Shown piece by piece: positions 1 through 64,000 of a stretch of DNA of 64,000 nt (within the stretch, counting starts at the first letter, position 1; each line of letters starts with the position of its first letter). The DNA lies in NCBI GenBank assembly GCA_033060915.1, contig CM065389.1:13122001-13186000 (forward strand), written 5' to 3'. Below the pieces are notes generated by a model. That model did not search any database, was not told the DNA's origin, and saw only the letters and a list, made by a program, of their open reading frames with translations. This stretch comes from Euryodendron excelsum (taxonomy: Eukaryota > Streptophyta > Magnoliopsida > Ericales > Pentaphylacaceae). The position numbers and the translations under genes were made by a program.

Positions 1-3000
1 TCTACCCTAGATTCACCTATGAGAGTCTTTAACTAACTAATGTTCAATCCTATTCACTTTGAAAAAGGAATTTTTGAAAAGAAACTAACATGATGGATGA
101 TATGTAAGTGCAAGAAAAGAGAATTGAAAAATAGATTTGGAAAGAGATTAATTTGAAATTGATTTGAATTGAAAATTGATTTGAAGAGATGGAATTGAAA
201 TTGGAAAGTATGAAAATTTAGAAATAGAAATTTGAAAATTGAAATTTTGAAATTAGAATTTTGAAAATAGATTAGAATTTGAAAAATGTGGAGACCGCAC
301 CTATGAGGGTGGAATTGAAAGTTTGAAAAGTGTTGTGACTGCACCTATAAAGGTTGCCTACGTATCCCTTTGGAGGAATCAGGTTTGTCGTACTTCGGAC
401 CAGAATCTGATTGAAAATAGAAGAGTTGATTGAATTGGAAATTGAATTTGAAAGATTGAGAGATTGAACTTTGAATAGAGGATTGAAAATTGGAATTTGA
501 AATTTTAAAATTGAAAAGATTGAATTTTGATTTGAAAAGATCGAACTTGGAAGAGAGAGATTTAGACTTATTTTGAAAAGACGAAGGTTTAGGAAACTTA
601 GACTTAGGAAAGAGAAGAGACTTAGGAAAGATTTGGCTCGGCTTGGAAGATTTAGGAAATTAGGAAGAATTGGATTTAGGAAATGTTCAAATTAGGAAAG
701 TTCTAAATTAGGAAAGCTTTGAATTAGGAAAGTTTCATTTTTGGAAAGTTTCAAATTAAGAAAGTTTTGAATTTAGGAAAGTTTTAGGTTTAGGAAAGTT
801 TTCACTTTAGGAAAGTTTTGAAATAGGAAAATATTGAATTTAGAAATGTTTTGAATTAGGAAAAGTTTAGTTTAAGAAAGGCTTAGAATTTAGAAAGTTT
901 CAAGCTAAGAAAGTTTTGAATTTTAGAATGTTTTGAAAAAAAAGGAAGTTTTGAAAGTGGAAAAGTTTAGAAAACAAGGAAGCCTTGAAAATAAGAATGT
1001 TTTGAGTTTAGAAAATTTTAGATTTGGAAAGATTTGAAGTTTAGGAAAGTTTAGAATTTAGAAAGTTTTTAGATTTAGAAAGTCTTAACTTAAGAAAGTT
1101 TTGAATTTGGAAAGCTTTGAAATTTGGAAAGATTTGAAATTTGGAAAGTTTAAGATTTTGGAGAGTTTTAGAAAATCTTGAAATTAGGAAAGGCTTGAAT
1201 TTAGGAAAGGTTTGAAAAATTAAATTTGAAAAGTTGAGATTTGGAAAAGGGGTAGAATTAGGAAAGAGTGGAGTTAGGAAGGATATGGAAATTGAGTTTT
1301 AAAATTTAAAAAAGATTTTTATGTTCAAGTTTTGAAAACTTAGGATTTAGGAAAGGAGAAGCTTAGGAAGGATTCGAATTAGGAAAGAGTTGGATTAGGA
1401 AGAGATTGGATTTTGTTTCTAAAAGGGAAGGTTTGATTTTGTTTCTAAAAACGGAGGATAGGACCTAGTTTTCTAAACGGGGAGATAGGATTTGACAAGG
1501 ATTTGGAAAGGGAGATTCTAGAAACCCTAGATTTGAAAGTGTAGAATTTTAACGTAGAAAAGAGGTTTTGGAAACATGTATAATTAGGATGTGAAAACAA
1601 GAGGTTTTGAAAACCTAGGTTTGGGGCAAAGTTTGAAAATCATGTTTTTGGAAAGAAAATTAGGGTTTCCTAATCGTGGGTTCTAGGGCTTGACTTGGGC
1701 TTCTAAGGAAAGAAGATTTTTGGAAAGTGCGTTTTGGAAAACGAAGGTTTTCTAGAAGAGAATCCTAGGGAGGAGTTTTTAGAAAGTGTGTTTTTAGAAA
1801 CGAAGATTTTAGAAGGAAAATCCTAGAGGAAAGTTTGTAGAAGGAAGGCTTTGGAAAGAGAGTTTTTTAGAAAGATATTTGGAAGGAGATTGTTGGAGAG
1901 AGTTTTTAAGAAAGTGAATTTAGGGAATGTTTTTAGAAAGTGAATTTTGAGGAGGAAGAGTTTTTGGAAAGGAGTTGAAAAAGGAAGTTTTGAAAAATAG
2001 ATTTTGGAGGGAGTTTTTGAAAACAATTTTTAGAAAGAAGAGTTTTTGGGAAGTATGTTGAAAAAGAAGATTTTTAGGAAGAGATTTTTGAAAAGAGAGT
2101 TTTTAGAAGGTGTAAAAACATCTCACTTTCCTAAAGCAATTCTAACCATAAGAGGGCTAGAACCACTTTAGGAAAGCGGTTTTGAAAATAACAAGATTTG
2201 AAAATATGAACCATATTGGTCGCTTTTAATGTAACACTTTCCTAAAGCAACCCTAGCCATGGAAAAGCTAGAATCACCTTAGGATTGTGATTTTGAAAAC
2301 ATGTTTTGAAAAAGAGATTTTGATGCAATTTTGAAAATGATTTTAAAGACAACTTTGAAAACGGTTTTTGGAAGATGCAAGATCATGAAATGCACAATGC
2401 AATTTTGGGCTCGTGAACATACAAGGTTAAGGCTTCACCACATAACCAAGGGGGCCGGACCCACGTGGTCTCTGGTTAGACTAGAAGAAAGCCCCGACAT
2501 GGTGACTCTCCAATAGCCCAATCCTACACATGGACCGGGAATCCCCTTGTTTCAAGCATGCAAAGAAAGCGGGGGGAAAGAGATGGGGGATTAAAATAGA
2601 AAAAACCCAAGTGGGTTAGGAGAGAGAAGAGAGAGGGGGAAAGTGCAAAAATTTAAATGGAGAACCTACCTTGTATCTCGTTTATTTGCGCGCCTTTCTT
2701 GTCTTCGGTCTTCGATTTTCGTCTTTAATCTTCGGTCTTCGGTCTTCAATCTCCAAGAGTGGTCTTCAAGCTTTAGATTGCAGCTCTTCAGGTCTTCGAA
2801 GGAAGGTTGAAGGTTAGTGTATAAGTGTATGAGGGTGTGTATGAGTGTATAGGAGGCTAGGGTTTGTGTATGGTGGCTAGGGTTTGGAAAACCTAAGAAA
2901 GCTAGGGTTTTTAGGGTGCACGAGCTCTGTATATCGAAATATATGATTTTTGGTTTGAGTTTGTGGATCCTTTAAATGCTAGAGGAGGCTCTGTATTTAT

Positions 3001-4757
3001 AAAGGTTGGACAACACTGGCGCCTATTGCAGTGGCGCCAGGTCAAATTTTACACTGGTGCCACTAGGAGTGGCGCCAGCCATTTAGGAAATATTTAAGGT
3101 CGGTAAGCAACGTATCTTTGACTAGATTTGGGCGCCTGTACTAGTGACTACCATGCAATTTTTAGCCTGGCTTTACTAGGAGTGGCTCCGGAAAGTCCGG
3201 GAATGATTTGAAGGAGCCGGGAATGACCTGGAAGGTCGGAAAGGAGCAGGAACACTTAAAATAGTATCCTGGAGGTATTTGAGTTGAAAAGTGAGGATAA
3301 GATGTGTCGGAAAGGTTGACCGGGCCTTTAGGGGCAAAACGGTCAATCAGACCGAGAAATTGCTGGGACAAACTCGGACTATCCCGGAAGAAGAGTTGGG
3401 ATCTGGAAACATTATTCAGAATGTTCCCAGAGGTTGCTGGTTTGATTTCCAGAGCCGGCGTGGTCGGAAAAGGAGGCCGGCCCACCAGGGGCAAAAAGGT
3501 CATTTCGCACGGGTTGGCCAGAACTTACTCGGAATGATTCAGAAAGGTAAAAGGAGGTTGAGAACACTATAAAAAGTAGTCTCAGGAGGTTACCGGTTTG
3601 ATACCCAGAGCCGGTGTGGTCGAAAAAGGAGACCGGCCCACCAGGGGCAAAACAATCATTTTGTACCGGGTTGACCGGAACTGACTCGGAAAGATCCGGA
3701 AAGGTAAAGGAAGGTTGAGAATACTATAAGAAGCAATCTTAGAGGGTTAGCGATTTGATACCCAGAGCCGGTGTGGTTCCCGGGGCATTCGGATGCCTAG
3801 GGGCAAAATAGTCATCTTGACCGGAAAGTCTCGGAAAAGGTCCAAAGGGCAGTTTGGTCATTTTTCACCGAAGTGGGCTAACAGACACTGGTGTTGACCT
3901 GGGTTTTGAGTGCTTCCACCACTCTAACGGCAGTCGTCGTGACACAAGAATTTGTTGGCAATTCCCTCTATCGACTTATTTGTGAATATTTCTGCTACTC
4001 TAATAGTTTTGTGAATAGTTTCGCTACTCGGACTGTCTCGAGGAATAAACTGTTTTGAGAGAGGGATTGGAAAGGAGACTTATCGTCTTCGAAGAGACGT
4101 GCTTGAGTTGGAACCGTCTCGAGGAATAAACTGTCTCGAGAGAGGGATTGGAAAGGGGTCTTACCGTTTTCGAAAAGACGTGCCTGTGTTGGAACCGTCT
4201 CGAGGAATAAGCTGTCTTGAGAGTGGGATTGGAAAGGGGACTTATCGCCTCCGAGGAGACGTGCCTAGGATTGGAATCGTCTCGAGGAATAAACTGTCTC
4301 GAGAGAGGGATTAGAAAGGGGTCTTATTGTCTTCGAAAAGACATGCCCGGATTGGAACCGTCTCGAGGAATAAACTGTCTCGAGAGAGGGATTGGAAAGG
4401 GGACTTATTGCCTCCGAGGAGACGTGCTTGGATTGGAACCGTCTCGAGGAATAAACTGTCCCGAGAAAGGGATTGGAAAGGGGTCTTACCGTCTCCGAAA
4501 AGACGTGCCTAGGATTGGAACCGTCTCGAGGAATAAACTGTCTCGAGAGTGGGGTTGGAATCGGAAAGGAAAGGACAATGCCCCTAAGGGCATTTTGGTC
4601 ATTTTGCCTCTATTTGGGCCTGACAAGCCCGCGAAGCAATGGACAGACTGGATTTGGACCTAGAGAATTGGTTTCGATAGGAATATGCCCACAATGACTT
4701 GAAAACAAGTCTGGACAGAGTGTAGACTGCCGAGCGGTAAAAAATGGGGTGCTTACA
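1..4757 (-). mobile_element. Giant LTR copy L1, cut by left window edge
   Basis: This is a reverse-oriented copy of a giant LTR family that recurs four more times here. Its 5' terminus (TGTAAGCACCCC on the minus strand) is at 4757; the other end lies outside the window. From 5' to 3' on the minus strand it holds a purine/pyrimidine leader, seven 81-bp hairpin repeats (about 4030-4560), 160-bp repeats (about 3290-3830), GGCGCC-rich promoter sequence, a TATA-like TATAAATA (about 2990-3003), AAACCCTA motifs, and a 2-kb array of degenerate CTTTCCTAAA-like repeats (about 150-2100). No coding region is seen. Complete copies elsewhere begin TG, end CA and have 5-bp target duplications, so LTR identity is well supported; the lineage is not. 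Confidence 0.8.
4027..4565 (-). repeat. 81-bp hairpin tandem repeats in L1
   Basis: About seven units with an 81-bp period, each containing the palindrome CGTCTCCGAAGAGACG or a variant and a CTCGAG-flanked spacer with AATAAACTGT. The array lies near the LTR 5' end, upstream of the TATA box in LTR orientation. Because 81 is divisible by 3, open frames run through it by chance. Confidence 0.85.
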
Positions 4758-5439
4758 GTGGTCTCATGATATAGGGGTTTGTTGGCAATTCCCTATATCG
4801 ACTTACTTGTGAGTATTTTCGCTATTTTGATGGTTGTGATGTTTACAAGTACTTCCGCTACTCTGACGGTTCGCGATCATTCCCGAGACTGCCTGATCTC
4901 GGGAGGCTGCTAAAGGGACTTAGTGCCTGAGAAGTCAACTTTTTCGGAAGGCGTTCCGAAACGAACATTTCTGCATTGGCGGGCTAGTAGGTGACAAAGG
5001 TGGATCGTTCTACCATCTAGGGGACTTGGGGTCTCGTTCCGGTCGACAGGTTTAAAGGAACTTACCGTTCCGAAGAAACTTTCTTCGAAAAACGTGCCGG
5101 ATTGGATAGACTTACCATCTCGAGGAATCAACTTTCTCGAGAAAGGAATTGGAATTGGAATAGGGGTTGGAAATGGGATTTACCGTCTTTGGAAATACGT
5201 GCCTATTAAAATATGGAAAGGAGACTTACCATCTTCGGAAAGATACGTCTGATTTGGAATTAGACCGAACAATGCCCCTAATGGCATTTTGGTCATTTTG
5301 CCTCTATTTGGGCCTGGTGGTCCCACAAAGCGATGGATAGACGGGATTAGACTAGAATTCTAGAATATGTCCATATTGATTTGAAATCAAGTTTGGACGG
5401 ATTGTAGACTGCCGAGTGATAAAAAATAGGATGCTTACA
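4758..5439 (-). mobile_element. Diverged giant-LTR fragment L0
   Basis: Sequence beyond the L1 terminus belongs to an older relative in the same orientation, ending in TGTAAGCATCC at 5439 (minus strand). It keeps the 'ttgttggcaattcc' block, the CTCGAG repeats, the 'aatgcccctaatggcatttt' block and the terminal Asn/Gln-free leader seen in L1, but is much more diverged. L1 seems to have inserted into it; the other half would lie left of the window. Its closest relative here is the LTR start at 63,354-64,000. Confidence 0.65.
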
Positions 5440-6260
5440 TCTGCTGAAGACTTTGCTGGATCTCGATAGACCTAGATACCAGTCGATGGAAGAAACAGTG
5501 AGCACCCTATCTAGTAGGTTGAATCTCGTTGGACGCTGCAGTCGCGAGGTAAAGACTTCACTGGACCTCGTTGGACGTTACTGGAAGCAAGATGCGCGAG
5601 TATTTGATCTAGGGATGCACGCTGCAAGTTCTTTTTGACCATTTTGGAAGCCCACAAACCCTAGTTTGTCTCCTCTATAAATATGAGGCTATGGGGAGAT
5701 CAAAATATAAGGCTAAGGAGGCTAAAACACCTTTGAAAGAATCGATTGCACAATTACTTTAGATTTAAGGGTTTCTATGTACGTGAGTTGCCATTAAGAA
5801 TACATAAGAGAGAATATCTCTAAATATCTAAAGAGCTCACGATTGATTCTTAGCAACAAATCTTCTTCAAGTACTCCATTGAAGAAAACTAATGTCTTGA
5901 AGGAGTTCGAGATGTAAAATCCGTACTAAGGAGATCTGTATGGTGGTCAAGCACATCAACGATGTATCGAGGAGTCGAGCAAGTTTTAGTCAACCTAGTG
6001 ATCGAGGATTCAATTGGGGACTGGGCTATACGTGATATTGTAACCATTGACATTAGTTTTAGTGCATGATTTTTGTCCGGCAAATGGGACATATGATTTT
6101 TTTCCGGTTTGGGTTTTCACGGCAAAAGTCTCATGCGTCAATTGCATGATTGGTTTCTTTCTTTATTTATTATTGGCATACGTTGTGATTGCACTTAACT
6201 ATAGTCATACTGATCAAAGTATTGCATCAATGCTCATTATTTAGCGAAGATATAGATAAG
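5440..6260 (+). mobile_element. Probable LTR fragment with TATA box
   Basis: An 800-bp stretch with a plant LTR look: a TATA box in 'ctcctctataaatatgagg' near 5675 followed by a leader with short runs typical of Ty1/copia LTR transcripts. No termini, target duplication or coding sequence could be fixed. The short open frames here (for example 5453-5638) have no recognisable product. The end near 6260 is approximate. Confidence 0.4.
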
Positions 6261-8664
6261 GTTAGGTTTTTCACTCTTTTTGAATAATAATATTCCTAAA
6301 TGCCCACAAGTTTTTATTATGAAATATGAAGACTTAACCAATAAAGTTTTCTATTTAAATACTAACTATTAACTAATTAACTTTTTGCGAATTATATCAT
6401 ACGTAATCTCTCAATATATTATGTCAAACAATACTTAATTTATCCAACAATGATTTACTCAAGTAAGTATACAAATACTAACTTACATACATTAAGGAAT
6501 TCATAAGATCTAAATTTATATAAGTAGTTAAACATAAAATAATATTTTTTTAATTATGATTCAACTATAAGATAAATATGACTTAAAATATTATTCTCTA
6601 GTGAACTTCTAATAGCAACATAGGCATACTGCTTTCTGGACAAGTTAAATATACCGGACACCATCGAAAAGATTAAATAAAACTTGTAGTAGTGCTTATA
6701 ATATCTATCGGGTAATTCATAATTGGTTTATGGTGTATAATGAACAAGAGGTCAAATCTGGGGATGAATGGGAAAATGCTCACATGAACTTGGAAAGGTA
6801 GAAAAGGAAATTTTTGGGGGGTTGGGACGTCTAAGCCAGTGGGTGCCCTTACATATAGAACTTGGCTTAGTAGTGCTGATGATCATTCTGCCGTTGCAAA
6901 TCAGGTATACATAGTGGGAGAGCCTGGTGGGTGAAGTGGGAGAGCCTCCATGACAGTGACAAGCAACTGCTAATCTTGCATTTCTGGACCCATTCCCTCT
7001 TGCAAATCAGGTATATATAGTTCTTGCAACCCAATTTATGACACTACTTGACAAGTGCAGATGCCTAATAGGCTTCTCCTCCTCCTCCTCCTCTTGTTTT
7101 TCTCTTGCAAATTCATTTTCAAGTTGATCATGTTCAGGACATCAACTGATTTCTGCAATAAGTCCTGAATTTGAAGTGATATAGAGACTTTAGCGTCATG
7201 TAATGATTGAAATCATAGAACACTTGCGAAATGGACAAGAGGACCATTGGAAAGTTACTGGACATACATCTTTGCTTTAGGAGACATAAACATCACGTAC
7301 CTATAATTGAATGGAAGAAAAAGGCAAAGTTCTCTCTCTTAGGATTTCACCTAACTTTCCATTATCTGCAATTCCAACTTACCATTCAACAGACCCATAC
7401 AATGCAAAACTATCGTGACTATGTATACATCCACTTCAATCTCAACATGGGGCCATTAAGAACTTTGTCATTCCATTGCAACCACACCATTCAAGCAGCA
7501 ATATTGGGTCCGTATTGCAAAGAAAAAAAAAATCTTGTGGTCGGCCATTCAAGAGTGAAGAGTTGTTCACTGGCAAAAATTTCAACTTTTCCTCCATTAA
7601 AATGGGTGAAAAAAAAAAAAAGCAGATATAACATACTTCGTGAATTCAGTAGGATCTTTTCTTTTATTTTTCCTTGTCTTTTTCTGATATTAGTGGGTCA
7701 GATGATACCATTTGTAGAAACTTATATATATGGTTATATATATATTAAATGGTGTAGTTAAAATTAAATTTGGATAAGTCCGTTTCTTCATGAAATGGAT
7801 TCATATATATGATTATATATATATATTTATTAAATGGTGTAGTTAAAATTAAATTTGGATAAGTCTGTTTCTTCATGAAATGGATTCATGATCAGGGTAC
7901 TAGGAGATTGCATTCTCTAATCACAACATTGATGGATTTAGCTTTCAACAAATTTCCCCAACAAATAGATTAATTCATGATTCATTTTGCTTTATCACTT
8001 GATCTACTTCTTAGTGCCTTCCATTGAGGTGGGTTATTGGGTAGGGTAGGGTGGGCATGGGTGGTCTAAGTCTGAAACCTTCTTAATTAATGGGACATAG
8101 GAAAAGAAAATGTGCATAATTGCTAGCTGAATGGATTGATATGCTTTCATTATCTAAATGGCCTCTTCCAGAAAATGAAATCAAGGTCCATGGATGATCA
8201 TTTTATAAATGGTTTGTATCATGTTTTCATTAGTTCCCCCCCACCCACCCCCCCCCCCCCCCCAATCATCAATCACATCTGAATCAAGATAACACCGCTG
8301 CGCCATCACATGATCTTTGTGGTCAAACGTCCATTTTCTTGGGAAAATAAAAAATAACACATGGTTTGATTAGGTTGGGCTGTTGCTGAACTAAAAATCA
8401 AAAACAAGTTCATTTTCAACTCTTAACAAAACACGCATATATAGACAAGATATCAACACCAATATTATTATCCAAGTCATAAGAAGATAACAGAAGAACC
8501 AGATAATTACACCTGTTTAACTAGGTGATGACATAGTCACATAGAGACACCCAATAAGCAAACTCAAACTCAAAACTCACACACAACATAATTATTTAGG
8601 GTAGTTGCTCACTCTCCTCTCTGCAACTTAAAGATAACACAAATCACAGTTAAAAGTAAAGAAG
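6261..8664. other. AT-rich intergenic flank, no gene recognised
   Basis: No convincing gene. The right part (about 8000-8660) is homologous to 13,640-14,290, the 3' flank of gene C, so it is the duplicated 3' flank of gene A. A poly-C tract lies near 8237-8262. A 176-codon open frame at 7231-7761 contains poly-Lys runs from A-rich DNA and was not accepted as a gene. Confidence 0.6.
7723..7887. repeat. Tandem duplication, two units of about 80-85 bp
   Basis: Units 7723-7802 and 7803-7887 are near identical (both contain 'ttaaatggtgtagttaaaat' and 'cttcatgaaatggattca'). They differ mainly in the AT dinucleotide run and one C/T change, which suggests a recent local duplication. The 'cttcatgaaatgg' block also occurs in the ASR intergenic units near 11.2, 17.1, 21.6 and 25.6 kb. 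Confidence 0.85.
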
Positions 8665-9200
8665 TTAAAAGAGGTGGTGGTGCTTCTTTCCATGAGCCTC
8701 ATCGTCTTCTTTCTTTGCTTCTTTCTTCTCATGATGCTCATGAAATGCGTAACCTCCGGCAGCGACTGCAGCTGCAGCTGCAATTTCTTCCTCTATTTTG
8801 TGCTTGTGGGCATGCTCTGGGTCTTTGTGTGACTTGTGCTTCTCATGCTGAAACAAATTTTCATTACAGGGAAAAGAACCCAAAAGTAAGAACAATTTTA
8901 TGCAATTATGGATTAATTTCACCGAAAGACTAAACAAGTAAATAGAAAAATAAGCGTAGGACAAGTTTTTTTTTTTTTTTTGGGTTGAGAATGAAGATCA
9001 TGAGGTCTACAATATATAGCTGCCATTTTTCATTATTTATAGTAAAATTGGTTCGTCAACATGGTTCATGAGAATCATATTTCTCTTAAGTAAAGGTCTC
9101 CTTGACCACCTGCAGTCCTTGATCTCCCTTTCGACGAGACCAATAATCATCATCAGACATCAGACAGTACAAAAAATTTAACTACACATACATATGTCCA

Positions 9201-9231
<31 letters not shown>

Positions 9232-9426
9232 ATGTATAACTATACATGTACATAACAAGTAGTGTTAGAAGATTATTACCAAGGCAAAAGCGCCAGCAGC
9301 AGCAGCGCCGAGCTCACCGAGGTGCTCGTGTTTCTTGTGTTCCTTCACCTCCTCCGCATAATCAACCGGCTTATCTTCCTCCTTGTCGTGGTGGAAGAGG
9401 TGGTGGTGGTGCTTCTCTTCGGCCAT
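8665..9426 (-). CDS. ASR protein A (ABA/WDS domain), two exons
   Basis: Exon 1 is 9280-9426 (49 codons), intron 8848-9279 (432 bp, GT-AG), exon 2 8665-8847 (60 codons plus stop); the product is 109 residues. It starts [18 protein letters not shown], a histidine-rich zinc-binding N-terminus. A central [17 protein letters not shown] helix spans the splice junction and continues as [21 protein letters not shown] Gly/Ala stretch and the [10 protein letters not shown] tail follow. This is the full ABA/WDS (PF02496) layout. ASR proteins are small, hydrophilic and largely disordered; they are induced by abscisic acid, drought and ripening, and act as chaperones and zinc-dependent DNA-binding factors in nucleus and cytosol. 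The gene diverges from gene B. The start is the ATG after a CCG-repeat leader. The family call is firm; the exact orthologue is not. Confidence 0.93.
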
Positions 9427-9445
9427 GGCGGCGGCGGCGGCGGCG
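9427..9445 (-). repeat. (CCG)n leader microsatellite of gene A
   Basis: A GGC run on the plus strand lies immediately upstream of the gene A start codon. Gene C has a (CCA)n tract at the same place and gene E a (CAC)n tract just inside the coding start. Confidence 0.8.
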
Positions 9446-9537
9446 ATTGCAAAAGTATAATGAGAGTGGGTACAAAGTAGAAAATATGGGAAAGTGGGTG
9501 GTGATTATTTGTGGAGGAGGACTAACGGATGGTGCTC

Positions 9538-9545
9538 TATTTATA
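9538..9545 (-). promoter_or_regulatory. TATA box of gene A
   Basis: TATAAATA on the minus strand, 112 bp upstream of the ATG, in a context shared with gene C (TATA at 15,258-15,265). A conserved block further upstream around 'gtgatggacggt' is also shared by the two genes. Confidence 0.65.
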
Positions 9546-12291
9546 AGGCTAGTGCTGGTAAGCTAAAGAGTCCGGATCTTCCGCTAAACGTGGGCTGCAC
9601 TAAATGATGTGATGGACGGTCAGGATTTCGTTAGTTCCACGGAACCTACCGACAATTTGGGACAAATTTTCAGGTGGTACGCACTGAGATTTAAGCTTTA
9701 GGACTCATCAGATACACAGATCTTTAATTTAAAGATAAAAAGTTATAGTTAAAGTAATACCAAGTACAAGTATCCCTGTATTTTTGCCAGTTAACTAGGA
9801 GTATAATTTTAATTTCTTTTTCTTTTGGTATGAGAAACCTCTTCTGGGCTAGTTCAAGCTGGAATTATCTCACTAGAGTAAAATCCCGAGTATACGTGTA
9901 ATCATTTGCAAACCATATGTATCGATTAAGTCTAAGAGTCATTAATAAGAGTTGAACTCAAAGTATTTGAGTTTATGAGTCCTCTTAGAGTTCAATCTTC
10001 CTTACCGTTAAGCTAAGCTATCCGTACTGATTAACTCAACAAATGTTTAATTGGAGTTTCATCATGACTAATTTTTTAATTCTTATTTTGTCAAAAGTAA
10101 TGCTATAGAAATAAAATTTTTGTACATAATTTGTATGTAGAATGATGTGAAGTGTGTGGTACTTTTATTTCAAACGGAAATACCTATCATTTTAACTTAT
10201 AACTTAAAAAACACTACTGGTATATCAAGTTGAATATTTCTTCGATTGATATCCAAAGTTTGAATGAACCAACATCTTCAACTTGGCATTCATAACTGAG
10301 CGAACTCTTCATTCTTTTACCTTTCAGAATTTAAAACTACAGTTTAGAAACAAAATCACACATTTTAAGTAGTGGAAATTATAGAACACTTAAAACGGTA
10401 AATACCAAAACATACCACCTAGATTAATTACAGCAATCACGGGCAGGTCTTTGTATACCTGCCCCTTCAAATACCTTCCCCTATGTAGTCTTATCCAAAT
10501 GAATGCTGGCCGGCTAGTGGGGTCCTCACGTATAAACGCTGCAAGTTGGCCGACTCTGTACGAGTTTGATTTTAACTGCTGTTGATAAAGTTAAAAAAGG
10601 CCTTTGCACATGCCTAAGATTTCTTTCCTAATTTTTTTAGGAGATCTTGGAATTAAATGGAATCGGAATAGGAATATGCTGGCATTTGGAGCTATCTCTT
10701 GAGACATTACAAGGGGTAATAATGGAAAAGCACTTGACTAACCCGAAAATTGAGAGCAACATAAAAAGTAAGGAAAATTGTAAATAAAGTGAACTATCAA
10801 AAATTAATAAATAAATAAAGTGTGAAATTATTTCTTTTCGGATTAAACAATAGTAGAAGGGGGCAACCGGTACGTTGCAGTCCTATTTGGTTATGACCAT
10901 GGGACTCCAACAGGGAAGGCCTAGAATGGCTAGCAAATGCAAGAGATTCACGGCCGTTTGGGATGGGTCTTCTTTTAATATAAAAAAAAAGCTGCTTAAA
11001 TATAAGCCCAGCAAAAGAGTCAGAAAAATTTTGCTTCTTATTTTTGACCTTTTCCGATTCTCATTATTCATAAGGTATAACACACTCCAAGAACCACTGA
11101 AATAAAATCTGAACAGATGACAAATCATATATATATATATATATTCAGTTCTTGATTACATGGTATATAAGGTGATTGATTCGAGTTATATTAGCTTTGA
11201 TCGAAGTTATTTCTTTATGAAATGGTTTGATCATGATCAAGCTAATACCATCACCCCCCTTGGGTGCAAATTAAGATTTGTTAATCCAAGTTATGAGATG
11301 CTGGACGGCTAGATTTCAATTGATATGAATAGCTAACAACACAGTTTGATCTATTCACGAGTCACTTTGTTTCAGCACCAAACTTTAAAGTTTCAGTGCT
11401 ATATATTATGGAAAATGTTATTTCTTCTGAAAAATTGTACAAAAAAATGTACAAAAATGATATGATATTCACATTTTTATAATTAAGAACTACTATGATG
11501 GGTGTTTTGTTTTAAAATAAATAATTCTCATTCAGTCATATTATTCTGACAATGAATTTTGTATAAATTTTCTGTTTGTATAGGCTTTCATTAGTTTACC
11601 TCTTTTTTACTTATCAATCAAATCTTGTTGCTAGTTTGGAATTAGCTTATTTATGAGATTATTTAACTATATTCATTTTTTATTTTTTTTTCAACTAAAA
11701 TTTAACTTTTACATTTTTATGAACTTTTAGGTTATACTTTTGCCTTTCTTTATAAAAAAGAAGAAGACATAATGTGCTTAAATAATTCAGTTTATAAATT
11801 AATTGAAAGAAAGATCAAGAGGTATCTTTTATGAAGTACAAGGGTGGCCCAGTAGTCGGTTTGCCTCAATATATAAATCAAATTTTCTAGTTGTGTAGAT
11901 CTATATAAGTTCGATAGAGTAGTCGATTAAATACTTGAAAATCTTGTAAAAAAAATAAAAATAAAATAAAAGATGCAGCTCACATAAGATGAATATACAT
12001 TTTCTAAAACAAAAGCAAAATCTCCACGTATGAGATGCATGGTAGATTTGGTTAGGATACAAGAAACGATACATGGGTTGGTTAGTTTGGGCAGTTCGGG
12101 ACACGCAATCAAAGTTGACTTTCAACAACTAGTTCACAATGCACACGTAAACAAGAGGACTAACCTTCTGAGAAACATCTGAAATAAACAATGTTCTAAC
12201 ATCGCATGAAAAAACAGAACCAGACAACAGCTCTTTTACCAGGTCATGATGTTCATATAGAGACCGAGTAAGCAAACGCGTTACAATAAAC
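9546..12291. other. Divergent intergenic region between ASR A and B
   Basis: No gene found. About 10,240-11,400 is homologous to 16,420-17,330 and to 20,130-21,780 (shared blocks include 'atccaaagtttg', 'atcacggcaggt' and 'gatcaagctaatacc'). It is therefore part of the duplicated ASR unit. The rest is AT-rich. Confidence 0.7.
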
Positions 12292-12299
12292 TATAAATA
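12292..12299 (+). promoter_or_regulatory. TATA box of gene B
   Basis: TATAAATA, 122 bp upstream of the ATG, preceded by 'acgcgttacaa', which is conserved before genes D and E. Unlike D and E there is no ACGT core touching the TATA box. Confidence 0.65.
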
Positions 12300-12420
12300 C
12301 TAATACTTTCATTAGTTTTCCTCAGGTCATCCATCAAAACCTTTTTTCGAACACCAGCTTTCGCATACACATCCTTACTCTTGCCTTCTCACTGTCATTA
12401 TATTTTTGCTACCATCACCA

Positions 12421-12898
12421 ATGGCTGAACAGACGCAGCACCACCGTCATCATCACAGCCACCACAAGGAGGAAGGGAAGCCTGTTGAATCAGTTGTTTA
12501 TCCTGCGACCGCCCATAATTACGAGAAAGAGGCGAAGCACCACAAACATCTTGAGCACCTCGGCCAGGTCGGTGCTGTTGCTGCTGGCTCTTATGCATTG
12601 GTAATGCTCTAAAACTTGTTTTATATATATGTTTGTGTATACATAAAAAATTTCTAGGTTTTTTTTTAAAAATTTTTTTCTCATATTTGTTGGAATACTG
12701 AAATTAAAATTTCAGCATGAAAAGCACAAGGCAAAGAAAGACCCGGAGCATGCCCATAAGCACAAGATTAAGGAGGAAATTGCAGCTGTAGTTGCAGTAG
12801 GAGCCGCTGGGTACGCACTCCACGAGAGCCATGAGAAGAAAGACGCTAAGAAAGAAGCAAAGGCTCATGGAAAGAAGCACCATCACCACCTCTTTTAA
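12421..12898 (+). CDS. ASR protein B (ABA/WDS domain), two exons
   Basis: Exon 1 12,421-12,600 (60 codons), intron 12,601-12,715 (115 bp, GT-AG), exon 2 12,716-12,898; 120 residues. The N-terminus [20 protein letters not shown] is histidine-rich. The exon 1 tail [16 protein letters not shown] and exon 2 start [20 protein letters not shown] match the ABA/WDS domain, and the protein ends [11 protein letters not shown]. It forms a divergent pair with gene A and is closer to D and E (MAEQ start, YEKEAK block) than to A and C ([11 protein letters not shown] start). The likely role is the ASR stress-protective and zinc-dependent DNA-binding function. The ATG at 12,421 is chosen because the upstream in-frame codons lack an ATG. 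No defect is visible. Confidence 0.93.
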
Positions 12899-14293
12899 TT
12901 TTCGATATGTGGCCGGCTATCTCTGTATTCTTTTATTTATTTTTTAACAGCATTTTGTTTTAGTTTTTTTTGGGTTGGTGTATACTGAGAAACTATATAT
13001 CCTAAATAATCATATATATAGACCTCTGTTAGGTTTGCTTACTGGCTGGGTCTCCATGTGATGTCCTGCATTGTAAATTTACAAAAGGGGTGTTTTCTTG
13101 TACTTCTGTTTTCATGTGGTCGATGTTGTTAAATATTATTTGAGATGTTTGTTATAAGGTTAGTCCCTTTGTGTCTGTGTGTATTGTAAAGGAGTTGAAA
13201 GTCTTACTCGATGTGCTGGACTTATCAAAAATAGACATGCAAATATGAGACGTTTTATCGGGGATTAGATTCTCTCCGTTCTATGATTTAGAATGAAAAT
13301 CTCCATTCTGTTGATTAAGGTATTGACACGTCAGTTACTGTAAAAATGAAGAGTTTAGATGAATTGACTTGAAATTTATTTAAAAATAATTGAGTTTATA
13401 GTTATATATAAGAAAATAAATTTTAATACAAAATGACATAATTTTAATAAGACATGTGATAAGATTATATCTAGTTCGTTGATAATGAAATTGAGATCTC
13501 CATTTCAAATCATGAAATGAAGAGAATCCAAATCATTTTTATCTGATGTGCTTTTCTCAATGGTGGGGCACCATAAAACATATGTCTGTTATATGGTAAA
13601 ATTTATTTATACAATTCGGACATCAAAATGCGACAAGTTATGAAGATAAATAACCAAGGGGTATGGTTTATCACTTGAGTTTGCCTAGGTCTGAACTATG
13701 AAATCTCCTTAATGGTACATGGGAAAAGAAATGCATGATTGTTAGCTAATTGGTTTGACATGCTTTCAGTAGTACTGTATGATCCTTTTCTCAATTCACC
13801 AAAGCCTTATTCAAGGTGCTACACTCTGCCAGCAAATGAAATAATCAAGGTGTATGGATGATCCCTTGGTAAATGGTTTGTACATGCTTTCATTAGTCTC
13901 GAGTTTATTACCCGCTCAAATTTCAGCAACTTCACATGATGCTTGAGGTGATAATTGTCCACGTAGGAGAGGGTCCATTTTCTTAGGAAAATTAAAAACC
14001 TCACATGGTTGGGTTAGGTTAGGCTTGGCTGTTGGGGTACAAAATAAATTTGATTTTCAACGCCTTAACAAAAACTAGCATAAACGAGATCCACTACTCT
14101 ATATGAACATCTCAAACAATATTATTATCCAAATCATATGATAACAGAACCAGATAACACCTCTTTCACTAGTTCATAACACAGAGAGAGAGAGAGAGAG
14201 AGACCCAGTAAGCAAACACAAACTCACTCACACAAACATAATTATTTAGGGTAGTTAAAAAGTAAGCAGAAGACATAGAGGGCCACTTCAAAA
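12899..14293. other. Convergent region between genes B and C
   Basis: Holds the 3' flanks of B and C and no gene. The B 3' flank has a block ('ttagtccctt', 'tgtgtatattgtgaaggag'-like) that recurs after D (near 20,080) and after E exon 2 (near 56,555). About 13,640-14,290 matches the 3' flank of gene A. An (AG)n microsatellite sits at about 14,183-14,202. Confidence 0.7.
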
Positions 14294-15095
14294 TTAAAAG
14301 AGGTGGTGGTGCTTCTTTCCATGAGCCTCTTCATCTTCTTTCTTTGCTTCTTTCTTCTCATGATGCTCGTGGAATGCGTATCCACCAGATGCGACTGCAG
14401 CTGCGGCTGCAATTTCCTCCTCTATCTTGTGCTTGTGGGCATGCTCTGGGTCTTTATTTGCCTTGTGCTTCTCATGCTAAAATTTTCATTAGTGTAAATA
14501 CCCAAAAGTAAGAGAAGAAAAGAGTGTTTGTGGATTGTTACCACCAAAAGATTGTAAAGGAAAAAGAAAAAGAAAAGAATTAATTTCTTTTCTTTCTTTG
14601 GTCAAAATCTTTGCAATTAAATCACAGATTCAGAATTCACAAAGATCAGCACTAATTTTAAGAATGAAGATCATATGATCTACAATAGCTACCGATTTTA
14701 AAGAAGAAAAAAGAAGCCAAGTGTAAGGCTCATTTTTTGGGGTGCCATGGACCACCAATCATGACCCATGAGCCTGGTACACATACGTATATCATGTCCA
14801 CATATATATGTATATAAGTAAAGGGATATAACAAGTGTTAGAACATTACCAAGGCATAAGCGCCGGCAGCAACAGCGCCGAGCTCACCGAGGTGCTCATG
14901 ATGCTTGTGTTGCTTCGCTTCCTTCTCATAATCAGGGGTGGGCTCAGAGGCGACAGCGACAACTTCAGTAGTCTCGGTATAGCCGCCCATGCCATCGCCG
15001 GCATATGTAGTCTCAGAATAAGCAACCGCATCAACTGGCTTATCTTCCTCCTTGTGGTGGTGGAAGAGGTGGTGGTGGTGCTTCTCTTCGGCCAT
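14294..15095 (-). CDS. ASR protein C (ABA/WDS domain), two exons
   Basis: Exon 1 14,850-15,095 (82 codons), intron 14,477-14,849 (373 bp, acceptor TAG), exon 2 14,294-14,476; 142 residues, the longest of the cluster. It starts [21 protein letters not shown] roughly 30-residue insert rich in Thr, Glu and Gly (around residues 22-55) precedes the conserved [18 protein letters not shown] segment. Exon 2 ([20 protein letters not shown] ... [10 protein letters not shown]) is nearly identical to that of gene A, confirming A and C as duplicates. The gene diverges from D. Function as for other ASR proteins; the extended acidic linker probably changes spacing between the histidine-rich zinc-binding end and the C-terminal domain (inference). 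No disruption seen. Confidence 0.93.
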
Positions 15096-15158
15096 GGTGG
15101 TAGTGGTGGTGGTGGTGGTGGTGGTGGTGGTGGTGGTGGTGGTGGTGGTGGTGGTGGT
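15096..15158 (-). repeat. (CCA)n leader microsatellite of gene C
   Basis: An almost pure GGT run on the plus strand, about 60 bp, directly upstream of the gene C start codon and so in the 5' leader. It would be expected to vary in length between individuals. Confidence 0.9.
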
Positions 15159-15257
15159 TACAAAAGTACAGTGACAGTGAATACAGAAGTGGAAATATGG
15201 GAAAGTGGTTGTTGTTTATCAGATTGTGATGATCTGTGGGAGACTAATGGATGGTTC

Positions 15258-15265
15258 TATTTATA
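15258..15265 (-). promoter_or_regulatory. TATA box of gene C
   Basis: TATAAATA on the minus strand in the same context as the gene A TATA box, 163 bp upstream of the ATG; the (CCA)n expansion accounts for the greater distance. Confidence 0.65.
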
Positions 15266-18200
15266 AGTGAAAATAGTGAGGTAAAGAGTCCAGATCTTGG
15301 GCCTATCGTGGGGTGGCATTAAATTGTGTGATGGACGGTGAGGGTTTCGCAAAGGTTCACGCATCATTTGCCTTCTTTCAATAAAAAGTGAGATCTCTCT
15401 CTACAATTAACCGCACTCAAATGGTAAACAAAACCTTAAAGATTTCAGTTGAAAAAAGTTAGATATTTGTTTACAAAACCCATAATACGAACTTCACTAG
15501 ATATATGACCTAATTAATTTAAGATATACCAATGTCAAGTAATAGAAAACGAATGGACGGAGTTCGACAGGTGTGGATTACTTGACGCATTTTTTTAATT
15601 TTAATATCCGCTGTTTCTTCATCAATAAGCCACTTCATGATCACTTTTCTTGTATGATTGTATCGAACGGTGATGTGGGACAGTGGGTGGGTACATAGAG
15701 TTAAACAAGAAACAGCATATTTCTCCAAAGAGAATGAAGTTGGAGAGTCATGTTCAGAAAAAGGCAAAAAAAGAAAATAGTTGGAGTGAGCTCCCAAATA
15801 AATAGGGTAGTGAACTCTCTCTCTCTCTCTCTCTCTCTCCCTCTCTAAAGCACTTGACTAATGTCCAAACAATTTTCCAATCTCCACTATCATATGCTTT
15901 GAGCAATTGCCATGATAAATTGTCGGGGCAGTCTCAATGGTAAAGGCTCAAACTCAAAGCAAAGGTAGATTTCTCATCATCTTGTTTATCACTTTAACAG
16001 TTTCGCGTGGGACTTTTCCATACTAAATATAATGAGCTATATGCTAATTCGGGTTTCACCTCCGAATTTTCTATGTAAAACACTACACATAATTTAATTT
16101 CTCACTACATTTTTTCATTCAAAGATACAAGTGAATAGGTCTTTATGTATTTGTTAAGAAAAATGTTATTCTTTTAGAAAATTTGTACACTCTTACCAAA
16201 ATGATGTGATAATGGCTTTTTTTATAATTAAAATGAGTCATCATGATGAGTGTTTAGTTCTAGAATGAATGTGTTTCATTCAATCACACCATGGTGATAA
16301 ATTCTATATGAATTTTTTAATTGTATAACACTATTTATTTATTAATATGGGTCCTATATTCTTTTTCTAAGGTGAGAAAATGAGATAAGAAATCAGTACT
16401 CATTTTCTAATAATCATTATATTAAAATCCAAAGTTTGGAAGAACCAATAGCTGCATCAACTTGGCATATTCATAGCTGAGTGAAGTCTTGTTTCTTTAC
16501 CCTTTCAGAGTTTTAAGTAAGTTACAGTTTACAAACCAATTAGACATTTTAGTAGGTGTGAAAGAATAGAATTAATGCCAAATACCAAAAATACCAAAGA
16601 TTACACCATTAATCACGGCAGGTCTTTTGTATATCTCATGTAGTCTTTATCCAAATTAATACTGGCCGGTTAGTGGGTTCCCCACATAAATGTGGGATCC
16701 AATGCTACAATCTGTCCAACTTCCACTAGATATGGCCGACACTATGTACTTCTATTGAGTTGATTTTAACAACGGTTAATTAAAGCTAAAAAGAAAAGGC
16801 CTCTACCTATATCTAATCTTAAGCTTTTACTCATAGCTAAACTTTCTTTTGTACTTTTATCATGTGGTTCTGAGATCTTGAAATCAAAGGGAATGGAATA
16901 TACCCGTATTTGGATCTAACTCCAAGACTGTCACATTATTTTAATTGAGCTATTCCAAAAATTGTACGCAACCACAAGTTTTACACTAATAAATGAAGAT
17001 ACATTTTCTATTAAAAATAAAGGGGAAATGTAAGTAAAGGGAATTATCAAAAATAAATAAATGAGTAAATAATTAAATTCGAGTGATATTTATAACGTGG
17101 ATCCAAGTTGTTTCTTCAGAGAAAATGATTTCATGATAAAAGCTAATACCATTCCGGTCCCCTCTTTACTCTGTTGGGTGCAAAATTGATACGTGTTCCG
17201 CCAAGTTGATGAGATTTTGAACGGTTACACTTCAATAGATATATGAAAAGTTAACAATAGTTTGATCTCACTTATGACTCATTTTGTATCAACAACTTTA
17301 AAGTTCCTGTGAGATACTACTTAGAAAAAACTCTACTCTTATTGAAAGTTATTTCATTAAGTATTTTGTTTTAAAATGACATGTCTCAATTGACCCGTAT
17401 AAATTTTTGTTTGTTTGTGTAGCGATATTACTCTATTAATTTGAGCTCAGTACCTCAGTGGTGCCATGGGGTGAGGTAGGATGGGGTTTTTGAGTGTGTT
17501 CAGAGACCTCCTTTTATGGAAGAAGGAAGAGACTATGCATGATCGTAAGATACAGAGTTTGCATAGGCTTTCATCGTAAGCTAAATGGTTTGTATATATT
17601 AAGAGAACAGGTATGATACCTCGAAGGTACCGTACCTTGACAGTAGTTGCCATTTGGACGGATCATAATTACCACTTACACTGATAACAAGTATTGTTCA
17701 ATGTAGTAACAGTAACCACATAGTGATAACTACAGTTCATATATGTGGTAGCTGTCAGTGACATTTGTGATAACTGTTTTTTTTTTTTTTAACAAGAACA
17801 CCTCAAATTTTTTCAAAGATCCAATCGTAAAAACATTTTTCTTTTTTTAATCTAACAGTTGAGATTGCAAAGTACGGGTACTTCAGAAAACTCTTGAAGG
17901 TACCTCAGAAAAATTCTTACATTGATTTGTTTAGCTTCTTCTCCTACCAATCAAATCTTAATTAAGGAGAACCTTCAATACAAAAGCACATAAGATCATC
18001 AAGGGGTATAATAGTCTAAGCCAAATTTCACCCACTACCATCAAATGAGGCTAGTGGTTTTCCCACATTTGAAAAATCAGCAAAAGCGAAATTTCCACGA
18101 ATCAGATGTTACATACATTTTCTTTCTTAGGACATAAGCAATGGCACACGGACCGGTAACTAAGGTTGGCCACGCAGTTTGGGACACGCACTCAAGTTCT

Positions 18201-18387
18201 GATTTTCAACAACAACTCGTTCACAATACACACCTAAACAGGGGCACGAACATTCTAAGAAACACGAAGAACACGTCTTTTTACGAAGTCATCGTCACAT
18301 AGAGACCCAGTAAGCAAACCAAACGCGGCTCTAAGAACTTCCATTACAAGCGTGTTGATGCCACCCTAGAAACGCGTTACAATCACG
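15266..18387. other. Divergent intergenic region between ASR C and D
   Basis: No gene. It is the second copy of the A/B intergenic unit (blocks match 9.6-12.3 kb). It includes a (CT)n tract near 15,815-15,845 and, at about 17,575-17,935, a segment bounded by 'gaaggtacc' motifs in opposite order that may be a small mobile element. The ORF at 15,519-15,797 has no recognisable product. Confidence 0.65.
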
Positions 18388-18395
18388 TATAAATA
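18388..18395 (+). promoter_or_regulatory. TATA box of gene D, overlapping ACGT core
   Basis: The context is 'aatcacgtataaatag': an ACGT core, as in ABA-response elements, abuts the TATA box. The same arrangement occurs before gene E (27,527). The upstream 'cgcgttacaa' block is shared with B and E. Confidence 0.6.
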
Positions 18396-18514
18396 GCAAT
18401 ACTTTCATTAGTCTTCCATAGGCCATCCATCAAAAACCTTTCAAATAGGAGCTTTCGCATATACGTCCCTACTTTTGCCTCCTCACTTACATCATATTTT
18501 TGCAACCATCACCC

Positions 18515-19910
18515 ATGGCTGAACAGAAACATCACCACCTCCACCGCCTCCACCACCACAAGGAGGAGGAAGGGAAGCCCCATAATTATGAGAAAGAGGC
18601 GAAGCAACACAAGCATCGTGAGCACCTCGGCCAGCTCGGTGCCGTTGCTGCTGGCACTTATGCATTGGTAATGTTCAAATACTTTGTTGTATATAGGATC
18701 CGTTTGAAAGTTGATGTCAATTTTTATTTTTTGTTGTGTGTCATAGATGTATATTTTTATTTTTTATTTTTTATGATCTGGTAATGACATTTGTAGGTTG
18801 TCGTTCTACTAACAGTACCAGACCAATGTTTTAAAATAAAAAAACACACATATTTTACTTTTTTTTATTTTTAAAAAACAAAAAACATTTACCAAATGAA
18901 CTCATACATTTCGATATGTTTTGTGTGTAATTGTATGTGGGACAAATCAGCAATTGTAACTTGACTTACAAGGAATGAATTCTCGAGCAGCCCAACCAAG
19001 CACAAGCGTGAATGGTTGGTGTTTGTGGAATCCAAATCTTCTACTTTCTTAGTATGTCTCCTTCTCTGTCTTCTTAATTTCCTTGGTTCACGTTATTAAT
19101 GTGAAATATATGAAGATTTATTACTAAAGAAACTTTTTTTTTTTACATATTTTTGTATTTATTACATTGATAATGTGAATCAATGATATTAAGAGAGCAG
19201 AAAAGGAAACATACCAAGGAAGCAGATGATCTGAATTCGTGCATGTGCATGTCCGTTAGTACGGCAAGAGAATTATAACTCCTTATATTAAGGTTGATAA
19301 AAACAACTTAATAACACTCAAACTTTATGGCCAATGGTGCACGAAATAAGACGTAGTTTGATATATGAGATTTTCTTCCACTTTAACATGATCATAGTAG
19401 CCTGATATGCTGAACTAGTCAAGGGAATTGAGAACGGCAAGTGGTTAAAGAAACTTTTCCATGCAGAGAGAAAATTGTTGTTTCTCATGAACTGCATTCA
19501 GAAAACGAATTTTACTGACACTATAGAATTTCAAGGAAAATTGTTCCATATAAAATTCTTATTTTTAATATTTATTTGACTTTTTTTAAAGAAAAAGAAG
19601 GCAAATTGCAACTTTCTATTTACTTTATATATTTACACGCTTTTGTTTTTCTTCTTTCTTTTTGGTGGAAATCATCCACAAATTTTATATATAGTTCATT
19701 TGTTTCATTTTTTGCCTCATTATTGTCATTTCCACATTATGAAAATTTCAGCACGAGAAGCACAAGACAAAGAAAGACCCGGAGAATGCCCACAAGCACA
19801 AGATAAAGGAAGAAATCGCAGCTGCAATTGCTATTGGAGCCACTGGATATGCATTCCACGAGCATCATGAGAAGAAAGCAGCCAAGAAGGAAGCAAAAGC
19901 TCATGGATAG
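18515..19910 (+). CDS. ASR protein D, C-terminally truncated
   Basis: Exon 1 18,515-18,667 (51 codons), intron 18,668-19,751 (1,084 bp, GT-AG), exon 2 19,752-19,910; 103 residues. It starts [19 protein letters not shown] and lacks the Val/Ala/Tyr linker present in B and E. The ABA/WDS core is intact: [17 protein letters not shown] joined to [20 protein letters not shown]. The frame ends AKAHG and a TAG where every paralogue continues KKHHHHLF (or similar), so an AAG codon appears to have become TAG. This removes the C-terminal Lys/His cluster implicated in metal and DNA binding in this family. The intron is two to ten times longer than in A-C. The gene may be functional with altered binding or on the way to loss. 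Confidence 0.85.
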
Positions 19911-22009
19911 AAGCAGTTTTAATATTTTGACTTAGTGACTCTCTCTATGTATTCTTTTGTTTGTTTATTTTTATGGCCTGTTAGGTTTGCGTACTGAGTC
20001 TATATGTGGTGATTTTCGAACTTCTGTATTCATGTAATGTTGATAATAATATAGTTTCGGATGTTTTTTTTATAAGGTTAGTCCCTTGTCTATGTGTATA
20101 TTGTGAAGGTGTTGAAAATCAATATGATTTAAGTTACTGTTTATAAACCAATTGAACGTTTTAGTAGGTGAAAGTACATAATTAATGTCAAATACCAAAA
20201 ATACCCAGATTACACCAGTAATCACGGCAGGTATTTTGTATATCTCATGTAGTCTTTATCCACCCGAATATACACATATGCACATATATTTGTAAACATA
20301 TATATATATATATATATATATTTGGGGTCCCCAACATAGATTTGGGGTCCAATGCAACCAGGCGGAGGTGGCTAATATCCAAAGGGGCACTTGCCCCTCC
20401 TCAACTTTGAAAAAATTTACTTTTATCCATAGTTTCCAAAATAAAATTAAAATGTGTCCCTTAAAAATTTCTAAATGCCCCCATAAAATTTAAAGCCTAT
20501 ATTTTAAAAATAATTTTCACTTTACCCCTCAAATTTTGAAAAGTCAACAATTTTTTCCCTCAATTTTAGAAATAATTTTCAATCAGGCCCCTCAAATTTT
20601 TAAAAAGTTCTAATTTTACCTCTAATTTTAGTAATATTTTTCAATTTCTATTATGAAAATATATAAATGTTTACCTTAAATAATTATTTTACTTTAAAAA
20701 CCCATTTATATATTAATAAAAGTTAATATATATTATATATATATTAAATAAAATGTTCCAATGTTGATTAAAAATAAAAAAAATTCTTGGTTGTAATTAA
20801 TGTTTGCCCCTGGATTAATTTCTTGGCTCTGCCACTAAATGCGACAACCTGTCCAACTTCCACTAGATATATGCCCTACACTATATACTTCAATTGAGTT
20901 GATTATTGTTAAATTAAGTTAAAAAGAACAAAGCCTTTACCCTATAGCTAATCTTTCTTTTTCTCCTTTTATTACGTGGTTCTGAGATGTTGAAATTAAA
21001 GAGAGAAATGGAATATACTGGTGTTTGGAGCTACCTTGAGAAATAAGAGGGTGATTCTAGAGAAATAGAAAAATAATACACGAAATGCATACAAAAATGA
21101 AGTGATAAATTTATATCTAATAATTTCAAACCAAATACCACCTTTCAGGAAGGCAGCACTGCCACATAACTCTAATTGAGCTAATGCAAAAATTGAAAGC
21201 AAATAAATTTCAAGATACATTTGCCATTCAAAAGAAAGGGGAAATGTAAGTAAAGACAACTATAAAATACTAAATAAATGATCAAATAAATAAAGTGAAA
21301 AGTTGTAGTTGGTTTAAAAAAAGGTGGAAGAACGCGACTAAGCAAGTGGCAAGTGACAAACTTACCTGGGCGTGACCATGTGAAGTATCCTATTCCATGA
21401 ATTACTGAAATGAAATCTAAAGGGATGACAAAGTAAAAATAAAAGTATATAATGTATGTGTATATGGATGTGTATTAGTATGCAGGCTCAAATGATATCC
21501 ATACACCAGTTTTCTATCTTTTCTTAATTACATGCTATACAAGGTGATTTGTTTGAGTAAAAATTTATAGCTTTGATTCAAGTTGTTTCCTGATGAAAGG
21601 TTTCATGATCAAAGCTAATACCCACCCGGCCCCTTCTTTACCATGTTAATTGGGTGCAAAATTAAGATTTGTTCCTCCAAGTTGATGAGATTTTGGACGG
21701 TTAGCCTTCGATAGATATATGAACAGCTAAGAATAGTCTGATCTCATTCATTATTCATTTTGTATCAAGAAATTTGAAGTTTTAGTTTCTCAAGACCCAA
21801 AAAAAAAAGAAAAGAAAAGAAAAGAAAACTCTATACTTATACAATTCTATACAGAATTCTTTGCCAACACAATGTTGTGGTGGCATTTTTGTAACTAAAA
21901 ACTATGTTAATGCCTATTTGTTTTAAGATGACATGACTCAATTCAACCGTGTGCATTTTTTGTTTGTGTAGCAACATTAGTCTATTAATTATACCTTAGC
22001 TCAGTACCC
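19911..22009 (+). other. Orphan ASR promoter-side unit without a gene
   Basis: After the 3' flank of D (to about 20,110), sequence homologous to 16,500-17,440 follows: 'taatcacggcaggt', 'ccacttgattag'-type blocks, 'gatcaaagctaatacc' near 21,610 and 'ttagctcagtacc' near 22,000. This is the intergenic side of an ASR unit. No minus-strand ASR gene corresponding to A or C is found, so part of the unit has been lost. Homology stops at about 22,009, where retroelement sequence begins. Confidence 0.65.
20356..20837. mobile_element. MITE-like insertion with 5-bp target duplication
   Basis: A 482-bp AT-rich insertion flanked by AATGC (20,351-20,355 and 20,838-20,842). The paralogous site near 16,695 has no insertion and reads straight through ('ccaatgc' into 'acaatctgtccaac'), giving an internal empty-site control. 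The ends carry imperfect inverted GGCGGAG...GGGGCA motifs. This GGCGGAGCC-type terminus is common among plant non-autonomous repeats. No coding capacity. Confidence 0.7.
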
Positions 22010-24284
22010 TAATTGCACTCTAAAAGTGTAATCATCACACCTTAATTAATGTTTTGTTAGCCTTAGTTTAGGATTATATATGTTTTTGGTACTAATTACT
22101 TTTATCTTGCCTTATGCAGAATTGGAGATGAAAAAGAGCAAATAGGACAAGGAACTAGAGCATCGTTTGAACGGTTGAGAAGATTCAGAGAGCATGTTTT
22201 CGCATTTGAAGCAGGTTAGCAATTAGGGCAGAAATTCAGAGAGAGTTAAAGGGCATTAGCTTCCTGTTAGCTAGCTGTTCAAACTGTCACTAGACCGTTC
22301 ATACGGTCTACGCAGGCTCAACATATAAAGGCAGTTTTGTACCCCAATTTGGGGATTGAATCGTTTTGAAAGATGTTTGAAAATTGAGCCCCCACAAGGG
22401 AATGGGTATTGTAATTAAAGTATAAAATCCGATGAGTACCAAAGTCGATTTTCTCGATAAGCAAACCAAATATAGACTACTAACACTTGGCAAAGACTAA
22501 ACTAACTCGAATTGAATAGCAACTAAGTAAATTGAATCTAAGCAATAAAAAAAACCAAAAATATATTTGAGATTGGAGAGATTTTGATTAACAACTAAAG
22601 CAAATCTATTCAATCTATTATAGCAATCAAAGCAATTGATGACTATATTGAGATGCAATTAAAAATGATCTTGGATACAATTGATTCAATCTACCAATTC
22701 CTACAAGAAATTTAATAGAGGATTGTGTAACTAAAATCAAGGATCACTCCATGGATCCTTGATTCGAAATATTTTGACTATAAAATCATGAATTCACACT
22801 TAATAAAGTATAAATTTGTATTCAATTCAAAGAATCAAAGAAGCAATCCATCAATTGTGCAATTTCTATACCAATTTGAGAATTGTGCATAGAAATTACT
22901 AATAGTGATTATAAATTTAAGTTTTCTATAGATCTACAACCCAACTAAGATGAATTTAGAGAAATCGTAGGATAAATCATTGCATTTTAGATACCTTCAT
23001 TGAAACCCTTGAATTCCCTGATAGATCTTCACAATTGAAACCCTTAAGGGTTTTGTTGGCATAGTATATCACGTACGGTTTCTTGTCTACCCTCTACCTT
23101 AAAACAACCCCCACCGCATAATCACTCTCATTACACATTAACTCGAATGGTAAAAACCAATCGGGGGATCTAATAATCGGTGCGGTGATTAGAAGCCCTT
23201 TGTGCTTGTCAAAAGCTTTTTGGCATTGAGGTATCTAAACAAATGGCACATCTTGTGAAAGAAGGTAGTATAAAGGTCAAGAAGTAGCACTCTTTTCTTC
23301 TTGTTTGGAGTCCTCAATCTTGAACTCCTCTCTCTCTCTCTAGTTTTGCATTCAATAATTGCCGCACTCACCTCAAGAGTGTCCTCATGGGACTCAAAAT
23401 CTTGGGGAAAAATCGTAGTGATTAATCTCATATCGGTACCGGAAATACAGGCCGGTATGTACCATACCGTATCGACCTTCATACGGTACAAATGAATGTG
23501 AATACTGTACTAGCTAAGGTACCGACCAATACCAGACAATACCGGTGGTACCAGATTTATCAGACGGTACTGGTTTTGTATAATTTATTTTAAAATAATT
23601 TAATTTTATTGTCTTTTGATGATAATTGTCAATTAAAATTTATTCTAGGCATATACTAGACAATAATATGTCTTTCAAGTATTTTTAAATATATATTTGG
23701 GTTGGATAACACTTTTACATTATATTAAAACCCTTGACATCTTAAATATATATATTTTTATAGTATATAATATTTATAACAATAAATTTGAGATGGTACC
23801 GGTAATGCACCAGTATCGATATGTACCATACCAATAGTAAAAATGGTACCTTGGCCGGTATGAGATCGATAACTATGAAAAAAATAGTGTGTTCGATGAT
23901 GTTCTCACTCTTAAGGGTAGAGGTAGGATGAACTTATTCTTGGTGAGGGTTAAAATTAGGGTGGGCTTTACTAAAACTCTCATGTTCGATGGTTGTGTCT
24001 TGGACATTCAAGACTTCCACTAATAAGGTTATTTGACCCTTTATATTGGCTAATATGCTTTGTGTCCGTTTTAGAGATGCTAGTTGGAGATCCTCGCCAA
24101 AAGACTCATTGATTGGAGAGGAATATATAATATGCTCATGGTAAGGATAAATTAGTAATGAAGCTTGATAATGGTCAAATGGTTCTTGGTAGTGATAAAA
24201 TGATTGTGATGCTTGATAATAAGCAAAGGGCTCTTGACAAAGTTGAGGTGATGCTAAATATTGATGTGAAAATATGTCCTCATG
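22010..24284 (-). pseudogene. Decayed Ty3/gypsy relic: gag and RNase H remnants
   Basis: On the minus strand, about 23,885-24,284 encodes a gag-like stretch rich in Tyr/Gln/His (HYQEPFDHYQASLL, INESFGEDLQLASLKRTQS) with one stop in about 130 codons. About 23,030-23,280 encodes a clear RNase H fragment: KAFDKHKGLLITAPIIRSPD and VIYYANKTLKGFNCEDL with one internal stop. A MITE-like repeat (23,416-23,875) separates them, and protease and reverse transcriptase are missing, so the relic is deleted as well as interrupted. The stretch 22,010-23,030 is noncoding debris, including an LTR-like promoter (ACATATAAAGG near 22,320). It resembles Athila-type gypsy elements, but the lineage is uncertain. Confidence 0.65.
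23416..23875. mobile_element. MITE-like element with inverted termini
   Basis: About 460 bp with imperfect terminal inverted repeats (TAGTGATTAATCTCATATCGG at the left against the complement of a right end reading TAGTTATCGATCTCATACCGG), further GGTACC/CCGGTA-rich subterminal motifs and an AT-rich core. It splits gag-derived sequence of the surrounding relic. No clear target duplication. Confidence 0.5.
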
Positions 24285-25327
24285 TCCCCTATCAAGATTG
24301 AATTGATTACACCACCCCCTTAAGTTATTTCAAAGCATTTTCAAAACTCACTTGAGTTGTTTCAAAAACATTTCAAAACTCTCTATAGTTAATTTTAACA
24401 AAAAAAAGAAAAAAAACATTCAAAGTCATCTTCAAACTCATTTTCAAAAACACTTCAAACATCTCAAGTCCTATTTCAAAGACATTTTTCTAGAACTCTC
24501 AAGTTTTCTTTTACAAAAACCTTAAAGCGTCTTCAAACATTTTCAAAGACCTCAATGTGTCTTCAAAACATTCCAAGGGCCTCAATGTGCCTTTTTTTTA
24601 TTGGGTCCTTTCCTGAACTACAAATAACCTAATTCTCGTCAAATGAGATATGTAGACAACTTAAAATGATGCGGTTATAACTTTTATTTCAACTCAAGTT
24701 TCCTTTTCAAAAGTTTTCATCAAGTCAAATTTTTCATCCCAAATCACTTCAAAACTTTCTATTTTCAAACATATTTTAAAAAACATGTATCATGCATCAT
24801 TTATCCAAAAAGTCATAGCCAAACGCCATTTTCAAAACTCTAAAGTGGATACAAATGGACAATTAGTAACCAGTGATTCAAGTGAGTGAAGGGTGATTCA
24901 ACGTGTAGGTATCGAAAGGGCAGGACAAGGTGATAATCTTAGAATATCTTCTCTACACGTAACCAACCCTAGACCATGGATTTCTATTTTGAAGACCAAA
25001 ATCAGAGTCATGTTTTCAAAAGGACTTTCAAAACAATATTAAGACCTCTTTGTCAAAAACTTTTTTAAAAATGACATTTTCAAAACCTTTTCAAAAAACC
25101 TAAATTTAGTATTCGGATTGCACTTAGTTTTAAGTAACCTAACACATTTTTAACTATGTTAGGTGGCAACTCTCATTTTTTTTTTCTTTCAAAAAGCCCT
25201 TAAATCAAATCAAGTTTTCACATTCAAACCTAGTCGCACTCGTCCTTCTAGGAAGATGAGTACTAACAAAAGAATACCGTGTTTTTTCCTGAGCCAAAAG
25301 GACTTGGTTTAAAAACTGGGGAGCAAC
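24285..25327 (+). mobile_element. Diverged 3' part of a giant-LTR family member
   Basis: It contains degenerate TTTTCAAAAC/TTTCAAAG repeats and a block equivalent to 'cgaactacgattgacctgat' (near 24,610). The 'gtaggtatcgaaagggc ... ctacacgtaaccaaccct' block (near 24,905-24,970) and 'ttaggtggcaactctc' (near 25,160) match the 3' kilobase of copies ending at 36,465, 44,843 and 49,294. It ends near 'gagcaaca'. Strong divergence marks it as old. Confidence 0.6.
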
Positions 25328-27526
25328 AATACACAAGCACGTAAGATCAAAAGAGGTATAATATTCCAAACCAACTTTCGCCGTTGTCCCACGATGCTAG
25401 TGGTCTCATATTTGAAACAGAGATATTCCATAGAACGAGAAAAACTATATAAAATATATTACTAGAATGATGTAGCTAGATGAGAGTTATTCATTTTATA
25501 ATTAAAACCCTTCATAATAATTCTTAATTATAAAAATGTCACTGTCACATTATTTCAGTAATATTTTCTATACAAATGTTTTGGAAGGATAACATTTTTC
25601 ATATTTATAACTTTGATTCAAGTTGTTTCTTGATGAAATGGTTTCTTGATCAAAGCTAATACCATCCGGGCCCTTCTTTGCTCGACCTACGTACCAGGTG
25701 CAAAAATGATGAGATGTGGGACGGTTAGATTTATATAGACCAATGAATAGTTCATAATACTTTGTATTCATAATTTAATGTTGTGTTTGGATCAATAATT
25801 TAGTGATGAAAAAGAAAAGAAAAAAGAAAATGTGAAAAAAAATGGAGCAAAAATCTTCTTTACTTTTATTCTCTTTTCTCTCACTTTAATTTTATTTTCT
25901 TTTTGCTTTAGAAAAAAGTTTAGTGATCAAGTAGTATCAACTGCTTAGTGTTTATCCATATTAAATTAGGATACAAAATGTTTTATTATATTAGGGCATT
26001 ATGAATTTGTAATTAATGAAAAGACTTTTAATCTAATAAATAACACATGGTATAATTTGATATGTATGAATACTAAATAATCTTGTACTACTTAACTACT
26101 GGAAGTTTTTCCTTTTACTTTTACTTTTTTTTTTAACAAATTTAAATTTCAAACACAACATAAAAATTTCAGTGCTACATTTATTTGGAAAACTCTATTT
26201 TAACAGAATTTTTTACATAGAATTCTATGGCACCATATTTATGCAGTGGCATTTATGTATCGAAAAATATTTTAATAAATATTTTATTATAAAATAAAAA
26301 TATCTCAATTCAACCACATCATTATGTTTACATTTTCTATTGCCGTATTACTGTTGTCAATTATAAGCCTAGCTCAATCAGTTATCTGAGTGGTGCCACG
26401 AGGTGCGGTGAGGTCGGGTTTTTGAGTGTGTTTATGGACGAACGCTCGTTTATGGAAGAAGGAAAAGATTATGCATGATGATTGGCTAAATGGTTTGTAT
26501 AGGCTTTCATGAGTTTTCCTCCTTATATGCTGAACCAAAATTCACCATCACATTAATGGTTTGTGTAGGATTTCATTAGTTTAGTTTTCTTCACCTGTCA
26601 ATCAAATCTTAATCAAGGCGTAAGTACCTTCAATACACAAGCACAAAAGATCAAGAGTTACAATATTTCTAAACCATATTTTCCCGGATCAAGAGTTACA
26701 ATATTTCTAAACCACATTTTCCCACTATCATTTAGGGACGGTAAAATAACTCGATATCTCGGATCTTTGTTATGCCCTATCCCACTCTTATTGAGACGGA
26801 TACGAGGTGAGACTAATCGGGATGGAAACAATTTAAGGACAAGGTACAATAACTCTCTCTAACCAAAACCCGTGCTATTTATACATAAATATTTATTTTT
26901 TATATGTACATATTTTATTAAAATATAATTACTATAATTTTTTTTTAATTTTATTTCTTAATTTGTTCACGAGTCATTTAAAAAAATCACTAACCTAAAA
27001 GGAAATGAGGGGTGTAGAGAGGAGTTAAGCAACACGAGATAGGTATAGGAGGAGAAGTTACTGTGCCGGAATGAAAATGGCATAGGAATCTCCGGACTCA
27101 AATCTACTATTGCCATACATTGTATTATCATATGAGGCTAGTGGTGTCCCACATTTGAAATAGACTATCAACAAAGCTAAATTTCCGCGTCTGAGATGGG
27201 TACATTTTCTTAGGACATAAGAAACGACAGATGGGTTGGTTAGATTGGCCAATTAGTTAGGGACACACAATCAAAGTTCATTTTCAACTGCTTCACTATA
27301 CGCCCACAAACATGGGGGACTAACCTTTTAAGAATTTAATGGTATTTAAGTGTGCATGAAAATTGGGTCATTGAGTCACTCTTGGATTGCTAAAAAAAAA
27401 AAAAAACCTTCAGAAACATCTGAAACTACGTTAAACATCGCATAAAATGGAACCAGATAACATCTCTTTTTACCAGGTCATGATCTTCATGATAAATAGC
27501 CCAGTAAGCAAAGCGTTACAAGCACG
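25328..27526. other. Duplicated ASR intergenic sequence upstream of gene E
   Basis: Patchwork of ASR-unit sequence. 25,328-25,435 matches the promoter-proximal block near 17,975; 25,560-26,370 matches 17,090-17,430; 26,370-27,520 matches 17,440-18,390 ('gagtggtgccacgaggtg', 'tatggaagaaggaa'). A short direct duplication ('gatcaagagttacaatattt') occurs at about 26,648-26,710. No gene is visible. Confidence 0.6.
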
Positions 27527-27534
27527 TATAAATA
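27527..27534 (+). promoter_or_regulatory. TATA box of gene E with ACGT core
   Basis: TATAAATA in the context 'aagcacgtataaatat', 111 bp before the ATG, the same layout as gene D. The 'gcgttacaa' block lies just upstream. Confidence 0.6.
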
Positions 27535-27651
27535 TCAATCCTTCGTTCTTCTTCCACAGGCCCATCCATCAAAACCTCTCTTTCGCATACAACCTACTTT
27601 GCATTCTCACTGTCATTGTATTTTTACAACCACCACCATGGCTGAACAGAA

Positions 27652-27685
27652 GCACCACCACCACCACCACCACCACCACCACCAC
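27652..27685 (+). repeat. (CAC)n tract encoding 11 consecutive His
   Basis: A nearly pure CAC trinucleotide run at codons 6-16 of gene E exon 1, expanded relative to B and D (which have mixed His/Arg/Ser codons here). Confidence 0.85.
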
Positions 27686-28058
27686 AACCACAAGGAAGAA
27701 GGGCAGCCTGTTGGTGCAGTTGCTTTTTCTGCGACCACCCATAACCACGAGAAAGAGGCGAAACACCACAAGCATCTTGAGCACCTCGGCGAGCTCGGCG
27801 CTGTTGCTGCTGGCGCTTATGCATTGGTAACGCTCTAAAATTTCTTATATGTACATATGATTTGTTTGTAAGCACTGTATCCAAAAGCAAGGCGCTTAGG
27901 GAGTTATGTATGAGGTTCTGGTTCAATTTTTTATTTTATTTTTTGAAATAAAAAGAAGACAATAAGCAACTTCAGTTCAAACTTTTCTTTTTGTTCGATC
28001 ATTCTTTCCTTTTTGGTGGACACAATCCACAAATTCTCTATATAGTTATATATATATA

Positions 28059-28063
28059 TATAT
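28059..28063 (+). repeat. Target-site duplication TATAT, left
   Basis: TATAT immediately before the 5' LTR, matched by TATAT at 56,150-56,154 immediately after the 3' LTR. The flank is an AT dinucleotide run, which slightly weakens the evidence. Confidence 0.75.
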
Positions 28064-28640
28064 TGGTGATAGGGTTTTCCGACCAGATTAGAGATCCATC
28101 CCATGCCACTTGATCGTTGCCCGACCAGGTCTCCAGGCCATTCGTCCTCGACTTCTCAAGCTGAACGGATGCCCGCAACTGCCCTCCGATCGGGTCAGCG
28201 CCCGACCGTATCGCGGGGGGGGGGGCACTTCTGACACTGTCCGCCCCGGCATGCATCAGGGGCATGGGTGTGGCGTGTACTTGCAACAATCGCCTCGCCC
28301 CTAACACCGTTCTGACACATGCCACCCTAGAGTGTAAAGGTGGCCCTCTCAAGTATTCTGACACCATTCTGATCCCTCACCAGGAGACCGCCACATGGAT
28401 AGACCACTTACCTCCACCATGCAAGCATACAAGGGGAAAACTTCAGCCCCTTCATAGGTACAAAAAATATACGCAACCCTAAGATTTCTCTCCATCCAAC
28501 ACTCTGAATCTAACTAGAACACAGGAGGGCCTTTGGCTCCCATCACACCGGTGGGTTTTAGTGCAGGAGATCATCAGCCGACCAAAGAGCAGTTCGTTCC
28601 GGACCTGGGGGCAAGCCACCACGAGATTGCTGCATCATCA
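28064..28640 (+). repeat. 5' LTR of the Tat element
   Basis: 577 bp starting TGGTGATAGGG and ending GCATCATCA, with 7-bp near-inverted ends (TGGTGAT/ATCATCA). It is homologous throughout to 55,536-56,149. A poly-G run (about 28,205-28,215) is shared. Confidence 0.92.
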
Positions 28641-28642
28641 GC

Positions 28643-28660
28643 TGGCGCCGTCTGTGGGAA
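28643..28660 (+). promoter_or_regulatory. Primer binding site
   Basis: TGGCGCCGTCTGTGGGAA begins two bases after the 5' LTR. It has the TGGCGCC start expected for pairing with the CCA end of a tRNA. I could not assign the tRNA. Confidence 0.8.
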
Positions 28661-28681
28661 TGACTTCTCTCATGGCATTTC

Positions 28682-28876
28682 ATGGTCGTGACTAGGTTTG
28701 GGATTAGCACCCTCCCTGAAGGAACTTCGATGGCTGATTCCAGTGCAGAAAAGATAGCCGCCTTGGAGAAGACGGTGGCTGACATGATGGCCAGCATGCA
28801 GCAGCTGGTCCATCAAAACGCGGAGTTGCTCCAACGAAACCCCCCCCCCCCTCCATCAGAGATTTCACCACAGCCC
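28682..28876 (+). pseudogene. Tat gag, N-terminal fragment
   Basis: From an ATG at 28,682 (or 28,730, MADSSAEKIAALEKTVADMM) the frame encodes the acidic, coiled-coil-prone N-terminus of a gag protein. It ends in a proline run (about 28,845-28,860). It is cut at 28,876 by the giant-LTR compound. Coding resumes at 36,466 in the middle of the capsid-like region, so the intervening gag segment (probably a few hundred bases) is deleted. Confidence 0.7.
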
Positions 28877-31800
28877 TGTCGTGCCCAGATTTTTCGCACT
28901 CGAGGAATACTCACACAAGCGAGAAAAACACTGTACTCTCTCATTAGAACTCACCCTCCTAGAAAAATGAGTGCGACTAGGTTTGAATTGAAAAATTAGT
29001 TTGAATAAAGGGCTTTTGAAAAAGATTCGGAGTCGCCACCTAACTTGATTAAGGTGAGTTAGGTCACCTAAAAACTAAGAATAATCCGAAGACTACACTT
29101 AGGGTTTTTAAAAAAAAAAAGGTTTTTGAAAATACCACCTCAAGAGAGGATTTTTAAGAAAACAGGTTGTTTGGTAATCTTTGGAAAATATTTAGCCCTT
29201 TTTGAAAAATAACTCCTTTTTGGTCTTTGAAAACAGTGATTCTAGGTTCGGAGGTTGGTTACGTGTAGGGAAGACGCACTAAGCCATCACCCTACCCCGC
29301 CCTTTCGGTACCTACATGTCAATCTACCCTAGATTCACCTATGAGAGTCTTCAACTAATTATTGGTCAATCCTATCCACTTTGAAAAACAATGCTTGAAA
29401 AGAAACTAACATGATGCATGATATGCAAGTGCAAGTTAAGAGAATTAAAAAATAGATTTGAAAAGAGATTGATTTGAAATTGATTTGATTTGAAAATAGA
29501 TTTGAATAGATGGAATTGAAATTGGAAAGTCTGAAAATTTGGAAATAGAAATTTGAAAATAGAAATTTTGAAATTGGAATTTTGAGAATAGATTGGAATT
29601 TGAAATTTGAAAATGTGGAAACCGCACCCATGATGGTGGAATTGAAATTTTGAAAAGTGTTGTGACTGCGCCTATGAAGGTTGCCTACGTATTCCTTTGG
29701 GGAAATCAGGTCAGTCGTAGTTCGGACCGGAGTCCGATTGAAAAGAGATTGATTTGAAGAGAGAGATTGGATTGGAAGAAAGAGATTGAATTGAAAATTG
29801 GATTTGATTTGATATTAGAAGAGGAGATTGGAAATTGAAATTGAAAAGATTAGACTTTGATTTGAAAAGATGGATTTGGACTTGTTTTGGAAAGAGAAGG
29901 TTTAAGAAACCTAGACTTAAGAAAGATGAGACTTAGGAAAGACTCAAGAGTTTAAGAACTAAAGATTGGATTTAGGAAAGGTTCGAATTAGGAAAGGTTC
30001 GAAATTTAGGAAAGTTTCATTTTTGGAAAGTTTTGAAATTAGGAAAGTTTGGAATTTAGGAAAGTTTGGAAATTGGAAAGTTTTGAATTTAGAAAGTTTT
30101 GAGATAGGGAAGTTTCAACTTAGGAAAGTTTGAATTTGGAAAGGTTTGAAAAAGGAAAGTTTTCGATTTAGGAAATGTTTGAATTATGAAAGTTTTGAGT
30201 TTAGAAAAGTCTTAGATTTGGAAAGATGTTGAAGTTTTGGAAAGTTTAGAATTTGGAGAGATTTAGGTTTAGAAAGATTCAACTTGAGAAAGTTTCAAAT
30301 TTAGAAAGTTTTGAATTTGGAAAGATTTGAAATTTAGAAAGTTTAAGATTTAGAAAATCTTAGAGTTTTAGAAAATCTTGAGATTAGGAAAGGTTCGAGT
30401 TTAGGAAAAGTTTGAAAACTTGAATTTGGAAAGTTAAGATTTGGAAAGGGGGTTGAATTAGGAAAGGGTTGAATTAGGAAAGATTTGAAAGTTGAGTTTT
30501 AAAACTTAGGAAAGATTTTTATGTTCAAGTTTTGGAAACTTAAGATTTAGGAAAGGAGAAGCTTAAGAAGGATTTGAATTTAGGAAAGATTTGGATTTTG
30601 AAACTTAAGGAAAGATTTGAAGTTTAGGTTTAGGAAACTTATGGTTTAGGAAGGTAGGAAATTAGGAAGGAGTTGAATTAGGAAAGGTTTGGGATTTGTT
30701 TCTAAAAACGGAGGATTGGATCTAGTTTCCTAAACGGATAGATTGGATTTGGTAAGGATTTGGAAAGGGAGATTCTAGAAACCCTAGTTTTGAAAGTATG
30801 GAATTTTAACGTATAAAAGAGGTTTTGGAAACATGTATAGTTTGGATGTGAAAACAAGAGGTTTTGAAAACCTAGGTTTGGGGCAAAGTTTGAAAACCAT
30901 GTTTTTGGAAAGAAAAGTAGGGTTTCCTAATTGTGAGTTCTAGGGCTTGATTTGGGCTCTAAGGAAAGAGTTTTTGGAAAGCGCGTTTTTGGAGACGAAG
31001 ATTTTCTAAAAGGGAATCCTAGGGAGGAGTTTTTGGAAAGTGAATTTGAAAATAGAGTTTTTGAAAAAAGAGAAGGAGTTTTTGGAAAGTGTGTTTTTGG
31101 AAACGTAGATTTTAGAAGAAAAATCCTAAAGGGGAATTTCTAGAGGAAAGTTTTTGGAAAGAAAGTTTTTTGGAAAGATTTTTTGGAGAGAGTTTTTTTA
31201 GGAAGATTTTTGGTAGAAGATTGTTGAAGTGAGTTTTTGGAAAGATTTTCGGGGAACGTTTTTAGAAAGTGGATTTTGGGGAGAGGATTTTGGAAAGGAG
31301 TTGAAAAAGGGAGTTTTGAAAAATAAATTTTGGAAGGAGTTTTTAGAAAACAATTTTGGAGAGGAAAGTTTTAAGAAAGTATGTCGAAAAAGAGATTTTT
31401 AGGAAGAGGGATTTGGAAAAAGAGTTTTTAGAAGGTATAAAAATATTTCACTTTCCTAAAGCGATTCTAGCCATAAAAAGGTTAGGACCACTTCAGGAAA
31501 GCGGTTTTGGAAAACAATAAGATTTGAAAATATAGACCATAAAAGGTCACTTTTACTGTAACACTTTCCTAAAACAACCCTAGCCATGGAAATGCTAGAA
31601 TCACCCTAGAATTGTGGTTTTGAAAACAAGTTTTTAAAAAAGAGATTTTGCTGCAATTTTGAAAACAAGTTTGAAAACGATTTTGAAAATAACTTTGAAA
31701 ACGGTTTTTGGAAGATGCAAGATCATGATATGCACAATGCAATTTGAGGTCGTGAACATACAAGGCTAAGGCTTCACCACATAAACAAGGGGGCCGGACC

Positions 31801-34281
31801 CACGTGGTCTCTGGTTAGACTAGAAAAAAGCCCCCGACACGGTGACTCTCCAACAGTCTAATCCTACACATGGACCGGGAATCCCCTTGTTTTAAGCATG
31901 CAAAGAAAGGGGGGGAAAGAGATGGGGGAATAAAATAGAGAAAACCCAAGTGGGTTAGGAGAGAGAAGAGAGAGGGGGAAGTGCGAAAAATTAAATAGGG
32001 AGCCTACCGTATGTCTTGTTTATTTTGCGCGCCGTGCTGTCTTCGGTCTTCGTCTTGATCTTCACCTTCAGTCTTCAAGAGTTGTCTTCAAGCTTTGGAT
32101 TGCAACTCTTCAAGTCTTTAAAGGATGGTTGAAGGCTAGTGTATAAGTGTATGGGGGTGTGTATGAGTGTATAGGAGGCTAGGGTTTGTGTAGGGTGGCT
32201 AGGGTTTGGAAAACCTAGGGAAGCTAGGGTTTAGGAGATGCTCGAGCTCTGTATATCGAATTATATGATTTTTGGTTTGAGTTTTCGGATCCTTTAAACG
32301 TTGGAAGAGGCTTTGTATTTATAGAGGGAGAAATACAGTGGCGCTTGTTGTAGTGGCGCCAGGCCAAAATTCCTTCCGTGGCGCCACTCCTAGTGGCGCC
32401 AGCCAATTAGGAAACTATTAAGGTCGGCAAGCAACGTATCTTTGACTAGATTTGGGTGCATATACTAGTGACTACCATACAATTTTTAGCCTGGCTTCAC
32501 TAGGAGTGGCTCCGGAAAGTCTGGGAATGATTTGGAGGAACCAAGAATGACCCGGAAGGCCGAAAAAGAGCAGGAACAGCTAAAATAGTGTCCTAGAGGT
32601 ATTTGACTTGAAAAGTGAGGATAGGATGTGTCGGAAGGGTTGACCGGGCCTTTAGGGGCAAAACGGTCAATCGGACCGGGAAACCGCCGGGACAGACTCG
32701 GACTGTCCCAGAAGAAGACTTGGGATCTGGAAACATTATTCAGAATGTTCTCAGAGGTTGTCGGTTTGATTCCTAGAGTCGGCGTGGTTGGAAAAGGAGA
32801 TCGGCCTACCAGGGGCAAAACGGTCATTTTGTACCGGGTTGGCCGGAACTGACTCAGAATGATCTAGAAAGGTAAAAGGAGGTTGAGAACACTATAAAAA
32901 GTAATCTCAGGAGGTTACCGGTTTGATACCCAGAGCCAGTGTGGTCGAAAAAGGAGACCGGCCCACCAGGAGCAAAACGGTCATTTTGTACCGGGTTGGC
33001 CGGAACTGACTCGGAATGATCCGGAAAGGTAAAGGAAGGTTGAGAATACTATAAAAAGTATTCTCGAAAAATTACTGGTTTGATACCCAGAGCCGATGTG
33101 GTTCCCGGGGTGTTCGGATACCTAGGGGCAAGATGGTCATCTTGACCAGAAAGTCTCGGAAAAGGTCCTAAGGGTAGTTTGGTCATTTTTCACCGAAGTG
33201 GGCTAACATACACTAGTGTTGACCTGGGTTTTGAGTGTTTTTCCACTCTAACAGCGGTCGTCGTGACACAGGGGTTTGTTGGCAATTCCCTATATCGACC
33301 TATTTGTGAGTATTTCCGTTACTCTAACGGTTTTGTGAGTAGTTTCGCTACTCAGACCGTCTCGAGGAATAAACTGTCTCGAGAGAGGGATTGGAAAGGG
33401 GTCTTATCGTATCCGAAGAGACGTGCCTAGATTGGAACTGTCTCGAGGAATAAACTGTCTCGAGAGTGGGATTGGAATGGGTCTTACCGTCTCCGAGGAG
33501 ACGTGCCTGGAGTGGAACCGTTTCGAGGAATAAACTGTCTCGAGAGTGGGATTGGAAAGGGGTCTTACCGTCTCCGAAGAGACGTGCCTGGATTGGAACC
33601 GTCTCGAGGAATAAACTGTCTCGAGAGTGGGATTGGAAAGGGGTCTTACCGTCTCCTAAGAGACGTGCCTGGATTGGAACCGTCTCGAGGAATAAACTGT
33701 CTCGAGAGTGGGATTGGAAAGGGGTCTTACCGTCTCCGAAGAGACGTGCCTGGATTGGAAAGGGGTCTTACCGTCTCCGAAGAGACGTGCCTGGATTGGA
33801 ACCGTCTCGAGGAATAAACTGTCTCGAGAGTGGGATTGGAAAGGGGTCTTACTGTCTTCGAGGAGACGTGCCTAGAGTGGAACCGTCTCGAGGAATAAAC
33901 TGTCTCGAGAGTGGGATTGGAAAGGGGTCTTACTGTCTCTGAAGAGACGTGCCTGGATTGGAACCGTCTCGAGGAATAAACTGTCCTGAGAGAGGGATTA
34001 GAAAGGGGTCTTATCGTCTCCGAAGAGATGTGCCTGGATTGGAACCGTCTCGAGGAATAAACTGTCTCGAGAGTTGGGTTGGAATCGGAAAGGAAAGGAC
34101 AATGCCCCTAAGGGCATTTTGGTCATTTTGCCTCTATTTGGGCCTGACAGGCCCGCGAAGCATTGGACAGACAGGATTTGGACTTAGAATGTTGGTTTCG
34201 ATAGGAATATGCCCACAATGACTTGAAAACAAGTCTGGACGGAGTGAAGACTGCCGAGCGGTAAAAAATGAAGTACTTACA
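28877..34281 (-). mobile_element. Giant LTR copy L2 (5,405 bp), 3' LTR of a truncated element
   Basis: Complete reverse-oriented LTR: minus-strand start TGTAAGTACTTC at 34,281, end at 28,877. Just outside its 5' end, on the minus strand, is a purine tract (AGAAAAAGAGGGG), as expected for the polypurine tract before a 3' LTR. It contains nine 81-bp hairpin units (33,355-34,080), 160-bp repeats (about 32,600-33,180), a TATA box (about 32,312-32,325), AAACCCTA motifs and the U5 repeat array (29,400-31,430). No coding region. Confidence 0.8.
33355..34085 (-). repeat. 81-bp hairpin tandem repeats in L2, nine units
   Basis: Units of 81 bp containing CGTCTCCGAAGAGACG, with one partial unit created by a deletion near 33,760. 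This is the largest array among the copies in the window (L1 has seven units, L5 about four, L6 two). Confidence 0.85.
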
Positions 34282-34740
34282 GTTGCCCCTCTTTTTCTGT
34301 CTTTGCTTGTCAAAGACAGAAAACGATAAGAGTAAGAGTCCCATGTTGACTGTGAGGCAGTCGGAGGGACGGACACTGGAAATCTTTCGACAACGGGGGT
34401 CGAAAATGGATAACGGGCCAAAAATGCCTTCGAAAACCAGTTTTGGCGGGAAAAAGGGCAAAACTGCCCAGAATTTGAATCAGCACCTCCGCTCGTGGCG
34501 CCAGGTTTGAATTTAAAACCAAAAAATTCTGGTTCGAGTGCTTACGGGATTTGAAGAGTTTTTGAAGAATCTGAAAGTCTTCAAGTGGAAATTGACTTGA
34601 ACCTTGAAGGAGCACTCCTTGGGGACCGTGGGTGATTGCCGGAAGGAGACCACGTCGCCGAAAAAGTCGCCAGAAGAGAAGATTTCACCGGAGAACTTCC
34701 AAAGTGTGAGTTTTCAAATTTTGTTGATTTTAATGTGTAG
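34282..34740 (-). mobile_element. Internal remnant of giant-LTR element with polypurine tract
   Basis: 459 bp not found in the other giant-LTR copies. Next to L2 it reads, on the minus strand, as a purine tract (34,285-34,299) before the LTR start. The rest has a GTGGCGCCAGG motif (about 34,497) and a short open frame at 34,604-34,720 without a recognisable product. It is the only internal sequence of this family in the window, and it shows that the 5.3-kb units are LTRs. Confidence 0.6.
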
Positions 34741-36465
34741 AACCAAATTCAACTCCTTTCTAATTCAACTCTTTCCTAAACTTCTACCTTCCAACTCTTT
34801 CCTAATTAAACTCTTTCCTAAATTTTCCAACTCTTTCCTAATTCAACTCCTTCCTAAACTTCTACCTTCCTAAGTCTTAAGTTTTCAAAACTTGAACATA
34901 AAAACCTTTCCTAAATTTTACAACTCGACTTCTACATCTTTCCTAATTCAACCCTTTTCTTAACTCTACCCCTTTTCAAATCTTAACTTTTCAAACCTAA
35001 GTTTTCACATCTTTCCTAAACTCAAACCTTTCCTAATCTCAAGATCTTCTAAAACTCTAAAACTTTCTAAATCCTAAACTTTCTAAAATTCAAATCTTTC
35101 TAAAATTCTAAGCTTTCTAAATTCAAAACTTTCTTAAGTTAAATATTTCTAAACCCAAATCTTTCTAAATTCTAAACTTTTCTAAAACTTCAACTCCTTA
35201 TAAATTTCAAAACTTTCTAAACTCAAAACTTCCTTATTTTCAAAACTTCCTTGTTTTCTAAACTTTCCAAATTCAAAACTTTCTTAAGTTGAAACTTTCT
35301 TAATTTAAAACTTTCTTAATTCATAACTTTCGTAATTTTGAAACTTTCCTAAATTGAAATTTTCCTAAAACGAAACTTTTCAAAAGTGACACTTACCCAT
35401 TTCGAAACTTTTCTAAATCGGACCTTTCCTAATTCGAACATTTCCTAAATCCAATCCTTTCCTAAATCTTCTAAGTCCAACATTCAAATTCAACCTTTCG
35501 TAATCTCAAGTCCTTTCTAAATTCTCTCTTTCCTAAGTCTACGTTTTCTAATACCAAGTTTTCCAAAGTCAAGTCTTCTCAAATCTTCCAATCAAAGTTC
35601 AATCTCTCAATCTTCTAATCCAATTTCCAATTCAATCTCTTTCTTCCAAACCAATCTCTTTTCAATCGGATTCTTGCCCGAACTACGATTGACCTGATTC
35701 CTCTAAAAGGATATGTAGGCAACCCCCATGGGTGTAGTCTCCACGTTTTTCAAATCTCAAATTCTACAATCTTTTCAAATCTCCAATCTATCTTCAAATT
35801 TCCAATTTCAAATTTCTCAAACTTTCCAATTTCAATTCTATCTTTTCAAATCTCTTCTAAAATCAAATCAAATTCTTTTTTTCAAATTTCTTTCCAAATC
35901 AATTTTTCAATTATCTTTTCTTGCACTTGCATATCATGTATCATATTTTTAAACATTGTTTTCTCAAGTGGGTAGTATTGGATAGTTGTTAATTGAAGAC
36001 TCTCATAGGTGAATCTAGGGTAGATTGACATGTAGGTACTGAAAGGGCGGGGTAGGGTGATGGCTTAGTGCGTCTTCCCTACACGTAACCAACCTCCGAA
36101 CCTAGATCACTGATTTTAGAGACTAAAAAAGGAGTTATTTTTCAAAAAGGGCTAAATGTTTTCCAAAGGTTTCCAAACAACCTGTTTTCCTGAAAACCCT
36201 CTCTTGAGGAGATATTTTCAAAATTGTTTTCTAAAAACCCTAAGTGTAGTCTTCGGATTATTCTTAGTTTTTCGGTGACCTAACTCACCTTAATCAAGTT
36301 AGGTGGCGACTCCAAACTTTTTCTAAAAGCCCTTTATTCAAAATCAATTTTCAATTCAAACTTAGTTGCACTCATTCTTCTAGGAGGGTGAGTTCTAACG
36401 AGAGAGTACAACATTTTTTCCGCTTGTGTGTGTATTCCTCGAGTGCAAAAAATCTGGGCGCGACA
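34741..36465 (+). mobile_element. Giant LTR copy L3, 3' third only, plus orientation
   Basis: It starts abruptly in the CTTTCCTAAA-like array and runs through the 'cgaactacgattgacctgat' and 'gggcggggtagggtgat' blocks to the terminus GGGCGCGACA at 36,465. It is inverted relative to L2, giving arms of about 1.7 kb (28,877-30,600 against 34,741-36,465). The bases flanking L2-L3 (AGCCC and ATACA) do not match, so this is a rearranged compound and not one insertion. Confidence 0.75.
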
Positions 36466-37385
36466 ATACACTTGCAAGTAATGCCGAACGAGATCATGTG
36501 CAGGGCTTTCCCCGTCACGTTGAAGGGTTCGACACGAATATGGTTCAACAAAATCAAGCCTACATCGGTCTCTACTTTCAAAGAACTCAGTAAGCTCTTC
36601 GTGAGCCACTACATTGGGGCCCAGAGGTAGAGGAGACCTGTGGCCTACTTGTTGACTGTGAGGCAGAAGAAGGAGGAAACACTACGGGAGTACGTGGGGA
36701 GGTTCAACCAAGAGACTTTGGTCGTAGATGACGTGGACGATAAGGTGGTTGTCACGGCATTTATGAGCGGCTTAAAAAGTGGGAAACTCCTCTTCTCCCT
36801 ATCGAAGAGATCGCCCCAGGATATGGCAAAGTTGATGCTCCGTGCTTAGAAGCACATGAATGCGGAGGATGCCATGACTACGATGCGAGATAATGATGAA
36901 GGGGGTGGCTCACGCACAGAGAAGAAGAGGTCAAGCGGAACCTCGAACAATGAGAGGAAGACTAAGACGAGTCGAAATAGCAACCGGGCGAGGAACAGAG
37001 GAGAGGAGAGGCGCGAGCACTATCGCGATCTTAATCGAACGTTCACCCCTCTCGCAACGAAGCTGAAGGATGTCCTGATAGAGATCAGAAACGACCTGGA
37101 CTTGAAATGGCCCGAGCCTTTGAAGGCACCGTCGGGTATGAGGAACAGGAGGCGATACTACCGGTTCCACTGTGATTATGGCCACGACACGGAGGATTGT
37201 ATCGACCTGAAGCAGTAGATCAAGGATCTGATCCAACGGGGGAGGCTTAGCTGTTATGTGGCTGGTCGAGATCGAGCACGGGTGGAATGACGCAGTCTAG
37301 CAAGAACAGAAACAACCACCCAGCCCATTGGAGAGATAAGGGTCATTGCGGGTGGATTTGCTGGAGGAGGGGAGTCCTCTTCAGC
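36466..37385 (+). pseudogene. Tat gag, C-terminal part with zinc-knuckle-like motif
   Basis: Coding resumes with IHLQVMPNEIMCRAFPVTLK and KLFVSHYIGAQR, the gag core of Tat elements. It continues through RQKKEETLREYVGRFNQET to a basic region and an FHCDYGHDTEDC motif (about 37,168-37,203). In-frame stops: TAG at 36,628, 36,847 and 37,216, TGA at 37,288. At 37,216 the expected residue is Gln (CAG to TAG). No frameshift was noticed. Confidence 0.85.
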
Positions 37386-38070
37386 GAGGAAAAAACATGT
37401 TCGGGACCTCCGAATCGAAGCGGAAGTAATGCTGGTCGGGTTAGCCAGCAAGAAGACGAAGACTGAAGGTCCCACGATCACGTTAAGAAAAGAAGAGGCC
37501 GCTAAGCTGCACCAACCACATGATGACCCCTTGGTCGTCTCGGCGGTGATCTCTAACTTCAAAACTTGGAGAATCCTAGTCAACAGTAGGAGCTCAGCAG
37601 ACATCCTATTCCAAGGGGCCTTCGAAAAAATGGAGATTGGCTAAGAAAAGTTGAAACCAGTTAACTGTCCCCTGGTCGGCTTCACCGGGGACCGAGTGGC
37701 CCCTCTGGGGTCCATCGCCTTACCAGTCACCCTTGGAGAGGAACCACACCGGACAACGAAAATGGTGCACTTTCTGGTTGTGGATTGCCCTTCTGCATAC
37801 AACTCTATCATTGGCCGAACCACCCTAAACCAGTTCAAGGCAAATGCTTCTATGTACCATCTTCAGATTAAATTCCCAACTGACACTGGGGTCGGGTGTG
37901 CAAGGGGCGATCAGAAGGAGGCACGCGAGTGCTACATGGCCTCCCTTAAAGGTGAACCCAGGAGGGAGACCTTGGTCATCGCAGAGCTCGAGTCGAGGGA
38001 TAAGGAGGAAGTCAGAAGGGGAGAGCCAGCAGAAGATCTGGAAGATGTCCTGGTCGGGCAACCAGGGTAG
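37386..38070 (+). pseudogene. Tat retropepsin (protease) region
   Basis: The protease follows gag in the same frame: DPLVVSAVISNFKTWRILVN, then SRSSADILFQGAF, then VGFTGDRVAPLGSIALPVTL and YNSIIGRTTLNQFKA. The catalytic D-(S/G)-G-S type motif is degraded to N-S-R-S, consistent with G-to-A changes. Stops: TAA at 37,642 and TAG at 38,068. In an intact element it would process the Gag-Pol polyprotein; here it cannot. Confidence 0.8.
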
Positions 38071-38654
38071 AACAGAACAGTGAGGATAAGGGCTGCCGCA
38101 CTCGAGGAGTTGAAGCAACAGCTGCAGGAGTTCCTGAGAAATAACGTGGACGTGTTCGCCTGGTCTCACGAAGACATGCCCAGTATTGACACACGAGTAG
38201 CGGCTCACTACTTGAACATCGACCCTAAGGCCAGGCCAGTCAAGTAGAAGCGGAGGAACTTTGCACCAGACAGGAACGATACAGTTGCTGAAGAAGCGGA
38301 GAAGTTAGTGCAGGCAAAGTTCATCAGGGAAGTGCACTACCCCACTTGGCTCTCCAACGTTGTCATGGTGAAGAAGTCCAACGGGAAGTGGCAGATGTGT
38401 GTTGATTTCACCGACCTGAACAAAGCGTGCCCCAAAGACAGTTTCCCACTACCAACCATTGACCTCCTCGTCGACTCTACTGCGGGGTATGAAATGCTAA
38501 CCTTTATGGATGCTTTTTCAGGATATAACCAGATCCGGATGGCGGAGCGCGACCAAGAGCACACAGCCTTCATTACAGACCAGGGGCTCTATTGCTACAA
38601 CGTCATGCCATTCGGGTTAAAGAATGTAGGGGCAACATACCAACGGTTGGTCAA
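38071..38654 (+). pseudogene. Tat reverse transcriptase, N-terminal part
   Basis: It encodes the pre-RT region (NVDVFAWSHEDMPSIDTRV) and RT fingers and palm: KFIREVHYPTWLSNVVMVKK, NGKWQMCVDFTDLNKACPKD, FMDAFSGYNQIRM and MPFGLKNVGATYQRLVN. TAG at 38,245 replaces the usual Gln in PVKQKRR. The frame is cut at 38,654 by giant LTR L5, with GTCAA (38,650-38,654) duplicated at 49,295-49,299; the remainder of RT follows there. Confidence 0.9.
38650..38654 (+). repeat. Target-site duplication GTCAA, left
   Basis: GTCAA directly before L5 and again at 49,295-49,299 directly after it. Confidence 0.92.
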
Positions 38655-38864
38655 TGTAAGCATCCCATTTTTTACCGCTCGACAGTCTACATTCCGTCCA
38701 GACTTGTTTTCAAGTCATTATGGGCATATTCCTATTAAAACCAATTCTCTAGGTCCAAATTCCGTCTTTCCTTCACTTCATGGGCCGGTCAAGCCCAAAT
38801 AAAGACAAAATGACCAAAATGTCCTTAGGGGGCATTGACCTTTCCTTTCCAATTCCAATCCCTC

Positions 38865-39560
38865 TCTCGAGACAGTTTATTCCTCGAGACGGCCCGAGTA
38901 GCGAAACTACTCACAAAACCGTTAGAGTAGCGGAAATACTCACAAATAGGTCGATATAAGGAATTGACAACAAATCCTTGTGTCATAACGACCGCCGTTA
39001 GAGTGGCGGAAACACTCAAAACCTAGGCACGTCTCCTCGGAGACGGTAAGACCCCTTCCCAATCCCACTCTCAAGACAGTTTATTCCTCGAGACGGTTCC
39101 AATCCAGGCACGTCTCTTTGGAGACGGTAAGACCCCTTTCCAATCCCACTTTCGAGACGGTAAGACCCCTTTCCAATCCCACTCTCGAGACAGTTTATTC
39201 CTCGAGACGGCTCCAATCCAGGCACGTCTCTTCGGAGACGGTAAGACCCCTTCCAGTCCCACTCTCGAGACAGTTTATTCCTCGAGACGGTCTGAGTAAC
39301 AAAACTACTCACAGAACCGTTAGAGTAGCTGAAATACTCACAAAACCGTTAGAGTAGCGGAAGTACTCACAGAACCGTTAGAGTAGCGGAAATACTCACA
39401 GAACCGTTAGAGTAGCGGAAGTACTCACAAAATCGTTAGAGTAGCGGAAATACTCACAAAACACTTAGAGTAGCGAAAATACTCACAGAACTGTTAGAGT
39501 AGCGGAAATACTCACAAAATCGTTAGAGTAGCGGAAGTACTCACAGAACCGTTAAAGTAG
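38865..39560 (+). repeat. 81-bp and 29-bp tandem repeats in L5
   Basis: About four 81-bp hairpin units (38,865-39,295), then a 29-bp array with consensus 'gttagagtagcggaaatact' plus 'cacagaacc' (39,300-39,560). The 29-bp array continues at 44,849-44,960 after L6, showing that L6 inserted into it. Confidence 0.85.
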
Positions 39561-41462
39561 TGTAAGCACCCCATTTTTGACCGCTCGGCAGTCTACACTC
39601 CGTCCAGACTTGTTTTCAAGTCATTTTGGGCATATTCCTATCGAAACCAATCCTCTAGTCCAAATTCCATCTTTCCATCGCTTCGCGGGCCTGTCAGGCC
39701 CAAATAGAGGTAAAATGACCAAAATGCCCTTAGGGGCATTATCCTTTCTTATTCCAATTCCAATCCCTCTCTCGAGACGGTCCGAGTAGCAAAACTACTC
39801 ACAAAACCGTCAGAGTGGCAGAAACACTCATAAAACCGTCAGAGTGGCGGAAACACTCACAAAACCGTTAGGGTGGCGGAAACACTCACAAAACCGTCAG
39901 AGTGGCGGAAACACTCAAAACCTAGGCATGTCTCTTCGGAGTCATTAAGACCCCTTTCCAATCCCTCTCTCGAGACAGTTTATTCCTCGAGACGGTTCCA
40001 ATCTAAGCACGTCTCTTCGGAGTCGGTAAGACCCCTTTCCAATCCCTCTCTCGAGACAGTTTATTCCTCGAGACGGTCCGAGTAGCAAAACTACTCACAA
40101 AACCGTTAGAGTAGCGGAAATACTCACAAAACTGTTAGAGTAGCGGAAATACTCATAGACCCGTTAGAGTAGCGGAAATACTCACAGAACCGTTAGAGTA
40201 GCGGAAATACTCAATCGTTAGAGTAGCGGAAGTACTCACGGAGCCGTCCGAGTAGCGGAAATACTTAACCGTTACAGTAGCGGAAATACTCACAGAACCG
40301 TTAGAGTAGCGGAAGTACTCACAGAACCGTTAGAGTAGCGGAAATACTCACATAACTGTTAGAATAGCGGAAGTACTCACAGAACCGTTAGAGTAGCGGA
40401 AATACTCACAGAACCGTAGGAGTAGCGAAAATACTCTCAAATCGTCAACCCCGTCCGAGTAACGGAAATACTCAACCCCGTCCGAGTAGCGGAAATACTC
40501 AACCCCGTCCGAGTGGCGGAAACACTCAAAACCTAGGTCAATACCCATGTTTGTTAGCTCACTTCGGTGAAAAATGACCAAATTACCCTTTGGACCTTTT
40601 CCGGTCAAGATGACCATTTTTGCCCCTAGGCATCCGAACGCCCTAGAAACCACACCGGCTCTGGGTATCAAACCGGTAATGTCCCGAGAATACTTTTTAT
40701 AGTGTTCTCGACCTTCCTTTACCTTTTCGGACCATTCCGAGTCAGTTCCGGCCAACCCGGTGCAAAATGACCGTTTTGCCCCTAGAGGGCCGGTCTCCTT
40801 CTTCAACCACACCGGCTCTGGGTATCAAACCGGTAATGTCCTGAGAATATTTTTTATAGTGTTCTCGACCTTCCTTTACCTTTCCGGACCATTCCGAGTC
40901 AGTTTCGGCAAACCCGGTGCAAAATGACCGTTTTGCCCTTGGTGGGCCGGTTTCCATATCCGACCATGCCGGCTCTGGGTATCAAACCGGCAACCTCTGG
41001 GAACATTCTAAATAATGTTTCCAGATCCCAAGTCTTCTTCCGGGACAGTTTGAGTCTGTCCCGGCAGTTTTCTGGACCAATTGACCATTTTGCCCCTATA
41101 GGCTCGGTCAACCTTTCCGACACATCCAATCCTCACTTTTCAAGTCAAATACCTCCAGGACACTATTTTAAGTGTTCCTGCTCCTTTCCGACCTTCCGGG
41201 CCACTCCCGGCTCCTTCAAATCATTCCCGGACTTTCCGGAGTCACTCCTAGTGAAGCCAGGCTAAAGTTTACATGGTAGTCACTAGTATAGGCGCCCAAA
41301 TCTAGTCAAAGATACGTTGTTTGCCGACCTTAATTGTTTCCTAAATGGCTGGCACCACTAGCAGTGGCGCCAAGCCAAAAAATGGCCTGGCGCCACTCCT
41401 AGTGGCGCTAGTATAAATTTTGCCTTGGCGCCACTGCAACAGGCGCCAGGCTTGTCCAACTT

Positions 41463-41470
41463 CTATAAAT
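41463..41470 (+). promoter_or_regulatory. TATA box of giant LTR L6
   Basis: TATAAATA in 'cttctataaatacagagcc', conserved in all copies (45,917 in L5; minus strand near 2,995 in L1 and 32,318 in L2). It puts the likely transcription start about 1.9 kb into the LTR and leaves a leader of about 3.3 kb. Confidence 0.6.
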
Positions 41471-42329
41471 ACAGAGCCTCGATCAACGTGAAAAGGGTCT
41501 GCAAACTTAACCTAAAAATCCTATATTTCGATATACAGAGCTCGAGCACCTCCTAAACCCTAGCCTCCCTAGGTTTTCCAAACCCTAGCCACTATACACA
41601 AACCCTAGCCTCCTATACACTCATACACTCCCCCATACACTCATACACTAGCCTTCAACCACTCTCTAAAGACTTGAAGAGCAGCCATCCAAAGCTTGAA
41701 GACAATCCTTGAAGACTGAAGGTGAAGATCAAGACCGAAGACCGAAGATCGAAGACTGCACGGCGCGCAAAATAAACAAGAAACAAGGTAGGCTTTCTCT
41801 TTAATTTTCTGCACTTCCCCCCTCTCTCTTCTCTCTCCAACCCACTTGGGTTTTCTCTATTTTAATCCCCCATCTCTTTCCCTCCCTTTCTTTGTATGTT
41901 TGAAACAAGGGGATTCCCGGTCCATGTGTAGGATTGGACTATTGGAGAGTCACCGTGTCGGGGGCTTTCTTCTAGTCTAACCAAAGACCACGTGGGTCCG
42001 GCCCCCTTGATTATGTGGTGAAGCCTTAGCCTTGTATGTTCACGACCCCAAATTGCATTGTGCATATCATAGTCTTGCATCTTCCGAAAACCGTTTTCAA
42101 AGTTGTTTTCAAACTTGTTTTCAAATTGCATCAAAATCCCTTTTTCAAAAACTTGTTTTCAAAACCACAATTCTAGGGTGATTCTAGCCTTTCCATGGCT
42201 ACGGTTGCTTTAGGAAAGTGTTATATTAAAAGTGACCTTTTGGTCTATATTTTCAAACCTTGTTTTCAAAACCACTTTCTTAAAGTGGTTTTAGCCTTCT
42301 TATGGCTAGAATCGCTTTAGGAAAGTGAG

Positions 42330-44290
42330 ATGTTTTTATCCCTTCTAAAAAGCTCTCTTTTCAAAAATCTCTTCCTAAAAATCTCTTTTTCAACATACTT
42401 TCCTAAAGCTCTTCTTTTCAAAATTGTTTTCAAAAACTCCCTTCCAAAATCTATTTTTCAAAACTCCTCTTTTTCAACTCCTTTCCAAACTCCTTTCCCC
42501 AAAATCCACTCTCTAAAAACGCTCCCGAAAAATCGTTCCAAAAACTCTCTTTTCCAAAATCTTCCTTTTAGAAATTCCCCTCTAGGATCTTCCTTCCAAA
42601 ATCTACGTTTCCAAAAATACACTTTCTAAAAATCCCTTTTCCTTAGAGCCCAAGTCAAGCCCTAGAGCTAACCATTAGGAAACCCTAATTTTCTTTCTGA
42701 AAACATGATTTTCAAACTTTGCCCCAAACCTAGGTTTCCAAAACCTCTAGTTTTCACATCCAAATTATTCATGTTTCCAAAACCTCTTTTCTACGTCAAA
42801 ATTATAATTTTCCAAACCTAGGGTTTCTAGAATCTCCCTTTCCAAATGCTTGTCAAATCCTATCTTCCCTTTAGAAAACCGAATCAAATCTCCCCGTTTA
42901 GGAAACTAGATCCCGTCCTCCGTTTTTGGAAACAAAATCAAATCTTTTCTTTTAGAAACTAAATCCAATCCCCTCCTAATCCTAAACCTTTTCTAATTCA
43001 ATTCCTTCCTAAACCATAAGTTTCCTAAACCTAAACTTTAAACCTTTCTTTAAGTTCCAAAATCCAACTCTTCTCTAATTCAAATCCTTCCTAAACTTCC
43101 GTTTTCCTAAATCTTCTAAATTTGAACATAAAAATCTTTCCTAAATTTTAAAACTCAACTTTCAAATCTTTCCTAACTCAACCCCCCTTTCCAAATCTTA
43201 ACCCTCCAAATTCAAGTTTTCAAACTCTTCCTAAACTCAAACCTTTCCTAATTTCAAGATTTCCTAAAACCCTAAAACTTTCTAAATCTTAAACTTTCCA
43301 AATTCAAAACTTTCTAAATTCTAAATTTTCTTAAACTTCAAATCTTTCCAAATCTAAAACTTTTCTAAATTCAAAACTTTCTTAATTCAAGACTTTCTTA
43401 ATTCAAACATTTCCTAAAACGAAACTTTCCTACTTTCAAGACTTTCCTAAGTTAAAACTTTCTAAATTCAAAACTTTCCAACTTTCAAAACTTCCTAATT
43501 TTCTAACCTTTCCTAAAACAACACTTTCCTAAGTTGAAACTTTCTTAAACCTAAAACTTTCCTAAAGTGAAAACTTTCCTAAATTCCAAACTTTCCCAAT
43601 TTCAAAACTTTCCTAAGTTGAAACTTTAATAATTTCGAAACTTTCCAAAAATGAAACTTTCCTAATTCAAAACTTTCCAAAAATAAAATTTTCCTAATTC
43701 ACAACTTTCTTAAACTTGAAACTTTCCTAATCCAAATCTTTCCTAAATTCCAAGTTTCCAAATCTTTCCAAATCTTTCAAATTCAACATTCCAATCCAAT
43801 CTTTCTTAATCTCAAGTCTAGGTTTCCTAAACCTCCATCTTTCCAAAACCAAGTCTTTCCAAAATCAATCTTTTTAAATCAAAGTCCAATCTTTCCAATT
43901 TCAATTTCCAATCTCCTTTTCTAATCTCAAATCAAATCCAATTTTCAATTCAATCTCTTTCTTCCAATCCAATTTCTCTCTTCAAATCAATCTATTTTCA
44001 ATCGGACTCTTGTCCGAACTACGACTGACCTGATTCCCCCAAAGGGATACGTAGGCAACCTTCATAGGTGCAGTCACAATATTTTTCAAACTTTCAATTC
44101 CACCCTCATGGGTGCGGTTTCAAAATTCTTTCCAAATCTCAAATCCCAATCTATTTTCAAAATTTCAATTTCAAAATTTCTATTTTCAAATTTCTATTTC
44201 CAAATTTTCAAAATTTCCAATTTCAATTCCATCTTTTCAAATCTATTTTCAAATCAAAGCAATCTCTTTTTAAATCTATTTTTCAATTCT
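42330..44290 (+). repeat. Degenerate CTTTCCTAAA-type array in LTR leader (L6)
   Basis: About 2 kb of loosely periodic 12-17-nt units (variants of 'aaactttcctaaattc'), strand-asymmetric: pyrimidine plus A on this strand, almost no G. The equivalents are 46,850-48,760 (L5), 34,745-35,680 (L3), and reversed 29,400-31,430 (L2) and 150-2,100 (L1). Long open frames inside are composition artefacts. Confidence 0.8.
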
Positions 44291-44843
44291 TTTCTATTGC
44301 TTGCATATCATGCATCATATTTTTCAAACATTGTTTTTCTAAAAGTAAATAGGGTTGAACTATGGTTAATTGAAGACTCTCATAGGTGAATCTAGGGTAG
44401 ATTGACATGTAGGTACCGAAAGGGCGGGGTAGGGTGATAGCTTAGTGCGTCTTCCCTACACGTAACCAACCTCCGAACCTAGATCACTGATTTCAAAGAC
44501 CAAAAGGAGTTATTTTTCTAAAAAGGGCTAAATGTTTTCCAAAGGTTGCCAAACAACCTATTTTCCTTAAAAACCCTCTCTTGAGTAGATATTTTTAAAA
44601 TCGTTTTTTCAAAAACCCTAAGTGTAGTCTTCGGATTATTCTTAGTTTTTAGGTGACCTAACTCACCTTAATCAAGTTAGGTGGCGACTCCGAATCTTTT
44701 TCAAAAGCTCTTTATTCAAACCTAATTTTCAATTCAAACCTAGTCGCACTCATTCTTCTAGGAGGGTGAGTTCTAACGAGAGAGTACAGTGTTTTTCCCG
44801 CTTGGGTGAGTATTCCTCGAGTGCGAAAAATCTGGGCGCGACA

Positions 44844-44848
44844 AGTAG
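44844..44848 (+). repeat. Target-site duplication AGTAG, right
   Basis: Matches AGTAG at 39,556-39,560, bounding L6. Confidence 0.88.
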
Positions 44849-47800
44849 TAGAAATACTCACAAAACCGTTAGAGTAGCGGAAATACTCACAAAGTCGTTA
44901 GAGTAGCGGAAATACTCACAAAGCCGTTAGAGTAGCGGAAATACTCCCAAATCATCAACTCCGTCCGAGTAGCAGAAATACTCCCACCGTTACAGTGGCG
45001 GAAACACTCAAAACCTACGTCAACACCAGTGTCTGTTAGCCCACTTTAGTGGAAAATGACCAAACTACCCTTAGGACCTTTTCCGAGACTTTCCGGTCAA
45101 GATGACCATTTTGCCCCTAGGCATCCGAACGCCCTGGGAACCACACCGGCTCTGGGTATCAAACCGGTAATGTCTCAAGAATACTTTTTATAGTATTCTC
45201 AACCTTCCTTTACCTTTCCGGATCATTCTGAGTCAGTTCCGGCCAACCCAGTACAAAATGACCATTTTGCCCCTAGAGGGCCGGTCCCCTTCTTCAACCA
45301 TACCGGCTTTAAGTATCAAACCAGTAATGTCCCGAGAATACTTTTTATAGTATTCTCAACCTTCCTTTACCTTTCCGGACCATTCCGAGTCAGTTCCGGC
45401 AAACCCGGTACAAAATGACCGTTTTGCCCCTAGTGGGCCGGTCTCCTTTTCTGACCACGCCGGCTCTGGGAATCAAACCGGCAACCTCTGGGAACATTCT
45501 AAATAATGTTTCTAGAGCCCAAGTCTTTTTCAGGGACAATCCGAGTTCGCCCCGGCAGTTTCTTAGTCCGATTGACCGTTTTGCCCCTAAAGGCCCGGTC
45601 AACCTCTCCGACACATTTTGTCCTCACTTCTCAAGTCAAATACCTCCAGGACACTATTTTAAGTGTTCCTGCTCCTTTTCGGCCTTCTGGGTCACTCCCG
45701 GCTCCTCCAAATCATTCCCGGACTTTTCGGAGTCACTCCTAGTGAAGCCAGGCTAAAGATTGCATGGTAGTCACTAGTACAGGCGCCCAAATCTAGTCAA
45801 AGATACGTTGCTTGCCGACCTTAAACCTTTCCTATTTGGCTGGCGCCACTAGTAGTGGTGCTAGTGTAAAGTTTGCCCTGGCGCCACTGCAACAGGTGCC
45901 AGGTTTGTCCAACTTCTATAAATACAGAGCCTCATTCAACGTGAAAGGGGTCTGCAAACTTAACCTAAGAATCTTATATTTCGATATACAGAGCTCGAGC
46001 ACCTCCAAAAACCTTAGTTTCCTTAGGTTCTCCAAACCCTAGCCACTCTACACTAAACCCTAGCCACCATACACAAACCCTAGCCTCCTATACACTCATA
46101 CACTCCCCCATACACTCATACACTAGCCTTCAACCATCCTTTGAAGACTTGAAGAGTTGCCATCCAAAGCTTGAAGACAACTCTTGAAGACTGAAGGTGA
46201 AGATCAAGACAAAGACCGAAGACCAAAGACCGAAGACAGCGCGGCGCGCAAAATAAAGAAGACATACGGTAGGTTTTCTCTTTAATTTTCTGCACTTCCC
46301 CCCTCTCTCTTCTCTCTCCAACCCACTTGGGTTTTCTCTATTTTAATCCCCCATCTCTTTCCCCCCCTTTCTTTGCATGCTTGAAACAAGGGGATTCCTG
46401 GTCCATGTGTAGGATTGGGCTATTGGAGAGTTACCGTGTCGGGGGCTTTCTTCTAGCCTAACCAAAGACCACGTGGGTCCGGCCCCCTTGATTATGTGGT
46501 GAAGCCTTAACCTTGTATGTTCACGACCCCAAATTGCATTGTGCATATCATAGTCTTGCATCTCCCAAAAACCGTTTTCAAAGTTGTTTTTCAAAACGTT
46601 TTCAAACTTGTTTTCAAAATTGCATCAAAATCTCTTTTTCAAAAACTTATTTTCAAAACCACAATTCTAGGGTGATTCTAGCCTTTCCATGGCTAGGGTT
46701 GCTTTAGGAAAGTGTTACATTAAAAGTGACCTTTTTGGTCTATATTTTCAAATCTTATTGTTTTTCAAAACCGCTTTCCTAAAGTGGTTCTAGCCTTCCT
46801 CTGGTTAGAATTGCTTTAGGAAAGTGAGATGTTTTTACTCCTTCTAAAAACTCTCTTTTCAAAAAATTTCTTCCTAAAAATCTCTTTTTCAACATACTTC
46901 CCAAAAACTCTTCTTTCCAAAATTGTTTTCTAAAAACTCCTTTCAAAACTTTCTTTTTTTCAATTCCTTTCCAAAACGCTCTCTTCAAAGTCCACTTTTC
47001 AAAAACTTTCCCTAGATCTCTTTCCTAGAAAAATTCTCCCCAAAAAATCTTTCTAAAAACTCTCTTCCCAAAATCTTCCTTCGAGAAATTCCACTCTAGG
47101 ATTTTTCTTCTAAAATCTTCGTTTCCAAAAACACACTTTTCAAAAACTCCTTCTCTTTAAAATCTTTTTCCAAAAACTCTATCTTCAGATTCACTTTCCA
47201 AAAACTCCTCCCTAGGATTCCCTTCTAGAAAACCTTCGTTTTCAAAAACGCACTTTCCAAAAATCCTCTCTTTTTAGAGCCCAAGTCAAGCCCTAGAACC
47301 TACAATTAGGAAACCCCAATTTTCTTTCCAAAAACATGATTTTCAAACTTTGCCCCGAACCTAGGTTTCCAAAACCTCTTGTTTTTATATCCAAACTATC
47401 CACGTTTTCAAAACCTATTTTCTACGTCGAAACTACAATTTTTCAAAACTAGGGTTTCTAGAATCTCCTTTTCCAAATCCTTGCCAAATCCTATCTTCCC
47501 TTTAGGAAACCAAATCAAATCTCATCGTTTAGGAAACTAGATCCCGTCCTCCGTTTTTGGAAACAAAATCCAACCTTTCTCTTTTAGAAACCAAATCCAA
47601 TCTCTTCTTAATCCAAACCTTTCCTAATTCAATTCCTTCCTAAACCATAAGTTTCCTAAACCTAAACTTTAAATATTTCCTTAAATTTCAAAATTCAACT
47701 CTTTCTTAATTCAACTCCTTCCTAAACTTGAACATAAAAATCTTTCCTAAGTTTTAAAACTCAACTTTCAAATCTTTCCTAAACTCAAACCTTTCCTAAT

Positions 47801-49294
47801 CTCAAGATTTTCTAAAACTCTAAAACTTTCTAAATCTTAAACTTTCTAAATTTTAAATCTTTCCAAATTCAAAACTTTCTAAATTTGAAACCTTCTTAAG
47901 TTAAATCTTTCTAAGCCTAGAAACTTTCTAAATTCTAAACTCTCTTAAACTTCAAATCTTTCCAAATCTAAGACTTTTCTAAACTCAAAACTTTCTTAAT
48001 TTAAGACTTTCTTAAGTTGAAACTTTCTTAATTCAAACATTTTCTAAACTAAAAACTTTCCTTTTTCAAACCTTTCCTAAAACAAAACATTTCTAAATTC
48101 AAAACTTCCCTTTTTTCAAAACATTTCTAAATTCAAAACTTTCCAATTTCCAAACTTTCTTAAATTCAAAACTTTCCTAAATTCAAAACTTTCCTAATTC
48201 GAAAACTTTCCAAAAATGAAACTTTCCTAATTCGAAACTTTCCTAATCGAAATTTTTTTCCTAAATTCCAAGTTTCCAAATCTTTTAAGATCTTTCCAAA
48301 TCTAACATTCCAATCTAATCTTTCCTAAGTCTAGGTTTCCTAAAACCAGGTCTTTCCAAAATCAATCTTTCTAAAGCAAGTCCAATCTTCTCAAATTCAA
48401 TCTCCTTTTCTAATCTCAAATCAAATCCAGTTTTCAATTCAATCTCTTTCTTCTAATCCAATTTCTCTCTTCAAATCAATCTCTTTTCAATCGGGCTCCG
48501 GTCCGAACTACGACTGACCTGATTCCCCCAAAGGGATACGTAGGCAACCTTCATAGGTGCGGTCACAACATTTTTCAAACTTTCAATTCCACTCTCATGG
48601 GTGCGGTTTCCAAAATCTTTTCAAATCTCAAATTCCAATCTATTTTCAAACTTTCCAATTTAAATTCTATTTCTTCAAATCTATTTTCAAATCAAATCAA
48701 TTTCTTTTCAAATTAATTTCTATTTTCCAATTCTCTCATCTTGTACTTGCATATCATGCATCATGCTAAATTAGTTTTCAAACATTGTTTTTCAAAGTGA
48801 ATAGGGTTGAACTATAGTTAGTCGAAGACTCTCATAGGTGAATCTAGGGTAGATTGACATGTAGGTACCAAAAGGGCGGGGTAGGGTGATAGCTTAGTGC
48901 GTCTTCCCTACACGTAACCAACCTCCGAACTTAGGATCATTGATTTCAAAGACCAAAAGGAGTTATTTTTCTAAAAAGGGCTAAATATTTTCCAAAGGTT
49001 GCCAAACAACCTGTTTTCCTTAAAAACCCTCTCTTGAGGAGATATTTTCAAAATCGTTTTTCAAAAACCCTAAGTGTAGTTTTCGGATTATGCTTAGTTT
49101 TTAGGTGACCTAACTCACCTTAATCAAGTTGGGTGGCGACTCCGAATCTTTTTCAAAAGCCCTTTATTCAAACCTGTTTTCAATTCAAACCTAATCGCAC
49201 TCATTCTTCTAGGAGGGTGAGTTCTAACGAGAGAGTACAACATTTTTCCCACTTAGGTGAGTATTCCTCGAGTGCGAAAAATCTGGGCGCGACA

Positions 49295-50140
49295 GTCAAC
49301 CCCATGTTCAAGTCATAGATTGGCCGTAATGTAGAGGTCTACGTGAATGATATGTTGGTGAAGAGCAAGGAGGCCACCAACCACCTGCGGGACCTCGTAG
49401 AGACGTTCCAAACTCTCCGCAAGTACCGAATGAAACTCAACCCCACCAAGTGTGCCTTCGGCATCGCCTCGGGCAAGTTCTTGGGCTTCATGGTGTCACA
49501 GAGGGGGACTGAGGCAAACCCAGAGAAGATCCAAGCCATCATCGACATGTAGGGGCCCCCGACGACAAAGGACGTTCAGTGCCTGGCAGGACGTGTTGTT
49601 GCCCTGAATAGGTTCATCTCTCGGTCCACCGACAAGTGTCTGCCGTTCTTCAAGATCCTACGCAAGGCATTCGAGTGGAATGAGGAGTGTGAAGTAGCCT
49701 TTGGTCAATTCAAACAATTCCTGAGCTTAGTCCCACTGCTCAGCCAAACCGTCCCAGGGGAGGAATTGTTTCTCTATTTGGTTGTGTCGGCAACAACAGT
49801 GAGCTCAGCTCTTGTCTGAGAAGAAGGGGGGGATCCAAAAGCCAGTATATTACACCAGTCATGCCTTACGTGGAGCGGAGGAATGGTACCCGAAGATGGA
49901 ACTCATGGCCCTTGCGCTGGTGACTACAGCCCGACGCTTGAGGCCCTACTTTCAAGCCTACACGATCGTGGTTCTCACTGACCAGCCCCTGAAGCACATC
50001 CTACACAAGCCCGAGACGTCAGGGCGACTAGTGAAATGGTCCGTTGAACTTAGCTAGTTCGACATCCACTACCAACCCCGACTGGCGATCAAAGGGCAGG
50101 CTACTGCGGATTTCATCGTAGAATTCACGAACCCGCCCCC
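49295..50140 (+). pseudogene. Tat reverse transcriptase C-terminus and RNase H
   Basis: RT resumes in frame after [25 protein letters not shown], then [20 protein letters not shown], then RNase H (ALNRFISRSTDKCLPFFKIL, QKPVYYTSHALRGAEEWYPK, RPYFQAYTIVVLTDQPLKHI). The catalytic YVDD is YVND, so the polymerase active site is lost. Stops: TAG 49,316 (expected Gln), TAG 49,552 (expected Gln), TGA 49,817 (probably CGA), TAG 50,055 (expected Gln). Confidence 0.9.
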
Positions 50141-50730
50141 TGCCACCCCTGAAGCTGACCTTCCCGACACCCACTGGGTCTTGAATGTTGATGGTTCTTC
50201 CACTCATGATTCCGGTGGTGCCGGCATGGTCCTCGTCACCCTCGATGGCTACAAAATGGAATATGCACTCCACTTCAAGTTCCCTGCCACCAACAATGTT
50301 GCAGAGTACGAAGCACTCATTGCCGGTCTTAGAATGGCTCAGCGAATGGGGGTAGAATAGATAGTTTTGCGAAGCGAGTCTCAATTGGTGGTGGAACAAG
50401 TCCAGGGAGAGTATGAAGCTAGAGAAGACAACATGAAGCAATATTGCCAAGTGGCGAAGAGCTTGGCTAGAAGGTTTGCGAAGATACTCCTGGAACGTGT
50501 CCCTAGATTACAGAATGAAGAGGCAGACCGACTGGCTAGGATAGCCTCCTCAAACGAGACCGACCCGAACGTCCCAATTGAGATTCTCGATTCACCAAGC
50601 ATTCAGAACCCGGAAGTCGACCAGATCGAGCCCGAATCCTCATGGATGACCCATATCAAGAACTACTTGGAGAACAGAACCCTGCCTGAAGATCGGAATG
50701 AGGCGAGGCAAATTCAATACCGTTTGAGCA
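50141..50730 (+). pseudogene. Second (archaeal-type) RNase H of Tat element
   Basis: THWVLNVDGSSTHDSGGAGM starts a second RNase H domain, followed by NNVAEYEALIAGLRMAQRMG, then SESQLVVEQVQGEYEA and RLQNEEADRLARIAS. This extra RNase H between RNase H and integrase is the hallmark of Tat-lineage gypsy elements. Asp and Glu of the first motifs remain; the third acidic position reads Glu (SES). TAG at 50,358 breaks the frame. A one-base frameshift near 50,720-50,733 separates this frame from the integrase. Confidence 0.88.
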
Positions 50731-51859
50731 GATACTCTACAAAAGGGGGCATACCATGCCGCTGCTTCGTTGCGCCAGTAAGGAAGAGGCAGACTACATA
50801 ATGCGGGAGGTCCACGAAGGGGTGTGTAGGAACCACTCTAGTGGCCGGTCTCTTGGCAAGAAGATACTACGAACGGCCTTCTATTGGCCCACGATCGAGA
50901 AAGATGCTCAGGAATTCGTTAAGAAGTGTGACAAGTGCCAACGGTTCGCCAGTATCCCAAGATTACCCTCGCAGGAGCTGACCCCGATCCAGACCCCTTG
51001 GCCGTTCGTGCAGTGGGGGATCGATATCGTGGGACCATTACCGCTCAGCAAAGGACATACCAAATTTGTAGTGGTGGCGATCGACTACTTCACAAAGTGG
51101 GCGGAGGTAGAGGCCCTACCGACAATCATGGAGGAGAAGATGAAGAAGTTTTTGTGACAGAATATTGTGTGCAGGTTTGGAATCCCCAAGGTTGTCATCA
51201 CGGACAACGGGAAGCAGTTCAAGGGTAGACAGTTCAACAAATTATGCACTGACCTAGGGACAAGCCACCATGCTTCGTCCCCAGAGCATCCTCAGGCAAA
51301 CGGCCAAGTTGAAGTCACCAATCGGTCCCTCTTGAAGATCCTCAAGACGAAGTTGGAGAAGGCCAAGGGCTTGTGGGCAGAGGAGCTCCATAACATCCTA
51401 TGGGCCTATAGAACAACGGAAAGAGTGTCCACGGGGCAGACGCCGTTCTCACTTACCTTCGGCACCGAAGCTGTCATCCCAGTAGAGATTGGTCTCCCTA
51501 GCCCTAGAACGGTGCAGTTCGACCCTATGACCAACGGCGAGGCCCTAAATGTGGATCTGGATCTATTAGAGGAAAGGAGACTACAGATAGCCATGAGAGT
51601 GGCGACCTACCAATAGAAGATGCGCCAGTACCACAATTCCAGAGTTCAGCCAAAAGACTTCACGACCGGGGACCTTGTTTTGAAAAGAGTCAACCAGTCG
51701 ACCAAGGATCCTAGAGAGGGAAAGCTCGGACCCAATTGGGAAGGACCCTACCAGGTGGTCGGCAGTACCAGAAAGGGGATATACAGGTTAAAGAACTCAG
51801 AAGGCAAGGAGCTCCCGCACCCGTGGCACGCAGAACATCTAAGGAAGTACTACACTTGA
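50731..51859 (+). pseudogene. Tat integrase
   Basis: After the frameshift the frame reads ILYKRGHTMPLLRC, then the HHCC zinc region (EVHEGVCRNHSSG ... KKCDKCQRF, about 50,810-50,945). The DDE core follows: GIDIVGPLP (D near 51,022), ITDNGKQFKG (D near 51,200) and PQANGQVEVTNRSLLK (E near 51,310). A C-terminal region ends KELPHPWHAEHLRKYYT and TGA at 51,857-51,859. Stops: TGA 51,155 (expected Trp) and TAG 51,614 (expected Gln). All catalytic residues remain, but the gene is broken. Confidence 0.92.
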
Positions 51860-51966
51860 AAGGCTCCTACTTGCAATTCTCCAAAATATCAATAAAAGCG
51901 ATTGTTCAACAAATTGTCCATATGTATCGACTTTGAATTTATCTACTTGCGTGGAAAAGACATTAA

Positions 51967-52345
51967 ATCTGCTCGGCCAAGTGTCGAGCAGAGCCAGAGG
52001 GTCTTAAGTGGCAATGACACAGAAATTGAATCTGCTCGGTCAAGTGCCGAGCAGAGCTAGAGGGCCTTAAGTGGCAATGGCACAGAAATTGAATCTGCTT
52101 GGCCAAGTGCCGAGCAGAGCCAGAGGGCCTTAATTGGCAATGGCACAGAAATTGAATCTGCTCGGCCAAGTGCCGAGCAGAGCCAGAGGGCCTTAAGTGG
52201 CAATGGCACAGAAATTGAATCTGCTCGGCCAAGTGCCGAGCAGAACTAGAGAGCCTTTAGTGGCAATGGCACATAAATTGAATCTGCTCGGCGGTTGGCC
52301 GAGCAGATCCAGAAGGCCTTCTTTGCTCAGAAATGAGCAAAGAAG
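51967..52345 (+). repeat. Six 63-bp hairpin repeats downstream of pol
   Basis: Six units at exact 63-bp spacing (starts near 51,967, 52,030, 52,093, 52,156, 52,219, 52,282). Most contain CTGCTCGG, a 7-nt loop and CCGAGCAG, a perfect 8-bp hairpin. The array lies between the integrase stop and the 3' end of the antisense gene. Confidence 0.92.
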
Positions 52346-52580
52346 AACCTGTTCGGTTATAGTTTCCGGTCAGGTCCCCGTCAGCGCTCACAAGTGTTCT
52401 ACACGTCACTCCAGTCAAATGCTCAGAAGATATAGCAAGCCCAGAGAGTAAGAACAAAATGTGATTTCATTGATGCAATAAGATGTACAAGGCAGAACGC
52501 CCCTTACAAAGAAAAAAAAAATGACAAAAGAAAAGCAAAAAGGCAACTAGTGAAGCAAAACAAGAGGGCCCAAGCTACAC

Positions 52581-54868
52581 TCAAGTCTGAGCGTGCTCGG
52601 CCATTTGTCCCTTAGCATCGGCGCCCTGAGCATCAACGACCTGGTCACTCGCAGTGGTTTCTGGCTGAGCCTCGGCGATCTGGCCTTCCCCAGCAATATC
52701 CGTCTGGGCCCCCTCTTCGGCCACTTGGTGAGTAGCATCCTAGCCATCCATAGGCGGGACTCCGTCAAGAGGGTCTAGACTTGAGAAGTCCGACTCGGGA
52801 TATTTCTTAAACGCCTGCTTCCGAGCCACCTCGAAGCCCATGAGAAAAGTGGGCTCTAACAGGGCCTGAAAGTCGTCCCCTTTCTTGAACTCCTCAATGG
52901 CTTCGGCCATCGCCTTCTTGAGCTCCTCGCCGTGGGCCGCTATTGTTCTCTCTAGCTCGTGCCTTTTGGCCTCCTCGGCCGAGAAGCTCAACAGTTGCTT
53001 GTTGGCTTACCTAGCGAGCCTTTTGTTGTCGACCCGAGCCAACTAGAGCTCCTCAAGGGCTAAGTCCCTTTCTGCTCGGGTGGCCAAGACATCGCCCTTC
53101 AGCGTTTGAACCTCCTAGACGAGCACCGAGCTGGCAACCTTCTCCTCCTGAAGGGCTTTCTCTGAAGTTCCCAGGTGGTGGCCCAAAGCCATGACCCTGG
53201 CAAGAGACTGAAAATAGAGCGATTAGAACTTAGAATGTTTCTATGTAAAGGTTGATGAAGAGCGGAAGGATAACTGAATAGGGACTCACCTTAAATAGAT
53301 CGTGGTTGGCATCTCCGACCAACCGCGAATTAGGATGCTTACTTAGCCTCATGATGTCCGAAGGCCTTATCGCCTCTGCCGCCCTCTCCCAGGCCATGTC
53401 CGAGTTATCGATGACGTTGGTCGGGGCTGAAGCTGCTGGACCGGCACGGGCTTGAGAGTCTGCCGGAACGACCGTGCCACGTCTCGGCTGTGACCCCTCC
53501 GAATACCCTAGGGGAGGCCAAACGACCATGGATACCTGCCCCTTCCCCTTTTGGGGGGACGCCTTCTTCGGAGGAGGAGGGGGAGGGGGGAGTTCCTCGG
53601 TAGCCTCGGCGGTCTTTTGGCACTTCGATCCTGAGGCGCCAGCCGCCGCCGCCCTCTTCCTGGCGAGATAGTTGATGTCGAAGCTCATGGTGGCCGGGTT
53701 AGCAGTTGGTTGAGATGCTTGGGGACCTGGCTGGATCGCTGCAATATCGGTTTGAGTGACAGTGGCAGACTGGCGATCTGCAAAGAATAACCAGAAGTGT
53801 CAGAAGGTGACCAGCATAACAGAAGCAAAAATGTACTCACTCCTCTCACGTTCTGCAGCTAAGGCTTCTCTGCTCGGTTCGGGCCCTAAGAGGTATTGGG
53901 CGAGCGCTTCGACAGTCACTAGGTCTTTGGCGGCCCGAAACTCGTGCTCTTGGACTACCTCTACGGCCGCCTTATGCTCGGCTGATAGAAGGGGCTTAAC
54001 CCGACTTGACACCCGTAGCACACCTCAGTCAGAACGGGTGACACAAGCGCAAGAGAAAAAAAGGAGACTCGGGAAAAAAGAACATACCCTTCTTACTCGG
54101 GTAACCCCATTGCCTGGGGATCCGAGCAGGGAAGTCTGTCTCCCAGGGGCAGAACTCCCAGCCCTCTCCGCTAATGAAGAAGAACCGGTCCTTCCAATTC
54201 TTGTGTGAAGAAGGAAGCTCGCCGACCAGGTCGAGCCTTGTTGACCGACCCGAGAAGTACCAGTATCCTTTCCCGTGCTCGGCTGGCTTGTAGCAGTAGG
54301 AGAATTCCACTAGAGTCAAGTCCCTCCCATCGACAATCTGCTAGAGGATCATGCAGCCTGCCATGATCCGCTAGGCGTTCGGCGATAGCTATCCCGGAGA
54401 GAGGCGTAACCTCTGCAGAATCTCCCTAACTGGCCGAGGGAACGGTAAGCAAAGGCCACCAGCCAGTGCGCCCTCGAAAATCGCTATCTCCCCCTCCTTG
54501 GGCGAACATGCCCAGTTCCTTGAGTTGGGAACCCTACACCTAACCCCCTTCGGGATCTGGTATACCGGCCGAAGGGTAACAACTTTCTCCCTATCAAGGG
54601 AGGAGGAAACCCCCACCGCCTCATACCTGGGGGCATCCTCCTTCTCCCCTGACCCGACCTCAGGGGCCCGAGCAGTGACCTCAATTGGTTGGTCCCGTTC
54701 TTCCCCGACGCCAGAATGGGTGGCCTCGACCTCCCCTGACTTTGAGACCCCCTAGGACCCCCTGGAGTTCCCCACAGAGGCCTCCTCCTGGGTCCGACGT
54801 CTCTCTACCCGATACCCACTGGAACCAGCCTCCTCCGAGTCTGAACTAACCCCCTCTGGATTTGACAT
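52581..54868 (-). pseudogene. Antisense spliced gene of Tat element (Transposase_28-like)
   Basis: Read on the minus strand from ATG at 54,868. Exon 1 (to about 54,087) has an acidic N-terminus, then VRCRVPNSRNWACSPKEGEI, FEGALAGGLCLPFPRPVREI and the LSPNA...RIMAGCMIL block. GKGYWYFSGRSTRLDLVGEL and KNWKDRFFFISGEGWEFCPW follow. This matches the plant 'putative gypsy type transposon' domain (PF04195) found in antisense ORFs of Tat-type elements. Later exons (about 53,848-54,023, 53,296-53,780, 52,581-53,207) have recognisable GT donors and pyrimidine-AG acceptors and end in a coiled-coil region (ERDLALEELQLARVDNKRLA). Stops interrupt exon 1 (three sit where Gln/Trp are expected) and later exons. 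The role of such genes is unknown. Exon borders are approximate. Confidence 0.75.
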
Positions 54869-55187
54869 TGTGTCGAGAGGCTTACAGCCCTCAATCCTAT
54901 CAAACACTGGCTTAAACAACTCACACAAATCCCCAAGGACGAATTCTAAGAATTCCGGCCTGTCAACAAACCTCGAAAAGTCGGGAATCTGCCCCCTTCC
55001 CTAAAAAACGGACACGCAGCGAGTAATAAACCAGTACATACAACCAGAAGGCAAGGCTTACCGCGTTTCGAAGCACCGGCAGCGATTTTCGAAGCAAGCC
55101 AGTGACGAGACTAGAAGGATGGCACTCTTTGGCTGGCCGGAGATGACGGAGACAACGACGATGGCGTAGGTCAGTTCGAAGTGAGTT

Positions 55188-55231
<44 letters not shown>

Positions 55232-55535
55232 GCGTATTTGGTAAAAAGTAGTAAGGGAAAATGGGGGCAACCGCCTCACAAAACTCTCCCTACACCTCTG
55301 AAATCAATGGCCCAGATGGCCTACGATGATGGGATATCAACGGCTAAAAAACGACACGTCTTTTCGACTACTGACGACCAATCCCTCGCTGCCACGTGGG
55401 GGTGAGTGAAGCAACGCGACGGCTTCAGTCATTATTGCGCCGCGCTTGCCATAAATGCGCTCTGCATTTCGTGGTCGGGCTGTCCTGAGGAATTCCTCTG
55501 ACCTCGAGCAGCTGGCTAGATGAATTGGGGGCATC
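54869..55535 (+). other. 3' untranslated region of Tat element with polypurine tract
   Basis: Noncoding; this would hold the antisense gene's promoter. It contains a (CT)n run at about 55,193-55,222. The purine-rich 'gaattgggggc' (about 55,522-55,532) immediately precedes the 3' LTR and fits the polypurine tract. Confidence 0.65.
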
Positions 55536-56149
55536 TGGTGATAGGGTTTCCCGACTAGACTAGAGATCCATCCCATGCCACCTAATCGTTGCCCGACCAG
55601 GTCTCCAGGCCATTCGTCCTCGACTTCTCGAGCTGAACAGACGCCCGCAACCGCCCTCCAATAGGGTCAGCGCCAGACCGTATCGGGGGGGGGGGGCCCA
55701 CTTCTGACACTGGCCGCCCCGGCATGCATCAGGGGCATGGGTGTGGCGTGTACTTGCAATAATCGCCACACCCTTGACACCGTTCTGACACACGCCACCT
55801 TGGAGTGTAAAGGTGGTCCTCTCAAGTATTCTAACACCATTCTGATCCCTAACCAGGAGACCGCCATGTGGAGAAACCACCTACCTCCACCATGCAAGCA
55901 TACAAGGGGAAAACTTCAGCCTCTTCACAGGTACAAAAAATATACGCAACCCTAAGATTTCTCTCCCTCCAACACTCTGAATCTAACTAGAACATTAGAG
56001 GGCCTTTGGCTCCCATCACACCGGTGGGTTTTAGTGCAGGAGATCATCGGCCGACCAAAGAGCAGTTCATCCCGGACCTGGGGGCAAGCCACTACGAGAT
56101 TGCTTCATCATCAGCTAGGACAAGCCACCACGAGATTGCTGCATCATCA
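55536..56149 (+). repeat. 3' LTR of the Tat element
   Basis: 614 bp, homologous to 28,064-28,640 but 37 bp longer. The last segment ('caagcca' to 'catcatca') is present twice (about 56,083-56,117 and 56,118-56,149). Followed by TATAT (56,150-56,154). Confidence 0.92.
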
Positions 56150-56369
56150 TATATATTCTCATTTGTTTGGAATTTGGACGTAATGAAATTAAAATTTTCA
56201 ACCTGAGAAAGACAAGGCAAAGAAAGACCCAGAGCATGCTCACAAGCACAAGATAAAGGAAGAAATTACTGCAGTTGGAGCTGGCGGGTATGCACTCCAC
56301 AAGCACCATGAGAAGAAAGAAGCAAAGGCTCATAGTCATGGAAAGAAGCATCACATCCACCTCTTTTGA

Positions 56370-57262
56370 TTTTCTAGTTGGTTGTCCATGTCTCTGTCTT
56401 CTTTATTTTCAACCGTGTTTTGTGTTATCTTTGTTGGTACTTGGCAGTGAGCAACTATATAGATTCTTAAATAATCATATGTACCCTGTTAAGTTTGCCT
56501 ACTGTTTGTAATTATTTGCCTTAATTAAATATTATTTCAGATGTTTATTATAATGTTAGTCCCTTGTCTACGTGTGTATATTATGGAGGAGTTGAAAGTA
56601 AAATATTATTTTTACAAAAAATTCATATAAAATTTGCATACAAAATAATATAGCAGTAACTGTTTCTTTTGAAGTGAAAAACTTTTATTAAGACACATCA
56701 TTTTGTTTATATAGCATCACCTGAGTTAAAAATATGCTTGATTAGATAATAATTATGCCCTTATGCAAGGCACTAAAATGCGACATGTCGGCATCAAAAG
56801 AAATAAAAAAAAAATGGTTAAGCGCAATATGAAAAGCAATACTCTTAGCAAAGTTTTGCATTTTAGTGGTGGTTTATGTAAATAAATTGAAAAATGCTAC
56901 CATTAACTACAACTGATGGTCAGTCGCTGGCTGATAGTGGCCACCTCAACTGGGACTCACTAGCTAATGGTTGGTCTAGACTGATGTGGCCATCATCAGT
57001 CGGCGACTGACCATCAGTTGCAGCTACTGGTAGCAAGGCTTAAATAAATTTTATGCTGGCAGTGGATACTCTTAGGATATAACTCTTGATCTTTATGTGC
57101 TCATGTATAGAAGTTACATCTTGATTAAGATTCTATTAATAAGAGAATAAGGTAGATTTCTATATAAACAAGACTTTTAAATAGAACTTTTATATAAAAA
57201 TAATATAGTTATTTGTAGTCCATTTATTTTAAACTAAATCATCGCTCATAATTTTGAAAATA
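56370..57262. other. 3' flank of ASR gene E, then unique sequence
   Basis: 56,370-56,600 matches the 3' flanks of genes B and D ('tgttagtcccttgtctacg' and neighbours), confirming the identity of E exon 2. Beyond that is AT-rich sequence without a gene, apart from the foldback at 56,895-57,035. Confidence 0.7.
56895..57035. repeat. Foldback element, about 50-nt arms
   Basis: Left arm 56,895-56,944 and right arm 56,985-57,035 are inverted complements at about 85%, with a perfect 18-nt core (CAACTGATGGTCAGTCGC) and TGCTACCA termini; the spacer is about 40 nt. It could be a small foldback transposon or a miRNA-like hairpin. No target duplication was found. Confidence 0.8.
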
Positions 57263-57580
57263 CTATGCCAGACCATGGCTAATTTCTTTTCTTCTTTCTT
57301 GCATGGATAATTTCCCACTTAAAAGTAAAATCATACGGACATCCATGCCCAACGTATTCGCATTCATAATGCAAATGACTTTCGCTACCATTGATTTAAT
57401 TGGTAAGTGGGACTTTCCACTGGCCACAGAAGAAGGGACTGATTTTCCAGTAAAGTTAAAGCCCAGGAAAGTGAAGGGCTGATCTGATATTAAATTAATC
57501 ATTTCTTCATAATTAAGGGATAAAATGGCCGGTGATGGGGCCCAATTGAATGGCACTTTTGGGAAGTGAATATCTGACAA
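57263..57580 (-). CDS. Unclassified 105-codon ORF
   Basis: An uninterrupted frame with ordinary amino-acid composition (MSDIHFPKVPFNWAPSPAIL at the start). I do not recognise the family. Its first codons overlap the complex inverted repeat at 57,555-57,669. It could be a captured fragment or chance; no promoter or introns are evident. Confidence 0.2.
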   Translation of the reverse strand: MSDIHFPKVPFNWAPSPAILSLNYEEMINLISDQPFTFLGFNFTGKSVPSSVASGKSHLPIKSMVAKVICIMNANTLGMDVRMILLLSGKLSMQERRKEISHGLA

Positions 57581-57669
57581 GTATGTGTGCTGGGGTAATA
57601 TCGAGAAAGGATATATTACCCCAGATATTCACTTCCCAAAAGTTCAGCCCCAGCACACATACTTGTCAG
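57555..57669. repeat. Three interlocking perfect inverted repeats
   Basis: Pair A: 57,555-57,576 with 57,622-57,643, 22 nt perfect. Pair B: 57,574-57,595 with 57,648-57,669, 22 nt perfect. Pair C: 57,590-57,601 with 57,613-57,624, 12 nt perfect. The order A-B-C-loop-C'-A'-B' cannot all pair at once, so alternative hairpins compete. Confidence 0.92.
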
Positions 57670-58849
57670 AACGTTCTATATATAGATATATATATACATC
57701 TCTTATTTTCCCATTGAGGTATTAGTAAACTAGTGAATCGTTACTGATAATTTTGATACACTCCCAATCATTGATCGAGTCTAACAGAAATAAAACCAGA
57801 ATTATAGTAGTTGTATCCAGCGCACAAGGCTCTACTTAACTCGAACCCGTGCTAAAGTGCCGAGCATATGACTTTTGCCATCGCACCAAATTACAAGCTC
57901 TAGATAAAACTGATATTATGTAGTTCTTTTTTGAATTTTTAAAATTGTTAAGGTCAATGATCCCTCTTTATCATGTGAAAGTAACAAAGATGAATCGAAG
58001 AAAATTTGCTTAGTTCATTGGACAGTGTTTTAATTAGTAGAATGGATACCGTTTTAATTATTCGTATTCATTGGACAGTGTAGACCAGGGAACAACATTT
58101 GTTTAGTTCTGATTATCCCTACACAAGGAAACACCTATTCTTTTCCAAGAATCAAACTGTTTGACCTATAGAAAAGGAGGATTCAAGGCATTCACATTCA
58201 AAAAACTAGAGGGGGGGAGGGGGGGATTGTTGTTATTCAAGATGATTTTGACCCATAAAAAGAGGATCTGAATGATTATTATTTTCCTATTCTTTTGGCT
58301 TTGCCCACTTGTTTTCTCTTTTGTGGACATAAGAGACATTTAAACACAATCAACTTTTTATAAAATGTCTAGATTCTATTCTCCCTAGAAGAGCATATCC
58401 CCTACATTAACAGAATTTATAGGTGAATAATATTATATGAGGAATGAACAACACTACAAATATGCACAGGTATTCTTTCTCAATGTGTAGCTGGGCTGCA
58501 GCCTCTTGAACAGTGTTAATAGCAGACCCCAAAACTGAGCATCAAAGAAAGGGCACTGCTATAAAAACAAACAAGATTTTGTAAAAACTTGATTACAGGC
58601 TAAAGATGCCTTCTCTTTAAATAACAGGCACATGTAGTAAAGATGTCACATCAGTTCATAAACAAAAGCTTACTATAAATTTTAAGTAAGAATATTACCA
58701 ATATATGTCAATCTCGGACTTTAGAACTGAAAAAATATGAGAGCGTGAATTTGTCTAAATTGATTAATTAACTAAAATAATTGACTATGTGATCAGTTTA
58801 ATTAAAAAGGTACGTCAATCCTATGTGTAACTTTAAACTAATAAAGTAA
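57670..58849. other. Intergenic, nothing recognised
   Basis: AT-rich sequence with an AT run near 57,680-57,700 and a G-rich run near 58,208-58,227. No gene, RNA gene or mobile-element end could be supported. Confidence 0.5.
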
Positions 58850-59911
58850 AGAGATAAAGGTACACAGAATTTTAGTGTGGAAACCCTATCAACCAGGAAA
58901 AAAATCATAAAGCTATACACAGCCACTAACATACTTAGCACTATAACTTTGAATAGTTACAAGAATAAACTTACAAGCTAACCCGTTGATCCACAACTCC
59001 GCGTTGATCCAGAAATATGGTAGAAGTTTCAGACTTGATTGCAAGACACCCATGATTCACCGTTCTCTCGTGCTCTTGACGTCATTTTTGGAATCTGCCA
59101 AAAACGATATGTGTGAAGTTCTTAGTTTGGCTAAAAGAAACACTCTAATAAACTTTGAAGCATGATTCACGCCTGCAAGTGCACGATTTTGAAGTCGTTT
59201 AATACAACTAGGGGTTGGATATCGTTTTCTTCCTCGAGAATCAAGCCCAAGTATAGGTCAATGGCTCGTCAAACTTACACTTAACTTCAAATTGAATTAC
59301 AACCAAATTGAATGCTTCTTATAAAAGAGAAATAGAAAATGTGATTTGGAGTGTTTGAAATTGGTTTGATTAACTAGACAATTTGAAAGTAAAATAGAGA
59401 TTAAGACAATTTAAAAGGGATTAGATCTAATTGGTCCAACTATCCAATTCTTTAGAGGTATTCTAAGAGGCTTATAACTCAAATTAAACTCAAACAATCA
59501 AAAGAATTCAATTCGAAAGATTTAGCTTTTGAGAAATAAGTATTCTATAACAATTGACTTTAGAATTGAAATCTAATTTGAGATTCTTAAGCTAATATCA
59601 TTGATTTGGATGTTTTCATTCACAAATTGCTAAATCCTAGAATGAAAACACCAAACATAGTCAATAGCTTAAGAGTTCCATAGGTTCTAGCTATCAATTG
59701 CATAGAATTTAAGATCTAGAAAGATAATTCAATGAATTCATAGATATCTCCATAGAAATCTTGAATTCCTTGGATAGTCTTCATAATTGAACCTAATTGG
59801 GTTTTAGCTACTCATAACCATGAAAGAAATGAAGACTTTAATTGAAATCAACATGATTTTGAACTTGAAATGAGATTACAATAAAAGTACAAGTGCAATG
59901 ACAATGGAAAT
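58850..59911. mobile_element. Retroelement debris flanking the viral insertion
   Basis: The stretch 58,850-58,990 ('gtggaaaccctatcaaccagg') and 59,150-59,280 ('cctgcaagtgcacgatttt', 'ctcgagaatcaagcccaag') has the wording of noncoding parts of plant LTR retrotransposons. The AT-rich remainder resembles the relic at 22,400-23,000 ('aattccttggatagtcttcataattgaa'-like). No coding frame. Borders are arbitrary. Confidence 0.4.
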
Positions 59912-60071
59912 ACAAGCCCGCCCAGGCTGACGCCAGTGGGCCCCACAGCATCTCTCTTATTTGGTGGAGTGCCCTAGTGGGTGCCAATAATTGGGGTACG
60001 TCCATCTGAAGAGCCTATATAAATAGGCTCCCCTCCCTCTTTGATGGCTACATCGCTACTTCTGTAAATCA
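59912..60071 (+). repeat. Common-region copy 1 of viral element
   Basis: 160 bp matching 62,042-62,201 with about five differences by eye. It starts right after the predicted nick position and so lacks the 5' stem arm. It includes GTGGGCCCCAC, a GGGGTAC motif and a TATA box. Confidence 0.9.
60011..60030 (+). promoter_or_regulatory. TATA box in perfect inverted repeat, virion-sense promoter
   Basis: GAGCCTAT-ATAA-ATAGGCTC: the TATA box forms the centre of a perfect palindromic stem about 90 bp before the movement-protein ATG. A second copy at about 62,140-62,159 has no ORF behind it. Confidence 0.75.
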
Positions 60072-60116
60072 GAAGGGGTATGTAATCACACATTATTTGA
60101 GAGAGGACATAAGAAA

Positions 60117-60899
60117 ATGGCAACTGCAGGAGCTCATGTCATCTTGTCGGTTACTTTCTCAGTGGAGGAAGCAGTGAAACTTCGACTTCCTATGTTTACG
60201 TCATTGCGTAGAACGATTAATAAGGCATTGAAGATAGATCGACTGGACATAACGTACGAGCCTATGTGTGCCATTAATAGTGAAGGATTAGTCACCGTGT
60301 GTGTTAAAGATGAACGCATCCAGGATCCTTCGGCACAGACCCAATGCATGTTCGTCTTCCCGGTTAGGTGCAGAATTAAATGTACATATTTTGGGTCGTC
60401 GTGGGTGTCTGCTACGGTAGAGAAACTACCGTGGAATTGTACATATCGACTAACAGAGACAAATATAGCGACAGGGGTTAATTACTGTATGATTACAGGA
60501 TACTTAAAGTTTGCAGAATCCAGTAATCTGGGAGACACTATGTTGCGTCCTCCTATGGTGGAGGTATTGAGCGATAATTATTCAACTAGCGATGTCAATG
60601 TGTGGCATGTAGGAGAAGCTACAATGGACGCGAAAATGTTGCGGACAATGTCAGTACCGCGATTAGAATATCGCAAGACAAATGTGTTAACCAGAGTAAT
60701 TGGGTCAGATGCACATTCGATATTGCCATTTGCGACTGATGAAGATGAAATTAAACATCGTCACTCCACGTCAGTCTCAAAAATTGGACCCTCGGCGTCT
60801 CAGATTGGTGTCGATCCTGGATGCGCAAGTGTTTCCCTCCCTATCCATGATCTAGTCGCTGGAATAATATCCGTGCTACAAGATAGGGAGAGGGATTGA
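60117..60899 (+). CDS. Geminivirus BC1-like movement protein, endogenous
   Basis: 260 codons, uninterrupted, with ATG 13 bases after 'gaggacataag'. Residues 43-70 (DITYEPMCAINSEGLVTVCV and on), FPVRC at 81-85, YF at 91-92, PW at 105-106, YRLTETN at 110-116, a GYLKF strand at 128-132 and HVG at 164-166 follow the order of motifs in the geminivirus cell-to-cell movement protein (BC1/BL1 family, 30K-superfamily core). In that family the protein moves viral DNA through plasmodesmata. It is somewhat shorter than the usual roughly 290 residues, mostly at the termini. Here it lies in virion sense, as in monopartite citlodavirus-type genomes and unlike begomovirus DNA-B, where BC1 is complementary-sense. 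Its C-terminus lies in a tandem duplication. Expression in the host is unknown. Confidence 0.75.
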   Translation: MATAGAHVILSVTFSVEEAVKLRLPMFTSLRRTINKALKIDRLDITYEPMCAINSEGLVTVCVKDERIQDPSAQTQCMFVFPVRCRIKCTYFGSSWVSATVEKLPWNCTYRLTETNIATGVNYCMITGYLKFAESSNLGDTMLRPPMVEVLSDNYSTSDVNVWHVGEATMDAKMLRTMSVPRLEYRKTNVLTRVIGSDAHSILPFATDEDEIKHRHSTSVSKIGPSASQIGVDPGCASVSLPIHDLVAGIISVLQDRERD

Positions 60900-61040
60900 G
60901 ATACTGTAAATGCGAAGTCCAATATTAATATTAGATGAATATAAGAATAGTTTGCATGAAGTCAACATAGGGAGAGGGATCCAGAGAGTGCGAATGTAAA
61001 GCCCAATATTAATATTTGATGAATAAAACTGTAGTTGGCA
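60883..61040 (+). repeat. Tandem duplication at the 3' end of the movement ORF
   Basis: Two units of about 80 bp (60,883-60,963 and 60,964-61,040) share 'atagggagagggat', 'aatattaatatt' and 'gatgaata'. The first contains the stop codon of the ORF. The second includes AATAAA (about 61,022), a candidate polyadenylation signal. Confidence 0.75.
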
Positions 61041-61135
61041 AATAGTACTCTAAGATATTACACACGTACATACAAACACAACAAAGTTAAAATCATTTAT
61101 ATGTCAAGGTCTGCGCCAGCTGCAACATCTTCCTC

Positions 61136-61597
61136 TTAAGAATCAGCGAGTCTTGTTCGACGAGGGCCTACTATTAGTGGCCCCGTTTGTAATTCACGCT
61201 TGTCGTCGTCGTGCTGGTGGAAGTATCGCAAATGCTTTGGCTCTGCATAGTCAAAGTCTGGAAGTTTCTGTAGAAACTCCGCGAAATGAAGGTACCATAG
61301 CTCCATGCTAGATACTCCAGCAGTACGGCATCCGGTTTGGCATGCAAGCTTGATGCGTTTAAGAAAAGTATGCGCACGGTTGTCGTCCAACTGTTCGTCA
61401 CAGTCCATGACAATCTTGAATTCCTCGTAATAGTGGTAGAACTGCAGCAATCTCCGTGCTGGGTAATTCATGCGAAGCAATGCATAGATTGTATTAGAAG
61501 AAGTGTTCGTCAAAGTCAGAGTGATGGGCTTTAGTTCCTTGTCGTCATTCGAAACTAAGTCCTCCCAAAGGCAACCTACCTTGCTAATATCGAACAT
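61136..61597 (-). CDS. Complementary-sense 153-residue protein, unknown
   Basis: Uninterrupted ORF starting MFDISKVGCLWEDLVSNDDK, with the stop at 61,136. It is not recognised: it has none of the rolling-circle Rep motifs or Walker boxes, no signal peptide and no clear membrane segment. It has an aromatic/acidic middle (LLQFYHYYEEFKIVMDCDEQ), six Cys-containing or Lys-rich short segments and a basic end (GPRRTRL). MDCDE at 64-68 resembles an LxCxE retinoblastoma-binding motif with Met for Leu, followed by acidic residues; this may be chance. A TATA-like element on the minus strand (61,632-61,641) is placed to drive it. By position it would correspond to the second gene of a two-gene component. 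It could also be a coat- or shuttle-protein derivative too diverged to see by eye. Confidence 0.55.
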   Translation of the reverse strand: MFDISKVGCLWEDLVSNDDKELKPITLTLTNTSSNTIYALLRMNYPARRLLQFYHYYEEFKIVMDCDEQLDDNRAHTFLKRIKLACQTGCRTAGVSSMELWYLHFAEFLQKLPDFDYAEPKHLRYFHQHDDDKRELQTGPLIVGPRRTRLADS

Positions 61598-61631
61598 GTT
61601 GTACAGAATACTATTATGGCCATTGAGTTTG

Positions 61632-61641
61632 TTATATATAG
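61632..61641 (-). promoter_or_regulatory. TATA-like element, complementary-sense promoter
   Basis: CTATATATAA on the minus strand, about 35 bp upstream of the 153-residue ORF's ATG. That is close for a TATA box with an untranslated leader but typical of compact viral genomes. Confidence 0.5.
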
Positions 61642-62021
61642 AAAACGGTGGAAAATGTACATAATTTTAAAAAATATTTGTAATTTAGTGAAACGTGTTA
61701 AGTACGACATCATACATACGGATTATATAATTATATAATAAGGCGTAGTTTGAAATATCTGCGTGCGAGTACCGGTATCTCCATCTCCAAACAATGGCAC
61801 TCGAGGCAACTTTTTGAAAGACTTTCTCCTAACGTGCATCGAGTATCGAGTGTTTACTATTATATATAGCATATTACTTGACAAGCCTGCCGTTGGATTC
61901 GATTACACATGTCGCGATCCAAACCGTTGTACTAAAAGGTGAATATAATTCAAATATTCAATAATGTGTGGAAGGACTAAGTACGAAAAGGAAATATTTT
62001 TCAAATTTGGCATCAATAGTG

Positions 62022-62053
62022 GGGCGGGCGCTAATAATATTACAAGCCCGCCC
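62022..62053 (+). promoter_or_regulatory. Stem-loop replication origin with TAATATTAC
   Basis: 8-bp GC stem: GGGCGGGC (62,022-62,029) with GCCCGCCC (62,046-62,053), and a 16-nt loop containing TAATATTAC (62,035-62,043). In geminiviruses Rep nicks TAATATT/AC; here that falls between 62,041 and 62,042, exactly where the repeat unit begins. Confidence 0.92.
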
Positions 62054-62201
62054 AGGCTGACGCTAGTGGGCCCCACAGCATCTCTCTTATTTGGTGGAGT
62101 GCCCTAGTGGATGCCAGTAATTGGGGTACGTCCATCTGAAGAGCCTATATAAATAGGCTCCCCTCCCTCTTAGATGGCTGCATCGCTACTTCTGTAAATC
62201 A
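62042..62201 (+). repeat. Common-region copy 2 of viral element
   Basis: It repeats 59,912-60,071 at about 97% identity, then stops at 'ctgtaaatca' with unrelated AT-rich sequence following. Confidence 0.9.
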
Positions 62202-62824
62202 TTAATGAGATAATGTATAGAACCTTTTAAGAGCTGAATTTTTCTTTTGTATAGCTCAAGGATTTTTTTTTTCTTTTTATGAAATCTCAATATTTAAAAC
62301 ATGGTAGCCTTTTTTTTTTTTTTTTATAATTTTACCCAGATGGTGCATATTTTGATATACATCCATAGCGGCTGTCACACATGTTAAGATAGAGAGTGAT
62401 TGAATAAATGATGGAATATGAACATTGGTCAATCTAGAGTACAACTATCTTAAAGAACAAAGAATAGAGCAAACTAACAAGAAACACATATATGTTTCAT
62501 TCAAATCAGGCGTACCAAGTGTGCTCAGTGATTACATAACATTTGTTTCCAAATCAATCACAATGTAAGCAAAGATGAAGGAATTTAAATCTAAATCATG
62601 TATTCAATTGTATATTATCATTGTCATGAAAAATTAATCATCAAATTACAAAAATACTAATCACCTATAATCAGAAAACATTTTTGGTATTTTTTTTGAA
62701 ATTTTTTTAAAAAGAAAAATAATTCCTAAAGTCCACAACAACGATCATAACACCTAGGACAAAAGAATAATAATCAAATAACTTCCTATACTATGTCAGA
62801 ATTAGAACCCTAGTAAGAAAGGTT
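62202..62824. other. AT-rich flank, nothing recognised
   Basis: Runs of T near 62,265 and 62,305. No gene or repeat end could be supported. Confidence 0.5.
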
Positions 62825-63106
62825 AATCCTTACAGAATTTTTAGGGGAATTCAAGGCCTATAAATCAGATTTTCTAATTCAGACAGATTTAGAATTTTTC
62901 ATTTTTGAAGTTACTTGTCTAAGTTGACTTATTTGAGTGTTCAGATCCTTGATCTGTCTATGTAGTACATTATTAGGCATTCTAGATTGTATAGAATGAA
63001 AAGATTTTTCTGAATTTTGCAAGTGATTGTACCTAGGCCTAATATCTCCCACAATACCACAGTGATGGCACACTGAAACAAAATTAGGACGTGTAGCTCT
63101 CTGTGC
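62825..63106 (-). pseudogene. Ty1/copia gag zinc-knuckle fragment
   Basis: The minus strand encodes TRPNFVSVCHHCGIVGDIRP, a CCHC-type zinc knuckle (final His/Cys positions decayed), then a Gln/Leu-rich linker and SV*IRKSDL, where TGA replaces the usual Trp. This layout is typical of copia elements between gag and protease. No neighbouring pol or LTR was found. Confidence 0.65.
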
Positions 63107-63353
63107 CTCAAACTGTCATGCGTTCGAATGCCAATATTGATCGTTCAAACGCCTTCCATTTGAACACCAAGGTTGGTCGTTCAAACTCAATATGGTCCAT
63201 TCGAATGTAGCGGTGTATTGAAATTCGAGAAATTGGGAACATACCTGGTCTATTTTACCTGTTTCTAGTTTCTAAACTATTATGGTTCATCCTAGTATGT
63301 TTCAAAAGTTAATGGATCAAAAGAATGAACGATTTTTGGTTTGTTGCACGATT

Positions 63354-64000
63354 GTTAACACCCCATTTTTATCTGCTCGGCAATCTCCAGCCCAACCATA
63401 CTCACATTCAAATTGACACAAACACATTCAAATCCAAACCAGCTTTCTAGACTCAATTCAGTTAATCAACCACTTCATGGGCCCGCCAGGCCCAATAGAG
63501 GCAAAATGACTAAAATGCCCTTGGGGCATTGCTCGGTCTAATTCCAGTCAACACGTCTTCTTCAAGACAATAAGCCCATATTTCAACCTTAACCCAAGTT
63601 CCAATTCCAGTCATAACCAGTCAAATTCAATTTGACACGTCTATCAAGAAAACTCCTTGGACCGGTAAGTCCCTTCAAACCTGTCGACCGGGACGGAACC
63701 CAAGTCCCTAAGATGGCAGAGCAGTTCACTTCTGGCGCCTACTATCCTACCAATGTAGAATGTCTATTATTTGGCACTTCAATTTGGAAAGTACCTAAGG
63801 CTCCAAGACGATAAGACCATTCAGCAGCTTCATGAGATTAGGGAGTCTCAGGAATAAATGCACACCGTTAGAGTGATAAAAATACTCACAAACATCGCAA
63901 TCGCATCCAGGAACTATACCAACTCTAGGTATCAAACCAGTTACTCTCCAAGGATGCTTCTAATAGTATTCTCAACCTTCTAATACCTTTTCAGACCATT
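63354..64000 (+). mobile_element. Giant-LTR relative, 5' end, cut by window edge
   Basis: It starts TGTTAACACCCC, contains 'ggcaaaatgactaaaatgcc' and 'cgaccgggacggaacccaag', and continues into the 160-bp-repeat type sequence ('ctaggtatcaaaccagttac'). It matches the L0 fragment (4758-5439, reversed) better than L1-L6, so it is a diverged subfamily in plus orientation. Confidence 0.7.

What the first reader, a model, noticed from the sequence alone, without database searches (positions are those of the whole stretch)
59912..62201. Endogenous two-gene geminivirus-like component without Rep or coat protein
Seen: a 2,130-nt unit with origin, common region, two open converging ORFs and a partial second copy. 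Known: begomovirus DNA-B components carry a common region and two genes, movement and nuclear shuttle, and rely on Rep from another component. Inferred: this is an integrated DNA-B-like or satellite-like replicon of an unknown lineage. Reported plant geminiviral integrations that I know of are mainly Rep-derived, so a movement-protein unit would be unusual.
Basis: partly seen in the sequence, partly recalled or inferred. Interest (0 to 1): 0.92.

Follow-up and report, generated by a model that had tools for sequence, protein, structure and literature searches.

The report
Integrated movement-gene half of plant geminivirus
A plant chromosome appears to carry an old integrated copy of the movement-gene component of a two-part DNA virus, laid out like that of a recently described olive virus, and it can help show how such viruses enter plant genomes.

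Summary
59912-62201 is one 2,130-nt unit plus a second copy of its first 160 nt (5 of 160 positions differ), with one complete TAATATTAC hairpin origin and two converging ORFs. The 260-aa forward ORF is a geminivirus movement protein (Gemini_BL1, E 1.1e-31); the 153-aa reverse ORF has no reliable family match. One relative of each was found among 5.8 billion proteins (82% and 75% identity). The left end lies at the Rep nick site, as capture of a slightly over-length rolling-circle product would leave. Sequences repeated elsewhere in the window lie on both sides.

The layout is not that of begomovirus DNA-B but of Olea europaea geminivirus (OEGV, Oleurovirus) DNA-B: movement protein on the virion strand, orphan on the complementary strand, no shuttle protein. 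Sequence comparison with OEGV was possible only through eight published primers: two suggestive, six not. Whether OEGV integrates into olive is disputed.

Both ORFs stop 13 residues before their relatives end. I read it as a decaying fossil, probably one to several million years old. Rep partner, host species and junction reads were not testable.

The parts
59912..62201 (+). whole insert: one 2,130-nt unit plus a second copy of its first 160 nt
   Evidence: direct repeat D1; junction comparison
59912..60071 (+). first copy of the common-region segment, beginning at the nick position (AC of TAATATT/AC); left stem arm and first 7 nt of the nonanucleotide absent except one chance T
60016..60024 (+). 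TATA-like box upstream of the movement ORF (second copy at 62146)
   Evidence: pattern scan; role inferred
60117..60899 (+). movement protein ORF, 260 aa, Gemini_BL1; stops 13 residues before its relative P0001 ends and starts 15 residues before it
60879..61040 (+). 84-nt tandem duplication (79% alike) spanning the end of the movement ORF; AATAAA at 61022 on +; no AATAAA on the - strand of the insert
61136..61597 (-). orphan complementary-sense ORF, 153 aa; stops 13 residues before its relative P0002 ends; positional counterpart of OEGV BC1
61632..61640 (-). TATA-like box about 40 nt upstream of the complementary-sense ORF
   Evidence: pattern scan; role inferred
62022..62053 (+). origin hairpin: 8-bp perfect GC stem (62022-62029 / 62046-62053) with TAATATTAC at 62035-62043 in the loop
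62019..62025 (+). GTGGGGC next to the hairpin, same word and same distance from the nick as in a published OEGV primer; candidate Rep-binding repeat, inverted copy at 62070-62076
   Evidence: role inferred
62042..62201 (+). second copy of the common-region segment, ending at the right junction

Best explanation
This is an endogenous viral element: the B component of an extinct or unsampled bipartite geminivirus with OEGV (Oleurovirus) architecture, fixed in a plant chromosome. Shown: movement-protein homology, origin, over-length unit, left end at the nick position, diverged repeat copies, sequences repeated elsewhere in the window on both sides. Inferred: a helper A component supplied Rep in trans; Rep nicked the B component at TAATATT/AC; a linear virion-strand product slightly longer than one unit was captured by host end-joining. 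After integration the copy drifted: the repeat copies now differ at 3% of positions and both ORFs stop a little earlier than their relatives. It most likely encodes no maintained function today, though transcripts or silencing RNAs are possible.
For: Gemini_BL1 E 1.1e-31. Orientation, gene count, convergence, orphan second gene and lack of a shuttle protein match OEGV DNA-B as described in PMC8000510 and PMC8540022. The repeat starts at the nick position, give or take 1 nt of chance match, about 2 in 2,130 by chance (positions; ratio by hand). Copies differ at 5 of 160 sites, K2P 0.032. Left flank 59705-59791 matches 22952-23039 at 78%, and right flank 63353-64000 matches several stretches elsewhere in the window, some near the retrotransposon domains. 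GC is 44-46% in the two ORFs and 53% in the common region against 30-32% in the 1-kb flanks, but 34% in the unit's intergenic parts. Of eight published OEGV primers compared (those for DNA-B or both components), one matched inside the orphan ORF on the predicted strand and frame (2 of 120 DNA shuffles as good; peptide 18 of 2,000) and one ended exactly at the nick with GTGGGGC at the same distance (9 of 120); a movement-protein primer peptide matched at residue 101 (43 of 2,000).
Against: Six of the eight OEGV primers matched as DNA no better than shuffles, the best one would not survive correction for eight tests, and of four primer peptides one was at chance (576 of 2,000) and one matched (85 of 2,000) at residue 18, out of order with the other movement-protein primer. 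No full OEGV sequence could be compared. The unit is 2,130 nt against 2,763, and its ORFs are shorter (260 and 153 aa against 296 and 177). The matched peptide sits at residue 55 here but about 112 in OEGV BC1, if the primer is named by its 5' position. No A component or Rep integrant was seen; the assembly could not be searched. No empty site, no junction reads.
Confidence: 0.82

Rival explanations
1. Assembly artefact: an episomal virus infecting the sequenced plant was mis-joined to a host contig.
For: The insert ends cleanly, and OEGV was symptomless and in 91% of 55 surveyed olive plants (abstract of PMC8000510).
Against: The two repeat copies differ at 5 of 160 positions; a circular episome read twice should give identical copies. 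Window-repeated sequence on both sides; both ORFs stop earlier than their relatives.
Confidence: 0.07
2. Remnant of a larger monopartite geminivirus (citlodavirus-like, with a virion-sense BC1-like movement protein; recalled) that lost Rep and coat genes by deletion.
For: A putative 4.6-kb Camellia element with Rep, coat and movement genes is published (passages of PMC7758297). The unit is shorter than OEGV DNA-B.
Against: The unit closes on itself at the origin with a 160-nt overlap, so the circle was about 2,130 nt when integrated, barring later deletion inside it. The second gene has a relative in a separate contig. No Rep or coat domain in the ORFs scanned.
Confidence: 0.08
3. The insert has been taken over by the host, which keeps one or both proteins (compatible with the best explanation of its origin).
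For: Both ORFs are still long and open after about 3% repeat divergence; differences between the movement ORF and P0001 are fewer in residues 16-130 (8 of 115) than in 131-188 (17 of 58) or 189-260 (18 of 72).
Against: At this divergence an unselected ORF stays open with probability about 0.72 (movement) and 0.79 (orphan). The uneven pattern may date from viral life. Both ORFs are already shorter than their relatives at the end.
Confidence: 0.08
4. A satellite that acquired a movement gene, not a genome component.
For: No Rep found in the ORFs scanned; small circle of 2,130 nt.
Against: OEGV DNA-B gives a described precedent with the same two-gene layout and a region shared with DNA-A.
Confidence: 0.05

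Closest known systems
Olea europaea geminivirus DNA-B (Oleurovirus oleae): PMC8000510 (outline, passages, sections 3.2 and 3.5), PMC8540022 (outline, passages, section 3.4), PMC8622421 (passages, primer tables)
   Same: Movement protein with Gemini_BL1 on the virion strand; orphan protein on the complementary strand; converging; no shuttle protein; TAATATTAC origin; GTGGGGC at the same distance from the nick.
   Different: 2,130 against 2,763 nt; shorter ORFs; here in a host contig; different stem sequence; sequence relatedness only weakly tested.
Begomovirus DNA-B
   Same: Rep-less second component with a BL1 movement protein and common region.
   Different: There the movement protein is on the complementary strand and a nuclear shuttle protein on the virion strand (passages of PMC8000510); here the strand is opposite and no shuttle protein was found.
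Endogenous geminiviral elements: Nicotiana GRD, yam EGV1/EGV2, Camellia, macadamia (PMC5014472, PMC7758297, PMC8626973; passages only)
   Same: Geminiviral DNA in plant chromosomes, with an origin in GRD and yam; tandem repeats in yam.
   Different: In the passages seen, those were found through Rep and carry Rep; in this one only B-type genes were found.

Membership tests
Geminiviridae | virion-strand origin hairpin with TAATATTAC | tested here: met
Geminiviridae | geminiviral protein homology | tested here: met
   Gemini_BL1 E 1.1e-31
Geminiviridae | Rep and coat protein in the genome | not testable with these tools
   not found in this unit; a partner component could not be sought because the assembly search was unanswered
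Begomovirus DNA-B | movement protein on complementary strand | tested here: not met
   movement ORF is on the same strand as TAATATTAC
Begomovirus DNA-B | nuclear shuttle protein | tested here: not met
   orphan ORF has no geminiviral Pfam match up to E 5, within HMMER's filters
Oleurovirus DNA-B | virion-sense BL1 movement protein and complementary-sense orphan, converging | tested here: met
   against PMC8000510 section 3.2
Oleurovirus DNA-B | sequence relatedness to OEGV | tested here: inconclusive
   8 short published primers: 2 suggestive, 6 not; full sequences not held
Oleurovirus DNA-B | common region shared with a DNA-A | not testable with these tools
   no DNA-A found in the window; assembly search unanswered
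Endogenous viral element | host DNA contiguous on both sides | tested here: met
   both flanks match other parts of the window; correctness of the join rests on the assembly
Endogenous viral element | junction reads or empty site in relatives | not testable with these tools
   no reads or plant genomes held

The most novel reading that the evidence does not exclude
A B component of oleurovirus type integrated, without its Rep partner, into the germ line of a plant some millions of years ago. If so, this architecture is an old geminiviral lineage with several members (this unit and the sources of P0001 and P0002), and Rep-based surveys are blind to a whole class of endogenous geminiviral DNA.
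Probability: 0.55. Interest if true: 0.82.

Novelty: new variant of a known kind. Interest (0 to 1): 0.74.

Why it matters
OEGV is the one named species of its genus in the taxonomy copy (beside an 'unclassified' node not opened), and authors disagree on whether it is integrated in olive: one group argues for integration from near-identical sequences, another against it from Southern blots in which total DNA extracts showed no band of either kind and only amplified DNA did. A diverged, nick-ended, partly repeated copy of the same architecture in a plant contig suggests that such B components can enter plant chromosomes, gives the architecture a rough minimum age, and gives a BC1-like orphan gene a relative in P0002. 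It also shows why searches seeded with Rep would miss Rep-less components.

Tried and rejected
Structure prediction of both ORFs from two-row alignments gave poor models (pLDDT 29 and 43), so the viral fold searches (no match at E 0.001 or better) say little; the movement-protein list has a begomovirus BC1 fragment at rank 3, E 0.05. PDB by sequence: nothing credible for the movement ORF or the orphan alignment. Weak matches of the orphan ORF to RloB (E 0.0088, below cut-off) and to a response-regulator model (E 0.009, below cut-off) rejected as chance. Viral contigs: 6 scans with proteins, alignments and common-region patterns found no relative. GTDB genome contigs: none for the movement protein. 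Plasmids: none with the common region. A second protein search limited to residues 26-190 found P0001 only. No RNA family in 56000-64000. Selection could not be measured because only the proteins, not the DNA, of P0001 and P0002 are held. Literature: seven searches on endogenous geminiviral elements and one on bipartite viruses with a virion-sense movement protein listed no report that I could recognise of an endogenous Rep-less B component; I saw the listings (20 of 202 papers, 20 of 31, all in the others) and passages or sections of seven papers, and the library lacks most subscription journals. 'Oleurovirus' occurs in 0 papers there.

Full report
What is there. Window 59912-62201 is one 2,130-nt unit followed by a second copy of its first 160 nt. 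The copies differ at 5 of 160 positions, 4 transitions and 1 transversion. The only TAATATTAC in the 64 kb is at 62035-62043. It sits in the loop of a perfect 8-bp GC stem (62022-62029 with 62046-62053), DNA fold z -3.1; with a longer stretch around it z is only -1.6. TATA-like boxes lie upstream of each ORF (60016 on +, 61640 on -), with others elsewhere in the AT-rich parts; an AATAAA for the + strand lies between the ORFs at 61022, and none was found on the - strand. An 84-nt tandem duplication spans the end of the movement ORF.

The genes. The forward ORF (60117-60899, 260 aa) matches Pfam Gemini_BL1 with E 1.1e-31 over residues 30-188. The reverse ORF (61597-61136, 153 aa) has no reliable family match. 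Two such ORFs are not expected by chance: none of 1,000 shuffles gave 260 aa, and none gave a second ORF of 153 aa. In a database of 5.8 billion proteins, searched through shared 5-residue words, one relative of each was found: P0001, 82% identical, from a 1,129-nt contig, and P0002, 75%, from a 1,927-nt contig. So both genes exist in at least one other source, whose organism is not given. Both window ORFs end 13 residues before their relatives do; the movement ORF starts 15 residues before P0001 does.

Integration. The left boundary coincides, give or take one chance base, with the position where geminiviral Rep nicks the virion strand, TAATATT/AC (junction comparison; the nick position is given in the passages). 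By chance that would happen about twice in 2,130 (by hand). The insert runs from the nick once round the circle and 160 nt further. That is what capture of a slightly over-length rolling-circle product would leave; the capture step itself, and the part played by host end joining, are inferred. Sequences found elsewhere in the window lie on both sides: 59705-59791 resembles 22952-23039, and 63353-64000 resembles several other stretches, some near the reverse transcriptase ORF; reverse transcriptase and integrase domains are in the window. If the two repeat copies were identical at insertion, K2P 0.032 gives about 1.2, 2.5 or 6.4 million years for rates of 1.3e-8, 6.5e-9 or 2.5e-9 per site and year (rates recalled), and about 16 million at the 1e-9 quoted in PMC5014472 (arithmetic by hand). 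With only five differences the counting interval alone spans 0.4 to 15 million over those three rates.

Lineage. In begomovirus DNA-B the movement protein is on the complementary strand and a shuttle protein on the virion strand (passages of PMC8000510). Here the movement protein is on the virion strand. Olea europaea geminivirus DNA-B has this layout: BL1 movement protein on the virion strand (296 aa), an orphan on the complementary strand (177 aa), no shuttle protein, 2,763 nt (section 3.2 of PMC8000510; passages of PMC8540022). It is now the one named species of genus Oleurovirus in the taxonomy copy, beside an 'unclassified' node that I did not open. I had no full OEGV sequence, so I compared the window with the eight primers in PMC8622421 that lie on DNA-B or on both components. 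One matched inside the orphan ORF on the predicted strand and frame (2 of 120 DNA shuffles did as well; its peptide, 18 of 2,000). One ended exactly at the nick and shows GTGGGGC at the same distance from it (9 of 120). Six matched no better than shuffles. Of the other three peptides, one movement-protein peptide matched at residue 101 (43 of 2,000), one matched out of order at residue 18 (85 of 2,000), and one was at chance (576 of 2,000). I call this suggestive, not proof of membership.

State today. At the measured divergence, unselected ORFs would still be open with probability 0.72 and 0.79, so openness is no evidence of host use. I read it as a decaying fossil; that the earlier stops arose after integration is inferred. 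Changes between the movement ORF and P0001 are sparse in residues 16-130 (8 of 115) and denser later (17 of 58, 18 of 72), which fits selection on the domain, probably in viral life.

Novelty. Endogenous geminiviral DNA is well known, and 1,601 of 2,165 Rep loci in the large survey carry other geminiviral domains (passages of PMC7758297), with possible shuttle proteins in yam and tea. That survey used Rep queries, so a Rep-less component far from any Rep would not appear in it. Seven searches of the held library on endogenous geminiviral elements listed no report of a Rep-less B component that I could recognise; only listings and passages were seen. Whether OEGV is integrated in olive is argued both ways (passages of PMC8622421; PMC8000510). 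The present insert does not settle olive but suggests that the architecture can integrate.

Limits. The window's assembly could not be searched, so the Rep partner, copy number and host are unknown. Of 34 ORFs of 100 aa or more in the window, 11 were scanned against Pfam; of 48 stop-free ORFs in 57500-64000, 10 were scanned. A broken Rep elsewhere in the window could have been missed.

Noticed in passing
window 38308-38802, 50367-51616: Retrotransposon fragments, Ty3/gypsy-like by their look: reverse transcriptase (E 5.3e-16), RNase H-like, integrase zinc-binding domains, and an integrase core below its cut-off.
   Followed up: partly
window 4035-4560, 33356-34084, 39922-40077: Long arrays of an 81-nt tandem unit (GTCTCGAGGAATAAACTG type), in one orientation at the first two places and the other at the third, apparently parts of repeated large elements.
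   Followed up: no
window 39306-39560, 39792-39917, 40080-40436, 44844-44951: 29-nt tandem arrays (TACTCACAGAACCGTTAGAGTAGCGGAAA type).
   Followed up: no
window 51958-52320: 63-nt tandem repeat, 5.8 copies, 91% matches.
   Followed up: no
window 1-2000, 29001-32000, 42001-44000, 47001-49000: Stretches with very strong GC skew (up to 0.72 and -0.82) that hold 16-17-nt tandem repeats; the first two are G-rich and the last two C-rich on the + strand.
   Followed up: no
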